Shown here in pieces: positions 1-46,214 of a DNA stretch of 46,214 nucleotides. Under the pieces are notes generated by a model. That model was given only the letters and a program-made list of their open reading frames with translations. It ran no database searches and was not told the origin of the DNA. Positions within the stretch are counted from its first letter, which is position 1, and every line of letters begins with the position of its first letter. The position numbers and the translations under genes were made by a program. Source of the stretch: a virus; IMG/VR virus record IMGVR_UViG_3300017744_005433, positions 1 through 46,214 of that record; one strand, written 5' to 3'.

Positions 1-158
1 AAGACTGGAAACGTCACTATCTGTAGTGCCTTCGTCTGCGGCACGCTGAGCATTTAAGCTAGAAACGTCGCTTTCGAGTTCACCTTTGTTAGTGGCGATG
101 TCACCAGCAAGACTGGAAACGTCACTATCTGTAGTGCCTTCGTCTGCGACACGCTGAG
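1..158 (-). repeat. 108-bp direct repeat in fibre gene
   Basis: Bases 1-50 recur at 109-158 with one visible difference (cggcac versus cgacac near the end). The period of 108 bases equals 36 residues, made of two 18-residue units. It lies wholly inside the coding frame, so it is a protein repeat and a possible site for unequal recombination. Confidence 0.8.
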
Positions 159-309
159 CGTGAAGGGATGAGATATCACTTTCAATTGTAGCTTTACTCA
201 TTAGTGTGGAGCCGCCTGCGTTCTGAATTTCGAACGCGCCAGTTCCACTCGAGGCCAATCGGATGTTGTCCGATAGGCTTAATGTTTCGGTACGGAATAC
301 CTTTGCCAT
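1..309 (-). CDS. Repeat-containing virion/fibre protein, N-terminal part (runs off window)
   Basis: The first 103 codons are visible on the minus strand and the gene continues past the left edge. The N-terminus begins MAKVFRTETLSL and is followed by units of 18 residues starting SD[VI]SSL (for example SDVSSLNAQRAADEGTTD), rich in Ser, Asp, Ala and Glu. At DNA level this is a 108-base direct repeat containing two 18-residue units. Short helical or coiled repeats of this kind are usual in trimeric fibres and other appendage proteins of marine phages, but I recognise no named family. No Shine-Dalgarno sequence precedes the ATG; a TATAAT lies four bases upstream. The preceding gene in the direction of transcription is a glycosyltransferase ending 82 bases away. 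Role as a virion protein is inferred from repeat type and context. Confidence 0.6.
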   Translation of the reverse strand, partial: MAKVFRTETLSLSDNIRLASSGTGAFEIQNAGGSTLMSKATIESDISSLHAQRVADEGTTDSDVSSLAGDIATNKGELESDVSSLNAQRAADEGTTDSDVSSL

Positions 310-313
310 TAAT

Positions 314-319
314 ATTATA
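314..319 (-). promoter_or_regulatory. TATAAT -10-like box before the partial fibre gene
   Basis: On the minus strand TATAAT is followed by ATTA and then the ATG at 309. No -35 box is recognisable. The 82-base gap 310-391 otherwise holds only A/T runs and a direct AAAAGTT repeat; I see no convincing terminator hairpin. A transcript from this box would start at or inside the start codon, so it may be chance in AT-rich DNA. Confidence 0.3.
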
Positions 320-391
320 TACGTTTAAAAAAAACTTTTGGGAACTTTTATTTTTTCCGCAACCCTGATAAACAAAGGCTTTAAAGGTTTT

Positions 392-1168
392 TTAGCTGCA
401 CCAATAACTCATGAATATTTTTTTTAATTCATGCGGATAGGCCATAAAATGCAATATAAATGTATCTTCGTTTACTAGTCTTGGGTCTGTATTAAATTCG
501 TTCATTTCGAATATTTTTCTATTAAAACCAAAGCCATCCGACCTTCTTAATATTTCACATAATATTTCTTGATCTCCTCCACTAGCGTATAACGAAGATT
601 TATCTCCATTGAAATCTCTCCATTTTGCGATTAAGTTTTTTGTATATTGATGAGATTTAAAAAATAATACCCCGCTATTTAGCATGCAATGATCGCCGAT
701 ATCTTTTGTCGCAAGTATGAATTTTTTAGGAGCTTTTTCTATAATCGACTCTAGTTTTTTTTCTGGATTAAAAATTAAAGTATCTGAATCCATCCATACA
801 ATATAATCGTGATCATCGATATGATTCAGTAGCGCTTGAGATTTTGACCAGTTTGGACTTCCGTTTTTGTCTAAACTTTCTCTATAAACGTAAAAGCTGT
901 AACCCTGCTTTTCGCAGTAATCTTTAATGCTTTTTTCTGAGTAAATAGCGAATTCGGCAATTTCTTTCGTATACAGGCTGACGACTGCAATCTTCTTAAA
1001 TGGATTAAAACAATTGAATTTATCTTCGGTTTCTTTAATTACAGGTATTTGCGAGCTTATGTATTTGACCCAATCAAAAAGCTTTCTGTGTTTTCCAAAT
1101 CTATCATTATTGAAAAAATTTAACCATTGATTTTTGAGATTTATTAATTCTTGTTGTTTTTTATTCAT
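392..1168 (-). CDS. Putative glycosyltransferase, GT34/GMA12-like (GT-A fold)
   Basis: A 258-residue protein predicted to transfer a hexose from a nucleotide sugar. The DxD metal/nucleotide-sugar motif is clear at residues 127-129 in VWMDSDTLIFNP, preceded by the NWSK segment at 106-109 and the KKIAVVSLYT first strand near residue 58. This order (Tyr-rich segment, W[SA]K, then W.D.D..I.NP) is the pattern of galactosyl/mannosyltransferases of the GMA12/MNN10 type. A later LNSGVLFF segment fits the acceptor side of the same fold. No signal peptide or membrane segment is seen, so it would act in the cytoplasm. It is the last gene of a four-gene minus-strand run and overlaps the gene before it by four bases (ATGA), so the two are probably translationally coupled. 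Donor and acceptor cannot be told from sequence. Confidence 0.75.
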   Translation of the reverse strand: MNKKQQELINLKNQWLNFFNNDRFGKHRKLFDWVKYISSQIPVIKETEDKFNCFNPFKKIAVVSLYTKEIAEFAIYSEKSIKDYCEKQGYSFYVYRESLDKNGSPNWSKSQALLNHIDDHDYIVWMDSDTLIFNPEKKLESIIEKAPKKFILATKDIGDHCMLNSGVLFFKSHQYTKNLIAKWRDFNGDKSSLYASGGDQEILCEILRRSDGFGFNRKIFEMNEFNTDPRLVNEDTFILHFMAYPHELKKIFMSYWCS

Positions 1169-2670
1169 TTGAATTTCATTTTATTTTCATCTATAGGGTT
1201 TCTTACCCCCCAATGTTCAACTCCACTTTCATCGTACATAGATTCTTTACCTAAACCATTACCTATATTGAATGTATTTTTGTCGTATTTAAATATAAAA
1301 GTCTCTTCTGGCGGAGTTTCTGTGAAAGTTTGAATATACTTTGATTGATTTATTTTTTCAATTATTTTATCTAACACTTCTTTACTTGGGCATCTTTCTA
1401 GGTAGTGGCCATAAATCAGTTTAGTTAAGCCATGAAAGTAGGTAATTGGGGCTAGTGTTAGTATATCCTGCCAACCCGACCTTCTTCTTCTTAGCATTAA
1501 ATCTAATGCAGATTTATGCAAGGGGTTATTTGGAGCGCTTATCATAATATCTTGCGAAAAATCAATAATTTTTCCATGATTTGAATGTAGTGGTAGAACG
1601 CATTTTGCGTTTTTTTCTATGATTGAGTTTAATTTTTTATTTGCGTGTCTATCTATATCTGTATATAAGCCACCTTCGTTGACTATTTTTAATAGACGCC
1701 ATGTGTCAACTTTTGATACTATCGGTGCGTCTTTAATTAAATTATAGTCTATAGTTGATAAATTTTCCTTCAAATATAATTCAACTTCATTGTCGTCTGA
1801 AATTACTAGTTCCCATTCTGGGTTTATTTTTATTAGATTCTGTATTCCGTTTACAGCTAATTGATTTGAACTTTCTAATATAGACTTATCTTTCCATGAA
1901 ATATGGATTTTCTTGGGTATTAAAGATAAAGGCTCAAGGAGGTCATCTAGATTTTCTTTCTGCGAACTTATCCTCATCACAGAAGAGTTTTTAAAGAAAT
2001 TAGATTTTTGATCCGAAAAGTTTATGGGGTCCGAAAAAACTTCTTTATTGTATCTTTTATTGTTTAATTCAAAATTAGTTGCAGCTTCTCTTCCTCCGAA
2101 CTTTATGTCTTGCAAAAAGATAGGTTTTTTAAGGGCGTATACATTATAGTTTACTTGCATTTCAGCGGCAAATACATCCCAGATCTTTTTTTGATAAAAG
2201 CCATCAATCATAGCTTTTTGATAGGCTGAAGCGCCAAGCGGAGAGCAAATCATGATTGCGTGACCACTGAGCATGTTGAAAATTTGATATACGTTTTCAT
2301 CAATTTGTTGGGCGGAAATATTATCAATAGCTTCACCATCATTCATGGCTAGTTGAGATAGGCCTAGATAAAATAAATCTGCATCATTAGGAATATCAAT
2401 TTCCTTTGGCATTTCTCGATAAAAAGATACGTCGTCCTCTAATATCACGAACGGCTGAAAAGGTCTTGAGTTATCTTGCTCTCTTAAACCTGCTTCAATC
2501 ATTCTTGCATGACCTATGCTTCCAGATTTTTCTTTTGATATACCTATTTCATAAGGTAGTATTTTTTTGAATTTATAGTCTTTTAATATAGATTCTATAT
2601 GTTTAGAGTTTTCACTATCTTCTGTTTTTGTTAGATAATAAAATTTAAGATTATTAGTTTTGAGTATCAT
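1165..2670 (-). CDS. Two-domain glycosyltransferase: GT25-like plus GT32/DXD-like
   Basis: A 501-residue protein that appears to be a fusion of two sugar-transferase domains. Residues about 1-200 resemble the LPS beta-1,4-galactosyltransferase family GT25: SIGHARMI near 51-58 and VILEDD at 75-80, which is the family's acidic motif. Residues about 250-500 resemble the DXD sugar-binding family (GT32, Och1-like): IPKKIHISWK at 251-260, then SKVDTWRLL followed by GGLYTDID with the DxD at 338-340. It could therefore add two sugars in sequence. It overlaps the upstream DUF2827 gene by 17 bases and the downstream GT34-like gene by four, indicating one operon. No signal peptide is seen. The identity of each domain is motif-based; substrates are unknown. 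Confidence 0.78.
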   Translation of the reverse strand: MILKTNNLKFYYLTKTEDSENSKHIESILKDYKFKKILPYEIGISKEKSGSIGHARMIEAGLREQDNSRPFQPFVILEDDVSFYREMPKEIDIPNDADLFYLGLSQLAMNDGEAIDNISAQQIDENVYQIFNMLSGHAIMICSPLGASAYQKAMIDGFYQKKIWDVFAAEMQVNYNVYALKKPIFLQDIKFGGREAATNFELNNKRYNKEVFSDPINFSDQKSNFFKNSSVMRISSQKENLDDLLEPLSLIPKKIHISWKDKSILESSNQLAVNGIQNLIKINPEWELVISDDNEVELYLKENLSTIDYNLIKDAPIVSKVDTWRLLKIVNEGGLYTDIDRHANKKLNSIIEKNAKCVLPLHSNHGKIIDFSQDIMISAPNNPLHKSALDLMLRRRRSGWQDILTLAPITYFHGLTKLIYGHYLERCPSKEVLDKIIEKINQSKYIQTFTETPPEETFIFKYDKNTFNIGNGLGKESMYDESGVEHWGVRNPIDENKMKFK

Positions 2671-3751
2671 CTATTATTTTCTTATATACATTAATGTTAT
2701 CCTGATTGTATGGGCTGTACTTTTTTAGGAAATTTTTATTGTCATCCTTGGTTCGGTCTAGTGTTTCGCTGTGATTTAGTATAGCGTTCTTTAATTGGTT
2801 TGCCCCGAAGTCCACATCACAGTCCGGATAATAATAACCTACATCTTCCAGGGTTGAAGAGTTGTGTATTAAGGGTAGGTTTAGAAACAGAGCCTCAAGG
2901 TAGCTGTAGTTTAATTCGTTTTTGATTTGATGGCTAACTATAGTACTCCCAAATTTACTTAATGCGTCAATGGAACTCCACCTTTTATTGAAGTAGCAGA
3001 AGTCTTTCTTTTTCACAACTTCCAGTCTATTCATAAGCTTTTCAAAGAACGGGTTAAACTTAATTCTTTGACAGCAGAATATGTTTATAGATTTTAATAT
3101 TTTTTGATCTTTGTTGTGAAGATTTTCCAATATATTGATCGGTATTATACAATTTTTAATAAAAGATATGTTTGGTTCAAAAATGCATATTTTATTGATT
3201 TTTTCTTTTTTAAAACTTGGGTCTAGTCCTTTTTTTTGAAGCTCTTTGATTTTGTCTTCCACGAAAAAAGAGTCCCATATAAATGGAATAACTATAACGT
3301 CTTTAAAGTTATAATAAGTTTTTATATAGCTTTTAGAAAACTCATGTTGCGGGGATATCCAGATTTGATCTAGGTACTTAGGTTTTTCTAGTGGTAGCTT
3401 AGGGCTTTTATTTAATAGGGAATGATTGATGTCATCCATTAATTTATTGCCGAAATGTATCAGTATCGTTTTGAAATTATTATTCCTGGCTTTTAATTTA
3501 TCGTACATTTCTGGAAGTAAATCGAATCCGGCAACTATTACTAAGTCTAAATTTTCATTATCGTCGGCAAGTAAATCTTCTAAGAGCATACCTCTGTGGT
3601 CCTTCTTTAGTGTGTGAGTCGGTTTTTTATGGGTGATATAAAAGCATTCGTGCCCGCATCTGTTTATCATTTCATAAAGAAATACGATGTTTTGTTGCAT
3701 TCCGTTAGCCCAAAAGGCAATGGACATATCTAGAGTTATTCCTATTTTCAT
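2654..3751 (-). CDS. DUF2827-family putative glycosyltransferase (copy 1)
   Basis: A 365-residue protein of the DUF2827 type, GT-B-like proteins found in bacterial glycan loci. Recognisable parts are the N-terminal WANGMQQNIVFL segment (about residues 14-25), DQIWISPQHEFS in the middle, IFEPNISFIKNC, and the C-terminal LNYSYLEALFLNLPLIHNS followed by GYYYPDCD, which is the most characteristic block. It shares this whole layout with the next gene upstream (3748-4827), so the two are paralogues. It overlaps that gene by four bases (ATGA) and the downstream gene by 17. There is no signal peptide. Function in the family is inferred as sugar transfer; the acceptor is unknown, though the neighbouring Ser/Thr/Asn-rich structural protein is a plausible target. 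Confidence 0.72.
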   Translation of the reverse strand: MKIGITLDMSIAFWANGMQQNIVFLYEMINRCGHECFYITHKKPTHTLKKDHRGMLLEDLLADDNENLDLVIVAGFDLLPEMYDKLKARNNNFKTILIHFGNKLMDDINHSLLNKSPKLPLEKPKYLDQIWISPQHEFSKSYIKTYYNFKDVIVIPFIWDSFFVEDKIKELQKKGLDPSFKKEKINKICIFEPNISFIKNCIIPINILENLHNKDQKILKSINIFCCQRIKFNPFFEKLMNRLEVVKKKDFCYFNKRWSSIDALSKFGSTIVSHQIKNELNYSYLEALFLNLPLIHNSSTLEDVGYYYPDCDVDFGANQLKNAILNHSETLDRTKDDNKNFLKKYSPYNQDNINVYKKIIDDTQN

Positions 3752-4827
3752 GACAATAATTTTTTATATTTTTCTATAACAATTGAGTTTTCCGGTGAGT
3801 ATTTATGAATTGTTTTTTGCGCTTGCTCTTTGTATTTATCTAGATTTTGATCGTGATAATTTAAGGCGAGGTTTAGAGCCTCTGCCCCTAACTTGGTGTC
3901 GTAATTAGGGTAGTAGTATCCAGATTCTTTAATCAGCTCAGAGTTGTGAACAAGGGGGAAATTAAAATGTAATGCTTCGAAATACGTATAATTTAAGGCG
4001 TTCAATAGTTGGTTTGAAATTATGACATTAGACATATCTGTAAATATTTTAGAAACTTTTATTCTTCCTTTGAATTCTATTTTATATTCTTTTGTTACGT
4101 CTAGATTCCACATTAGGGATTTGAAATATTTTTTATCAGTAAATTTTGCCGCGCAATAAACTGTTATTTTATTAAAATCATCTTTACTGAACTTTGTGTA
4201 AAATTCCTCAGCTATCATTATTGATGGAAGGCAGTGTTTTGTTATGTTTAAATTAGGTTCGAGTATTCCAATGTTTTTATCTTCACTTGGTTGGTAGTAG
4301 CAGGTCTTATTTATCTTGTTCCATATTTTTTCATGCATATCTATATATTTCGGGCTCCAGATATAAGGTAATTCAAATACTTTTTCCGTATTATAATATG
4401 TTTTATAGTAGTTGTATGAAAATTTGTAATGAGGGGATATCCATACTTGATCGACCATTTCTGGGCTTATAGCTAAATGATCTTGCCAATTACATCTTTC
4501 TATGTCTGCTAAAAGACCGTTTCCATAAACAATATGTATGTTTTTGAAATTTTTATTTTTTTCTTTTATTAATTTTAATGCATTAAGATTAATAAGCCAA
4601 GAGGCGTTTAGCACAAAAGATATATCTTCACAATATTCTAATAATTCATTTTCTTCTATAATTAAAATATCAGATGGTGGATCGATGCATTCTTCTATTT
4701 TATGATTTATGGCGATAATTGGAGTGAAGCCAATACCTTTTAATAATTCAGCCAGAAATACTATGTTTTGCTGTAGTCCGTTGCTGAATAACCCGTTTTT
4801 ATAATTAGCCGTAAGCAATATATTCAT
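3748..4827 (-). CDS. DUF2827-family putative glycosyltransferase (copy 2)
   Basis: A 359-residue paralogue of the gene at 2654-3751. The same landmarks occur in order: FSNGLQQNIVFL near residues 14-25, DQVWISPHYKFS, ILEPNLNITKHC, LNYTYFEALHFNFPLVHNS and GYYYPNYD. Identity between the copies is moderate outside these blocks, which suggests an old duplication with separate specificities. It is the first of the four-gene sugar-transfer run. The 30-base gap before it contains GTGTAATAA six bases from the ATG (see the promoter entry) and no Shine-Dalgarno sequence. The upstream neighbour is an 861-residue structural protein. Confidence 0.72.
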   Translation of the reverse strand: MNILLTANYKNGLFSNGLQQNIVFLAELLKGIGFTPIIAINHKIEECIDPPSDILIIEENELLEYCEDISFVLNASWLINLNALKLIKEKNKNFKNIHIVYGNGLLADIERCNWQDHLAISPEMVDQVWISPHYKFSYNYYKTYYNTEKVFELPYIWSPKYIDMHEKIWNKINKTCYYQPSEDKNIGILEPNLNITKHCLPSIMIAEEFYTKFSKDDFNKITVYCAAKFTDKKYFKSLMWNLDVTKEYKIEFKGRIKVSKIFTDMSNVIISNQLLNALNYTYFEALHFNFPLVHNSELIKESGYYYPNYDTKLGAEALNLALNYHDQNLDKYKEQAQKTIHKYSPENSIVIEKYKKLLS

Positions 4828-4833
4828 TGCATT

Positions 4834-4842
4834 TTATTACAC
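4834..4842 (-). promoter_or_regulatory. GTGTAATA motif 6 nt before ATG of DUF2827 copy 2
   Basis: The minus strand reads GTGTAATAA and then six bases to the ATG at 4827. It matches eight of nine bases of the element found before the genes starting at 7443 and 9834. Candidate -10 element of a late or phage-sigma promoter; unproven. Confidence 0.35.
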
Positions 4843-4857
4843 CGCAAATCTTATTTT

Positions 4858-7443
4858 TTATTCAGAAATTACGAAACTTGCGGGATTTAATGTGGATGTA
4901 TTGGCGGATCTATTCAATTTATCTAAATTAAAAACATAATTTCCGTCCGAGTCAGTTATACCGCTTGAATTGCAAATTGCGAATTTATTATTTAAATCGT
5001 AGGTATTGTTTAATTGTACACCGTCTGAGTAGGACTGGTATGTATAAACGGTTCCTCCATTTGGTGCGGATCCGCCTTCGGATATATTTTCAAATGTCAG
5101 GTTATTTGGGTTTGAAACTGTCGTTCCAATATCTGCTAATCCGGCGCCAAGGCTATTTGGCGAAGCTGAGATTGTCCTAGAGGAAAAGCCTGCTAATTTA
5201 TAGGTCGGATTTGATGATATTGATGTCGTTGTTATATTGGCAAGGTTTGTTGCAGAAACTTGCCAATTGAAGGTGCCTTTTGTATCTAAATCAGATACTG
5301 TTATAGTATAAGAGTTACTATTTTTGCCTGTGCCTGATGAATTTTGGTTTAGACTCGAAGGGTTTGTTTGGTTAGAATCTGTAGATAACGTTGGGTTTGA
5401 TAGCATTAATTGAGAGCTTGACATGTAAAACTGGTCAGATACTCCATTGGGCGAGCTAGATAAAGATGATGCTAAATTATTTATAGATAAGGTAAGCGGT
5501 GAGTTTGCAATATTTACTATTTTGAAAGATTCTGTTGTGGCTCCGTTAGATGATTTTGTTGCGCTAATTTTAAAATTATTAACTCCGCCGTCTCCCTCTA
5601 CGTTATAACCTCCAGCCAAATAATCTGCATTTTTGTTTTGTTCGTATGTAGATGTATTTGATACAGCTAGTTGGCTATTTGGGGAAGAATAAATTATTGA
5701 GTCAAAGTTTGTCACATTATTACTTATAGAGGTTGACTCGCTTGATTTTATAGCTTGTTGTGAAGCTGGGTACGAAATTGAGTTTATGGATATAACGGGA
5801 ATTGTTCCATTGTTAATTTCTGCAGTATCAGTAGTAATTGCGGGATCACTGACTGTGTTAAAGTTATTCTTAGCTTTAAAGGTTACAGCTTGCTCTCCGT
5901 CTCTAGACGAATTACCTAATGCTCCATAAACATTAATTGGTACAATAAATTCAAAACTTCCATCGGGCAGAGTGCTTTTTGAATACGAAGATGAATATGA
6001 GGTTTGAGATCCATTTGATAAGCCTTGACTTAGCACTGATATTGATACATCACTTATCGAGACTCCATTTGCGTCAATAAACACTTTTGAATTAACTACG
6101 TCTCCAGCCTTAACTTCCGATACCCCTATTTGACTTGGAGAAGCTGCAGAAGAGGCTTGTCTACTTAACTCTGTGCCAGTTATAACTGGACCATTGGCGA
6201 TTTTAACTTTTACGAAATCTTCATCTGTTGCGCCGTTCCCTGTTCTGTATGCATAAATTTTTATATTATCTGAATTGTTATATATACCGCCCGAATAAGA
6301 AACAGTTTTATTTTGCTCAAAAGTATTTAAATTAGAAATAGAAATATCGTTAGAAAGAGTTTCGTATTCAATAAAATCTATCGAGCTGTTCCAGTTGCCT
6401 ACATCATTATAAAAAGACGTGTTTTCACTTTCTCTTAAGCCATCTAATCTTCCGTTATAAGAAGTTGGGTCAGATGTAGAAATATTAGGGTAAACCTGAT
6501 CCAAGTCTCTTGTCCCGCTGTTATTAGAAAAAGAATCGGATCTAATCGCGTCCCCTGTTGACCCAAAGCTATTAATGGCTTGAACTGCAACTCCGTGAGT
6601 TCCGGCTCTGCTTGAAACGATTGTTGGTATAGTTGCCCTGTAGAAATCGCCATGATTTACGAGGTTGTAATTAGAAAAATTGGAACCTTGGGATAAGCCA
6701 GAATTTAAAATTTTTATCGAAGATACATCACTTGTATTAAAATCAGCGTAAATGTTAATTTCGTCCCCCTGTTTTAAGTGCGTAGATCCGAGAAGTTCTC
6801 CGGCTTTGGGGGTTGCATTAAGAATTGAATCAATAGAGAGGTTGATTGCCTCTGGGCCTGCGCCTAATTCGTTCAATGATATGAGGGTTTTTCTATCATT
6901 CGCCTCTCCAGTTATGAAAGTCAAACCTTCTGCGTTAAAGTTGTCTAAGTAACCCTTAAATCTTCTCGTGTGATCTCCCAATTCTTCAATGTTGGACAGG
7001 GGTATTTGCTGGCCATTTATATAGGCGTTGCCCATATATTCATCGTTTGGCCCGTCCCACCTCAATTCTACTTTTAAATTTTTAGCCGAAGCTACCGTAA
7101 TCCCTGATAGTTGTAAATTTGGGTTGACGCCTTCGTAGAACGTTTTATCTGTAACTCCGTCGTTATCAGAGACGTCCGAAATAAAAAGAAATTCCGCCGA
7201 ACCAGAGATTGTCTGTTGTAGTGAGGTTCCGAGTTTTGATACATCAACTCCATCAAGCGTTAAGCCACTTAAGAAATTACCGCTATTGAACTCAACATTA
7301 TCTGAGGTTCTTACGTTTTGGTCCATCGAAACTGATAGTCCGCCAAAATATAAATTATCGAAGACTCCTGTAGCCCAAGCTTTGTCTAGCCTGCCTACTC
7401 CCCCTTCTCCACTGTTCCTTGGTACTAAATTTCTTGTAGCCAT
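4858..7443 (-). CDS. Large Ser/Thr/Asn-rich virion protein with duplicated Ig-like region
   Basis: An 861-residue protein whose start MATRNLVPR followed by a Gly-rich stretch and a 'GxFDNLYFGGLSV' segment is typical of marine phage structural or fibre proteins. The centre holds a duplication of roughly 225 residues. Paired landmarks are LKQGDEIN and VKAGDVVN, SGLSQGSNFS and QGLSNGSQTS, NTFEQNKTVSY and STYEQNKNADY, ANGPV and ANSPL; these fit beta-sandwich (Ig-like) domains. The C-terminal third is extremely rich in Ser, Asn and Thr. There is no signal peptide. It sits immediately upstream of four sugar-transfer genes in the same orientation, which makes it a candidate substrate for virion glycosylation. 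Virion location is inferred; no family name can be given with confidence. Confidence 0.65.
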   Translation of the reverse strand: MATRNLVPRNSGEGGVGRLDKAWATGVFDNLYFGGLSVSMDQNVRTSDNVEFNSGNFLSGLTLDGVDVSKLGTSLQQTISGSAEFLFISDVSDNDGVTDKTFYEGVNPNLQLSGITVASAKNLKVELRWDGPNDEYMGNAYINGQQIPLSNIEELGDHTRRFKGYLDNFNAEGLTFITGEANDRKTLISLNELGAGPEAINLSIDSILNATPKAGELLGSTHLKQGDEINIYADFNTSDVSSIKILNSGLSQGSNFSNYNLVNHGDFYRATIPTIVSSRAGTHGVAVQAINSFGSTGDAIRSDSFSNNSGTRDLDQVYPNISTSDPTSYNGRLDGLRESENTSFYNDVGNWNSSIDFIEYETLSNDISISNLNTFEQNKTVSYSGGIYNNSDNIKIYAYRTGNGATDEDFVKVKIANGPVITGTELSRQASSAASPSQIGVSEVKAGDVVNSKVFIDANGVSISDVSISVLSQGLSNGSQTSYSSSYSKSTLPDGSFEFIVPINVYGALGNSSRDGEQAVTFKAKNNFNTVSDPAITTDTAEINNGTIPVISINSISYPASQQAIKSSESTSISNNVTNFDSIIYSSPNSQLAVSNTSTYEQNKNADYLAGGYNVEGDGGVNNFKISATKSSNGATTESFKIVNIANSPLTLSINNLASSLSSSPNGVSDQFYMSSSQLMLSNPTLSTDSNQTNPSSLNQNSSGTGKNSNSYTITVSDLDTKGTFNWQVSATNLANITTTSISSNPTYKLAGFSSRTISASPNSLGAGLADIGTTVSNPNNLTFENISEGGSAPNGGTVYTYQSYSDGVQLNNTYDLNNKFAICNSSGITDSDGNYVFNLDKLNRSANTSTLNPASFVISE

Positions 7444-7448
7444 TACTT

Positions 7449-7457
7449 ATATTACAC
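7449..7457 (-). promoter_or_regulatory. GTGTAATAT motif 5 nt before ATG of the 861-residue protein
   Basis: The minus strand reads GTGTAATAT, five bases before the ATG at 7443, within the 22-base gap between genes. It is identical to the element at 9843-9851. No Shine-Dalgarno sequence is present. Candidate late promoter -10 element or translation-related element. Confidence 0.4.
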
Positions 7458-7465
7458 AAATATTG

Positions 7466-8329
7466 TTAAAAAGATATATCTTTAGTGAATGCATCTGGCC
7501 CAGTATTATACCTCCAAACATTGGCTCTAAGTTCTAGATCCCCATCCTCTCTTAGCATCCACATTGGGTCAGATATGAAAGGGTGGTTGGTTGGAACTAT
7601 ATCTCCAAATTCATCTTCCTCAAAAGCTTCTTCTAGCATGAACCTATTCTTCGAATAATCTCCAGATATAACTTGCTGACCACTAAGCATTGCCTGTAGA
7701 TATAGTCCCGTGGCATTAAGATCTTCCCTTAGTAGGGATCCTGTTTGAGTAAGATCTTTGTATGTTTGATCTATGCGTTCATCAAGATAAGCTCCTGTTT
7801 CACTTAAGTTTCCGCTTAATTCATCTATATGTTTGTGAAGGTGATCTCCAGTTAGAATCAAGTTTTCGCTTAATTCATCTATATGTTTGTGAAGGTGATC
7901 TCCAGTTAGAATCAAGTTTCCGCTTGTAATTAGGAGTCCTTTTAGTATATCTATATTTTCAATAAATATTTTCTCACTAAACCCCGTTTCCATTTGAACT
8001 ATATTTCCCGATAAGCTATCAAAGGACCCCGTGTTTAAATATAGATTACTTATGAAACTCTCTTCTAGGTTGGATTTTAATGAAGTTAATTCTGCTCCAG
8101 ATAGATTATTAAAGATTCCTGTTTTTAATATTAGGTTATCTATGTTAGATAACTCTACGTATTCATCTTTTATTTCAGACTTGTCTGAAATAATATTTTC
8201 AAATATACCAATATCAGTTTTTAGGGATTTACCTTCAACTAGCACTAGGGGGTTTGATGATTGTTTCCCTATGATATATTTATCTTTACCAACCTTTCGG
8301 ATGGACTGACTTATTTCGAAAAAATCCAT
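7466..8329 (-). CDS. Coiled-repeat virion protein
   Basis: A 287-residue protein with no recognised family. The middle is built from 18-residue helical units: SGNLILTGDHLHKHIDEL, SENLILTGDHLHKHIDEL, then the diverged SGNLSETGAYLDERIDQT and YKDLTQTGSLLREDLNAT. Before these lie looser units containing TG.F..LSG. The C-terminus contains PTNHPFISDPMWMLREDGDLELRANVWRYN (split here only for description: an aromatic segment after PTNHPFISD), which looks like a small folded tip or attachment domain. Such repeats form trimeric coiled or beta-helical fibre shafts in marine phages. It starts one base into the stop of the 501-residue protein upstream (TAATG overlap), so the two are coupled and probably partners in one appendage. 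Confidence 0.6.
   Translation of the reverse strand: MDFFEISQSIRKVGKDKYIIGKQSSNPLVLVEGKSLKTDIGIFENIISDKSEIKDEYVELSNIDNLILKTGIFNNLSGAELTSLKSNLEESFISNLYLNTGSFDSLSGNIVQMETGFSEKIFIENIDILKGLLITSGNLILTGDHLHKHIDELSENLILTGDHLHKHIDELSGNLSETGAYLDERIDQTYKDLTQTGSLLREDLNATGLYLQAMLSGQQVISGDYSKNRFMLEEAFEEDEFGDIVPTNHPFISDPMWMLREDGDLELRANVWRYNTGPDAFTKDISF
7813..7920 (-). repeat. Tandem 54-bp repeat (2 copies) in virion gene
   Basis: Two near-identical 54-base units lie at 7813-7866 and 7867-7920 and encode the same 18-residue helical unit, differing mainly at one Gly/Glu codon. A further diverged unit precedes and follows them. High DNA identity suggests a recent duplication or a site of copy-number change. 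Confidence 0.8.
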
Positions 8330-9834
8330 TATTTAGCTACTATGTGATCGCCGTCTACATGCCAAAGGCTATATTTTGTATTATCCAAGGGGGTTTTAGG
8401 CATAATGTATTCTCCTTCTAGCTCCCAGACGCTGAACTCTGAGTTTGGATCTTCCGGCAATTCTCCAGAAGGTAAGGCTGAGAGCTTGTCTGATTCAAGC
8501 TTCCAAGAGTTAAAGTTATTAGAAGGTATGACGTCATACCTTCCGGTTTCCTTGTAAGTTATAGAATAGGTGACAGAAAATCCAGATATTGTATGAGGCC
8601 TCTTGACGAAAATCCTACCAGCTTCGTCATTACTTATTTTTACAGCCATATCAGTATCCAAAAATATTAAATCTTTTGTTTCTGGTGAAACAGGTTCTCT
8701 GTCATCCAACCTTCTTTCCGCTGTGTGGAACTGAATCGGGTAAACAGAATGGTTAAAAATAGTAACATTATCTACGTGTCCCCTTTTGTATATTTCGTTA
8801 AAATCTTCTAATTCATAGGAATTTATAAGGCTGGCTGAGACATTTTCCTGTCTCATTGAAAATAAAGTATCTGTATGAAAAGATTCGCTTTTATCTACTC
8901 CTCTATTAGGATCTGTAGACTCTGAATGTATAAAATGGTTTGGATGTTTTTCTTCGGGGGTGTTGGCGCTCATTCTTCCATTATTGAAGTAAGTTCCATA
9001 TATATCATCAAACAGACTTCTGTCAGATCCATAGGTAACACCTGTAGAATAACCATATCTATCTTCATCAGATATATCTTCCATCAATATGAAATCCTCT
9101 TCTATTTTTTGCTTAACAGTTTTAGTTCTTAATTTCCAGGGTTGATAGAGTCTTCTAGTCCCTTCGCAAATAGACAGGCTGCCGCCGACATTATCTAACT
9201 TAGCTATTACAGCGCTTAATAGCGCATGAGTTTCGGAATCTGAGTCTAGATCTACGCCCTTTTTTATATCGAGTAACTGCGAAGATATTCCTGAAAGTAA
9301 TTTATGAGTTTCTGTATCGTGATCTAGATCTACTCCAATATGGATGTCGGAAAGCTCCCCTGAAATTCCAGAGAGTAGTCTATGGGTTTCTGTATCGTGA
9401 TCTAGATCTACTCCAATATGTATATTGGAAAGCTCTCCTGATAGTCCAGAGAGTAGTCTGTGAGTCTCTAGATCATTATTATTTCCTAAAGCTCCAGATA
9501 TACCCGATAATAATTTATGAGTTTCTTCATCATTATTATAACCTAATGATCCAGATATACCCGAAAGTAGCCTGTGAGTTTCTTGATCATGCTCGAGATC
9601 AACGCCTATGTGTATATCGTTTAGTACGCCTGTAAAACTTTGAATGGCTCCTGATATGCCTATAAGAATATCATTGGTGGACTCCATATCCAACTGCAAT
9701 GTGTTGGTTGCGGGCTCCCACCTTCCTGATTCAATGCTCCACCTATAGCCAAAGCTCGGCGAAGGGGATAGGTGATCAAGTTTCGTTATATCGGTGTATA
9801 ACGGATTGTTTTTGTAATCTTCTGAATTTGGCAT
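8329..9834 (-). CDS. Repeat-containing virion/fibre protein
   Basis: A 501-residue protein. Residues about 20-60 include FGYRWSIESGRWEP, resembling the start of some marine phage baseplate or fibre proteins. Residues about 70-220 carry repeats of 19 or 26 residues with core ETH[RK]LLSG[IL]SG and spacer IHIGVDLDHD. The remaining 280 residues have no visible repeats and end with three related short segments (SWKLESDKL, SVWELEGEYIMPK, SLWHVDGDHIVAK). No signal peptide is seen. The gene overlaps the next by one base. The short gap before it contains GTGTAATAT and no Shine-Dalgarno sequence. Structural role is inferred from repeat type and from lying next to other repeat proteins. Confidence 0.6.
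   Translation of the reverse strand: MPNSEDYKNNPLYTDITKLDHLSPSPSFGYRWSIESGRWEPATNTLQLDMESTNDILIGISGAIQSFTGVLNDIHIGVDLEHDQETHRLLSGISGSLGYNNDEETHKLLSGISGALGNNNDLETHRLLSGLSGELSNIHIGVDLDHDTETHRLLSGISGELSDIHIGVDLDHDTETHKLLSGISSQLLDIKKGVDLDSDSETHALLSAVIAKLDNVGGSLSICEGTRRLYQPWKLRTKTVKQKIEEDFILMEDISDEDRYGYSTGVTYGSDRSLFDDIYGTYFNNGRMSANTPEEKHPNHFIHSESTDPNRGVDKSESFHTDTLFSMRQENVSASLINSYELEDFNEIYKRGHVDNVTIFNHSVYPIQFHTAERRLDDREPVSPETKDLIFLDTDMAVKISNDEAGRIFVKRPHTISGFSVTYSITYKETGRYDVIPSNNFNSWKLESDKLSALPSGELPEDPNSEFSVWELEGEYIMPKTPLDNTKYSLWHVDGDHIVAK
9308..9420 (-). repeat. 78-bp direct repeat in virion gene
   Basis: A 35-base stretch at 9308-9342 recurs exactly at 9386-9420, a period of 78 bases or 26 residues (ETH..LLSG.. 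plus IHIGVDLDHD). Diverged copies continue on both sides between about 9190 and 9620. Confidence 0.8.
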
Positions 9835-9842
9835 ATCAGAAG

Positions 9843-9851
9843 ATATTACAC
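9843..9851 (-). promoter_or_regulatory. GTGTAATAT motif 8 nt before ATG of the 501-residue virion protein
   Basis: The minus strand reads GTGTAATAT within the 24-base gap between the FmdB-like gene and the 501-residue virion gene. It is the same nonamer as at 7449-7457. Its position at the border between the early-type operon and the virion genes fits a late promoter, but there is no direct proof. Confidence 0.4.
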
Positions 9852-9858
9852 TGAAATT

Positions 9859-10203
9859 TTAGTCTGTATCTAAAGGGTGCTTGACCCCTCTTCTTTTAGA
9901 GCTATATTCTTTGAAATATTTTTTCTGCACAGGATCAAAACCGCACTTATCTTTTCTTTTTTGACTCAGTTCTTTACTTTTGTCAAGAAAATCTCCGTAT
10001 GTACCTTTTTTATTGTTAGTTTTGTCTTTGAAGGCTTTTTTATCAAAAGGGTCAATATCTGCGTCAATAGACGCTTGAGGGGCATGAAAAACTCTATTCC
10101 ATTTGGTTTTATTTTTATCTATATAAATATGATCATCATTCATTGACTGAACTATATCAATAGTCTCCCCGCTTTCCGGATGTTCGTATGTGTATAAAGG
10201 CAT
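9859..10203 (-). CDS. FmdB-like small protein lacking the zinc-ribbon cysteines
   Basis: A 114-residue protein beginning MPLYTYEHPESGETIDIVQS. The MPLY.Y start and the following short beta-hairpin match the FmdB/zinc-ribbon family that is common in marine phages, but the usual paired CxxC cysteines are absent; the only cysteine lies at about residue 87 in KCGFDP. The C-terminal half is strongly basic and lysine-rich (KKYFKEYSSKRRGVKHP), so nucleic-acid or protein binding is possible. It overlaps the start of the glycosyltransferase gene upstream by one base and is the last gene of the leftward operon before the virion genes. The FmdB link rests on the N-terminus only. Confidence 0.5.
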   Translation of the reverse strand: MPLYTYEHPESGETIDIVQSMNDDHIYIDKNKTKWNRVFHAPQASIDADIDPFDKKAFKDKTNNKKGTYGDFLDKSKELSQKRKDKCGFDPVQKKYFKEYSSKRRGVKHPLDTD

Positions 10204-11258
10204 TATGCTAATATCTTATCTAGTGTATTTTTATATGTAAATTTATTTTTTAATTTGGCACCTTCAGTGTTCTCTTTTTTGCAAACAGTCTCTGCTGTCT
10301 CCATTGCTGAAATAAATTCCTCTTCGTCAAATGTGTACATACTCCCCTGATTGAAGGAGTATCCTTTATTGAAAAAGATATTATCGTATATCTCTTCTTT
10401 TCCGTCTGGATCTACTAGGATGCAGTTTTGTTTATTCGCCCAATCCTTGTGGCTTGTTGAATTTAATACTATACTCCATTTTCCTAGACAGGTCGCGTTA
10501 AAGGAAGGTAAATTCCACCCTTCTGCGCCGCTCATCCCACCTATGTCTATATCTATGGAGTTCAGGAAATCGTTGACTTGCGAGTTTTGAGGTAGGAATG
10601 GCAGGAAGTTTACGTTTCCGTAGGATTTTCCGCCGAGAGTTTCTCTTAGTATAGATTCCATTTGTTCTTTCTTAAAGAATGGATTTGTTACGCAGCAAGT
10701 TAGTTGGTAGTTGTAATTATTGCCGTATTTTTTTATCCACGCCTTTATTAACTTAGCGGTGTGTTTTCTCTTTTCAAATTTACCCATTATTCCAAAATGA
10801 ATCTTATCACTCATGTAGGTTTTATTAGTGTTGAAGAAGCTTTCGTCAAATCCTAATGGAGCAAAACTACTACCTTCAAACTTTTCAGATGCATAAGAGC
10901 TACTAAAAACCAATTTATCTTGCATTGATCCTAGTTTTTTTTCACTATCCGTAGGTTCATCCAATTCAAAAAACGTGTAAAGTATCTGCTTCCTGCTTAT
11001 TCTATTTTCTGATCCATTAAGATGCCACATTTGCAGGGTTGTTGAGTCTTTATCAAGTTTTAAAAACCTATTATTAATTGAGTCCTCAAGCCAAGTCTTG
11101 AACTCATTGGTTTGCTCGCCAAATGAATCTATGTCAATTTTACCTATAGGGAATAATGATAAGTCTATACCTTTTTTAAATATCTCTTTAATTATATTAA
11201 AAGAAACATTCCCGAAGGATAAAGAATTTAAGGGACCTTTAAATATTAAATTTTTCAT
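10203..11258 (-). CDS. Glycosyltransferase, GT4-like (GT-B fold)
   Basis: About 351 residues. The C-terminal half shows the GT4 pattern: HFGIMGKFEKRKH (strand and basic loop binding the nucleotide-sugar phosphate), then NVNFLPFLPQ, then GAEGWNLPSFNATCLGKW, matching the family's EG.G.P..EA.A.G segment. The N-terminal half (FKGPLNSLSFGNVSF) fits an acceptor domain. No signal peptide is present. A TTG lies directly before the ATG; I take the ATG at 11258 because it forms the TGATG overlap with the stop of ssb. Placing a glycosyltransferase between ssb and an FmdB-like gene, away from the other sugar genes, is unusual. Substrate unknown. Confidence 0.75.
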   Translation of the reverse strand: MKNLIFKGPLNSLSFGNVSFNIIKEIFKKGIDLSLFPIGKIDIDSFGEQTNEFKTWLEDSINNRFLKLDKDSTTLQMWHLNGSENRISRKQILYTFFELDEPTDSEKKLGSMQDKLVFSSSYASEKFEGSSFAPLGFDESFFNTNKTYMSDKIHFGIMGKFEKRKHTAKLIKAWIKKYGNNYNYQLTCCVTNPFFKKEQMESILRETLGGKSYGNVNFLPFLPQNSQVNDFLNSIDIDIGGMSGAEGWNLPSFNATCLGKWSIVLNSTSHKDWANKQNCILVDPDGKEEIYDNIFFNKGYSFNQGSMYTFDEEEFISAMETAETVCKKENTEGAKLKNKFTYKNTLDKILA

Positions 11259-11653
11259 CAAAATGGTACATCTGCAAACTCATCTTCTTCATCTTTCAAC
11301 AAAGGATTGTCTAATTGATTAGATTTTAGTTCTCTATGTAATTGGTTGTCATTTGATTTATCTAGGAATGTTACTTGGTCCGCAATGCAGAATAATTTAC
11401 TTCTTGCTTCGCCGCTCTTAGAGTTCCAAGTGTTTAGCTGTAACCTTCCTTCTACTACTACTTTCCTCCCTTTACTAAGGAATCTGGAACAATTCTCTGC
11501 AGTCTTGCTCCACGTTTCTATATCTACAAACGTTACAGAATCGTTTGCCTTATTATTTATTGCTAAGCTGAAGTTACAGACAGCTTTTCCAGATTTCGTA
11601 TTTTTGAAGTCTGGATCTCTAGTTAAATTACCAAGTCCTATGAATTTATTCAA
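11258..11653 (-). CDS. ssb: Single-stranded DNA-binding protein
   Basis: A 131-residue SSB with one OB-fold. The start MNKFIGLGNLTRDPDF, the segment NFSLAINN, VDIETWSKTAENC and KGRKVVVEGRLQ follow the bacterial and phage SSB order exactly. The C-terminus is acidic and ends DEFADVPF, the usual tip that binds partner proteins of replication and recombination. It would coat single-stranded DNA during phage replication. The start is TTG, preceded by AAAAGGAG nine bases upstream, which supports the choice. It overlaps the sigma-like gene upstream by eight bases and the glycosyltransferase downstream by three. Confidence 0.92.
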   Translation of the reverse strand: MNKFIGLGNLTRDPDFKNTKSGKAVCNFSLAINNKANDSVTFVDIETWSKTAENCSRFLSKGRKVVVEGRLQLNTWNSKSGEARSKLFCIADQVTFLDKSNDNQLHRELKSNQLDNPLLKDEEDEFADVPF

Positions 11654-12248
11654 AATTTAATTCTCCTTTTAATTCTTCTCTTACGTGCACAACCGCTGAG
11701 TTGTGGATATTTATACATCCCTGTATACTTAATTTCATTTCATCCCCTATATCTTTCCATGCCATAACTTTATTTTTAGTTCCTATAATGTATCTCATAT
11801 TAAAAATTTTTTCTACTCTTTTGTCTGGGTGTTTTTTGATTATTAATAAAACTTTATCAAACATATCTCTCTTGAGGGATTCTTTCATACTCTCTTCGTT
11901 TAAGCCTGGATTGTCTGATATATTTTCTATATACTCGGAGTTAAATACAGGCTTCCTCTTGTTTTTGTTATAAGTATTCAGACAGGACCATTTGGTCTCA
12001 TTACCAAGGTATGTGCTGAACTTGGCTCCTCTATTTTCGTCGAAATTTAGGGCCGCCAGGTATATTTTATACTCCTTGTCTTTTATCAATTCATCTCTAT
12101 CTATATAAGGATTATCGTTCGATGAATAGGCGTTTACCATATCTAAATAGATACCGCTATGCCTATTAACTAAATTAGCTAAATTAGACTCGACATTATT
12201 GTCTTTCTTTATTTCGTTTATTATTTGAAGATCAGATAAATCACTCAT
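11646..12248 (-). CDS. Phage sigma-factor-like protein (sigma70 region 2 and C-terminal HTH)
   Basis: A 200-residue protein. Residues about 22-95 resemble sigma70 region 2: LVNRHSGIYLDMV, then DELIKDKEYKIYLA, then FDENRGAKFSTYL at 69-81, which matches the FD..RG.KFSTYA signature of the core-binding and -10-recognition helix. Residues about 162-192 (AWKDIGDEMKLSIQGCINIHNSAV) fit a helix-turn-helix like region 4. The protein is short, as expected for the group of phage or ECF-like sigma factors. It probably directs host RNA polymerase to phage promoters, possibly the virion genes. It sits third in the leftward operon, between dNMP kinase (four-base ATGA-type overlap) and ssb. Activity as a true sigma factor is inferred. 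Confidence 0.72.
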   Translation of the reverse strand: MSDLSDLQIINEIKKDNNVESNLANLVNRHSGIYLDMVNAYSSNDNPYIDRDELIKDKEYKIYLAALNFDENRGAKFSTYLGNETKWSCLNTYNKNKRKPVFNSEYIENISDNPGLNEESMKESLKRDMFDKVLLIIKKHPDKRVEKIFNMRYIIGTKNKVMAWKDIGDEMKLSIQGCINIHNSAVVHVREELKGELNFE

Positions 12249-12793
12249 AGTATAGATTTTAGTATTCCTTCAACTTCGCTGTTCACTTTGATCATATCCT
12301 CTTTTTCGAAGTTATTCCATTTTATTTTAAAAAAAGATTGCTCCTCCAATTTAGGATCATTTTCCTTTTCGTCTTTATTTGGGGGAATTATTCCCGACCT
12401 GGATACATGTATCGAGGTCCCCCTTAAGTCGTGGATCCACTTAATTTCATTTTCGAACCTAACGTCCGTTATAAATAGAACTTCACTTTTTATCTGTTGA
12501 GATTTAAGCTTGTTTTCTATTTTTTCGATCCAACAATTGGGGTTCATTTTTCTTCTTATGTGTGTACCGTAGGTAACTAGCAATGGTCTTATCACTTTCT
12601 TTTCTTCAGTGTTTTCTGTAAATGCGGAAATTCCTACATACCTCTCTAATATAGAATTAACCTCCCCTTTTAACTCGTCTGCGAAAGCCATCTTTTCGTG
12701 TGTTACGCCTTTTTTGTCCAATAGGGGTTTACACATCTCGTAAAAAGAGTCTTTACCTGATCTCGCTAACCCTGATATGCCTATTATCTTCAT
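12245..12793 (-). CDS. Deoxynucleoside monophosphate kinase-like protein
   Basis: About 182 residues with a P-loop near the start (GLARSGKDSF, the Walker A Lys at residue 14), followed by KMAFADELKGEV and the later LLVTYGTHIRRKMNPNCW and FITDVRFENE segments. This order is that of the T4 gp1-like dNMP kinases common in phages, which phosphorylate dNMPs to dNDPs for phage DNA synthesis. The ATG at 12793 is preferred to a TTG at 12808, because GGAG stands eight to nine bases before the ATG and the TTG would make the gene overlap its neighbour by eleven bases without a ribosome site. The gene starts four bases after the stop of the 98-residue protein. Confidence 0.8.
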   Translation of the reverse strand: MKIIGISGLARSGKDSFYEMCKPLLDKKGVTHEKMAFADELKGEVNSILERYVGISAFTENTEEKKVIRPLLVTYGTHIRRKMNPNCWIEKIENKLKSQQIKSEVLFITDVRFENEIKWIHDLRGTSIHVSRSGIIPPNKDEKENDPKLEEQSFFKIKWNNFEKEDMIKVNSEVEGILKSIL

Positions 12794-12797
12794 CCTT

Positions 12798-13094
12798 TTA
12801 TGCTCCAAATATATTTTTCAAATTGGTTGATAAGTCATGCATTCCCGCATTTGCAAGCATTTGCGAAACTGAATGATACGAAACTAGTTCGTCGTAATCC
12901 TCATCCATAACATCATGTTTCATTTCGTTGGATATCATTACCGATGATAATTTTAAATCCTTGCCCCGTCTATCTAGCATACAAACTAACGCTTGCGTGC
13001 ATGCTTCTGTCTCATTATTTGCGGATATTACAACCGACCAGTCAGAGCATTTTATTAGAAAATATTTATCTTCACTTAAATCTATAAATTTCAT
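12798..13094 (-). CDS. Hypothetical protein, first gene of the leftward early operon
   Basis: A 98-residue protein that I do not recognise. It begins MKFIDLSEDKYFLIKCSDWSVVISA, with alternating hydrophobic residues suggesting a small beta-sheet, then NETEACTQALVCMLDRRGKDL, probably a helix, then an acidic segment MDEDYDELVSYHSV. No signal peptide or membrane segment is present. It is the promoter-proximal gene of the operon that carries dNMP kinase, the sigma-like factor and ssb. The ATG lies six bases downstream of a near-consensus -10 box with no room for a ribosome site, suggesting a leaderless mRNA. Confidence 0.6.
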   Translation of the reverse strand: MKFIDLSEDKYFLIKCSDWSVVISANNETEACTQALVCMLDRRGKDLKLSSVMISNEMKHDVMDEDYDELVSYHSVSQMLANAGMHDLSTNLKNIFGA

Positions 13095-13100
13095 AAGAAC

Positions 13101-13129
13101 AGTATATCATCTTAACTCAATAATGTCAA
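13101..13129 (-). promoter_or_regulatory. Near-consensus sigma70 promoter, leftward
   Basis: On the minus strand TTGACA (13124-13129), a 17-base spacer, then TATACT (13101-13106). The ATG at 13094 begins six bases after the -10 box, so the expected start of transcription falls on or next to the start codon. This is the strongest promoter seen in the window and drives the dNMP kinase/sigma/ssb operon. Confidence 0.8.
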
Positions 13130-13191
13130 TATTTTATATTTATATATTAATAAAAAATATAGTAAGGAACTCTATACTATTAACATCGTTC

Positions 13192-13228
13192 AATTTTTTG
13201 AATTACTAAAATTTAATTTTTTGAATTA
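13192..13228 (+). repeat. Direct repeat AATTTTTTGAATTA, 23-bp spacing, upstream of the rightward promoter
   Basis: The 14-mer AATTTTTTGAATTA occurs at 13192-13205 and again at 13215-13228, a spacing of 23 bases (about two helical turns), ending three bases before the -35 box at 13232. It could be an operator for the winged-helix protein encoded just downstream, or an A/T-rich UP element. Rest of the intergenic region 13095-13267 is A/T-rich with no gene. Confidence 0.5.
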
Positions 13229-13231
13229 TAC

Positions 13232-13260
13232 TTGACGAAAAATGATTTTACTGATATTAT
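13232..13260 (+). promoter_or_regulatory. Near-consensus sigma70 promoter, rightward
   Basis: TTGACG (13232-13237), a 17-base spacer, then TATTAT (13255-13260). The ATG of the winged-helix gene at 13268 is seven bases after the -10 box, again predicting a leaderless transcript. It would drive the regulator and the glycan gene island that follows without clear breaks. Confidence 0.75.
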
Positions 13261-13267
13261 TAAGCAC

Positions 13268-13576
13268 ATGAGAAAATTCATACAAACACCAATCGCTGTA
13301 CAACAAGATGTAATTGATGGAAAACTAATAGGTAACGATTTAGTTGTGTACAATTATTTATTATCTAAGGCTGGACACGGAGAGCCTATATTCTTCTCTA
13401 ACAATAGGATTGCTGAAGATTTAGGGGGGATGTCTTACGGAAAAATATCCGCAAGCATGAATAGGTTAGCTAAGCTCAGTCACATAAAAAGAAAAAAAAC
13501 ATCAAACAAGATGTTAACTCAATTGAAAACTTTAGTCATTAACGGGGATGTTAAGGTGAGAGGTAGGAAGGTTTGA
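13268..13576 (+). CDS. Winged-helix/HTH DNA-binding protein
   Basis: A 102-residue basic protein with a helix-turn-helix at about residues 44-66: SNNRIAEDLGGMSYGKISASMNRL, the usual 'IA..LG.S...VS..I..L' arrangement of winged-helix regulators and replication initiator N-domains. The C-terminal part is lysine/arginine-rich (HIKRKKTSNK, VKVRGRKV), fitting the wing and DNA contact. It probably regulates the divergent promoters next to it. I choose the ATG at 13268 rather than the in-frame TTG at 13232, because that TTG is part of the -35 box of the promoter and the ATG sits at the predicted transcription start. It ends overlapping the next gene by four bases (TTGA). Confidence 0.68.
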   Translation: MRKFIQTPIAVQQDVIDGKLIGNDLVVYNYLLSKAGHGEPIFFSNNRIAEDLGGMSYGKISASMNRLAKLSHIKRKKTSNKMLTQLKTLVINGDVKVRGRKV

Positions 13577-14523
13577 AGATATCAGTAAGAATGGAAGGTG
13601 GGTTGGGAGATCATCTCGCCGCCAATAGACTCATACCCGCAATAAAGAAATTCCACGGGAATTGCATTATTGATTTATTCTCGGACACAGAAGGTAATAG
13701 ATTGCAATCTGATATACTTAATAAAATGTGGCCCAGCCACTTTAACGAAACTAACGTCATAGAGTCGAAGAGGTTCAAGAAAATAACAATCAAGTCATCA
13801 AATTTTCCAGACGAATTATATCCAGGGCACATAGATAATATACCAACAGAGGTAAGAAAAAAAATGATTGAGGAGTATGATCTGTTTTACGATCTTCATA
13901 TAGACTCCCTTGAATGGCTGAATCATCCATACGACTGGTTAAAACATTTTAACTTTTTTCCTGAACCTGAATTAAAACTGTCTACCAATATTAATTTACC
14001 GGATAATTTCATAATGACGCACCTATACGCTAGAGATGGAGCGGACTCAAACATGGAAGAGTGGTACATATCTAAACTCCTAAAAAACATCTCTCAAGAA
14101 TTTGACGTTGTTGTATTAATTAACGAAGACTCTGAATCAATATACAAAAAAATAAAAAACGAAAGACTTGAGAGAATCCACTTCGTAAAAGCCTCACTAG
14201 AAGACATATTCTACATATCAAGCAAGTGTATAGCTGCCTTTGGAATAGATTCGGGTATAAGATTTATTCCATACCATTATGGAAAACCTACATTTACATT
14301 TTCAAAATATTGCAAACAGTACGGAACTGTACAGTATTCTTATTTAATAAGGTGGCTATTTAATGAAAAATTTGTCTTTCCACTTCATTACGACGTAAAA
14401 AGCGCAAGTAAGATAATAAAAAATTCACTTAAAAACCCAGCTTACAAACTATACCCTTTCTTATTAGATGACATAGAGAGGCTTGTCGCCCAAAGGGATG
14501 TAACGGAAGTAATAAAGCAATGA
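13573..14523 (+). CDS. GT9-like glycosyltransferase (ADP-heptose transferase type)
   Basis: A 316-residue GT-B-type protein. The N-terminus has EGGLGDHLAANRLIPAIK (GGLGD at residues 9-13), the loop that starts GT9-like transferases, and the C-terminal half has the family's AFGIDSGIRFIPYHYGKPTF segment, comparable to 'ND[ST]G..H.A.A.G.P...'. It would transfer a sugar from a nucleotide donor in the cytoplasm. The start is TTG, overlapping the previous stop by four bases and preceded by AGGAAGG a few bases upstream; an ATG at 13591 is the alternative. It ends in an ATGA overlap with the next gene, beginning the glycan operon. Confidence 0.68.
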   Translation: MKISVRMEGGLGDHLAANRLIPAIKKFHGNCIIDLFSDTEGNRLQSDILNKMWPSHFNETNVIESKRFKKITIKSSNFPDELYPGHIDNIPTEVRKKMIEEYDLFYDLHIDSLEWLNHPYDWLKHFNFFPEPELKLSTNINLPDNFIMTHLYARDGADSNMEEWYISKLLKNISQEFDVVVLINEDSESIYKKIKNERLERIHFVKASLEDIFYISSKCIAAFGIDSGIRFIPYHYGKPTFTFSKYCKQYGTVQYSYLIRWLFNEKFVFPLHYDVKSASKIIKNSLKNPAYKLYPFLLDDIERLVAQRDVTEVIKQ

Positions 14524-15308
14524 AAGCAGCCTTACTTTTTAGCGGTAAACTTGGAGACTGGAAAGAGTGTTTTGAATCTATTTCTAAAAACATCATTAAG
14601 CCTTTCAACCCAGACATTTTCTTAACAACTTGGGAGGGTGAGGATGTGGACGATTTTAGTAGAACGTTCAGTCCGTCCGCCCTAAGGCTTCTAAACTTTG
14701 AGGATTGCATAAAGCTATTAAAGGTAGATAAACTCACCCGCAAACCAAGTGAAGGTTTAATACCTATGTTAGCAGGAATAAAAGGCGTCCACTCTTTATA
14801 CAGGGAGTACGAACAAGAAAAATCCACGAGTTACGATTTAGTGATAAGGTTGCGCCCTGATATTCAAATTTTAGAGTCCGTAAATCAACAAGAAATTGAA
14901 GACTGTATTAAATCAAAATGCATCAGGACTCCACTTTTCGAGAGTGATAATATATATAACCACGAAGAGGAAATGAAAAAAGAATTTTCTTTTAGTTTTG
15001 TTTACGATAAAGCTTCACTACCTAATCAAATTAATGATCAATTTGCTATAGGCCATCCAAATGAAATGGATAAATATATGAACTGCATATCGAAGGTGAA
15101 TGAAGCTATTGATAAATTATGGAACGAAGGTTATCCGGAATACATGATAAAAGTTCCAGAGTCGGTAATGACCATATGCCTACAACTACAAGGCTGTAAA
15201 TACAAACAGCTAACTGGAACTAACTCATTCAATAACATAAAAACAATCCTCTGCAAAAATGGAAAAAAGTGGAGAAATAGGGGTCATCAATCTACAATAG
15301 CTGAATGA
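14520..15308 (+). CDS. Putative glycan-biosynthesis protein (glycosyltransferase-like)
   Basis: A 262-residue protein. The start KAALLFSGKLGDWKECFESI followed by PDIFLTTWEGE, and the mid-segment YDLVIRLRPDI, form a pattern I have seen in proteins of surface polysaccharide loci, where an N-terminal strand-turn-helix is followed by 'D.F.HTW' and 'R.RPD'. I cannot assign a named family. A FAIGHPNEMDKYMNCI segment follows near residue 180. There is no signal peptide. ATGA overlaps at both ends couple it to a GT9-like and a GT4-like gene, which supports a role in glycan assembly. Transfer of a sugar is inferred from context and fold hints only. Confidence 0.5.
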   Translation: MKAALLFSGKLGDWKECFESISKNIIKPFNPDIFLTTWEGEDVDDFSRTFSPSALRLLNFEDCIKLLKVDKLTRKPSEGLIPMLAGIKGVHSLYREYEQEKSTSYDLVIRLRPDIQILESVNQQEIEDCIKSKCIRTPLFESDNIYNHEEEMKKEFSFSFVYDKASLPNQINDQFAIGHPNEMDKYMNCISKVNEAIDKLWNEGYPEYMIKVPESVMTICLQLQGCKYKQLTGTNSFNNIKTILCKNGKKWRNRGHQSTIAE

Positions 15309-16261
15309 AAATATTCTTCCCAGACATACATATAACTCTAACTAAGAACTTAAGCCTAAGCTTAGAGAAGCTTGGGCATCAATTGATATTACCCTCTAAA
15401 GATTACATCATATCAGAACTCCCACCACAGGGTTGGGCATGGAATAAATCACACACTAGCGAATCAACGGAAAAATACGGATTTGCAAAAAACACAATTT
15501 ATGCAAGCAAAGATGAAATTTTCGACATAAAACCAGAGGTTATCTTCGTGAGTGCATTCGAAAACCAATTTGAAGTTATAAACATATTATGGCCGGAGGC
15601 GAAAAAGTGGGGTGCTAAATTAGCGTTCTATAGCGGTAATGACTATTGGGATACAGCCTACCCTTGGGACATTATAGAGAACTACATGCCTGCAGATCAG
15701 CTAGCGGCAAAGCTTTGTGAAAAGAACAAGAAACATTATTTCCACTACAGACCTTGGATCGACTACGAGATGTTCTCTTACGAAGGTCCTAGCGATTCAG
15801 ATATCATAGGTACTTACATATGTGATTATAAAAATAATTTCCCAGAAGATTTTGAGTGTTACAACAAAATAAAAAAATCAACTACAGCAAACTATCTCCT
15901 ATGCGAAGATAAGACAAAAGCAGAAACGTCCGATATAATGAATAAAAGTTGCGCAACCTTACATATCAAAAGATTAGAGGGTTATGGCTTCGCAGTTATA
16001 GAAAGTATGGCAAAAGGTAGACCTGTCTTCTTCTGGGAACCTTTAACAGAAGGAAAAAGTTACCTGCAATGGCTTAAGCTAGGAGTAACTGCTTTTACCT
16101 TCAGAGACCTAGGGGATTACATCTCTCAATTAAACTTTTTACTATCAAACAAAGATTTCAGAAATGAAGTTCAATTTAATTGCTCTAGAGAAATAAGGAA
16201 AATAATAAACAACGAAGAACAAAACCTTAAATTAAATAATTTTTTAAATAATTTATTATAA
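15305..16261 (+). CDS. Glycosyltransferase, GT-B fold, GT4-like C-terminal domain
   Basis: A 318-residue protein. The C-terminal signature LEGYGFAVIESMAKGRPVFFWEP is the GT4 donor-binding motif (E.FG...EAMA.G.PV) in slightly altered form. The N-terminus MKIFFPDIHITLTKNLSLSLEKLGH is the standard Rossmann start. A PEAKKWGAKLAFYSGNDYWDTAYPWD region separates the domains. No membrane segment is seen. It overlaps its neighbours by four and one bases. It belongs to the glycan operon; donor and acceptor are unknown. Confidence 0.72.
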   Translation: MKIFFPDIHITLTKNLSLSLEKLGHQLILPSKDYIISELPPQGWAWNKSHTSESTEKYGFAKNTIYASKDEIFDIKPEVIFVSAFENQFEVINILWPEAKKWGAKLAFYSGNDYWDTAYPWDIIENYMPADQLAAKLCEKNKKHYFHYRPWIDYEMFSYEGPSDSDIIGTYICDYKNNFPEDFECYNKIKKSTTANYLLCEDKTKAETSDIMNKSCATLHIKRLEGYGFAVIESMAKGRPVFFWEPLTEGKSYLQWLKLGVTAFTFRDLGDYISQLNFLLSNKDFRNEVQFNCSREIRKIINNEEQNLKLNNFLNNLL

Positions 16262-16956
16262 TGAAATTACTAATAGTATTACCTACCAGAAATAGATTCA
16301 GCAAATGTATAGAAGTTCTAAAGTCGTATATAAATTTATCAACACATAAAGAAACTAGATTTGTGATTAGTTGTGACAACGACGACACATCGATGAATCA
16401 AAAAACAGCCATTAACTTAATCCATTCCTTCCCGAATGTAAGCATTGTATTTAATGATAATAAAATAGTAAAAAACGAACTAATTAGTAATTTCACAACA
16501 AAGGTATGTGCAATAAATTCGGGAGCTAAAAATCAAGAATTTGATGTCTGTTTGCTTGCTAGCGATGACATGCACCCAGAGGTTGTTGGTTATGACTCCG
16601 TGATAATCGAAGATATGAAAAGATTTTACCCAGACACGGACGGAGTTCTTTGGTATAATGATGGCTACCAAGGTCAAAAACTAAACACATTATGTATACT
16701 AGGGAAGAAATACTATGACAGGTTTGGCTATATATATCACCCCTCATACATAACCCTTTATTGCGATAATGAATTCACTAAAGTTTCACAAAAATTAAAT
16801 AAATGTCAATATATAGATAAGACAATAATAAGGCATAAGCACTGGTCGCACAAAGACAATAACAACTCAAGAGACTCTCTTGATGAAAAAAACGACACAT
16901 TTGCATCTAGCGATGAGGCTAATTTTAGAGCTCGATTACAAAATGATTTTAAGTAA
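16261..16956 (+). CDS. Glycosyltransferase family 2-like protein
   Basis: A 231-residue GT-A protein. The N-terminal LIVLPTRNR at residues 3-11 is the GT2 first strand and loop, and CLLASDDMHPEV around residue 100 supplies the DxD-like metal site (SDDM). IINSGAK-type segment AINSGAKNQEFD precedes it as in other GT2 proteins. The protein is shorter than most GT2 enzymes and lacks a visible membrane segment. It starts one base into the stop of the previous gene (TAATG) and overlaps the sulfotransferase start by 14 bases. Confidence 0.7.
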   Translation: MKLLIVLPTRNRFSKCIEVLKSYINLSTHKETRFVISCDNDDTSMNQKTAINLIHSFPNVSIVFNDNKIVKNELISNFTTKVCAINSGAKNQEFDVCLLASDDMHPEVVGYDSVIIEDMKRFYPDTDGVLWYNDGYQGQKLNTLCILGKKYYDRFGYIYHPSYITLYCDNEFTKVSQKLNKCQYIDKTIIRHKHWSHKDNNNSRDSLDEKNDTFASSDEANFRARLQNDFK

Positions 16957-17485
16957 ACAAAAAATAATATTCATTCATGCTCCTAGAACCAGCGGAACAT
17001 CTATAGAGAATGAAATACTAGGAAATCAATTAGTTCCAGATAACCAGAAACATTTGAGAGCGAGTCAAATCAAACTCCACCTAAGAAATGAGTGGAGCGA
17101 TTACTTTAAGTTTACTATAGTCAGAAATCCATGGGATAGAGTTATATCTTTTTACCATCAAATATTTCATGAAGCTTATGGAATAAGAACCGGAAAAAGC
17201 TTATTGTTTTTTCTCCAACATTACAAACCTGCCCCATGGGAACATGGGTTGCAATGCTCTGATTACGCCGATGAAGATATGGACTTAGTTATAAAGTTTG
17301 AAGACAGAGAGAAGGGCTTAAAATCGCTGGAGGATATTACAGGCATTAAGGTTGATCCTAATAAAAAATCAAGATCAAGAAATAGGGGTAAAAAAAATTA
17401 TAGAGACTACTACGACGAGACAACAAAAGATATAGTGGAGAGATCTTTTTCAAGAGATATAGATTTATATGGATACCAATTCTAG
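16943..17485 (+). CDS. Carbohydrate sulfotransferase-like protein
   Basis: A 180-residue protein of the Sulfotransfer_2-like type. The 5'-phosphosulfate (PAPS) loop is seen at residues about 9-21 as IFIHAPRTSGTSI, and the 3'-phosphate site at 57-70 as FTIVRNPWDRVISF; both are the two defining motifs. It would move sulfate from PAPS to a sugar hydroxyl. It is somewhat shorter than cellular enzymes (often 200-300 residues). The start at 16943 is preferred because MILSKQKIIFIH is the family's normal N-terminus, while the longer reading from 16880 only re-reads the previous gene in another frame. It overlaps both neighbours (14 and 17 bases). The PAPS would have to come from the host. Confidence 0.82.
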   Translation: MILSKQKIIFIHAPRTSGTSIENEILGNQLVPDNQKHLRASQIKLHLRNEWSDYFKFTIVRNPWDRVISFYHQIFHEAYGIRTGKSLLFFLQHYKPAPWEHGLQCSDYADEDMDLVIKFEDREKGLKSLEDITGIKVDPNKKSRSRNRGKKNYRDYYDETTKDIVERSFSRDIDLYGYQF

Positions 17486-18359
17486 AATAAAAGTATCGGT
17501 CATTAATGGAAACGAAGATACCTTGCGCGATCCAATATTGGGAAGACCATTTTCCCATAACCTAGACCGCATAGATTATACAGAAAAACATAACGAAGCG
17601 GATGCCATACTACTATATCTAGATTATCTAGAGTGTGACAGGGATTTCAGCAGGCTATCAAGTACAGATGTATATAAAAAGTACGGGGATAAGTGTTTTT
17701 GTTTAGCTATGCATGATAATCCAAGCTTTGCTTACAGGGATAGCATTTGCACTAAATTTATATGTCAACCATTAATGGGGTCTGCAGAAAATTCCTCTCG
17801 AAAGATAATACCAATACCCTTAACCATGAGGCACTTTGAATACGAAATGATCAAAGACTTGCTTTTCATAAAAGAATGCAGGTCATCCAGAAAAATAAAC
17901 AACTTTTGCTTTACAGGTCAAACGGGGTATGCGAATAGAGATAAAATATTCAACTACAATCTTCCAAAATTCGACAGGGAAAAAACAAAACCTATCTGGC
18001 ATATAAAAAACAAAGAAGAGAGAATAAAATTAAATAAAAATTTCTGCAAAAGACTATCTTTATCTAAATTCTCTTTCTGCCCTAGGGGCGCAGGAAGTAG
18101 CTCGTTTAGGCTTTACCAATCTATGATGTCAGGGACAGTACCGATTATCTCAGGGATGGAAGATTTCCCATTTCAGGATGAGGTTAGTTGGGACTCTATG
18201 TGTATCAGAAGAGTTGTGGACCCGATGGATCTTCTATCTATTGATGAAAACGACTACAAAGCAATAAGGAGCAACGCGATAAATTTCTGGGACCAATATG
18301 TAAATATAGAAAATTGCGATAAAATATTATTCCAAAAATACATATACAATAGAAAATAG
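17469..18359 (+). CDS. Exostosin-like glycosyltransferase (GT47-like)
   Basis: A 296-residue protein. The block LSKFSFCPRGAGSSSFRLYQSM followed by GTVPIIS and DFPFQDEVSWDSM is the core of the exostosin family C-terminal domain (S.F.LCPRG....S.R..E....G..PVI....  .PF...W). The N-terminal half, with ADAILLYLDYLE and a segment FCFTGQTGYANRDK, is compatible with the first half of the GT-B fold. Family members transfer GlcA, Gal or Xyl; the sugar here is not known. It overlaps the sulfotransferase gene by 17 bases, and a 23-base gap follows. Confidence 0.75.
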   Translation: MDTNSRIKVSVINGNEDTLRDPILGRPFSHNLDRIDYTEKHNEADAILLYLDYLECDRDFSRLSSTDVYKKYGDKCFCLAMHDNPSFAYRDSICTKFICQPLMGSAENSSRKIIPIPLTMRHFEYEMIKDLLFIKECRSSRKINNFCFTGQTGYANRDKIFNYNLPKFDREKTKPIWHIKNKEERIKLNKNFCKRLSLSKFSFCPRGAGSSSFRLYQSMMSGTVPIISGMEDFPFQDEVSWDSMCIRRVVDPMDLLSIDENDYKAIRSNAINFWDQYVNIENCDKILFQKYIYNRK

Positions 18360-18382
18360 TATAAAATAAAATACTATCAATA

Positions 18383-19048
18383 ATGAATAAATCATATGGA
18401 AGTCAAGATTTGCAAAGAAATTGGTACGATGTAAGTAAGTATTTATCAAGCAAGAAATGGGAAGAGAATAAAGTTTTAACAAAGCTCAGGCCCTCAATGG
18501 AAGCGCTTAAAGGCAAAAAAGATCTTATTGGAGTTGAGTCAGGAATAGGTAGTTGCCTAAATTCTCAAAATATATATAAAAACCTAGATATAAAAAAACT
18601 ATATTTAATAGACGTAAATGACCCACCTAGAGAGCCAGGGACTTCTTTGTTAAAAAAAGACAATGTGGTATTCTTGAAAGGGAATTCGATCGACAAACTC
18701 AAGGAGATAGAAGAACCTCTTGACTTTGTGTATCTAGATTCCAGCCACGAGTTCAATCACTTATTAAACGAGATAAGAGTAATCTACCCAAAACTAAAAA
18801 AAGGAGGAATAATAGGCGGACACGACTACGAACACATTGGAGTAGTTTCGGCGGTAAACACTTTAATGTTTAATATATGGAGGAATATAGGAAAAAAACC
18901 GGATACCTTCTTTTTTGAATCTTGCCTCGACGAGCATCCAGGAATACCGGAAGAATATTCAAAATTCGGCTTCCCCGTAGATTGGTGGCACATAAAAAAC
19001 GAAGAACTCTCAGAGGAGTTTGTGATCCACGAACTAAGAAATGGCTAA
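18383..19048 (+). CDS. SAM-dependent methyltransferase (class I, Methyltransf_24-like)
   Basis: A 221-residue methyltransferase. LIGVESGIGSC at about 53-63 is the SAM-binding loop after strand 1, KKLYLIDVND the acidic end of strand 2, and LDFVYLDSSHEFNHLLNEI with KKGGIIGGHDY the strands 4-5 region typical of the Methyltransf_24 type found in glycan and cephalosporin hydroxylase-like clusters. It most likely O-methylates a sugar of the glycan made by this island. TACTAT lies five bases before the ATG, but no convincing -35 box is seen and I do not call a promoter. It ends three bases before the next gene. Confidence 0.75.
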   Translation: MNKSYGSQDLQRNWYDVSKYLSSKKWEENKVLTKLRPSMEALKGKKDLIGVESGIGSCLNSQNIYKNLDIKKLYLIDVNDPPREPGTSLLKKDNVVFLKGNSIDKLKEIEEPLDFVYLDSSHEFNHLLNEIRVIYPKLKKGGIIGGHDYEHIGVVSAVNTLMFNIWRNIGKKPDTFFFESCLDEHPGIPEEYSKFGFPVDWWHIKNEELSEEFVIHELRNG

Positions 19049-19051
19049 CTA

Positions 19052-19864
19052 ATGAAAATAAAGATTTTTGTAGTTACATACTTAGGGGAGAAAAGGTTAC
19101 CGATAACACTACCTTCGATATTTAATAGCGACATAAATAATTTCGAACATGAAGTTATATTGATAAATAATCACACAAAACTAATTATACCCGAAGAGTT
19201 TAAAGATAAAGTGTCAATTATAAATAATAACCTAAGACCGGACTGGTCGACTGGGCACTTAGCAAGAAACTGGAATCAGGCAATAATTAACGGGTTCAAA
19301 TCGCTAACTAAACCGGACTGCGATATAGTTGTATGCAGTCAGGATGACTCTGAATTCAAACAGGATTGGGCCTCCAAATGCGTTAAGCTTCACGAAAGAT
19401 ACTCTTTTATACAAAACGGCCACGGAGACCAGTTCCACTCGTACACTCCGGAAGCCGTAATTAAAACAGGATTGTGGGACGAAAGGTTTTGCGGTTTATT
19501 TAGGCAAGCTGCGGATTATTTTTGGAGATGCGTGATGCACAATAAAGAAAATTCCTCCATACAAGATACAGCCCATCATAGAGTTTTAAATCCTATACTT
19601 AAAAACAGAAATGAAGATTCAAGGGGTTATTTAGTAGATCCCGATGTCAGGAAAATAGATAAAATACAATGGAAAGAGTCGGATTCAATTAACGACTCTA
19701 TCTCCTCAAAATTAATATTTGAGAAGTACGGGTTCGATCCCTACCCATGGACTGAGGAAAAAATAAATAAAGCTAGAGAAAAAACCTTGTCAAAAAACTA
19801 CATAACATACCCCTACTTTGAGAAGGATATAGAAAATCTTCTTGAAAAAAATTACTTACTTTAA
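19052..19864 (+). CDS. Putative GT-A (GT2-like) glycosyltransferase
   Basis: A 270-residue protein. KIFVVTYLGEKRLPITLPSIF matches the N-terminal strand and helix of GT2 enzymes; VILINNHTK is strand 2; CDIVVCSQDDSEFKQDWAS supplies an acidic DD motif near residue 95; and GLFRQAADYFWRC resembles the later ED-type catalytic segment. No membrane segment is seen. It ends one base before the HAD-nucleotidyltransferase gene. Sugar specificity is unknown. Confidence 0.65.
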   Translation: MKIKIFVVTYLGEKRLPITLPSIFNSDINNFEHEVILINNHTKLIIPEEFKDKVSIINNNLRPDWSTGHLARNWNQAIINGFKSLTKPDCDIVVCSQDDSEFKQDWASKCVKLHERYSFIQNGHGDQFHSYTPEAVIKTGLWDERFCGLFRQAADYFWRCVMHNKENSSIQDTAHHRVLNPILKNRNEDSRGYLVDPDVRKIDKIQWKESDSINDSISSKLIFEKYGFDPYPWTEEKINKAREKTLSKNYITYPYFEKDIENLLEKNYLL

Positions 19865-21286
19865 ATGATAAAGGCAGTATTGTTTGACCTAGATGGAGTT
19901 TTAGTGGACTCGAGGGAACTTCATTATCATTGCCTGAATGAAGCCTTAAAATCTATAGACGAAAAATACACCATAGACAGAGAGGAGCACTTATCTACAT
20001 ATGACGGACTACCAACAACAAAGAAGCTGAACAAACTTACGGAGAAGAAGGGCTTACCAAAAGATTACCATGACAAAGTTTGGAAGAAGAAGCAAGAAGC
20101 GACAGTCAACTTTATCAACAATAGAGTCTCTCCAGATAAAAAAATAACAAACCTCTTGAAATCACTAAAAGAGCAAGGTTTCAAAATGTGCGTTTGTTCT
20201 AATTCCATACGAGAAACCACAAAAATGATACTCCTAAGGAAGGGCCTAATTGAGTATATAGAATTTTATGTAACCAACGAAGATGTCAAGCACCCAAAGC
20301 CTAATCCAGAAATGTACCTAAAGGCAATGATAAATCTAGGCTTATCTCCAAAGGAATGTGTTATAGTGGAAGATTCCCACATCGGAAGGAAAGCTGCTAT
20401 TCTATCCGGAGCTTATTTATGTGGAGTCATGAACATGAATGACGTCGAATTATCCAAAATACAATATACAATAGATAAAGCAAATGCAAATTCAAAAATT
20501 AACCCAAAATGGCAAGGAGGCAAAATGAACGTATTAATACCTATGGCTGGTGCTGGATCTCGTTTTCAAAAAGCGGGGTTCACCTTCCCAAAACCCCTAA
20601 TAGAAGTAAGGGGAAAACCTATGATCCAAACGGTTGTGGAAAATATAAATGTAGACGCAAAGCATATTTTTATAGTTCAAGAAGATCACTATCACAAATA
20701 TAGCTTGAAGGAAACTTTAGAAATGATTTCGCCCAACTGTGAAATTGTGACGGTTAATGGAGTAACAGAAGGTGCAGCTTGCACAACCCTATTAGCCAAA
20801 AGTCTTATCGACAACAATGAGCCGCTACTAATTGCAAACTCAGATCAGTTCGTAGAATGGGATAGTAATGAATTTATGTACTCGATGGTGGGGGACAATA
20901 TTGACGGAGGTATATTAACCTTTTACTCAACTCACCCAAAATGGAGTTACGCAAAGCTAGACGAAAACGGTTTCGTCTCAGAGGTTCAAGAGAAAAAGCC
21001 AATCAGTGATAAAGCTACAGTAGGAATTTATTACTGGACAAAAGGTTCGGATTACGTAAAATATGCAGAGCAGATGATAAAGGGCAACGCAAGGGTTAAT
21101 AATGAATTTTACGTTTGCCCAGTCTACAACGAAGCTATTAATGATAATAAAAAAATAAAAATTTTCGATATTCCGAAAATGTGGGGACTAGGAACCCCGG
21201 AAGACCTAAAGTACTTCTTAGAGAATCAAGGTAAAGAAGAATCTGACCCTGACTTATGGGTTAACGCCCCAAACCCTAACGAATAA
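19865..21286 (+). CDS. Fusion of HAD phosphatase and sugar nucleotidyltransferase
   Basis: A 473-residue protein with two complete domains. Residues 1-about 205 are a HAD hydrolase of the phosphoglycolate-phosphatase type: FDLDGVLVDS with nucleophile Asp8 and Asp10, VCSNS for motif II, and VIVEDSHIGRKAA for motif IV. Residues 221-473 are an NTP-transferase domain: MAGAGSRF at 227-234, PKPL with Lys243, and NSDQ with Asp327 as metal ligand. It would dephosphorylate one sugar phosphate and activate another as a nucleotide sugar. Codon 221 is an ATG preceded by a perfect AAGGAGG, so a free 253-residue nucleotidyltransferase may also be made. The gene lies between a glycosyltransferase and a cupin. 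NTP and sugar are unknown. Confidence 0.85.
   Translation: MIKAVLFDLDGVLVDSRELHYHCLNEALKSIDEKYTIDREEHLSTYDGLPTTKKLNKLTEKKGLPKDYHDKVWKKKQEATVNFINNRVSPDKKITNLLKSLKEQGFKMCVCSNSIRETTKMILLRKGLIEYIEFYVTNEDVKHPKPNPEMYLKAMINLGLSPKECVIVEDSHIGRKAAILSGAYLCGVMNMNDVELSKIQYTIDKANANSKINPKWQGGKMNVLIPMAGAGSRFQKAGFTFPKPLIEVRGKPMIQTVVENINVDAKHIFIVQEDHYHKYSLKETLEMISPNCEIVTVNGVTEGAACTTLLAKSLIDNNEPLLIANSDQFVEWDSNEFMYSMVGDNIDGGILTFYSTHPKWSYAKLDENGFVSEVQEKKPISDKATVGIYYWTKGSDYVKYAEQMIKGNARVNNEFYVCPVYNEAINDNKKIKIFDIPKMWGLGTPEDLKYFLENQGKEESDPDLWVNAPNPNE
20514..20520 (+). promoter_or_regulatory. Internal Shine-Dalgarno AAGGAGG before an in-frame ATG
   Basis: AAGGAGG at 20514-20520, four bases before ATG 20525-20527, which is codon 221 of the HAD-nucleotidyltransferase gene and the exact first residue of the nucleotidyltransferase domain. 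Few real gene starts in this island have so good a ribosome site, which makes internal initiation likely. It may also be a trace of two formerly separate genes. Confidence 0.6.
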
Positions 21287-21291
21287 AAACC

Positions 21292-21633
21292 TTGAGAAAA
21301 TACAAATTAAACGATTTTAAAGGGGGCTGGGTAGCAGGAAACTTTGAACCCACCATATTCAAAACTAATGAATTTGAAGTTTCCGTAAAAAGCTATAAAA
21401 AAGGAGAATACCAAGACAGACATATCCACAAAGAAGCAGAAGAGGTGTCAATAATAATACAAGGCTCAGCAAAAATGAACGGTAAGATTTACAAGAAAAA
21501 TGATATTATTCTAATAGAAAAAAATGAAGCTACAGATTTTATGCCCTTAGAAGATAACACTACAACCTGCGTAATAAAAACGCCCTCAGTTATTGGGGAT
21601 AAATATTTTACGGATGATACTGATCTCCCATAG
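21292..21633 (+). CDS. Small cupin-domain protein
   Basis: A 113-residue single cupin. The metal-binding pattern is DRHIHKEAEE (His44, His46, Glu50/51) followed by IIIQGSAKMNGKIYKKNDIILIEKNE, the standard G-rich second half of cupin motif 1. Small cupins in sugar loci often act as isomerases or epimerases of nucleotide sugars, or as binding partners. It starts with TTG five bases after the previous stop; no other in-frame start is near. It overlaps the phosphodiesterase-like gene by 20 bases. The reaction is not known. Confidence 0.65.
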   Translation: MRKYKLNDFKGGWVAGNFEPTIFKTNEFEVSVKSYKKGEYQDRHIHKEAEEVSIIIQGSAKMNGKIYKKNDIILIEKNEATDFMPLEDNTTTCVIKTPSVIGDKYFTDDTDLP

Positions 21634-22036
21634 AGGCAACACAAAAGGGCCCGATAAAAAAAGAGAAAACTCAATAAACTACATACAAGAAGCCTTAGAC
21701 TCAGGTTTTGATGTTGAAATTGATGTTTGGGCTAAAGAACAGTTATGGCTCGGTCACGATAAGGCTGAAAATCCGTGCCCAATGAAGTTTTTGATCCAAA
21801 ACTTTAGGCACCTATGGATCCACTGTAAAAACCTAGAAGCTATGGATTTACTGAGCGAATTTAAGGTTTTGAATTATTTTTGGCACGAGTCAGACGACTT
21901 CACCTTAACCTCTAAGAATTTCATATGGACCTATCCAGGAAAAAGGGTTAGTAATAAAAGCGTTCTAGTTGTGGGTGATGCAAGAAACTATGGGGGCCCA
22001 CCATGTTTTGGGTTGTGTTCTGATTACTTAAAATGA
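21614..22036 (+). CDS. Short glycerophosphodiester phosphodiesterase (GDPD)-like protein
   Basis: A 140-residue protein carrying the N-terminal catalytic elements of the GDPD TIM-barrel family: ISHRG (His6, Arg7), ENS (Glu18, Asn19), VEIDVW (Glu35, Asp37) and LGHD (His48, Asp49). Full GDPD enzymes have about 250 residues, so this is a short form; related short proteins occur in surface polysaccharide loci. It could act on a phosphodiester-linked substituent of the glycan. The ATG at 21614 is chosen because MILISHRG is the family start; a longer reading from 21593 would lie further inside the cupin gene. It overlaps the WavE-like gene by four bases (ATGA). Confidence 0.65.
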   Translation: MILISHRGNTKGPDKKRENSINYIQEALDSGFDVEIDVWAKEQLWLGHDKAENPCPMKFLIQNFRHLWIHCKNLEAMDLLSEFKVLNYFWHESDDFTLTSKNFIWTYPGKRVSNKSVLVVGDARNYGGPPCFGLCSDYLK

Positions 22037-22917
22037 ACCGCTGGAACCCTCATCAATTAAAAGGTGAATCAGGGCAGGAACTTGAGTACGTATCTAGTTT
22101 TACTAACTTTGCACTATCCCTGCAAAAAAAAATACTAAAAAGATTCGAAAAATTAGAAAACTCTATATCGATAATCATACAGGGCCCGTTAAACAATAGA
22201 TCAATTAATACAATAGATAGTTATTTAAAATATGGAGAAGTAATAGTTAGTTGTTGGGACAAGGATGATATTAGTAAGCTAGATAAATATAAAGATAAAA
22301 TAAAAATAGTAGTAAACAAATATTCAGAAGTCCCGGTTTCCCATAAGAAACCTGGGAGTCAGGCTCCATGGATATATCAGCACTACACAACCCTAAATGG
22401 GCTAAAGGAAGCGGGGGGTTACTTTTGCATAAAACTAAGGTCTGATGAAAGTTTTCCATTCTTAGATCCAATAATAGAAAACCTTAAATACAATTCTCAT
22501 AAAAATAAAGACCATGAAACCCAAAAATATCGGTGGTTTAAAATAATAACTTCTAATATTTATTTTAGGTTTTCGAGGGAAAATAAATTTCACCCATCGG
22601 ACCATATTATTGCTGGCGAAAAAACCCGAATGATCGAAATTTTCAACAAAGCTGTATACTTATGTTGCCTAAAAAACATATGTAGATTCCCTGAGCAGTT
22701 GTTGTGTAAAGCAATAATCGAAACCTTTTGGGATCCGATTAAAAAAAAATATGACAAAATGGAAGACAGCGAATGTGACGAATTGATGAAAAAACATTTT
22801 GATATCATAAGGATAAAACATTTACCCAATCATATATGGACCTCTAGCTACAGAAGATACAGCGATCTATATTCAGAAGAGGATTGGTGTCACCATATAC
22901 AAAAAATTAATAGTTGA
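22033..22917 (+). CDS. WavE-like glycosyltransferase/LPS synthesis protein
   Basis: A 294-residue protein like the WavE lipopolysaccharide core proteins. ISIIIQGPLNNRSI at about 45-58, VIVSCWDKDD near 70, YQHYTTLNGLKEAGGYFCIKLRSDE at about 115-139 and the later KFHPSDHI segment follow the family order. Such proteins are thought to transfer sugars onto LPS core or capsule. No signal peptide. It is the last glycan gene before a short gap with a candidate promoter and the single-strand DNA-binding protein gene. Confidence 0.7.
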   Translation: MNRWNPHQLKGESGQELEYVSSFTNFALSLQKKILKRFEKLENSISIIIQGPLNNRSINTIDSYLKYGEVIVSCWDKDDISKLDKYKDKIKIVVNKYSEVPVSHKKPGSQAPWIYQHYTTLNGLKEAGGYFCIKLRSDESFPFLDPIIENLKYNSHKNKDHETQKYRWFKIITSNIYFRFSRENKFHPSDHIIAGEKTRMIEIFNKAVYLCCLKNICRFPEQLLCKAIIETFWDPIKKKYDKMEDSECDELMKKHFDIIRIKHLPNHIWTSSYRRYSDLYSEEDWCHHIQKINS

Positions 22918-22959
22918 GAAAAATTCATTTTAGCATAGTATTATTTATAAAATTACTAT
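22914..22959 (+). promoter_or_regulatory. Candidate promoter before the whirly-like gene
   Basis: Two overlapping readings exist in the 48-base gap and the end of the previous gene: TTGAGA (22914) - 16 bases - TAGTAT (22936-22941), or TTAGCA (22930-22935) - 18 bases - TACTAT (22954-22959). The second places the -10 box six bases before the ATG at 22966, as in the two strong divergent promoters. No Shine-Dalgarno sequence precedes the ATG. Confidence 0.4.
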
Positions 22960-22965
22960 TCTACT

Positions 22966-23526
22966 ATGAGCATATCACTTTATAAACCAAACAGCAAGAA
23001 CGCAGGTTGTGCATTCAACTTTAAAATCGGAGTTAATAGAAACAAGGAACCTGTCGTTTACGTTAGCGCTATACAACAATACAGTTGGGACGACAAAAAG
23101 AAATCTGGTAATTTTTCCGGAAACAAGGACGACCCAGATAAGAATATAAATTTAAAATTTAGCGAATTCGAAATAGGCGGGATAATAAGTTCTTTCAGAA
23201 AAAGATATGAATATTCTGCATTTCACAGCTACGAAGATAATAAAACATCAATTAAATTCGTGCCCTGGGATAAACAATCTAAAACGCAAAATGGAACAAT
23301 TACTCTTCCAGCTTTCGGGATAACTTTTACTAGAAACGGAAATCAGTCATTCAGAATCCCACTTGAACCCGGAGAAGTAGAAAATCTAGATCAGTTTTTA
23401 AAATTTTACCTTAAAGAGTTGTACTCGCACAGGCGTAGAGAAGAGATCAAAAACATACAGAAATACAAAAAAGATCAACAAGAAGAAACTAATAATGTAA
23501 AAGGCACTGATGAAGCTCCTTTTTAA
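22966..23526 (+). CDS. Putative single-stranded nucleic-acid-binding protein (whirly/PC4-like)
   Basis: A 186-residue protein. The pattern of NLKFSEFEIGGIISSFR, a His/Ser-containing loop, TSIKFVPWD, and a second strand set FGITFTRNGNQSFRIPLEPGEVENLDQFL resembles whirly-type single-strand-binding proteins of phages, where a beta-sheet is followed by 'I.L...E...L...L'. The C-terminus is charged and ends GTDEAPF, similar to the acidic aromatic-ending tip of SSB proteins. These points suggest a second single-strand-binding protein. It stands alone between sugar genes, with its own candidate promoter. Family assignment is tentative. Confidence 0.5.
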   Translation: MSISLYKPNSKNAGCAFNFKIGVNRNKEPVVYVSAIQQYSWDDKKKSGNFSGNKDDPDKNINLKFSEFEIGGIISSFRKRYEYSAFHSYEDNKTSIKFVPWDKQSKTQNGTITLPAFGITFTRNGNQSFRIPLEPGEVENLDQFLKFYLKELYSHRRREEIKNIQKYKKDQQEETNNVKGTDEAPF

Positions 23527-25434
23527 ATGAAAAAAAAGAAAGTATTAATTCACAGTAACCACTGCAAGGCTTTCACCGGCTTTGGCAAGCATACGAAAAA
23601 CATACTTCTTCATTTAGAAAAAACCGGAAAATATGATTTGATCGAGTTTTCTAATGGTGTCAAATGGGGAGACCCTATGCTTTCCACATTACCGTGGAAA
23701 TGCCAAGGGTCATTACCGAACAACCCTTCCTTGTTAAGCAAATTAAACCAAGATCCCAACCTAGCAAGAAGTGCGGGTTACGGGGGGCAAACTATTGACA
23801 AATTCATAGAAGAAGAAAAGCCTGATGTTTATATAGGTATTGAAGACATATGGGCATTCTCCGGATACACAGATAAAAAGTGGTGGAACAAAATTAACTC
23901 CATGGTATGGACGACGCTGGATAGTTTACCTATTTTACCGGAAGCTGAAAAATTAGCGCCGAAAATAAAAAACTATTATTCTTGGGCGTCATTTGCGTCT
24001 AAAGAATTAAATAGGTTGGGGCACACTCACGTAAAAACTCTACATGGAGCCTTGGATACATCTAAGTTTTTTAAATTAAAAGATGAAGAAAAATTAAAGA
24101 TACGAAAAGAGCAAAACATTGACAAAGGAGATTTTGTAATAGGTTTTGTATTCAGGAATCAGCTAAGAAAAAGCGTACCAAATTTACTAGAAGGATTTAA
24201 AATCTTTTGTGATCAAAATCCAACGTCGAAGGCTAAACTGCTACTGCACACACACTGGAAAGAGGGGTGGGATATCCCCAGGTTAATAAAAGAAAAAGGT
24301 ATAGACTCAGAAAAAATACTAACTACCTATTATTGTAAAAATTGTAAAAAATACGAAATAAAACCTTACAAAGAAGAAGGTTTAGATTGTAGGTTTTGCG
24401 GGGCAGAGAAATCTCAAGTCACAACAAACACAAAGGCTGGTGTTTCCGAAGAGCAATTGAATGAGATATATAACATAATGAGCGTTTATTGCCACCCATT
24501 TACTAGCGGAGGTCAAGAAATACCAATTCAAGAAGCTAAATTAGCAGAGCTTATCACCTTAGTTACTAATTATAGCTGCGGAGAAGATTGTTGTACCGAC
24601 GATAGCGGAAGCTTACCGCTGAGCTGGACAGAGTATAGAGAGCCTGGAACGCAATTCATAAAAGCTAGCACAAATCCCCAAAGCATAGCTAGTCAATTAA
24701 AAAAAGTTCTAAATATGAAAGCTTCCAAGTTAATAGATATCGGAAAAAAATCAAGAGAGTTTGTTGTAAATAATTATAGCGTAGAAGTTGTTGGGAAAAA
24801 ATTAGAATCTATTATAGATGCGATGCCAGAAGTAAAGTGGGACTTTAATTTCGACATAGAAGAAAAGGACGAAGATTACATTCCCCCTCATATAGAAGAT
24901 AATTCAGAGTGGATAATTGATTTGTATAAGAATATATTAAAAATAGAAGTTGACGAGAAAGATGACGGCCACAAGCATTGGATGAAACGCCTATCAGAGG
25001 ACATGCCCAGGAGTGATATATTAAAATATTTCAAACAAGTTGCTGCGCAAGATAACCAAAAAAATAAAAAGATTGACTTTATAGAATTACTAGATAAAGA
25101 CGATGAAGGAAAAAGGTTATTAATATCAATGCCGCAAAGCATTGGAGACATCTATCTATGCACATCATTATTAAAAAATATAAAAGACACTTACCCTGAT
25201 TACAATATATATTTTGCAACAAAGCCGGAGTACTTCGATATCCTAGATGGCAACCCATATATTCACAAAGTAATTCCTTACGATAAAGGGTTAGATAACT
25301 TACCGTCAATGGAGGGAAAAGGGAACCACAAAGGTTTTTTTGAAGTTGCATTCTTGCCGTTTATAGGGACTCAAAGAATGTTAAATTATATGCACAACGG
25401 AAAAGATAAAATACAATTCGACTTATGCACTTGA
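23527..25434 (+). CDS. Large glycosyltransferase: GT4 with zinc-ribbon insert, DUF4214-like segment, N-terminal half of a GT9 domain
   Basis: A 635-residue protein. Residues 1-about 440 form a GT4-like GT-B enzyme (VLIHSNHCKAFTGFGKHTK; VIGFVFRNQLRKSVPNLLEGF; HPFTSGGQEIPIQEAKLAE). An insert at about 268-295 has CKNC and CRFC (Cys270, 273, 288, 291), a zinc ribbon inside the donor domain. Residues about 461-510 (WIIDLYKNILKIEVDEKDDGHKHWMKRL) resemble DUF4214. From residue 530, RLLISMPQSIGDIYLCTSLLK starts a GT9 domain, which stops at residue 635; its second half continues in the next gene in the -1 frame. Either the gene is split by a frameshift or the halves work as two chains. It begins directly at the previous stop. 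Confidence 0.75.
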   Translation: MKKKKVLIHSNHCKAFTGFGKHTKNILLHLEKTGKYDLIEFSNGVKWGDPMLSTLPWKCQGSLPNNPSLLSKLNQDPNLARSAGYGGQTIDKFIEEEKPDVYIGIEDIWAFSGYTDKKWWNKINSMVWTTLDSLPILPEAEKLAPKIKNYYSWASFASKELNRLGHTHVKTLHGALDTSKFFKLKDEEKLKIRKEQNIDKGDFVIGFVFRNQLRKSVPNLLEGFKIFCDQNPTSKAKLLLHTHWKEGWDIPRLIKEKGIDSEKILTTYYCKNCKKYEIKPYKEEGLDCRFCGAEKSQVTTNTKAGVSEEQLNEIYNIMSVYCHPFTSGGQEIPIQEAKLAELITLVTNYSCGEDCCTDDSGSLPLSWTEYREPGTQFIKASTNPQSIASQLKKVLNMKASKLIDIGKKSREFVVNNYSVEVVGKKLESIIDAMPEVKWDFNFDIEEKDEDYIPPHIEDNSEWIIDLYKNILKIEVDEKDDGHKHWMKRLSEDMPRSDILKYFKQVAAQDNQKNKKIDFIELLDKDDEGKRLLISMPQSIGDIYLCTSLLKNIKDTYPDYNIYFATKPEYFDILDGNPYIHKVIPYDKGLDNLPSMEGKGNHKGFFEVAFLPFIGTQRMLNYMHNGKDKIQFDLCT

Positions 25435-26612
25435 TAGAACAATACGCTTTATCGTGTGGGGTAAAAATAGACAAACCTCATATAGAGACATGCTTTTACC
25501 CAATAGCTGAAAAAAAATACATAACTCTTCATGCGAGTAGTGGAATGCAATCAAAAAATTACGACTACTATGATGACGTGATGGAAATGATCTCTCCATA
25601 TTTAAATGAACAAGGTATCAAAGTTATACAAATAGGAGGTAAAGAAGATCGAGCAATAAAAGGCTGCGAACATTTACACGGAAGAACAAACATAAAACAG
25701 TCGGCGTATATTATATCGAAATCTCTATTGCATTTTGGCAACGATTCCTTTAGCACCCATGTTGCTTCGGGATTCAATAAAAAAATAGTATGTTTATATA
25801 GCGTTTTATTCAAAGAGTGTTGTGGGCCATACTGGGGGGATAAAGAAAAACAAATACTCCTAGAGTCCCACAGAAATGGCTTAAAACCTTCTTTTTCTGA
25901 TAGCGAGCAGGTAAAAATGATAAACTTAATAAAGCCGGAGGAGATAGCGGAATCGGTTTTAAATTTACTAAAGATAGATAACTACATCTCAGATATAGAA
26001 ACGCTGCACATGGGAAATCAATATCATATACCCGCTCTATCAGTGGTCCCAAACCATATTATGCCCGAGAGCTTCGCAAAAGGTCAGCCAGTTAATATTT
26101 GGGGTCACGAATGTTTCGACGAACAGAATATAGCTAAATGGGCCTACGAAAGAAAATGTAATATATTCCTAGATCAACCAATGGGAATTAGGTATCTGAA
26201 CGTTATACGCAAGAACATAAATAGAATAAACTATTTTGTATCAAACGATAGCGAAGAAAGCTACTTCAAATCCTTAGAAAAAGGAGGGGTTAAATTTAAT
26301 CTATTATGTAAAGACGAAAACATAATTAATGACTTAAGATTAAAATTTTTTGATTGGCCGATTACTTTATTAAAAGAAAAAACAAAAAAAGATCTTGACA
26401 ATTCTGAAAAACTATGCGATAATACTTGTTATAAAAATTCAATGAAAATCATATCAGGAGCGCAAATATACAACAGCAAGGCAGCTTGGAAAAATGAACT
26501 CGAAGGGGATCACGACCAAGTTATAGACTGTCCTGAATTCTGGGAAGAAATTGATACACTAAAAATTTATAACGATAAAAACCATGGTAAAAACAAAGAC
26601 ATCATCAAATAA
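25425..26612 (+). CDS. C-terminal half of GT9-type glycosyltransferase plus unknown domain
   Basis: A 395-residue protein. Residues 1-about 190 are the second half of a GT9 fold: HLIEQYALSCGV, YITLHASSGMQSKNYDYY, VIQIGGKEDRAIKGCEHLHG, then LLHFGNDSFSTHVASGFNKKIVCLY, the GT9 donor-site motif (G.D....H.A...). The missing N-terminal half is at the end of the preceding gene. Residues about 200-395 (from HIPALSVVPNHIMPES) are a domain I do not recognise, with LDQPMGIRYLNV and a Cys pair LCDNTCYK near residue 330. The ATG lies ten bases before the end of the previous gene, so reinitiation is possible. It overlaps the next gene by 29 bases. Confidence 0.65.
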   Translation: MHLIEQYALSCGVKIDKPHIETCFYPIAEKKYITLHASSGMQSKNYDYYDDVMEMISPYLNEQGIKVIQIGGKEDRAIKGCEHLHGRTNIKQSAYIISKSLLHFGNDSFSTHVASGFNKKIVCLYSVLFKECCGPYWGDKEKQILLESHRNGLKPSFSDSEQVKMINLIKPEEIAESVLNLLKIDNYISDIETLHMGNQYHIPALSVVPNHIMPESFAKGQPVNIWGHECFDEQNIAKWAYERKCNIFLDQPMGIRYLNVIRKNINRINYFVSNDSEESYFKSLEKGGVKFNLLCKDENIINDLRLKFFDWPITLLKEKTKKDLDNSEKLCDNTCYKNSMKIISGAQIYNSKAAWKNELEGDHDQVIDCPEFWEEIDTLKIYNDKNHGKNKDIIK

Positions 26613-27387
26613 CTCAGAAGATTCACAGTCAAGTGACTTGATTTATATGAAAAATTACAAAGAAGGTCCGGGCAAATTTATTAGAAATGAATTCGGATTA
26701 CTTGATAATGTAGATTACGAATTCTCAGAAGATGGTTCTGTAAATTGGAGAGCTATGATTAAAGATGAAAACCTTTTCCCAAACAAATCTTGGTTTAGCT
26801 TACGAAAAAAAGATTTACCCAGATCTATAATAGGTCTAAAAGATTATCAATTACTGATAAAGCTTAGCGGAATCAAGGAACTTGCAAAGCTAAGGGGATT
26901 TACAGATGTTTATTATGATGTAGAAAAATGTGAAGAAGGACATGTTGCAGTAAAATGCAGTATAACATTTTCTCCAAATTACGAAACAGGAAACCTGCCA
27001 GTTGTATTCTCCGACATGGCAAATGCCACACTAAACAATACAAGCAGTTTTGCCACTAAATTTCTAGAAACTATAGCTTGCAACAGAGCGTTTGTTAGGT
27101 GTGTGAGAAATTTCTTAAACGTGCATATCGTAGGTGATGACGAAATAGACAAATCTAACCAAACAGCGTCGAGCAATTCTTCTGCGGGTTCACTCACCCC
27201 TTCTTCAATGATAGAATCTTTAGCTGGAGATAAATTGAATTGTTCCAGTTTTGAAGAGTTCAAAGTTATACTTAGGGATTGGTGGAAGACTGGAAAATAT
27301 AAAAACGATTCAGTTAAGGACTGGAACGATTACTCAGATATTCCCCCGACAGAGTCAAGAGTGTTAATGAAGGTTATGAATTCTTAG
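26584..27387 (+). CDS. Conserved phage protein, possible ssDNA-annealing/recombination role
   Basis: A 267-residue protein. The core (about residues 95-190) has KLSGIKELAKLRGFTDVYYDV, EEGHVAVKCSITFSPNYET, then NTSSFATKFLETIACNRAFVRCVRNFLNV. The order 'beta-sheet, T[SN]SF, helix with A..RA..R..R.F' recalls phage Rad52/Erf-like annealing proteins, but the match is weak. Residues 191-215 are a Ser-rich linker, and the last 50 residues (SFEEFKVILRDWWKTG) form a small helical domain. It is the last plus-strand gene and its end overlaps the convergent fibre gene by 14 bases. An alternative is an uncharacterised conserved phage protein with another role. Confidence 0.45.
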   Translation: MVKTKTSSNNSEDSQSSDLIYMKNYKEGPGKFIRNEFGLLDNVDYEFSEDGSVNWRAMIKDENLFPNKSWFSLRKKDLPRSIIGLKDYQLLIKLSGIKELAKLRGFTDVYYDVEKCEEGHVAVKCSITFSPNYETGNLPVVFSDMANATLNNTSSFATKFLETIACNRAFVRCVRNFLNVHIVGDDEIDKSNQTASSNSSAGSLTPSSMIESLAGDKLNCSSFEEFKVILRDWWKTGKYKNDSVKDWNDYSDIPPTESRVLMKVMNS

Positions 27388-28018
27388 ATTTGTTTAATTT
27401 AATAAGTTCAGAGACTTGTTTTTGCAAAACCTCTATTTGCTGTTGTTGTTCTTTGATTGCGCCAACCAGTAAAGAATTCAACTTATCGTATTTTATAGCC
27501 TTATAACCATTACTTCTAGTGGTTACTAATTCTGGGGCTATTCCCTCAACTTGCTGAGCTATTAGCCCTATATCGTGACCCTTGTAAGTTTCCTGCTTTT
27601 CATTCCAGTCAAATTCCACAGAATCAAGAGAAAGAATCTTAGATAGAGGGTTTTTAATTAACTTTATGTTATCTTTTAACCTCTCGTCGGATGCGGCAAA
27701 AGACACAACATCCCCGAACGAATGAAGTCCATTCATACACCCTATATAAAAAGCGTTATTTAGCAATTCATCTTGAAAATAATTTTCTCCATCAGGGCTG
27801 GTTGGAGAAACGAAGTCCCCAATAATATGAGTATTATATTTTCCAAGTATAAAATTACCCGCTCCGTTAATTATTGTGCATCTCCTAGACTCTTGTATTT
27901 TATTATCTGAACCTGCTGCTATTAAATTGCCAGCGTTGTATCCGTCCCCAAAAACATAATCTGATGGTGCTGGAGTTGGCGTTCCGCCTGGGTTTGTTCC
28001 TGGATTTCCTGAGCTCAT
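27374..28018 (-). CDS. Tail fibre protein with C-terminal S74 intramolecular chaperone domain
   Basis: A 214-residue protein. Residues 20-100 have beta-roll-like repeats (NNLIAAGSDNKI, INGAGNFILGKYNTHIIG) similar to the end of the neighbouring 2302-residue protein. From residue 110, SDERLKDNIKLI starts a Peptidase_S74/endosialidase chaperone domain, with FDWNEKQETYKGHDIGLIAQQVEGIAPELV following as in the family. In that family the domain helps the fibre to trimerise and is cut off just before the Ser of SDERLK. A short coiled coil (about 185-207) ends the protein. It follows the 2302-residue gene by 16 bases and is probably the tip of the same appendage. Confidence 0.85.
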   Translation of the reverse strand: MSSGNPGTNPGGTPTPAPSDYVFGDGYNAGNLIAAGSDNKIQESRRCTIINGAGNFILGKYNTHIIGDFVSPTSPDGENYFQDELLNNAFYIGCMNGLHSFGDVVSFAASDERLKDNIKLIKNPLSKILSLDSVEFDWNEKQETYKGHDIGLIAQQVEGIAPELVTTRSNGYKAIKYDKLNSLLVGAIKEQQQQIEVLQKQVSELIKLNKSKNS

Positions 28019-28034
28019 ATTAAATTATTGTGGG

Positions 28035-31000
28035 TTAAAGGCTTTGGTATAAATGTTTGTAGGTAGAAGCTTCGTTTCCTGCGGTGGATCCTACTGTTGG
28101 GATGGCAACCTCGATAGATTCTATAGTTTGAGAGTTTGTGTAAGAAGATCCATTATCTGAAGAGACCGGAAATCTAAAATAAGCATAATTACTATACCCA
28201 TTTATATTATTAGATATACTGCTTGATGAAAAATCTCCAACTTTGTAAGAATTTTGACTAGAAAGGGTATCGCTATCTTGCAGGCTTCCACTATATTGCG
28301 CACTACCTGATACATAAAGCTTTGCGTGTGTCAGGGAAGCGTTTGTAAAAATCACATATACATACCAATTGATTGCGCCGCCAGGCTGCCTAATTCCGCG
28401 CAAACGTATAGCTGGAGTATTGTCTAAAGAGTCTGCGATTCCATCTCCATCGATATCTCCAATGCTTGGAGGTGTGGACGATGCATACGAAAGGGGATCT
28501 CCGACTTGCCAACCAGTTAATTCTGCATAAAAAATCGCGCTGTTTGAATTTTTAATTAACCCAAAGTATTTGGCTTGATTTTGTACAATTTGAAACATCA
28601 GTATACCCTCTCCATCTTGCCAGCTGCCCAGGTCAGAAGCGTTGTCTATATGTTGACTCTGAAAATAGCTTACATTTGTTTTTACGCCAGACCTAGAGAA
28701 AAAATTCCAACCAGAAAACCCAACCACGTTCTGAACCCATACCCAAACTCCAGAGCTGTTGGAATTTGCTACTTCCTTATAAATATTAGATCCGTCTGGC
28801 CTTAAGAATATCCACCCAAGATCTGGGGAAAAAATCCAATTATTTATTCTATTACCGACCAGGAACAAAGATTGAATATAAAAAGAGTCAGACCAATTGG
28901 ATAATGTGGTTCCTGTTGCTGTCGTAGCTGGAAACCAGCTATCGCCATTTGCTGTCCATGTATTAGATAATTGCAGACTTACATGATTAGTTCTATCGCC
29001 AAGTATGTTTTTATTAAGAAGGCTAAATTCAAAATTGATTAACCCTCCATTTTGCAAATATGTTGAATCATTTTTATCATAACTTATTACATTCTCATCT
29101 CCCGCTAATATAGCTTGAGTGGAGCCGCCATCTATTTTATTATTTAGCCCCGCTCCAATTATGTTTGCGCCTGCATTATTTATATCTACCTCAGGCATTG
29201 AATTATTATACCCAGCGACAATAGCAGAAAAATTATCACCAACTGAATTATTATAGCCGTTCCCTATGAAAGAAAATCTTCCAGTAATATCGTTGAAAGC
29301 TCCACCAACAATTGAAGAGCCGAGGCTGTTGTAAGTATTATTTGGATCTTCATGAATTTCATTGTTATAGCCGCCGCCAATAAAAGTTGCTTGAGAGTCG
29401 GTTGCTGTAACGTCAGAAATGTTAATATTTTCGCTTACAGTGTTGTTTATAAAGCTTCCTTTTATTTCTACTTTATCACTTATACTACTGTATCTAAAAT
29501 ACGAGTTTGGCCCACCGACATCTAAGGCTACATGATAGGGAGAAGTGGCTGATTTTTGTAGCCTAAAACCCGGGGTGCTATAATTTTCCGTAGGCAGGTA
29601 ATTTGTTAATGCATTATTAAATGCGCCCGCAAAAGAAGATGAAGTAATTTCTCCTCCTGCTCCATTAGCTGCTGGGTTATTAGAATCACTACTTCCCATT
29701 GTTAGGCTGTGAGTTATAACAGCATTATCTGCGAGTAATAAATTAGTTGCAACGCTTTCGAATTGAGCGCCAAATTCTTTCCAAATAGAAGAGTTTAAAT
29801 CAGGTCTTTTGTTTGTGTTATTTTTTATTGCTATATAATAAGAAGTGTCGGCCGTATTGTAGACAACATCTCCGCGCAATTCCTCTGCAGAATTAGCTCC
29901 ATCTTCTATTCCAAAATAATTAACCGCAGGAGTCGAACTGTTTCCAGGAGTCTCAAAATCCTTCCAGACACCTCTGTAAACAGGACTTCGTCCTGTGGGA
30001 CCTTTAGCGCCATCTGACAACATACTAACTGTAGTTGAATATTCCGTACTAGTTCCAACTCCAGAAGCGAATATAACCACAGATTGAAAATCAGCTACAT
30101 TATCATTACCATGGATAATTGTATCAAATCCAACTGTAGACGTTTCTTTATCTCCACACTTGAACGAAGCTGTGGCGGTCTGGGTGCTTACATCAAAATC
30201 TGCACTTGGATTATAAGAGAACCCGTTAGTGTTGTATACCCCAGCTGTATGATTATTGTATCCAAAAATTTGATTGCGACTAGGGTCTTCCATCCTAAAT
30301 CTAACTTCATTAGACGTAACATCGCTATTGTTAAACCTAGCAACAATACTGGAAATCGATATAGAGCTCTGGGGAACGTAAACTCCATCAGAACGCTCTT
30401 CGTAAGCAAAAACGTTAGGTTCTGCGGTCATATTCATAACGGTTAACTCAGATCCATCTTTTTGTCTAATATTTCCATGGATAGTTAACTCATCCTCTTC
30501 AAAAAATAACTTACCGACTTCAGTCTGAAATACAAAAGTTCCATCCCCACTTATAGCAAAACCTTGCTGCTGTTTACCGAATTGATCTATAGAATGTAAA
30601 CCGCCAAACCCAGCGCTCCTGACTTGGCCAGTTCCACCAACTTCAATATCTTGTCCAAATATCTCAGCAGATCTTATTTTATCTGCAGTTAAATTATGTA
30701 TTTTAGCGTTAGTTATTGCGGCTTCCTGTATATGAGCGCTACCAATTAAGGCGTTAGCGAAGGCGTGCCACATCGGAGTCGCGGTACCCAGTGAATTTCT
30801 GGCTATAATATAATCCCCAACTTCCCCAAGTAATGAAGGTCGCTCAGAATCTTGATTCTGGCCTTTTACACCTTCTCCAGCTGGATGATAAGTTGACGTA
30901 TCATAAGCGCCGCTATATTTTATATTTCTTAGGGGGTTAGATATATCAGAAGTCAATAAACTTGAACCTCCACCAAATTGACCAAGACCCAGGTGCCCAG

Positions 31001-34000
31001 ATTGATCACTGCTTAATTCAACAATATCTTGACTGTGAGTTGGAACTCTCCCTGTCGAACTCCAATAAACATATTGATCTAAATTACTGGCCGTTCCAGC
31101 CCCAATGACATAACCCTCTCCTTCGTGATATAAAAAATGCTGATCCCATGATATTTGACCTGCGCTTGGATTGTTATCCTTGAATGGGTTATTTGGAACT
31201 AAAGCTATATTATTAGGAAACGCTTCAGTTATATTTTGTTCAAAATCTGCAATATCAGTTGTTTTAGCTTGACCAAGAACTAAATCTAAACCAAGTACGT
31301 TATTTCCATTATTTAAATGAAGATTAGATTTTCCGGTAAACGGGCCTTTATTTCCGGCGTGATCTACAGACCTAACCCAAAAATATCTTTTATCATTAGG
31401 TTCCCCTTGATGATTCACCTGTATGCTTGGAGAAGATGCGGAAACATTAAATATGTTAGTAGCGTTGGTAATACCTAAGGCTGGGTCATTTATTTCGTTT
31501 GGAATGGGGCCTGTACTCACCAAGCTTCCAGTCACTTTTCTATAGCCAGACAAATTTTCTTGTTCACTTAAAGCTGTGTTTCTAGACCCAAAGAAAAGGT
31601 GATCACTTTCTGACTGCCAAATCTCATAATGACTAATGTCATTCGGAGATGTTAGAACTAAATTATTTGACAAATCGAATTGGGAGTCAGGGAGTTTCCA
31701 ATTTAAAAAGTAATTTTTAAACGAAGTGTCTCCATCAAGGTCAATAACTGGACCAGGAATTGCATCTTCCGTTGTGGAGAAAACCGGCCCCATATAACCA
31801 TTTTTATTTTGATTATTATATCCATGAGGATAAACCAAAACCCTTTCAAGGTCGCCTTGATTATCGGTTACATTAAATAAATCCCCACTACCAAAAGCGT
31901 CAAAAGGGAGAATCTTATAATAATACCCAGTGATTTGATCTCCGAGTCCGCTAACATGAGGTATTGGAGGGGAATCAACAATTGATGTTATATTCTTCCC
32001 GAAAGTTGAATCTCCTGCTCCCAATATTTCAGACACAAACGATAAAGCTCCGCTCCCTGGAAAGCCTTGGTCATCTAATATTGAAAAATTAGGATTCTCA
32101 GATCTATATAATTGAACTTTTGTGGTTTGTTCCCTAGATCCGAATGCGTAATTAAAATTGAACCTAACATTTGTAACATTACTTAAAGAATCGACTTGAA
32201 AGCCTTGGGGTAATATACTAGGCTCGGGATTGTTGCCGATTATCTGTCTAGAATTTAAAATGTTTCCCTCAGGACTTAAGATTCCTAACTCTAAGCCAAC
32301 ACTTCTTTTTCCTCTCTCTGGAATGCCTATGTGTTTGAAAACTATATTGTCATAAGTATTATTTAATTCCCAATAAGGTTTCCATTGAGAATTTTCATAA
32401 CTAGAATAGACTCCGGTTTGAGAATCCACTACAGCATTTAATGGGGCGCCTGTTGGATTATTACTTAGGCACTTGTACACAAAACCGTTTAAGAAAACTC
32501 TATCTCCTTCTTGGTGATTCGTTGAGAAGTCATGAGATCCACCTAAACCTGTTTCCCAAAAAACTGAATTTTGATAAGTTGGCCTCTTTGCTCCAACTGT
32601 TTTATCTGGACCACTACTTAAAACTCCACTCCATATATCATTATTGTATACAACAAAAGCTCCAGGCTCAAAATTCAATTCATCTGACCAGTTTATTATA
32701 TTGAACTCATATTTCTCCGCACATAAATAAAACTTATCTGAGGTTTCTGGATCCTGAATTTGCCAATGATTAATTCCAGAAGACGGAATAATCTGCGAAC
32801 CAGAAGCGACAGGATTTATAGCCTTATATATATTAGATAAAGAACCTTGAAATGGCCCAACAGTAGACCAATAATCTTGCCCAGTACTAGGAAAGATTGA
32901 ATCTAGGGAGCTTTGATTTTTATGACATCTGTATATCGATCCATGATGTAATACTAAGTCCCCTATGGAAAAATCTCTACCAGTATTATAGATGTCTACT
33001 CTTTGGCTGGGTGCAATAACTAAATCCCCTAAAGAATAATCAACCCTTTCATCAAAGATTCCAAGTACATCAGAAGACGATGGACCTATTATTTGTTCAT
33101 CAACAGATCCTGTTACACAGTATAAAGCCGAATTAAACTGAACGCAGCTAGAGTATTCATAACCAGTTCTAAATATATAATCAATCTCAGGAGACCATTC
33201 TTCATAATAAGGGGAAACTATAGGTAAATCTACATCTTCTATTATTTCGGTAGAAGTATATAAAACTTCATTATTTATAGTTACATTTTCTCCGCTATTA
33301 TATTTTTCTGAAGTAGAAAAGTCTTTATGAACTGGAAACCCTCCAGTTTCGTATAAATTATTATTTATCTCCCTCGTATATTCGTATGTTTCAAAAACTT
33401 TGGTCCCAGGAAGATCTTCTATAATAGTTTCAACTCCATTATCTACTACAGAAGTCCTTGAATTTAAGCCTTCTGTTATACCTGTCAAAAAATTATTTGT
33501 ATCACTATCAAATAAAGATCCACTTATTCCAAGTAATCTTGGCTTATCAGAAGAACCTACTAAAAATTTATATTGATTTAAATCGACTAAATTATTATCT
33601 TGATCTGTTATATTCCATCTGAAAATTAAATCATCTTCTCTTTCTATAAAATTTAAATTATCAACTTTAACATCAGATCTAAATACTCCAAGTTCTCCCC
33701 CGTTAACCAACCCCGTTTCGGTGAGATTAGCTAAGGTTCCAGTGCCGTAACCGTCGCTAGGAAGAAAAGAGTAATAATAATTATACCCCCAAACTTGAGA
33801 ATACTCTATGTTAGATTCCTCTAGTACAAAATCCTTAGTTTCGAAAAAATTAAACGGCTCACCAATTTCTTTCCAATATGCAGGTTCTTCAGGTGTTACA
33901 TTTGGAGGGCTTGAGAAACCATAACTTTGTATACATTCAAAAACTTTGTCGCCAAAAAGGACTTTTGAACCAGATAAGTAATTATTATGAACATCCCAAA

Positions 34001-34943
34001 GAGAAGCGTCGTTTATTTGTCTGTAATGATCGAGACTATCTTGCAAGCTATTCGGGTTATATATCTCCAATTCACCAGGGATACCTAAAGATGATATTTC
34101 GACACCTCTGAAATCTGTGTCCTGAGTTGACCAACTGAACGACATTTTAGCGCCTCTTAAATTATAACTTAATGTGTCAATTATTGGTTCGTAATTCAAA
34201 CCTGTTATAACTCCAGTAGCCTGCCTACCAAACATATCATTAGATACGACTTCTAAAGCTAGAGTTCTATCTAAATTTAATTCAGTCAAGGTGTTATCTG
34301 AAATAATAAAAGAGAACCCAGTATAAGCATCCATCATGTCAGAAACAGAAGCAGTGTTTAATGTTTGTTGCAGGGCTATTGAGTTATTTAAATCTGACGT
34401 AGAAATTACATTACCATTTTCAGTGTTTCTAATTTGTATAGAAAAATTATCTAAAAACTTATCACTCAACAATTCATTACCAAGAGACTGTCCTTCTTTT
34501 GCGTGACCGATAGGAGGAGTCAACCTCCAAGATATTTCTAAATCCCTGTTTATATATTCCGAGTTTACGGCTAAAAGGTTACCGCTTAAAGAAGGTTCGA
34601 TTTCTATAGTCCTACCTATATAAGCTTCTTCCGGCAGGTTATCAATTCTTATATCGGAAAAAGTAAAAGTTTCATCAAAAAACGGGGGATTAACAGATAT
34701 CTTATCTTCAATAAATTCTGATCTAACACCTATATCGCTGATCGCAAAAACCCTTATTGAAAACTCTCCATAGTTACCTTTTAAAGAAACTGTTTTCTGG
34801 GCGGTTTCTCCAGCAAAATCTACTAACTTGCTACCCTTCCCTAAATTATATTGAAATGAATAATTATCAGAAGATCCGATAACTTCATAACTAGAAGATA
34901 AGTCGTTAACGTCGAATTGAATTCCTATTGCAGTAGATAACAT
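28035..34943 (-). CDS. Giant modular tail fibre/receptor-binding protein
   Basis: A 2302-residue protein. The N-terminal 350 residues are beta-rich (fibronectin- or Ig-like). Between about 290 and 1000 there are at least five modules of the carbohydrate-binding type 5/12 style (Y..G..V...G..Y.C......P......YW), for example near KVLFGDKVFECIQS, FSIGDLVLHHGSIYRCH and HQEGDRVFLNGFVYKCL. Further on are fibronectin-like segments, a GPTGRSP collagen-like hinge followed by another such module, and a left-handed beta-roll with GGGYNN, GNGYNN, GAGLNN repeats. A Trp-rich module (DLGWIFLRPDG..) lies at about 2030-2085. The C-terminal domain contains DIDGDGIADSLDN, a calcium-type loop. Such composition fits binding of host polysaccharide. 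It starts one base after the J-like gene. Confidence 0.75.
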   Translation of the reverse strand: MLSTAIGIQFDVNDLSSSYEVIGSSDNYSFQYNLGKGSKLVDFAGETAQKTVSLKGNYGEFSIRVFAISDIGVRSEFIEDKISVNPPFFDETFTFSDIRIDNLPEEAYIGRTIEIEPSLSGNLLAVNSEYINRDLEISWRLTPPIGHAKEGQSLGNELLSDKFLDNFSIQIRNTENGNVISTSDLNNSIALQQTLNTASVSDMMDAYTGFSFIISDNTLTELNLDRTLALEVVSNDMFGRQATGVITGLNYEPIIDTLSYNLRGAKMSFSWSTQDTDFRGVEISSLGIPGELEIYNPNSLQDSLDHYRQINDASLWDVHNNYLSGSKVLFGDKVFECIQSYGFSSPPNVTPEEPAYWKEIGEPFNFFETKDFVLEESNIEYSQVWGYNYYYSFLPSDGYGTGTLANLTETGLVNGGELGVFRSDVKVDNLNFIEREDDLIFRWNITDQDNNLVDLNQYKFLVGSSDKPRLLGISGSLFDSDTNNFLTGITEGLNSRTSVVDNGVETIIEDLPGTKVFETYEYTREINNNLYETGGFPVHKDFSTSEKYNSGENVTINNEVLYTSTEIIEDVDLPIVSPYYEEWSPEIDYIFRTGYEYSSCVQFNSALYCVTGSVDEQIIGPSSSDVLGIFDERVDYSLGDLVIAPSQRVDIYNTGRDFSIGDLVLHHGSIYRCHKNQSSLDSIFPSTGQDYWSTVGPFQGSLSNIYKAINPVASGSQIIPSSGINHWQIQDPETSDKFYLCAEKYEFNIINWSDELNFEPGAFVVYNNDIWSGVLSSGPDKTVGAKRPTYQNSVFWETGLGGSHDFSTNHQEGDRVFLNGFVYKCLSNNPTGAPLNAVVDSQTGVYSSYENSQWKPYWELNNTYDNIVFKHIGIPERGKRSVGLELGILSPEGNILNSRQIIGNNPEPSILPQGFQVDSLSNVTNVRFNFNYAFGSREQTTKVQLYRSENPNFSILDDQGFPGSGALSFVSEILGAGDSTFGKNITSIVDSPPIPHVSGLGDQITGYYYKILPFDAFGSGDLFNVTDNQGDLERVLVYPHGYNNQNKNGYMGPVFSTTEDAIPGPVIDLDGDTSFKNYFLNWKLPDSQFDLSNNLVLTSPNDISHYEIWQSESDHLFFGSRNTALSEQENLSGYRKVTGSLVSTGPIPNEINDPALGITNATNIFNVSASSPSIQVNHQGEPNDKRYFWVRSVDHAGNKGPFTGKSNLHLNNGNNVLGLDLVLGQAKTTDIADFEQNITEAFPNNIALVPNNPFKDNNPSAGQISWDQHFLYHEGEGYVIGAGTASNLDQYVYWSSTGRVPTHSQDIVELSSDQSGHLGLGQFGGGSSLLTSDISNPLRNIKYSGAYDTSTYHPAGEGVKGQNQDSERPSLLGEVGDYIIARNSLGTATPMWHAFANALIGSAHIQEAAITNAKIHNLTADKIRSAEIFGQDIEVGGTGQVRSAGFGGLHSIDQFGKQQQGFAISGDGTFVFQTEVGKLFFEEDELTIHGNIRQKDGSELTVMNMTAEPNVFAYEERSDGVYVPQSSISISSIVARFNNSDVTSNEVRFRMEDPSRNQIFGYNNHTAGVYNTNGFSYNPSADFDVSTQTATASFKCGDKETSTVGFDTIIHGNDNVADFQSVVIFASGVGTSTEYSTTVSMLSDGAKGPTGRSPVYRGVWKDFETPGNSSTPAVNYFGIEDGANSAEELRGDVVYNTADTSYYIAIKNNTNKRPDLNSSIWKEFGAQFESVATNLLLADNAVITHSLTMGSSDSNNPAANGAGGEITSSSFAGAFNNALTNYLPTENYSTPGFRLQKSATSPYHVALDVGGPNSYFRYSSISDKVEIKGSFINNTVSENINISDVTATDSQATFIGGGYNNEIHEDPNNTYNSLGSSIVGGAFNDITGRFSFIGNGYNNSVGDNFSAIVAGYNNSMPEVDINNAGANIIGAGLNNKIDGGSTQAILAGDENVISYDKNDSTYLQNGGLINFEFSLLNKNILGDRTNHVSLQLSNTWTANGDSWFPATTATGTTLSNWSDSFYIQSLFLVGNRINNWIFSPDLGWIFLRPDGSNIYKEVANSNSSGVWVWVQNVVGFSGWNFFSRSGVKTNVSYFQSQHIDNASDLGSWQDGEGILMFQIVQNQAKYFGLIKNSNSAIFYAELTGWQVGDPLSYASSTPPSIGDIDGDGIADSLDNTPAIRLRGIRQPGGAINWYVYVIFTNASLTHAKLYVSGSAQYSGSLQDSDTLSSQNSYKVGDFSSSSISNNINGYSNYAYFRFPVSSDNGSSYTNSQTIESIEVAIPTVGSTAGNEASTYKHLYQSL

Positions 34944-34944
34944 T

Positions 34945-37900
34945 TTATCGAGTAAGGTCGGTTAAAATTAATGAATCTGGAGCTTCTGGAATACGCATGT
35001 CAGCCTGAGGCGGTATAGGCATAACAGGTCGCCTAACTGTAAATTGCTTATCAACAGAGTCAAATTTAGATGGGTTATATTCAAGACCAACAATTTCATA
35101 TGAATTTTTTGATACTTCTTTTACACTCATAGTTCTAAATAGCTGCCCTTCGAGAATTCTTTCTGAATTAGATTTAGCGGCTTTTAAAAAATTAATTTCT
35201 CCAAAAGAAGTTATGTTCGAGGAAGAGAATCGACTCAACAAAGAAGAAGATCCGATTAAGTCAATCTGATAATCACTCACCTTAGACACGACCCATGGCT
35301 GAACAGAAGTTGCCCATTTTTTATCTACAGAATCGTATTGATAAACAACATTGATGTAATCATCGAAATCACCAACTGAGTCAACAACGCCTTCGATAAA
35401 TATCTCTTGAAGATTTTTTATTTCAACTCCATGGTTATCGATTAAAGTGATCCTGATCACCTCTTCCCCAATGGAGGAACTTTCAGAAGGAATAGCCTCT
35501 ATACTTTCTATATTAACCCGCTGGTAATAGCCTGAATTCAACAAATCCTGTCTTCGTTCATTTAAGGTTTTGCTAGCTAAATCAGAAGGTGTATTACTAA
35601 CTATCTGACTTGAAGGGTTTCCGATTCTACCTTTTCGTGAACTAGCTAGAAAGTAACCTAAATTATTTTTTTGAACAATTAGGTATTCCCTACCATTTAA
35701 AATGTATGTGGACCCGGTTGATTTTGACAAATTCTTCTCGTAAACGAATAGTTCCACCAACTCACCATTATCGTAAAGAGGTACAACCCAACCATTAGCG
35801 GTTGTGGACTCAGAATACAAAGAAAAGAAAAACCAATATTGATTTTTTAACGTTTCACTCGTCCAAACCCACCCAGAGCCAGCGCTTTGTTCTTCATTAG
35901 TATAAAACCAAAACCCATCATCTGAAGTTGCATATTTCATGGCTTCTATATAAATCCAACCTAATAAATCAGATAAAATATAATCCCCCCTAGTTGATGG
36001 GGTGTAAATTGAACCCAGCCATGAAGATTTTTTCCATAATGGATCCGCAAGCCCTGCGCTAGTAAAATTAAGTTTATTCAACACAGTTAAACTAAGCTCT
36101 TGATCACTTTTTGCAGAAAGTAAACCTTTAGCGCTCCAAGCCGAACCTATCATTATTTTTTCTAGATACTCTCTTGTCTTCAAAGGGTCTTCTGGACATA
36201 TATAATGAACTCCTCCGGGATTACTGAGGTCGTCAAAACCTTGATTCATTACATTAACTTCTGAACCCCCAAGTGACAAACTTATCTTAAAAGTATGTTT
36301 TGATGAATCCCTAATAAAGTATGCGCTTTCGGCTTTTTTTCTAGTCATCAATCCAAGAGGCAAGGTTCCCTCGGAAGTAAACCTAACTCGATCCCCATCC
36401 TTTAATCCATGATTGAATACAGAAAATTTATTGTCAGACAAACTTAAAGAAAAAGGTATTTTTATTAAAAAATTTTCAGCCACAACATTTTGACCCTGCG
36501 GACCAACCTCTTCAGATTCAAAATAATAATTTATAGAGCACTGAAACTTTGCGATTTGCGGGGTTGAAATAGACTCAATCTCAACATCTTGATCTAAAGA
36601 ACTTCTTTCAAAAGGTGCCCTTGCATCTATTTTTTCAAAAGTTGAGTTTGGCAAACCCAACTGAACAGAAAGCTCCACAGAAGAAACGAAAGGTTCATCA
36701 AACATGTGCTTATCTAATAATATATAGGGATTGAGTTGACTAGATACTTGCTTAATAACTCGAACGCCATTAACTTCCTCTGATTCGTAAATTTTTCTAT
36801 AAAAATTTATATCTAAGATTCTTCCACTTTTAGATTTTCCTGCCCGCATTTCATCAGATACCTCAAAAATCGAACCTGGAAATAAATAACTAGCCTCTTG
36901 ACTAGTTTCAAAAGAAACTGTCTCTAATTCCAACTGAGATGTTAAAAGAACCCATCTAGCCAATCTCCGAGCCTGAGTTGTCGAGGTCACACCAAAACCC
37001 AAAGTCTCCTTCTCTTTAAAACCTATCGTTTGAATGGAATTAGGGTCTTCTTCTTGCACGACCGAGGGTTTGAAATTATTAGATCGGTCATTATACCTAA
37101 CTATTGAGCTAGTGATCCTTTGATCCTTGCTTCCCCCCGCATAAGAAAAACCTTTAGGGCTAACATTGGAATTATTAAATAGCTGTATAGAATTTTTTTG
37201 AGAATCCTGTATGGCCATGATTTTTCCGTTGTAATAAGTTATTATACCCCTAAATACGGAGGCCATATTATTTATTAAAGTTAACGAGCTCATTCTATCT
37301 GTTAAATACAAATTAGAAGTAAACCTAGGTTCAACCAAAGGATGATTGAGCTGTACGGCGCACGCCCCAACAACCTTATTTGTTCCGCTTTCTTGAAAAG
37401 ATATAGGTAAGTTAGCAAAAGAAGGTCCGGATACGATAATAGACCCACCGCCGTTTTTATTTGGGTGACTACTAACAATAAACCTCTCTTCAATCAACAC
37501 TTCACCCACTTTATTTTTTGACCTTTCTCTAAGTTTCTGCAGTTCTAGGGTTTTTTTTGATCCGGATATCGAATTCAAATCCTGAAGAGAGGATGCCATA
37601 AAAAAAGCTATTTTCTTCCCCCTAAGAGAAGTCTCTTTGCCAAAATCTTTAATAAATGAATCTGAGCTATAACCTGCCTCATCAATAATTATAGTAAAAT
37701 TTTGTTCGGATGAATCAGAAGTGGAGGCACTAGAAGAGAATTCCACGGGAAGACCAGAGGAGGTTTCGGCGGGGTATTCTGTAGAGACAAGTTGGTCGCA
37801 GTATTTAGATATTTTATATAACTGCCATTTATCTATATCAAACTCGCTTAACCCATGTTTTCCAACACCGTATCTAGCGTTATGAAGTAAATCGTAAAAA

Positions 37901-39546
37901 ACCCAGGCGGGATTATCACTCCAAAACTTAAACTCGTCACTTATCGAATGAACAGAGAAGGATGAGTCTGCTTGACCCTTAAAAAGCCCATCCCAGGGCC
38001 CAGAGTAAGTCCTGGAAATTGGATCGTAATTAGAAGGAATTAATATTTTTTTTAATTTAGCTAGATAAGCTCGCTCAGGCAAGCTTGAGAAATTTTTACT
38101 ATCAAACTTCATCTTACATATAGAAGAATGAGGGTAAAGAAATGGTTCGTCGATATATTCAGATATAGACTTCAGAGATATACTTCTTGAAACTCCTATG
38201 CCCCCAGTAGCCCCTGCTTTTGTTGAAGGGTCCAACTCGTTACTTAATTTTACAAATTTAAATGCAACACCTTTTGATTTTATTTTCGGCTGGGTGAAAT
38301 TTATCCCCACATCAAATGCGTAAGTACTGGTGCATAAACCTTCTATTGTAAAATACTCCCTCCCTGAAGTTTTAACTTCTCCGCCTGAAGGAAAAACAAT
38401 CTCACAACCAGAGGACGGATCTAGCACATTAAATTCTTGATTATCCTTTTCAATTATTATTGCAAACCTAATACTTTCAGAAGAGGTGGTTCCATCATTG
38501 TTTTGCCTAGATATTGTGCAATTCAGCTCGGCACTAATTCTAGTTATATTATTATTAACGACCATATGAGAAACTACTTTTGCATTATTAGCTATAGCTT
38601 CCTTAGCAGAACTTCTTTCGGCCTCATTACTGGGGTTATTATGATAAGGTGGCGCTCCATACAACAACAAATCATAATCAACAACAAAAGAGCTTGAGTT
38701 CGATATAATAGTCGACTCGCTTTCCTCACCTTTTTGTAAAACTGGAGCTTCTCCATTTTCATTCAATATATAATTAAGAGAACCATCTGCTTGATTATTT
38801 GAGGCGGTATTTTTTATAGGGACATTATTTAAATAAATTCCCGCGCGGAGATCGTTGTTTTGAATTTTATCTTTTTTATCCAATATAGTCTCTTCATTTT
38901 GATTAACTAAACCTTCTATAGGACCCTCTGATAATAAATCCAAAAACTCTATCTCGGTATAAGATTCGAGAACGTGAGCCTTGTCGCCGAGCATTTTTCT
39001 TTTTGAAGTTTTATCTTGAGATATATTAGTTGTACCTATTTTTAATAAACCATAACCTAAAGGAACACTTACTCCCTGAGCGGTTCTATTTTGCCTTCCG
39101 CTCATTAAGAAAGATTTTGTTGTTGTGGGATCTTTTCTTTCCGGAGGCTTAAATAAAGATTTCATTATTGCCCCGACTACAAACGAAATTGCCACAGCTA
39201 CTACTATTTTCCCTGCCAACGTTAATTTTCCGGCAACAATAAAAAATGAGATTGGATCGCTACCACGAACATATGGTACGACATGCAAGTCCTTTTTGCA
39301 TTTAAAATTGAATGTTTTTTCTGTTATAGTTGCCTGCTTTAGCTCTTTTTCTGATTTGATTCTTTCCGGAGCTCTATTAAGCATTACATATTCAACACCT
39401 TCTTTTTCTTTTTTTAATAGGTAATTAAGGAATCCTTCTGAATTACATTCTATAGCCTCAAAAGCCTCTTGAGGAGATTGCACATTCAACTCCCACTTTT
39501 CACTAAAGCGTTTTCCTAACTTTCCATGTAAATATACAGTTTTCAC
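34945..39546 (-). CDS. Tail tip protein: fused lambda I-like and J-like (host specificity)
   Basis: A 1533-residue protein. Residues 1-135 look like the lambda tail assembly protein I: a ubiquitin-like start (VYLHGKLGKRF..KWELNV.SPQEAFEAI), HVVPYVRG near 88-95 and hydrophobic stretches between about 100 and 132. Residues from about 140 follow lambda J: VSVPLGYGLLKIGT at 159-171 and EFLDLLSEGPIEGLV at 200-213, then domains II-III of the hub. In lambda these are two genes, so this is a fusion. At about residue 1185-1260 there is a Trp/aromatic module (LLGWIYIEA.., GFWFYTNEE, GWVWTSE). The start is GTG with AAGGG four bases upstream. It forms the central tail tip that contacts the host. Confidence 0.82.
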   Translation of the reverse strand: MKTVYLHGKLGKRFSEKWELNVQSPQEAFEAIECNSEGFLNYLLKKEKEGVEYVMLNRAPERIKSEKELKQATITEKTFNFKCKKDLHVVPYVRGSDPISFFIVAGKLTLAGKIVVAVAISFVVGAIMKSLFKPPERKDPTTTKSFLMSGRQNRTAQGVSVPLGYGLLKIGTTNISQDKTSKRKMLGDKAHVLESYTEIEFLDLLSEGPIEGLVNQNEETILDKKDKIQNNDLRAGIYLNNVPIKNTASNNQADGSLNYILNENGEAPVLQKGEESESTIISNSSSFVVDYDLLLYGAPPYHNNPSNEAERSSAKEAIANNAKVVSHMVVNNNITRISAELNCTISRQNNDGTTSSESIRFAIIIEKDNQEFNVLDPSSGCEIVFPSGGEVKTSGREYFTIEGLCTSTYAFDVGINFTQPKIKSKGVAFKFVKLSNELDPSTKAGATGGIGVSRSISLKSISEYIDEPFLYPHSSICKMKFDSKNFSSLPERAYLAKLKKILIPSNYDPISRTYSGPWDGLFKGQADSSFSVHSISDEFKFWSDNPAWVFYDLLHNARYGVGKHGLSEFDIDKWQLYKISKYCDQLVSTEYPAETSSGLPVEFSSSASTSDSSEQNFTIIIDEAGYSSDSFIKDFGKETSLRGKKIAFFMASSLQDLNSISGSKKTLELQKLRERSKNKVGEVLIEERFIVSSHPNKNGGGSIIVSGPSFANLPISFQESGTNKVVGACAVQLNHPLVEPRFTSNLYLTDRMSSLTLINNMASVFRGIITYYNGKIMAIQDSQKNSIQLFNNSNVSPKGFSYAGGSKDQRITSSIVRYNDRSNNFKPSVVQEEDPNSIQTIGFKEKETLGFGVTSTTQARRLARWVLLTSQLELETVSFETSQEASYLFPGSIFEVSDEMRAGKSKSGRILDINFYRKIYESEEVNGVRVIKQVSSQLNPYILLDKHMFDEPFVSSVELSVQLGLPNSTFEKIDARAPFERSSLDQDVEIESISTPQIAKFQCSINYYFESEEVGPQGQNVVAENFLIKIPFSLSLSDNKFSVFNHGLKDGDRVRFTSEGTLPLGLMTRKKAESAYFIRDSSKHTFKISLSLGGSEVNVMNQGFDDLSNPGGVHYICPEDPLKTREYLEKIMIGSAWSAKGLLSAKSDQELSLTVLNKLNFTSAGLADPLWKKSSWLGSIYTPSTRGDYILSDLLGWIYIEAMKYATSDDGFWFYTNEEQSAGSGWVWTSETLKNQYWFFFSLYSESTTANGWVVPLYDNGELVELFVYEKNLSKSTGSTYILNGREYLIVQKNNLGYFLASSRKGRIGNPSSQIVSNTPSDLASKTLNERRQDLLNSGYYQRVNIESIEAIPSESSSIGEEVIRITLIDNHGVEIKNLQEIFIEGVVDSVGDFDDYINVVYQYDSVDKKWATSVQPWVVSKVSDYQIDLIGSSSLLSRFSSSNITSFGEINFLKAAKSNSERILEGQLFRTMSVKEVSKNSYEIVGLEYNPSKFDSVDKQFTVRRPVMPIPPQADMRIPEAPDSLILTDLTR

Positions 39547-39569
39547 TTTTCCCTTAAACCTCGTATATT

Positions 39570-39926
39570 TTATACACTTATATTTTTATATATTTTAAAT
39601 TCATCATCTCTTATACTATATATTAAAAAAGGGATACATAATTCATCAGAATATCTTTTATCTATAGAGGATGGATAAGCAGAACAATTCACATGAGAAT
39701 GATAAACATATATAACATTATTTTCTATAATTTTTTTTGCATCTATCTCAAAACTATCTACCGGAGATGAGCTAAGGTTCTCGCACGGCAAGTGAGATAA
39801 TTGACAACCTCGGAGCGCAACCAAACCGCAGGCCTCCTGATCAGGGAATTGCAGCAAATAAGACTTGATCTTATCAAGAATTTTTTTACTCAAGTGGGTA
39901 TCTATCAGTTCCTGGGAATCCACCAA
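39570..39926 (-). CDS. Tail tip peptidase, JAB/MPN domain (lambda K N-terminal half)
   Basis: A 118-residue protein. It has the JAMM metalloprotease motif: Glu31 in QEACGL, His76 and His78 in YHSHVN, and Ser86/Asp89 in PSSID, so all zinc ligands are present. This is the N-terminal domain of lambda tail protein K. The NlpC/P60 cell-wall hydrolase half that follows in lambda K is absent, and no separate gene for it is seen here. It overlaps the L-like gene by 41 bases and is followed by the I-J fusion, keeping the L-K-I-J order. It may process a tail component or the peptidoglycan stem peptide. Confidence 0.82.
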   Translation of the reverse strand: MVDSQELIDTHLSKKILDKIKSYLLQFPDQEACGLVALRGCQLSHLPCENLSSSPVDSFEIDAKKIIENNVIYVYHSHVNCSAYPSSIDKRYSDELCIPFLIYSIRDDEFKIYKNISV

Positions 39927-40950
39927 AACGTAGTCCTCTATATGTTTTATCGATCTTGCTATAAGCTTTAAATATTGAGTGAGTTGGGGAGTCCGAAAAC
40001 CTCTTTTTGCAAGAGTCTATGGTTTTATTGCAAACATCCTTGACCCAATGATCTTTGTCAAAAAATGGATAATGATCTCTTGCGAGAGCGTGGGTTTTTA
40101 TACATAAAAATACAGTGGGCGTGGCTTTGTATGGGTCCCCAGAGCTCTTTGGAATAACTTTTACTAATTGACCCTGATCGTACCCAGTGGGAGCTTGTTC
40201 GCTTCGAGTTACTCCAAATTCATTCCACTCAGGAATATCCTTTATTCCATTAGGATAATTAACCGAAAGATATCTCGATATTAAATTATTGGAATCAGAA
40301 TCCTCTATAGCTAAGCCCTGAAACCCACACCCAATAGAACATCTATAATTCCACCCGCAATGCGAAGGTAACACTATTCTAGCAGGAACATCAGAACCCT
40401 CTAATTCTAGATTTGAGACTAACTCGAAAGAAATAGAAAACTTATCTTCCGAAACTTTTTTGTTTATAAAAAATACATCATCAGGATAATGAGAGTCTGG
40501 ATCCGCTTCCCCAAAAGGGTTTTTACCCTCTTGGTTTAAACCTCTGTTTTGAAAATTGTCATCATCAAGAAATCGAGAAAAAGTTCTTTTTCTAGTAACT
40601 TTACAGTTCACAAAATTTTCGTTCATCCTCACTATTTTAGATAAAAGGCCCTCTGGGTTAGCTATTGACATTTTGGGCCTAGGAAGCCTGCCGTCGGATT
40701 GATGCTCAAAACCTTCCATTTTAATAGGTAATGGTTGATAAGCATTTCCTTGCCAGTAAATAGGGTTTGAGGAATTTTTCATTGGGCAAAATCTATATAT
40801 AGCGTCGGCACCAATATTTACCCCGTATAAGTTCTTAAGCATTTCGAAATTAGCCTGAAGGTTACTAAAGTCTATTTCGTACATATCTATCACCGAGTCC
40901 GAAGTTATAGAAGATAGTTGTTTATTAAAATTTGATTCTGATTTTGCCAT
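39886..40950 (-). CDS. Minor tail protein L-like (Fe-S cysteine cluster)
   Basis: A 354-residue protein matching lambda gpL. The N-terminal half (MYEIDFSNL, IYWQGNAYQPLPIKMEGFE, RPKMSIANPEG) is the beta-barrel part. The C-terminal half has the cysteines that in gpL hold an iron-sulfur cluster: CGWNYRCSIGCGF (Cys198, 204, 208), then CNKTIDSCKKRF (Cys307, 314), followed by LRFGGFPGTDRY. It joins tube to tail tip. Between the two cysteine groups there is an insertion of about 95 residues with a module-like segment, longer than in lambda. It starts four bases after the stop of the 759-residue gene upstream. Confidence 0.85.
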   Translation of the reverse strand: MAKSESNFNKQLSSITSDSVIDMYEIDFSNLQANFEMLKNLYGVNIGADAIYRFCPMKNSSNPIYWQGNAYQPLPIKMEGFEHQSDGRLPRPKMSIANPEGLLSKIVRMNENFVNCKVTRKRTFSRFLDDDNFQNRGLNQEGKNPFGEADPDSHYPDDVFFINKKVSEDKFSISFELVSNLELEGSDVPARIVLPSHCGWNYRCSIGCGFQGLAIEDSDSNNLISRYLSVNYPNGIKDIPEWNEFGVTRSEQAPTGYDQGQLVKVIPKSSGDPYKATPTVFLCIKTHALARDHYPFFDKDHWVKDVCNKTIDSCKKRFSDSPTHSIFKAYSKIDKTYRGLRFGGFPGTDRYPLE

Positions 40951-40954
40951 AAAA

Positions 40955-43234
40955 TTACTTCTCTGCCGCTACGTATATTTTTAAATCTCCCGTTTGAGGA
41001 CTAAAGTCTGAAGAGCTATCAATTATTAATTCTCCAAGAAAATACCTATTAACTAATCCAACAACAATATTGTTACTGAAATTATCAATTATAGTATTTG
41101 AAGAACCGTCCGCAAGGTTTATATAAACATCTGAAAAATCAATATCAAAAAACTCAACATCAATATAACCAACCTCCCCACCCTCAATTATGTTTTTTGT
41201 ATTTTTTTTGAAAAAATTCTCTACAATATAAGAATCGCACTCTTGATAATTAAAATTAAAAACTTCATTGATCCCGGATTTTATTTGACCCCGATTATTT
41301 TGGTAAAAAGAATTAGGCACTCCATTTACTATTTCCGATTTATAATTCCCAGGAGATCCAGTTACAACAGTAAACATTTGACCGCCATCACTGACTCCAG
41401 GAGTGTAAGACTTGCTTAGTTTTACGGTTTTACCATTTAACCCAAAAGGTAGGCCAGCACTCTGGAGGTCAAAAAAATAATCCTCTCTATTTAATTCTTC
41501 GCTAACAAAAGGAACATTAGAAGAAACTTGCCCGACCACTGAAAATTGACCATGATCTACCGATTGGGTTTGGGCGGTGTACAAAGTTAAAGGTTTGTCT
41601 CCGATATTTTTTAACTGAACCCTACCCTTACCTCTTTCTCCAGGAACAATTTGCTCTCCTTCCCCTTCTATAGAAAAAGACAGTGGAGAAGAGAATATCA
41701 ACTCCCCTTCTGCTAAATCTGGAAGAGTGTCTAAATTAGTATAATCTTCCTCGGGTATATTGAAAGGTACCTGTTGGAATTTGGCAGATATACTATGATT
41801 ATTTTTATAATTATATGTGTGAGACCATTCTTCGCATACAAAATTCTGCTTCGTATCGTAAGGAGCTGGAGGAGTAAAATTAAAGGGTAAATACCCGAGT
41901 CTTTGTTCTAAAAAATGCAATATAGCATACGATTCTTCATCGCTTCTATTATTAAACTGCAATTCTAAATTTAATAAATTTTCATTAATTCCATCATTAT
42001 AGACTTGAACATACCCTCCTATTGATATCTCATTCATCCTCGGAGCTTGATCAATGCTCAGCCCCAAAGAAGGTTTCCATAAAAAATCTCTAGTCCAGTA
42101 CCCAGTATTAAGGTCTACCGAGTAGCCTTTTCTATTATTAAATCCTGTAGTTATTTCCGCAGGCTCTTTATTACTTGCGCTATGATCGCTATACCAATAA
42201 TAGTGCTGATGATTGCCGGTATAAAACGCAACATCATTTTTTTCATAAAAAACATTCTCATCAAAAGTTTCAGCTTTTCTAATAAAAAGTTGTTCAGACT
42301 TCCTTAATGAAGATGAATCTAAATTCCTTAAAGTTAAATCTACATTATTACTATTTTCAAAACTTAAAGAGTGATTAAATTTTGTGCAATAAAAAGTCTT
42401 CGATTCGTTTTCTACAGATCGATACGGATTAAACATTGCGTTTCCATCCCACCTAAATCCAGATATTCCTTGTTTATATCTTAAGTTTGGAGAGGAGGAT
42501 TGAATCTCCAATTGCCCTAAATGAGATTCGACAAAGTGAATAATAGCATTAGACTCTCGATTAGTTCTATTTTTAAATTTTAAATCAACCTCAAAAGTGA
42601 GCGAATTAACACCGTCGGGTTGAAGCGAGAAATATCCATTTCCATAGTCATGTCTTATATTGTTTGCCTTAAAATTAATTGTAGATCCATAATCAGCATC
42701 AAAGAAAAATCTATCACTAGACCAAAGATCTGGATTTGAATCTGGGTATGCATTTAAAGTTGATATACTTATATAATGACCGCCAGAAGCAGGTTCAAAA
42801 TTTTCAATAACACTAGATTCAGATGTCCCCCATATTTTTATTGCGGCACCAGTAAGATTGTCGAAAGTGGTGCTGGTATAATTTTTTTCTACATTTAATA
42901 TTTTATATCTTCCATCATTACTTCCAGTAGTCCCCGAGACATCAATAATGTGGCCAGGTTTAAATGTCGCATTTATATCATCTGGGCGATTAAACGTATC
43001 TATAATATAATGAGCATTAGGTCCAGCCTCAGAAGGTAAAAAAGCGAACCTATTATCGTCAAACACGGAAGCTCCACCACCGAAACTAATATCTTCTTTC
43101 GCGTAATAAAAAAGGCCATTACCAGTGCTATATACAAAATCAAATTTTTTGTAATCTGCTCCTGTCTGAAAAACGCCGCTATAATTGGAAATATTTCCAA
43201 CCTTACCTTCAGTTATATCTACGCCAAAAGACAT
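40955..43234 (-). CDS. Minor tail protein with duplicated domain (position of lambda M)
   Basis: A 759-residue protein in the place of lambda M. Two copies of one domain are plain: copy 1 at about 195-305 (VDLKFKNRTNRESNAIIHFVESHLG then FYCTKFNHSLSF) and copy 2 at about 397-490 (LELQFNNRSDEESYAILHFLEQRLG then FVCEEWSHTYNY). The core 'NR...ES.AI.HF.E..LG' occurs in tail proteins of other phages, to my recollection in the M-like family. Between and before the copies are short CBM-like segments (YEKNDVAFYTG..HYYWY). The last 200 residues are beta-rich (LSFSIEGEGEQIVPGERGKGRVQLKNIGD looks Ig-like). It overlaps the upstream gene by one base. Confidence 0.6.
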   Translation of the reverse strand: MSFGVDITEGKVGNISNYSGVFQTGADYKKFDFVYSTGNGLFYYAKEDISFGGGASVFDDNRFAFLPSEAGPNAHYIIDTFNRPDDINATFKPGHIIDVSGTTGSNDGRYKILNVEKNYTSTTFDNLTGAAIKIWGTSESSVIENFEPASGGHYISISTLNAYPDSNPDLWSSDRFFFDADYGSTINFKANNIRHDYGNGYFSLQPDGVNSLTFEVDLKFKNRTNRESNAIIHFVESHLGQLEIQSSSPNLRYKQGISGFRWDGNAMFNPYRSVENESKTFYCTKFNHSLSFENSNNVDLTLRNLDSSSLRKSEQLFIRKAETFDENVFYEKNDVAFYTGNHQHYYWYSDHSASNKEPAEITTGFNNRKGYSVDLNTGYWTRDFLWKPSLGLSIDQAPRMNEISIGGYVQVYNDGINENLLNLELQFNNRSDEESYAILHFLEQRLGYLPFNFTPPAPYDTKQNFVCEEWSHTYNYKNNHSISAKFQQVPFNIPEEDYTNLDTLPDLAEGELIFSSPLSFSIEGEGEQIVPGERGKGRVQLKNIGDKPLTLYTAQTQSVDHGQFSVVGQVSSNVPFVSEELNREDYFFDLQSAGLPFGLNGKTVKLSKSYTPGVSDGGQMFTVVTGSPGNYKSEIVNGVPNSFYQNNRGQIKSGINEVFNFNYQECDSYIVENFFKKNTKNIIEGGEVGYIDVEFFDIDFSDVYINLADGSSNTIIDNFSNNIVVGLVNRYFLGELIIDSSSDFSPQTGDLKIYVAAEK

Positions 43235-44151
43235 TATTTAATAATTTGTTTAACGGAAATAGATCCTTTTGCGTGAGACCCCTCAGAAATAGAGACTGAT
43301 TGGCTTTGAACTTTTCCAGAGCATGAAAAATTAGCTATTTTTTCGCCCTGCAAGCTATACAAAAAAGCCTCTATAGTAGAATCCCTAAGGTCGTCAGGGG
43401 TTGATCCCGGTTGATAATTTCCGTCTGAATTTAAATTTCTTATTATATCATTCGCCTCAATATTCATCTCTACTTCAATATTTTCTACAGACACACGAAC
43501 AGGAACCACTCCATTTGGGGTGGTATTAATAGAAGTATGTTCTCCGTCTTTTATGTGATTATATATCTTCCTACCCACTACTATATTATAATTTAATTGA
43601 GATACCTCAAATTGTTTTTTATTTGCAGTGTCCATGTTTGTATTGCTCGCTTTCACTTCGCCAAATGATTTAAGTCCGTGAGCAGGATCAATACTTAATT
43701 CTTGAAATCTTCTATCAGTTGTTTTTAATATTGTACCATATATATCATAACTCGCATTAGCTTGTATAACTTGAAAAGGAGAAATACTAAAACTAAAATT
43801 AGTTAAATACATATTATCAAATAAATAACGACCAACTATATTTCCATCAATAGGATTTTCACTCATACCATCTTTTATTTCAAACAATCTATCAATAGTA
43901 TTTATTGTATTATTTTGTTTAAAAAATTCAGCAGTAATTACAAAAGAAATATCAAGCTTGCCGCGAACACCTGTTGTTGCAGCGAAGTTTATAAATTCTG
44001 TTTTTGCTCCAACTATATTGCGATCAAAATTTCCATATACCCTTTCTGGCCGAAGGGACGGATTCATAGATAAGTTTGCAGACTGAACCATTAAATCTTT
44101 TCCGCCTAAAGAAATTTTACCATCCTCGAATCTTAAAAAGGGTTTGCTCAT
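43234..44151 (-). CDS. Hypothetical tail protein (tube-like, paralogue of next gene)
   Basis: A 305-residue beta-rich protein without a family I can name. Segments such as LMVQSANLSMNPSLRPERVYGN, RGKLDISFVITAEFF and TNFSFSISPFQVIQANASYDIYG alternate strands as tail tube or tail completion proteins do, and the C-terminus returns with KGSISVKQII. Its order after the tape measure gene and beside a similarly built 293-residue gene suggests that both form part of the distal tail. It overlaps both neighbours (one and four bases). Confidence 0.5.
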   Translation of the reverse strand: MSKPFLRFEDGKISLGGKDLMVQSANLSMNPSLRPERVYGNFDRNIVGAKTEFINFAATTGVRGKLDISFVITAEFFKQNNTINTIDRLFEIKDGMSENPIDGNIVGRYLFDNMYLTNFSFSISPFQVIQANASYDIYGTILKTTDRRFQELSIDPAHGLKSFGEVKASNTNMDTANKKQFEVSQLNYNIVVGRKIYNHIKDGEHTSINTTPNGVVPVRVSVENIEVEMNIEANDIIRNLNSDGNYQPGSTPDDLRDSTIEAFLYSLQGEKIANFSCSGKVQSQSVSISEGSHAKGSISVKQIIK

Positions 44152-45029
44152 ATCACTGGATTATGTAGTGTTTCGTATCCTTTATAAGTAAGCGATATAC
44201 TCATCTCACCCTCAATTGATGATGTGCTCGACTCGCTGACCAATCTAGCCTTAACTCCAGTAAAGGAATTAATAATTTGCTTTGTTTTAGAATCTTTTAT
44301 TTCGATTACAACATCACTTTCTGGAGCAGCCCTTAATCTATTCTTTGTCTGTCTAATTTGGTATTCGCTTGCGATCATTGTAAAGTTGATGTCGGTCTCG
44401 ATTGGATATATTGTATCGATTTGAATTGGGTCGTGATTAGGGTAATCAGTTTTGCTATCAGTATACCATTCAGCTTCTGTACCTTTTGGTATCGCATACA
44501 TTGGTTGCAAATTTAAACTCCTACTGTAGCTAAAATCTGTCACAGCGTCAATAGAAAAGTCGCTCACGGTAATAGATATACTTGCTTGATCAGTAAATTG
44601 TATAGGTGGATGAGATTTGGTTGGCGGTTGAACTAATATCCCACTGCCAAGGTCCCCAAAAACAGTGATATCTGTTTGTATATCAGGGATATCCCCAACT
44701 GTACAACTCACAGAATATCTAGTTACCCGACCCTTGGTAAAACCAAAACCTTTTGATGAGTTGTCGTATAATATTGACCCACTAATTTCGTTTTCATCGT
44801 AATTATACTGTCCGATAATATTTAAATCCAAAATAGGATCCCTGCTAACCATTTTTCTTGATATAGTAAAATTACCTTCCAGCGGAGCGTTAACAAAAGC
44901 GTCAATAAAGCCAACACCGGCGACCCTAATAGGTCTTTCGCTTATTCCATAACTGCCGTTTACATTCGTTACTCCAGATAATGCAATATCATTAATAACT
45001 ACAGACTGTTCATAATTCGAGAAGCTCAT
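44148..45029 (-). CDS. Hypothetical tail protein (tube-like)
   Basis: A 293-residue beta-rich protein starting MSFSNYEQSVVINDIALSGVTNVNG. The sequence SYGISERPIRVAGVGFIDAFVNAPLEGNFTISRKMVSRDPI parallels MNPSLRPERVYGNF in the next gene, both with an R-P segment followed by a 'G.F..S' strand, so the two may be distant paralogues. VGDIPDIQTDITVFGDLGSGI and MYAIPKGTEAEWYTD are further recognisable strands. It starts two bases after the tape measure stop. No family name; tail role inferred from position. Confidence 0.5.
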   Translation of the reverse strand: MSFSNYEQSVVINDIALSGVTNVNGSYGISERPIRVAGVGFIDAFVNAPLEGNFTISRKMVSRDPILDLNIIGQYNYDENEISGSILYDNSSKGFGFTKGRVTRYSVSCTVGDIPDIQTDITVFGDLGSGILVQPPTKSHPPIQFTDQASISITVSDFSIDAVTDFSYSRSLNLQPMYAIPKGTEAEWYTDSKTDYPNHDPIQIDTIYPIETDINFTMIASEYQIRQTKNRLRAAPESDVVIEIKDSKTKQIINSFTGVKARLVSESSTSSIEGEMSISLTYKGYETLHNPVI

Positions 45030-45031
45030 TT

Positions 45032-46214
45032 TTAGTCACTAAGTAAGCCTCCTGGGCGTTGCTCTTCCATGATTACTGTAATAACTTGCTCTTTCACCTT
45101 CTCTGCCAAGTGGTTAGTCCTTTCTTCTTCTGCGGAAGCGTCTTTTGGATTAGTTCCTCCAGAACTAGAAGAGTCTTTTTCTTCACTTTTGCCTTTTCCG
45201 CGCTGCATATTAACAGTTACATTTATATTATTTGTATTTCCGCCAGAAGTTCCAGTTTCTGAGTTTTCTATTAATGGAGTTACTGCTCCACCTTCATTAA
45301 ATTTTCCTGCATTTATTCGATCAAGCATTGGTTTGCCGAGTTGTCGAGCACTACTTGCGCGAATTACATACTCTCCTTCGCTGAGCATTGCGGGAATTTG
45401 ATCAATGCCAGACTTGCCAGCTATGTGACCACCGTTGGCGTATTTACCGACTCTACCCCCGCGGAACAACTCGCCATCCTGCTCACTCTTATTCCAGGAC
45501 CATGATCCGTCACCCCCAAAGTTTTGATTTAGGCGCGCGCTGAAACCTCCGAATCTTCTAGCGGAACTAGGATCCATTGGTCCAAAAGTCCCCTCTGGTG
45601 CAGCGTTGAATAAAGCTTTCTGTTGGGCTCCCCCTCCTAAGGCTCCGGATTCTGCCATTGCTCCAATTCCGGCGTTAGCAAGGGCCCCAACCCCAACGCT
45701 CAAAGCGGTACCTACAATCATTTGCATTAAAGCTCTTTTTTTGGCTTTTTTCTCAGCTTCTTTTCTCATTCTTTCTTGAATGATACCTTTTGTATATTGA
45801 GTATCTTCTTGAAGGCCTACGTTCCCAGCTTGCCCGCTGTAGAAAAATCCAGACATTGCTTGAGATTGATATCTTCTTCCTGTTGCATATCCTTCTCCTC
45901 CTCCAAAGTTTGCAGCAAGAGCGGATCCTGGCTTAGGGCCGCCCCCAGCTGAATAGCCTGGAAGTTTTCCGCCTGCATTAAGGCGATGCATGAATCCTCC
46001 GCCGTATCGATTAACAGCTTCCTTACCCATTACATATTCGCCATTAGTTACCATTGCAGGAACCCCGCCCCCACGAGAGTATTTTCTTACCCCTCCTCCG
46101 CTAGAAAATGGTAAAGCTCCAACGATTGCATCGGCGGCTTTGCCAAGATAAGCTTTTTGGATTGCTCCAAGAAAATTCATTGCAATGTTATTCATAACAT
46201 CGCTTAAGTCATCG
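45032..46214 (-). CDS. Tail tape measure protein, C-terminal part (runs off window)
   Basis: The frame is open to the right edge of the window (upstream residues read DDLSDV before the Met at 46195), so this is the C-terminal part of a longer gene. Two copies of the motif common in tape measure C-termini are present: GGGVPAMVTNGEYVMGKEAVNRYGGGFMHRLNAGG and, further on, GHIAGKSGIDQIPAMLSEGEY followed by a similar 'G.P.LDRINAG' segment. A small hydrophobic stretch (MIVGTALSVGVGALANAGIGAM) follows a Lys-rich helix. Ser/Gly/Asn-rich linkers lead to a final helix (AEKVKEQVITVIMEEQRPGG). It sets tail length and lies upstream of the tail tip genes as in lambda. Confidence 0.82.
   Translation of the reverse strand, partial: DDLSDVMNNIAMNFLGAIQKAYLGKAADAIVGALPFSSGGGVRKYSRGGGVPAMVTNGEYVMGKEAVNRYGGGFMHRLNAGGKLPGYSAGGGPKPGSALAANFGGGEGYATGRRYQSQAMSGFFYSGQAGNVGLQEDTQYTKGIIQERMRKEAEKKAKKRALMQMIVGTALSVGVGALANAGIGAMAESGALGGGAQQKALFNAAPEGTFGPMDPSSARRFGGFSARLNQNFGGDGSWSWNKSEQDGELFRGGRVGKYANGGHIAGKSGIDQIPAMLSEGEYVIRASSARQLGKPMLDRINAGKFNEGGAVTPLIENSETGTSGGNTNNINVTVNMQRGKGKSEEKDSSSSGGTNPKDASAEEERTNHLAEKVKEQVITVIMEEQRPGGLLSD

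Follow-up and report, generated by a model that had tools for sequence, protein, structure and literature searches.

The late promoters of phage T4 consist of a -10-like element alone, without conservation of a -35 element, and T4 gp55 has been described with a sigma2 homology domain (PMC7892883). These promoters (TATAAATA) are served by host RNA polymerase together with gp55, gp33 and the gp45 clamp. Leaderless genes of Deinococcus-Thermus and Actinobacteria have an ORF-adjacent -10 box of the form TANNNT (PMC3160421, PMC12340547) that is placed ca. 12 bp upstream of the start codon; they lack a Shine-Dalgarno sequence and have a very short leader or none at all. Phage AR9 has leaders of 26 to 491 nt and a late motif AACA-N6-TA/G (PMC5312081). 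With AR9 and the phiKZ-type phages, whose promoters are recognised by multisubunit RNA polymerases of the phage, the lineage described here shares a large size, putative early and late gene classes and short late elements. In the gp28/gp34 scheme of phage SPO1, an early phage sigma factor switches the host RNA polymerase over to later genes, whose promoters carry both -35 and -10 elements and give leadered mRNA. Leaderless mRNA is known from individual phage genes, and some bacteria use it throughout their genomes. What is already known includes -10-only late promoters (T4) and bacterial -10 boxes beside open reading frames with leaderless mRNA. Among open-licence papers, we found none on GTGTAATA together with a phage, none on leaderless phage promoters and transcription start sites, and no description of the GTGTA element, of the sigma family presented below or of a phage lineage whose two promoter classes both run directly into the start codons.

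We analysed a 46,214-base IMG/VR virus record, probably a fragment, that is referred to as the window in its whole length and in which no tRNA was found. A first-pass annotation of this DNA had pointed to a nonamer 8, 5 and 6 bases before three minus-strand start codons, in short gaps devoid of Shine-Dalgarno sequences, and had proposed either the -10 element of a late promoter read by a phage sigma-like protein or a ribosome-related signal. In the model that we consider quite likely as a whole, GTGTAWWW would serve as the -10 element of phage late promoters that have no -35 element, and transcription would start ca. 6 to 9 nt downstream of it. For most late genes, the start point would be the A of the start codon or 1 to 2 bases earlier, giving a leaderless mRNA translated from its 5'-terminal AUG, and a second late set (tail-tip protein J and tape measure) would have the element 16 to 35 nt upstream and a short leader in which a Shine-Dalgarno sequence of the AAGG type precedes the start. 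Early genes would use host-type sigma70 promoters (TTGACA-N17-TATAAT) with a -10 box ending 6 to 7 nt before the ATG, and one early operon would supply the phage sigma-like protein that steers host RNA polymerase to the GTGTA promoters.

Such late promoters would resemble those of T4 in their solitary -10-like element, in the structural nature of the late genes and in the plausibility of a phage-encoded sigma-family reader, but would have GTGTAWWW in place of TATAAATA. Across a 40-kb T4 segment, TATAAATA lies 14 to 28 nt from starts and a Shine-Dalgarno-like word accompanies 36 of 48 genes, indicating that T4 late genes are leadered whereas most GTGTA genes would not be; unlike gp55, the sigma-like protein found here also retains a sigma4-type part. 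The early promoters fit the bacterial ORF-adjacent -10 box type directly, yet the layout differs from that of TANNNT genes in being phage-wide, in comprising two gene classes and in having a late class with GTGTA and no TANNNT consensus. An early phage sigma would recall the SPO1 scheme, with the difference that the GTGTA promoters have no conserved -35 element and that the mRNAs would be mostly leaderless.

The motif and its position ahead of start codons

The motif copies just ahead of start codons in the window and the genes behind them are as follows:

9844-9851, minus strand: GTGTAATA, predicted -10 element of a leaderless late promoter, 9 nt ahead of the ATG of 8329-9834
8329-9834, minus strand: predicted late gene, 501 aa, protein family not recognised, N-terminus KNNPLYTDITKLDHLS
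7450-7457, minus strand: GTGTAATA, predicted -10 element of a leaderless late promoter, 6 nt ahead of the ATG of 4858-7443
4858-7443, minus strand: predicted late gene, 861 aa, PHROG tail family phrog_15433
4835-4842, minus strand: GTGTAATA, predicted -10 element of a leaderless late promoter, 7 nt ahead of the ATG of 3748-4827
3748-4827, minus strand: gene behind a predicted late promoter, 359 aa, DUF2827

The window has no other copy of GTGTAATA; all three lie on the minus strand, each just ahead of an ATG. Their number is unremarkable (at least three copies in 21 of 100 shuffles, mean 1.56), but their placement is above chance, given that a random site ends 4 to 11 nt ahead of a start with a chance of 0.34%, which for three out of three amounts to a rough figure of 4e-8. 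The distances noted earlier for the nonamer were confirmed and correspond to 9, 6 and 7 nt for the octamer, and the gaps ahead of the genes starting at 9834, 7443 and 4827 are indeed short (24, 22 and 30 nt) and free of Shine-Dalgarno sequences. All three sites are kept in place in a close relative, G001 (protein identity 83 to 93%), and the site at 4835-4842 has the same placement in G001, G004, G012, G013, G020 and G023. The DUF2827 gene behind this site is no obvious structural protein despite its predicted late promoter, and positions 2654-4827 hold two tandem, related-looking genes. The "tail sheath" label of phrog_15433 stems from a C-terminal match that the 861-aa protein has in common with jumbo Pseudomonas phages and is probably misleading, as siphovirus-type tail-tip genes are present here.

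A search with the 501-aa protein led to a relative of 140 kb in which each of the three sites is conserved, and searches with the tail-family protein (4858-7443) and the sigma-like protein gave 9 and 32 loci, respectively. Our comparison set comprised 33 related IMG/VR contigs of 16 to 184 kb; genes were called mechanically with ATG preferred, which resulted in 2098 starts including those of the window and in 1465 after dropping similar upstream regions. A hold-out set of 49 further loci was kept apart from motif discovery. At the 1465 non-redundant starts, no other 8-mer ending 4 to 11 nt upstream is as strongly enriched as GTGTAATA (31 occurrences versus 0.35 expected, 89-fold), with GTGTATAT as runner-up (22 versus 0.20). 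The only anagrams that approach this enrichment are shifted or degenerate forms of GTGTAATA itself, and the reversed word ATAATGTG occurs just once at 4 to 11 nt. The hold-out set again placed GTGTAATA first of all 8-mers at the same distances (9 versus 0.06).

Expectation maximisation yielded the consensus GTGTAWWW, with 1.0 to 1.8 bits per position across GTGTA followed by three A/T positions, at ca. 163 non-redundant starts, where the distances to the start codon peak at 6, 7 and 9 nt; some sites lie at 10 to 13 nt and would leave leaders of a few nucleotides. The motif precedes 20 of 20 orthologs of the 861-aa gene (family cl28), 26 of 27 orthologs of the 501-aa gene (cl22) and, as GTGTA, all 13 J orthologs with a recognised N-terminus. 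No conserved -35 element accompanies it (no column between -42 and -6 exceeds 0.06 bits), and a free k-mer search upstream returned mainly the divergent copy of the motif and no -35-like box. At these distances the motif was absent from the 40-kb T4 segment, and none of ca. 335 sampled bacterial starts had it.

Predicted leaderless and leadered genes, putative early and late classes

One late gene of the window has its motif further away, with a ribosome-binding signal in between:

39570-39577, minus strand: GTGTATAA, predicted leadered late promoter of the J-like tail-tip gene, 23 nt ahead of GTG 39546
39551-39562, minus strand: Shine-Dalgarno-like GAGGTTTAAGGG, between the motif and the J start codon
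34945-39546, minus strand: J-like tail-tip gene, predicted leadered late gene, 1533 aa, GTG start

The related GTGTATAAAATA that had been reported ahead of this gene is present there in the form of GTGTATAA. Across the contigs, genes with the motif at 4 to 11 nt have a Shine-Dalgarno-like word in 7 of 128 cases, the level of other genes (48/591), compared to 30 of 43 when the motif lies at 15 to 35 nt, the word then standing between motif and start (Fisher p 8e-17 against 7/128). Most genes with a distant motif belong to just two families, J and tape measure, and the test was therefore redone per gene family, where the switch is again seen (6/17 for a far versus 3/57 for a near motif, p 0.004), as it is in the hold-out set (3/6 versus 0/35). 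All but one of the 13 J orthologs have an AAGG- or GAGG-type word ahead of the start. In the leaders of J and tape measure, the Shine-Dalgarno signals are doubled (AAGGTTTAAGG, AAGGAATAAGG) and conserved across relatives, as at positions 39551-39562 of the window.

A second class of promoters, of sigma70 type, is found in the same contigs and in the window itself:

13101-13129, minus strand: predicted early sigma70-type promoter TTGACA-N17-TATACT, -10 box ending 6 nt before ATG 13094
12798-13094, minus strand: first gene of the predicted early leftward operon, 98 aa, MKFIDLSEDKYF
11646-12248, minus strand: phage sigma-like protein with sigma2 and sigma4 parts, 200 aa, proposed reader of the motif
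13232-13260, plus strand: predicted early sigma70-type promoter TTGACG-N17-TATTAT, -10 box ending 7 nt before ATG 13268
13268-13576, plus strand: first gene of the predicted early rightward operon, 102 aa, weak DnaD/replication-initiator match

The promoter at 13101-13129 heads the operon that contains the sigma-like gene, and such a promoter was called in 23 of the 28 members of its ortholog family (cl16). On the other strand, the mechanically called TTG start at 13232 is the -35 box of the predicted early promoter, with the true start probably at ATG 13268. A long block of plus-strand genes (13573-27387) separates the early region from the tail genes and looks sugar-related by eye from its translations, with glycosyltransferase-, nucleotidyltransferase-, sulfotransferase- and methyltransferase-like products.

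The strict sigma70 promoters of these contigs combine TTGACA-like and TATAAT-like boxes with a spacer of 16 to 18 nt. The distance from the end of the -10 box to the start codon is 6 nt in 47 cases, 7 nt in 17, and 5 and 8 nt in 9 each. A -10 box sets the transcription start ca. 7 nt downstream, and the early mRNAs would therefore be expected to begin at or next to the ATG. These boxes also serve as an internal ruler, since the GTGTA motif keeps the same distance to start codons as they do, which argues for a -10 role. If its T and A correspond to -12 and -11, the conserved GTG would occupy -15 to -13. The predicted -10 element most often ends 6, 7 or 9 nt before the start at late sites and 6 or 7 nt before it at early ones, with Shine-Dalgarno words not above chance, a geometry that fits leaderless mRNA and that the first-pass annotation had overlooked, together with the existence of a sigma70-type early class built in the same way.

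The two promoter types stand ahead of different genes. Behind sigma70 promoters we found RIIA, RIIB, DnaB helicase, a PHP polymerase-like protein, the small subunit of ribonucleotide reductase, UvdE endonuclease, a deoxyribosyltransferase-like protein and a DnaD-like protein, and behind GTGTA tail-family proteins, J, tape measure, a protease and a Clp-like protease; several further proteins of the latter class have no match to known families. It is from this gene content that the sigma70 class would be early and the GTGTA class late. The late-promoter reading of the original observation is thus strengthened by the structural-type genes downstream, by the missing -35 element and by the separate Shine-Dalgarno sequence wherever the motif is distant.

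The sigma-like protein and the rival readings

The product of 11646-12248 has a weak PHROG sigma match (E about 5e-4), and its family profile retrieves SigA and RpoD among solved structures (E about 5e-4); its C-terminal part can be aligned with SigA region 4, a match that is weak on its own. Its predicted fold (mean pLDDT 81) is that of two-domain sigma factors, and nearly all Foldseek matches are sigma factors (best E 1.5e-4), the top ones including sigma32, AlgU, sigmaB, WhiG and sigmaE. The sigma2 and sigma4 matches are individually modest and mutually consistent, and together they assign the protein to the sigma70 family. Two segments, FSTYLGNETKW (sigma2-like) and QGCINIH (sigma4-like), are invariant across relatives of 40 to 87% identity. 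Set against the segment FSTYATWWIRQ of E. coli sigma70, the Phe-Ser-Thr-Tyr is kept and Trp433, Trp434 and Gln437 are replaced by Asn, Glu and Trp, which would fit an altered -10 specificity. The sigma4-type helix-turn-helix has invariant residues although no -35 element is conserved, which counts against the model.

The sigma-like gene is present exactly once in 13 of 13 tested contigs, a co-occurrence with the motif that is partly by construction because the majority of relatives were recruited via this very protein. Its place in the operon headed at 13094, behind TTGACA-N17-TATACT, means that it should be made early by the host polymerase. Fold, near-invariant putative DNA-contacting segments and family-wide co-occurrence are consistent with its being the likely reader of the GTGTA motif. 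The tie between motif and protein consists of co-occurrence and fold, and the motif might instead be a -10 region read by an alternative sigma of the host, by host RNA polymerase that a phage co-factor has altered, or by a further phage sigma. A second short open frame with a match to sigma region 4 (170 to 195 aa; G005:14217-14345, G007:8673-8777 and G033:63714-63827) could be such a second phage sigma or co-factor. This frame is limited to 3 of 13 contigs, however, the motif is missing from all of the ca. 335 sampled bacterial starts, and the putative DNA-contacting segments of the sigma-like protein are invariant family-wide, as is the motif, so that we regard another reader as unlikely.

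The ribosome-related signal proposed at the outset would make the motif a non-canonical ribosome-binding site in the mRNA, a notion suggested by its spacing of 6 to 9 nt, which resembles that of Shine-Dalgarno sequences, and by motif genes that have none. We reject it as very improbable, given that the motif is nearly absent inside operons (0.7% of genes with gaps of up to 5 nt versus 27.6% for gaps of 15 to 60 nt) and that the J and tape-measure families have it 16 to 35 nt from the start, with a distinct AAGG signal between the two. It also occurs straight after terminators (terminator-like hairpins upstream of 11/129 motif genes versus 2/533 others) and in divergent gene pairs, whose divergent motifs are 23 bp apart, and host-type -10 boxes take its position in other genes. 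The same divergent pairs, seen as inverted repeats (TATTACAC-N15-GTGTAATA) of a compact conserved word, might rather point to the operator of a phage DNA-binding activator that aids ordinary sigma70 holoenzyme. Single copies are the rule, though, and the inverted pairs are explained by the divergent genes; no sigma70 -35 element was found beside the motif, and the motif stands as far from the start as true -10 boxes do, all of which renders an operator improbable. Chance, or an artefact of AT-rich gaps and of biased gene calling, could appeal to the total count of GTGTAATA in the window, which does not exceed that of shuffles, but is refuted by the 49 hold-out loci and has next to no likelihood in view of the 89-fold positional enrichment (the strongest of any 8-mer), the conservation in 20/20 and 26/27 orthologs and the absence of the motif at these distances from the T4 segment and the bacterial samples. 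A late -10 element read by the phage sigma-like protein hence remains our preferred reading.

The phage lineage and its possible host

The marine phages concerned have lambda-type tail-tip genes and genomes of at least 184 kb, and at least 257 contigs encode a relative of the sigma-like protein. No close named phage was found by DNA or by the sigma-like protein, and other proteins gave distant matches only. A phage multisubunit RNA polymerase as in phiKZ was considered and rejected, as the RNA polymerase beta domain PF00562 is absent from 18 contigs (the contigs being fragments; the control matched 14/14), and none was found in the window. A search with PF00940 for a T7-like single-subunit RNA polymerase had no match in 13 contigs, with an equally silent control.

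A scan of bacterial genomes with the terminase gave matches in bins called Halobacteriovorax, Flavobacteriaceae, Verrucomicrobiales and an unnamed bacterium, which are probably mis-binned phage contigs. At 79217-81981 (L069/L070), the 184-kb relative G004 has a succinate dehydrogenase cytochrome b-like gene (SdhC) adjoining a quinone-reductase-like gene, with an APS-kinase/nucleotidyltransferase-like gene behind a predicted late promoter and an inorganic pyrophosphatase-like gene as neighbours. Among the genomes sampled, which covered other phyla less deeply, this SdhC is nearest to that of Verrucomicrobiota (best matches 49 to 54%), so that a single phage-borne gene provides a weak lead to this phylum as host. 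Small samples of Verrucomicrobiota lacked GTGTA, and leaderless -10 boxes were not evident in them.

Judged from sequence comparison, it appears reasonably likely that a large uncultured phage lineage conducts much of its gene expression on leaderless mRNA, with host sigma70 promoters for early genes, a distinct phage sigma and GTGTA without a -35 element for late genes, the start codon as the first transcribed base and Shine-Dalgarno leaders reserved for a few tail genes. If true, the fusion of early and late promoters to start codons would be a new coupling of transcription and translation signals, and a new sigma family together with its DNA target would form a testable pair. It would also suggest a host that translates leaderless mRNA well, and start codons, operons and temporal classes would become readable straight from the sequence in many uncultured phages.

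Follow-up and report, generated by a model that had tools for sequence, protein, structure and literature searches.

A layered, probable glycan-assembly locus with exchangeable cassettes in a large uncultivated tailed phage

Results

Sugar genes of the window

The window is the full 46,214-nucleotide record IMGVR_UViG_3300017744_005433, which is viral throughout. The virus is an uncultivated large tailed phage with a lambda-type tail module. The original prediction, made from the sequence alone, described a plus-strand island of sugar genes at 13573-26612 and five further sugar-transfer genes on the minus strand. Sugar genes of several families do lie back-to-back in this interval, with gaps mostly of -29 to +23 bases and a maximum of +48. 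The borders had to be moved: the island is a 17-gene plus-strand unit at 13232-27387 that includes an HTH/DnaD-like gene and the conserved g30, which has no family match, and a non-sugar gene at 22966-23526 interrupts it. The unit carries about nine glycosyltransferase (GT) genes and encodes a sulfotransferase, a methyltransferase, a cupin, a small GDPD-fold protein and a mutase/phosphatase-nucleotidyltransferase fusion. All five minus-strand genes were recovered by Pfam, PHROG and PDB searches (GT34, GT32-type, two DUF2827 and one GT4-type), giving about 14 GT genes in the window plus decoration enzymes. In the profile search, seven of the plus-strand genes matched Pfam over the cut-off. Several others were identified only below the cut-off, by fold or by motif. 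The features are as follows.

392..4827, minus: g01-g04, exchangeable tail-side block (Pfam; PHROG)
392-1168, minus: GT34 (Pfam)
1165-2670, minus: GT32-type sugar transferase (Pfam; N-terminal half, PHROG 24091)
2654-4827, minus: two DUF2827 genes (Pfam)
4858..7443, minus: g05, fibre-type virion protein, Ser/Thr/Asn-rich (PHROG tail family, E 2e-44)
10203..11261, minus: g09, core GT4-type glycosyltransferase (PHROG glycosyltransferase, E 2e-17; PDB 5i45, E 3e-5)
13232..13576, plus: g14, HTH_36/DnaD-like (Pfam HTH_36, E 6e-4, below cut-off; PHROG DnaD-like helicase loader, E 2e-4)
13573..14523, plus: g15, conserved protein, putative GT-B glycosyltransferase (EGGLGD motif only)
14520..15308, plus: g16, GT-A-fold glycosyltransferase, minimal cassette (AF2 pLDDT 89.6)
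15305..16261, plus: g17, GT4-like, exchangeable interior gene (EGYGFAVIESMAKG motif only)
16261..16956, plus: g18, GT2-type glycosyltransferase (Pfam Glyco_tranf_2_3, below cut-off; PHROG glycosyltransferase, E 6e-19)
16880..17485, plus: g19, sulfotransferase (Pfam Sulfotransfer_2, E 5e-10; PHROG galactose-3-O-sulfotransferase, E 3e-13)
17469..18359, plus: g20, exostosin/GT47-type glycosyltransferase (Pfam Exostosin_GT47, E 2e-10)
18383..19048, plus: g21, SAM-dependent methyltransferase (Pfam Methyltransf_24, E 6e-12)
19052..19864, plus: g22, GT2-type glycosyltransferase (Pfam Glycos_transf_2, E 8e-4, just below cut-off)
19865..21286, plus: g23, beta-PGM-like HAD fused to a sugar-1-phosphate nucleotidyltransferase (Pfam HAD_2 and NTP_transferase)
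21292..21633, plus: g24, small cupin-like protein (phrog_24762, E 1e-35, a PHROG family with no assigned function)
21614..22036, plus: g25, minimal GDPD-fold phosphodiesterase-like protein, 140 aa (AF2 pLDDT 97.6)
22033..22917, plus: g26, WavE-type glycosyltransferase, right end of the cassette (Pfam WavE, E 1e-10)
22966..23526, plus: g27, core protein, right flank of the cassette (SSB-like acidic C-terminus, DEAPF)
23527..25434, plus: g28, core GT, GT4 domain with an N-terminal GT9 half (Pfam Glycos_transf_1, E 1e-6)
25425..26612, plus: g29, core, C-terminal GT9 half with an unassigned C-terminal domain (Pfam GT9, E 5e-9)
26584..27387, plus: g30, lineage-specific core protein, last gene of the unit

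The cassette begins at g14, the first gene of the unit, which always lies to its left in the relatives. The next gene, g15, found no match in the profile searches, Pfam included. These searches do not support its assignment to GT9, and it is GT9-like by motif only. It is 63-71% identical in 11 relatives and is confined to those with a long cassette. The g16 product falls outside every Pfam family in the profile search, and Foldseek places it with GT31/GT6 enzymes (E 6e-7, probability 1.0). The g17 gene occurs in five fetched relatives. The sulfotransferase g19 carries a PAPS-loop-like motif, HAPRTSGTS, and the motif RNPWDRVISFY. Both domains of g23 were well matched (Pfam E-values 5e-34 and 4e-11; PDB 4evw and 1lvh), and its catalytic residues are invariant in an alignment of 22 sequences; g23 is probably a donor-activation enzyme. 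Synechococcus phages such as S-CAM9 encode it at about 58% identity within a small transferase cluster. The cupin-like g24 has a weak match to Polysacc_synt_C of Pfam, but this is no flippase domain. Although g25 has no Pfam match in the profile search and is shorter than the solved enzymes, it has the GDPD fold (VIA-align Z 10.4 against GDPD 1o1z) and the catalytic His/Glu/Asp/His/Lys set, with H6, E35, D37, H48 and K72 invariant in 56 sequences. The g23 and g25 genes also form a conserved bacterial pair in SAR11, SAR86 and others.

Core transferases and a split GT9 enzyme

The GT genes g09, g28 and g29 belong to the core of the lineage. Their surroundings are genes of DNA type, among them those for SSB and dNMP kinase; g09, which sits between g08 and the SSB gene, is found in distant clades. 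The flanking g27 matches neither Pfam nor PHROG but is present in 51 of 59 related loci. No match was found for g30 in Pfam (over the cut-off) or PHROG.

In every relative, a GT9 enzyme is split over g28 and g29. Its N-terminal half in g28 was recognized by the SIGD motif and position only. The C-terminal half in g29 carries GNDS...H, covers positions 103-229 of the 247 in the Pfam GT9 profile, and matches the C-terminal half of heptosyltransferase II in NCBIfam. The GT4 domain of g28 holds a zinc-ribbon-like insert whose C270, C273, C288 and C291 are invariant in 27 aligned sequences. The two genes overlap by 10 bases, and the overlap is kept in relatives. A programmed frameshift joining them was rejected, as no slippery heptamer was seen at the overlap; two polypeptides with coupled translation is the preferred reading.

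Layering and exchange of cassettes among relatives

We compared 59 related loci, retrieved with g30 as the query, and 28 longer contigs. The island is layered into core enzymes, a minimal cassette and an exchangeable interior. This layering, which was not visible from the window alone, is the main result. The minimal cassette is g16-g23-g25-g26. Genes between g16 and g23 vary, and the variable interior between g14 and g27 contributes further transferases, a sulfotransferase and methyltransferases. The GT block beside the fibre gene g05 varies too. One relative (G020) retains the core transferases while its cassette is gone. Since relatives from other metagenomes (G002, G003 and G004) keep the gene order of the window, the island is not an assembly join with a bacterial genome.

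Phages swap each of these two variable blocks as a whole. The core proteins of G006, G007 and G008 are 99.5-99.8% identical, whereas G006 and G008 have only one of nine interior families in common and G007 and G008 two of ten. The breakpoints between G006 and G008 fall at gene ends, inside DNA that is 96.8-99.6% identical. Conversely, the interiors of G008 and G021 (90-96% identical) and of G007 and G009 (93-96%) are nearly the same despite core proteins of about 78-80% and tail tips of 37% identity. Besides bringing transferases of several families together with enzymes of donor activation on a phage genome, the island is hypervariable between related phages.

The tail-side block g01-g04 follows the fibre gene g05 and is replaced between close relatives. 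The window and two relatives (G008 and G010) are 89-94% identical in this block, as against about 65-75% in core proteins. A literature search on DUF2827 returned nothing relevant. Transferases adjoin fibre genes, and some are fused (GT2-GT47-GT34 or GT47-GT8-GT34). At 23.5%, the Ser+Thr content of g05 is the highest among the 39 genes, and Asn makes up 11.6%. The block was present in 8/8 contigs with a long cassette and in 0/5 other main-clade contigs with the region. This co-occurrence was dropped as independent evidence: g01-g04 and the long cassette were lost together in a single clade event, which therefore gives no independent sign that the blocks cooperate. Because the tail-side block and the cassette assort independently, the two may have different acceptors.

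Soluble enzymes and missing transport genes

The original prediction had noted the absence of flippase and polymerase genes, and this was borne out. A Wzx flippase, a Wzy polymerase and an initiating sugar-phosphate transferase (Bac_transf) were found in none of 18 lineage records, of which one is about 183 kb and many are fragments; positive controls worked. By hydropathy, a membrane-like stretch occurs in only one of 203 cassette genes from 24 contigs, and that gene is protease-like. The transferases thus have almost no membrane segments by hydropathy, and g01-g04 lie beside the virion gene g05. Thymidylate synthase/hydroxymethylase family genes were absent from 34 lineage records (0/34; one record of about 183 kb, many fragments), with positive controls. 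A search for TET/JBP oxygenases gave 0/18 records, and its control was likewise empty.

Lineage and host

The phage is of marine type and known only from environmental DNA. Neither DNA searches nor searches with g28 and g30, two core proteins, found a relative among cultured phages, and TerL matches are about 24% identical. Lineage contigs are binned in a Flavobacteriaceae MAG (L240) and in a Lokiarchaeota MAG, but both were taken as misbinned virus and neither host was accepted. A search for g30 in 397 Flavobacteriaceae and 397 SAR11-order genomes gave no match.

Discussion

Proposed product and acceptor

We propose a soluble, exchangeable glycan-assembly locus that most likely decorates the virion, a reading that we hold with evenly balanced confidence and in which the acceptor is a candidate only. 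The HAD domain of g23, of mutase or phosphatase type, would supply a sugar-1-phosphate, which would then be activated to an NDP-sugar. Soluble transferases would build an oligosaccharide in the cytoplasm, to be decorated by g19 with PAPS and by g21 with SAM. As to the acceptor, the least certain step, the phage would modify its own virion: the first candidates are g05, the fibre rich in Ser, Thr and Asn, and its neighbours. A cassette swap would then give the virion a new glycan coat and act like a change of serotype, independently of the receptor-binding tail tip. Virion decoration is supported by the soluble system, the lack of Wzx, Wzy and Bac_transf, and the transferases beside fibre genes, and also by the layering and synteny, the block swaps and the donor-activation enzyme g23. 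A bolder version is tentative: these phages would cover their virions with a glycan that is both sulfated and methylated and would exchange cassettes at two separate loci, which would amount to a true serotype system in bacteriophages, built on the conserved split GT9 of two polypeptides.

The original prediction offered virion glycosylation and host-glycan remodelling as hypotheses, and we judge both sound. It favoured a virion target on the ground that transporters are missing. That step is weaker than stated, because lipid A-core is the substrate of bacterial WavE-, GT9- and GT25-type enzymes, which work at the cytoplasmic face, and its export is the task of MsbA of the host. Remodelling of the host surface is a serious rival and a real, if lesser, possibility: cytoplasmic transferases would extend or alter lipid A-core or another lipid-linked acceptor that host machinery exports, blocking superinfection or prolonging cell survival, and swaps would change which rival phages are excluded. 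WavE, GT9 and GT25 are enzyme families of lipopolysaccharide pathways, the g23 and g25 pair is conserved in bacteria, and similar pelagimyophage and cyanophage islands have been read as host O-antigen modification (PMC7029224, PMC7824862). The plus-strand unit includes DNA-metabolism-type genes and so may be expressed early, which would suit host-surface remodelling too. Against this stand the missing flippase, polymerase and initiating transferase, a cassette nearly without membrane segments, unlike in Gtr/Wzy serotype-converting phages, the transferases adjoining the fibre gene, and the persistence of core transferases without the cassette.

Synthesis of a free or secreted metabolite or an extracellular polysaccharide during a long infection, rather than of a virion or lipopolysaccharide glycan, appears improbable. 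For similar multi-enzyme sets in cyanophages, the production of secondary metabolites has been suggested (PMC7824862), but the enzymes here are mostly transferases, and neither flippase nor polymerase was found in the records searched. It is slightly less probable still that the transferases glycosylate phage DNA for protection from restriction. The placement of g09, g28 and g29 among DNA-type genes would agree with this, but the hydroxymethylase family is missing from all 34 records searched, including one of about 183 kb, and a glycan on DNA bases would not be expected to be sulfated and methylated or to have its transferase sets swapped rapidly.

Relation to known systems

The statement of the original prediction that few phages carry so complete a set is only partly true. 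Large marine phages were already known to carry glycan islands; what is new here is the split GT9 and the serotype-like swapping. Pelagimyophage host recognition clusters and cyanophage polysaccharide clusters are likewise hypervariable islands of transferase and sugar-activation genes, the former together with tail fibre genes (PMC7029224; PMC7824862). Those phages, however, are myophages of the T4 type and have epimerases and further genes for making sugars. The present lineage has a lambda-type tail module, a sulfotransferase, a split GT9 core and no cultured relatives, and its transferases are found at two places, in a DNA-gene unit and in a tail-side block.

As in bacterial O-antigen and capsule loci, conserved flanks enclose an exchangeable transferase interior moved by recombination, but this locus is viral and lacks the three Wzx/Wzy-type components in the 18 records. 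Serotype-converting phages (gtrABC, oac, wzy) also alter surface glycans, but act via integral membrane proteins, which the cassette genes scarcely resemble. Glycosylated mycobacteriophages carry few transferases, in contrast to the large set found here. Their virions bear glycans on capsid and tail subunits, a precedent according to Freeman 2023 as cited in PMC12619734. In chloroviruses the capsid protein is glycosylated in the cytoplasm by virus-encoded enzymes that are mostly soluble and expressed early, some of them multidomain as here, and antigenic variants of the glycan occur (PBCV-1 Vp54; PMC5408694, PMC7826918). They are eukaryotic viruses with no sequence relation shown; their acceptor is proven and ours a candidate, and the variants studied arose by transferase mutation or deletion rather than by replacement of gene cassettes.

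The relatives may change their own or their host's sugar coat by cassette, as bacteria change serotype. If the acceptor is the virion, cassette-exchanged glycan coats would add to phage diversity and host interaction in a way that surveys of tail-fibre sequences miss. For a host-surface acceptor, the same observations show the way in which superinfection exclusion is renewed by phages. In either case the acceptor question can be tested directly, thanks to the natural experiment offered by near-identical phages with different cassette interiors. The g23 and g25 pair, common to SAR11 and SAR86, also points to a putative sugar-activation unit widespread in ocean bacteria.

Gene content of the sugar locus

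The window, one complete IMG/VR virus record of 46,214 bases, contains 17 tightly packed plus-strand genes that form one unit from g14 (13232) to g30 (27387), with minus-strand genes on either side. The original prediction placed a glycan island with at least seven glycosyltransferase-type genes on this strand. Profile searches, fold comparison and motifs supported it, giving about nine such genes together with decoration and activation genes: a sulfotransferase, a methyltransferase, a HAD-nucleotidyltransferase fusion, a cupin-like gene and a small GDPD-like gene. Further transferase genes lie on the other strand.

g01-g04, minus strand: GT34, GT32-type and two DUF2827 proteins, after the fibre-type gene g05 (the tail-side block)
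g09, minus strand: GT4-type protein, also core in relatives

The identity of two orphan proteins was settled by structure prediction. g16 adopts a GT-A fold (AF2 pLDDT 89.6; Foldseek E 6e-7 to GT31/GT6 enzymes). g25, with 140 residues, adopts a GDPD fold (AF2 pLDDT 97.6; structural match Z 10.4 to 1o1z); GDPDs made up most of the best rows in its comparison, and its catalytic set H6, E35, D37, H48 and K72 was invariant across 56 sequences. No profile assigned g15 to a family, and g17 is a candidate GT4-like protein by motif alone. Since the genes for the tail (protein J, L, minor tail, tape measure) are of the lambda type, we treated the virus as a putative siphovirus.

g28 has a GT4 domain followed, at its C-terminal end, by what a SIGD motif marks as the N-terminal half of a GT9 enzyme; the enzyme's other half, matched over positions 103-229 of the 247 in the Pfam profile, opens g29. 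The two genes (23527-26612) overlap at one constant place among the relatives listed, nearly always by 10 bases and otherwise by 4 to 14, and no slippery heptamer was seen at the overlap. GT-B enzymes occur as separate halves in Alg13/Alg14 and similar bacterial pairs; we know of no split GT9 enzyme. The GT4 domain of g28 also has an invariant four-cysteine, zinc-ribbon-like insert.

Outside these genes, g07 (8329-9834) is made of repeats such as ETHRLLSGISG, and its relatives are 251-587 residues long, apart from a distant one of 827. A promoter-like TTGACA-17-TATACT site with an extended -10 (13101-13129, minus strand, 11/12 matches) lies directly upstream of g13 in the divergent g13/g14 gap; the region as a whole was near chance, with 6 such sites against 4.2 expected.

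The lineage and its layered locus

A search with g30 recovered 59 related loci in IMG/VR, whereas g28 and g30 had no match among 50,697 cultured phage records. The longer contigs span 140-203 kb. G010 (184,324 bases) ends in a 1,000-base stretch with an exact copy at 468-1467; it thus resembles an almost complete, circular-type assembly of roughly 183 kb. By inspection, its proteins were read as including a large terminase subunit, portal, DNA polymerase III alpha, DnaB, ribonucleotide reductase and Clp ATPase. Two MAGs, one of Flavobacteriaceae (L240) and one of Lokiarchaeota (L306; 57% identity to g30), also include contigs of the lineage, probably through misbinning.

Among the 59 loci, g27 was present in 51, g28 in 56, g29 in 58 and g30 in all. 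These four genes are kept in a distant clade whose gene neighbourhood is rearranged and in G020, which has no cassette (the variable genes between g14 and g27), so that g27 directly follows g14. One clade (G012-G015, G017-G019) has just a minimal cassette, g16-g23-g25-g26; in the remaining main-clade contigs except G020, g15 is added, and g16 and g23 are separated by an interior of three to seven variable genes. Placed on a tree of core proteins, the shrinkage of the cassette is a single clade event. No family matched g27 (22966-23526) or g30 (26584-27387), both universal in the lineage. g27 has an acidic DEAPF tail resembling SSB, and the two are likely DNA-binding or recombination proteins.

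Exchange of cassettes between phages

The strongest result of the analysis is that cassettes are exchanged as units. G006, G007 and G008, from three metagenomes, are 99.5-99.8% identical in g28-g30; nevertheless, G006 and G008 have one of nine interior gene families in common, and G007 and G008 two of ten. The DNA of G006 and G008 is 96.8% identical as far as the end of cassette gene c23 and 98.2-99.6% identical from the start of g23 through most tail genes, but the 2.5 kb between does not align. The core of G009 and G010 is 97.0% identical, yet none of eight interior families is in common. Conversely, the interior genes and g23 of G008 and G021 are 90-96% identical despite core proteins at about 79% and a tail tip protein J at 37%; the interiors of G007 and G009 are 93-96% identical.

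The tail-side block is exchanged in the same way and independently of the cassette. G002 and G003 have the entire cassette in common but not this block, whereas for G006 and G008 it is the block that is common and the cassette that differs. Compared with G008 and G010, the window shows 89-94% identity in the tail-side block and about 65-75% in core proteins. Blocks of other relatives include multidomain enzymes: GT2-GT47-GT34 and GT25 with a pyruvyl transferase in G005, and GT47-GT8-GT34 in G018. The same types of cassette are seen again in separate assemblies, an argument against chimeric contigs.

Glycan islands of phages are an already known kind. The uncultivated lineage itself is new, as are the layered design with a sulfotransferase and a conserved split GT9 and the direct evidence for unit-wise cassette swaps among phages near-identical in flanking DNA.

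Probable assembly of the glycan and its likely acceptor

In g23, a beta-phosphoglucomutase-like HAD domain with invariant D8, D10, H20, K145, E169 and D170 is joined to a nucleotidyltransferase that retains the GAGSRF...FPKP loop. The HAD part, as mutase or phosphatase, and the nucleotidyltransferase would yield an NDP-sugar, from which the transferases would extend a chain. g19 would use PAPS and g21 SAM, both presumably supplied by the host. g25 often adjoins g23 in other phages. In many SAR11 genomes, as well as in SAR86, Methylophilaceae, Prochlorococcus and Poseidoniales (L240-L284), the two are a conserved gene pair; this recurrent neighbourhood marks them as a shared biochemical unit.

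Hydropathy gave one membrane-like segment in 203 cassette genes of 24 contigs. The prediction that flippase and polymerase are missing held: neither these nor an initiating transferase was found in 18 lineage records, in which controls were positive. The chain is thus probably assembled in the cytoplasm.

We put virion proteins first as acceptor because transferases adjoin g05, because soluble viral glycosylation systems of this type, also with early-expressed enzymes, are proven in chloroviruses (PMC5408694; PMC7826918), and because virion glycans are known in mycobacteriophages (work cited in PMC12619734). A further point in favour is that fibre gene g05 has the highest Ser/Thr content among the window's proteins. 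The missing flippase is not enough to dismiss the alternative that the locus remodels the host surface glycan, since lipopolysaccharide core enzymes work ahead of export by the host. Such remodelling is the published interpretation in pelagimyophages and cyanophages (PMC7029224; PMC7824862). Glycosylation of phage DNA by the transferases is unlikely, because the hydroxymethylase family had no member in 34 lineage records.

Additional sugar and cassette genes

At the right end of the G009 and G023 cassettes, between g26 and g27, family c194 is a serine-protease-like gene with AAHV and GSSGGG motifs; its product has a signal-like N-terminus, and it is the sole cassette gene with a membrane-like stretch. 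G003 (L162-L163) carries a second large sugar island at about 78-96 kb, bounded by a GT25-like gene and an opposite-strand gene. Five Sulfotransfer_2 genes exceed the Pfam cut-off there, and resemblance to g19 adds another; the island also has a pyruvyl transferase, three methyltransferases and transferases of Fringe, GT32 and Caps_synth type. The corresponding place in G010 and G020 is variable.
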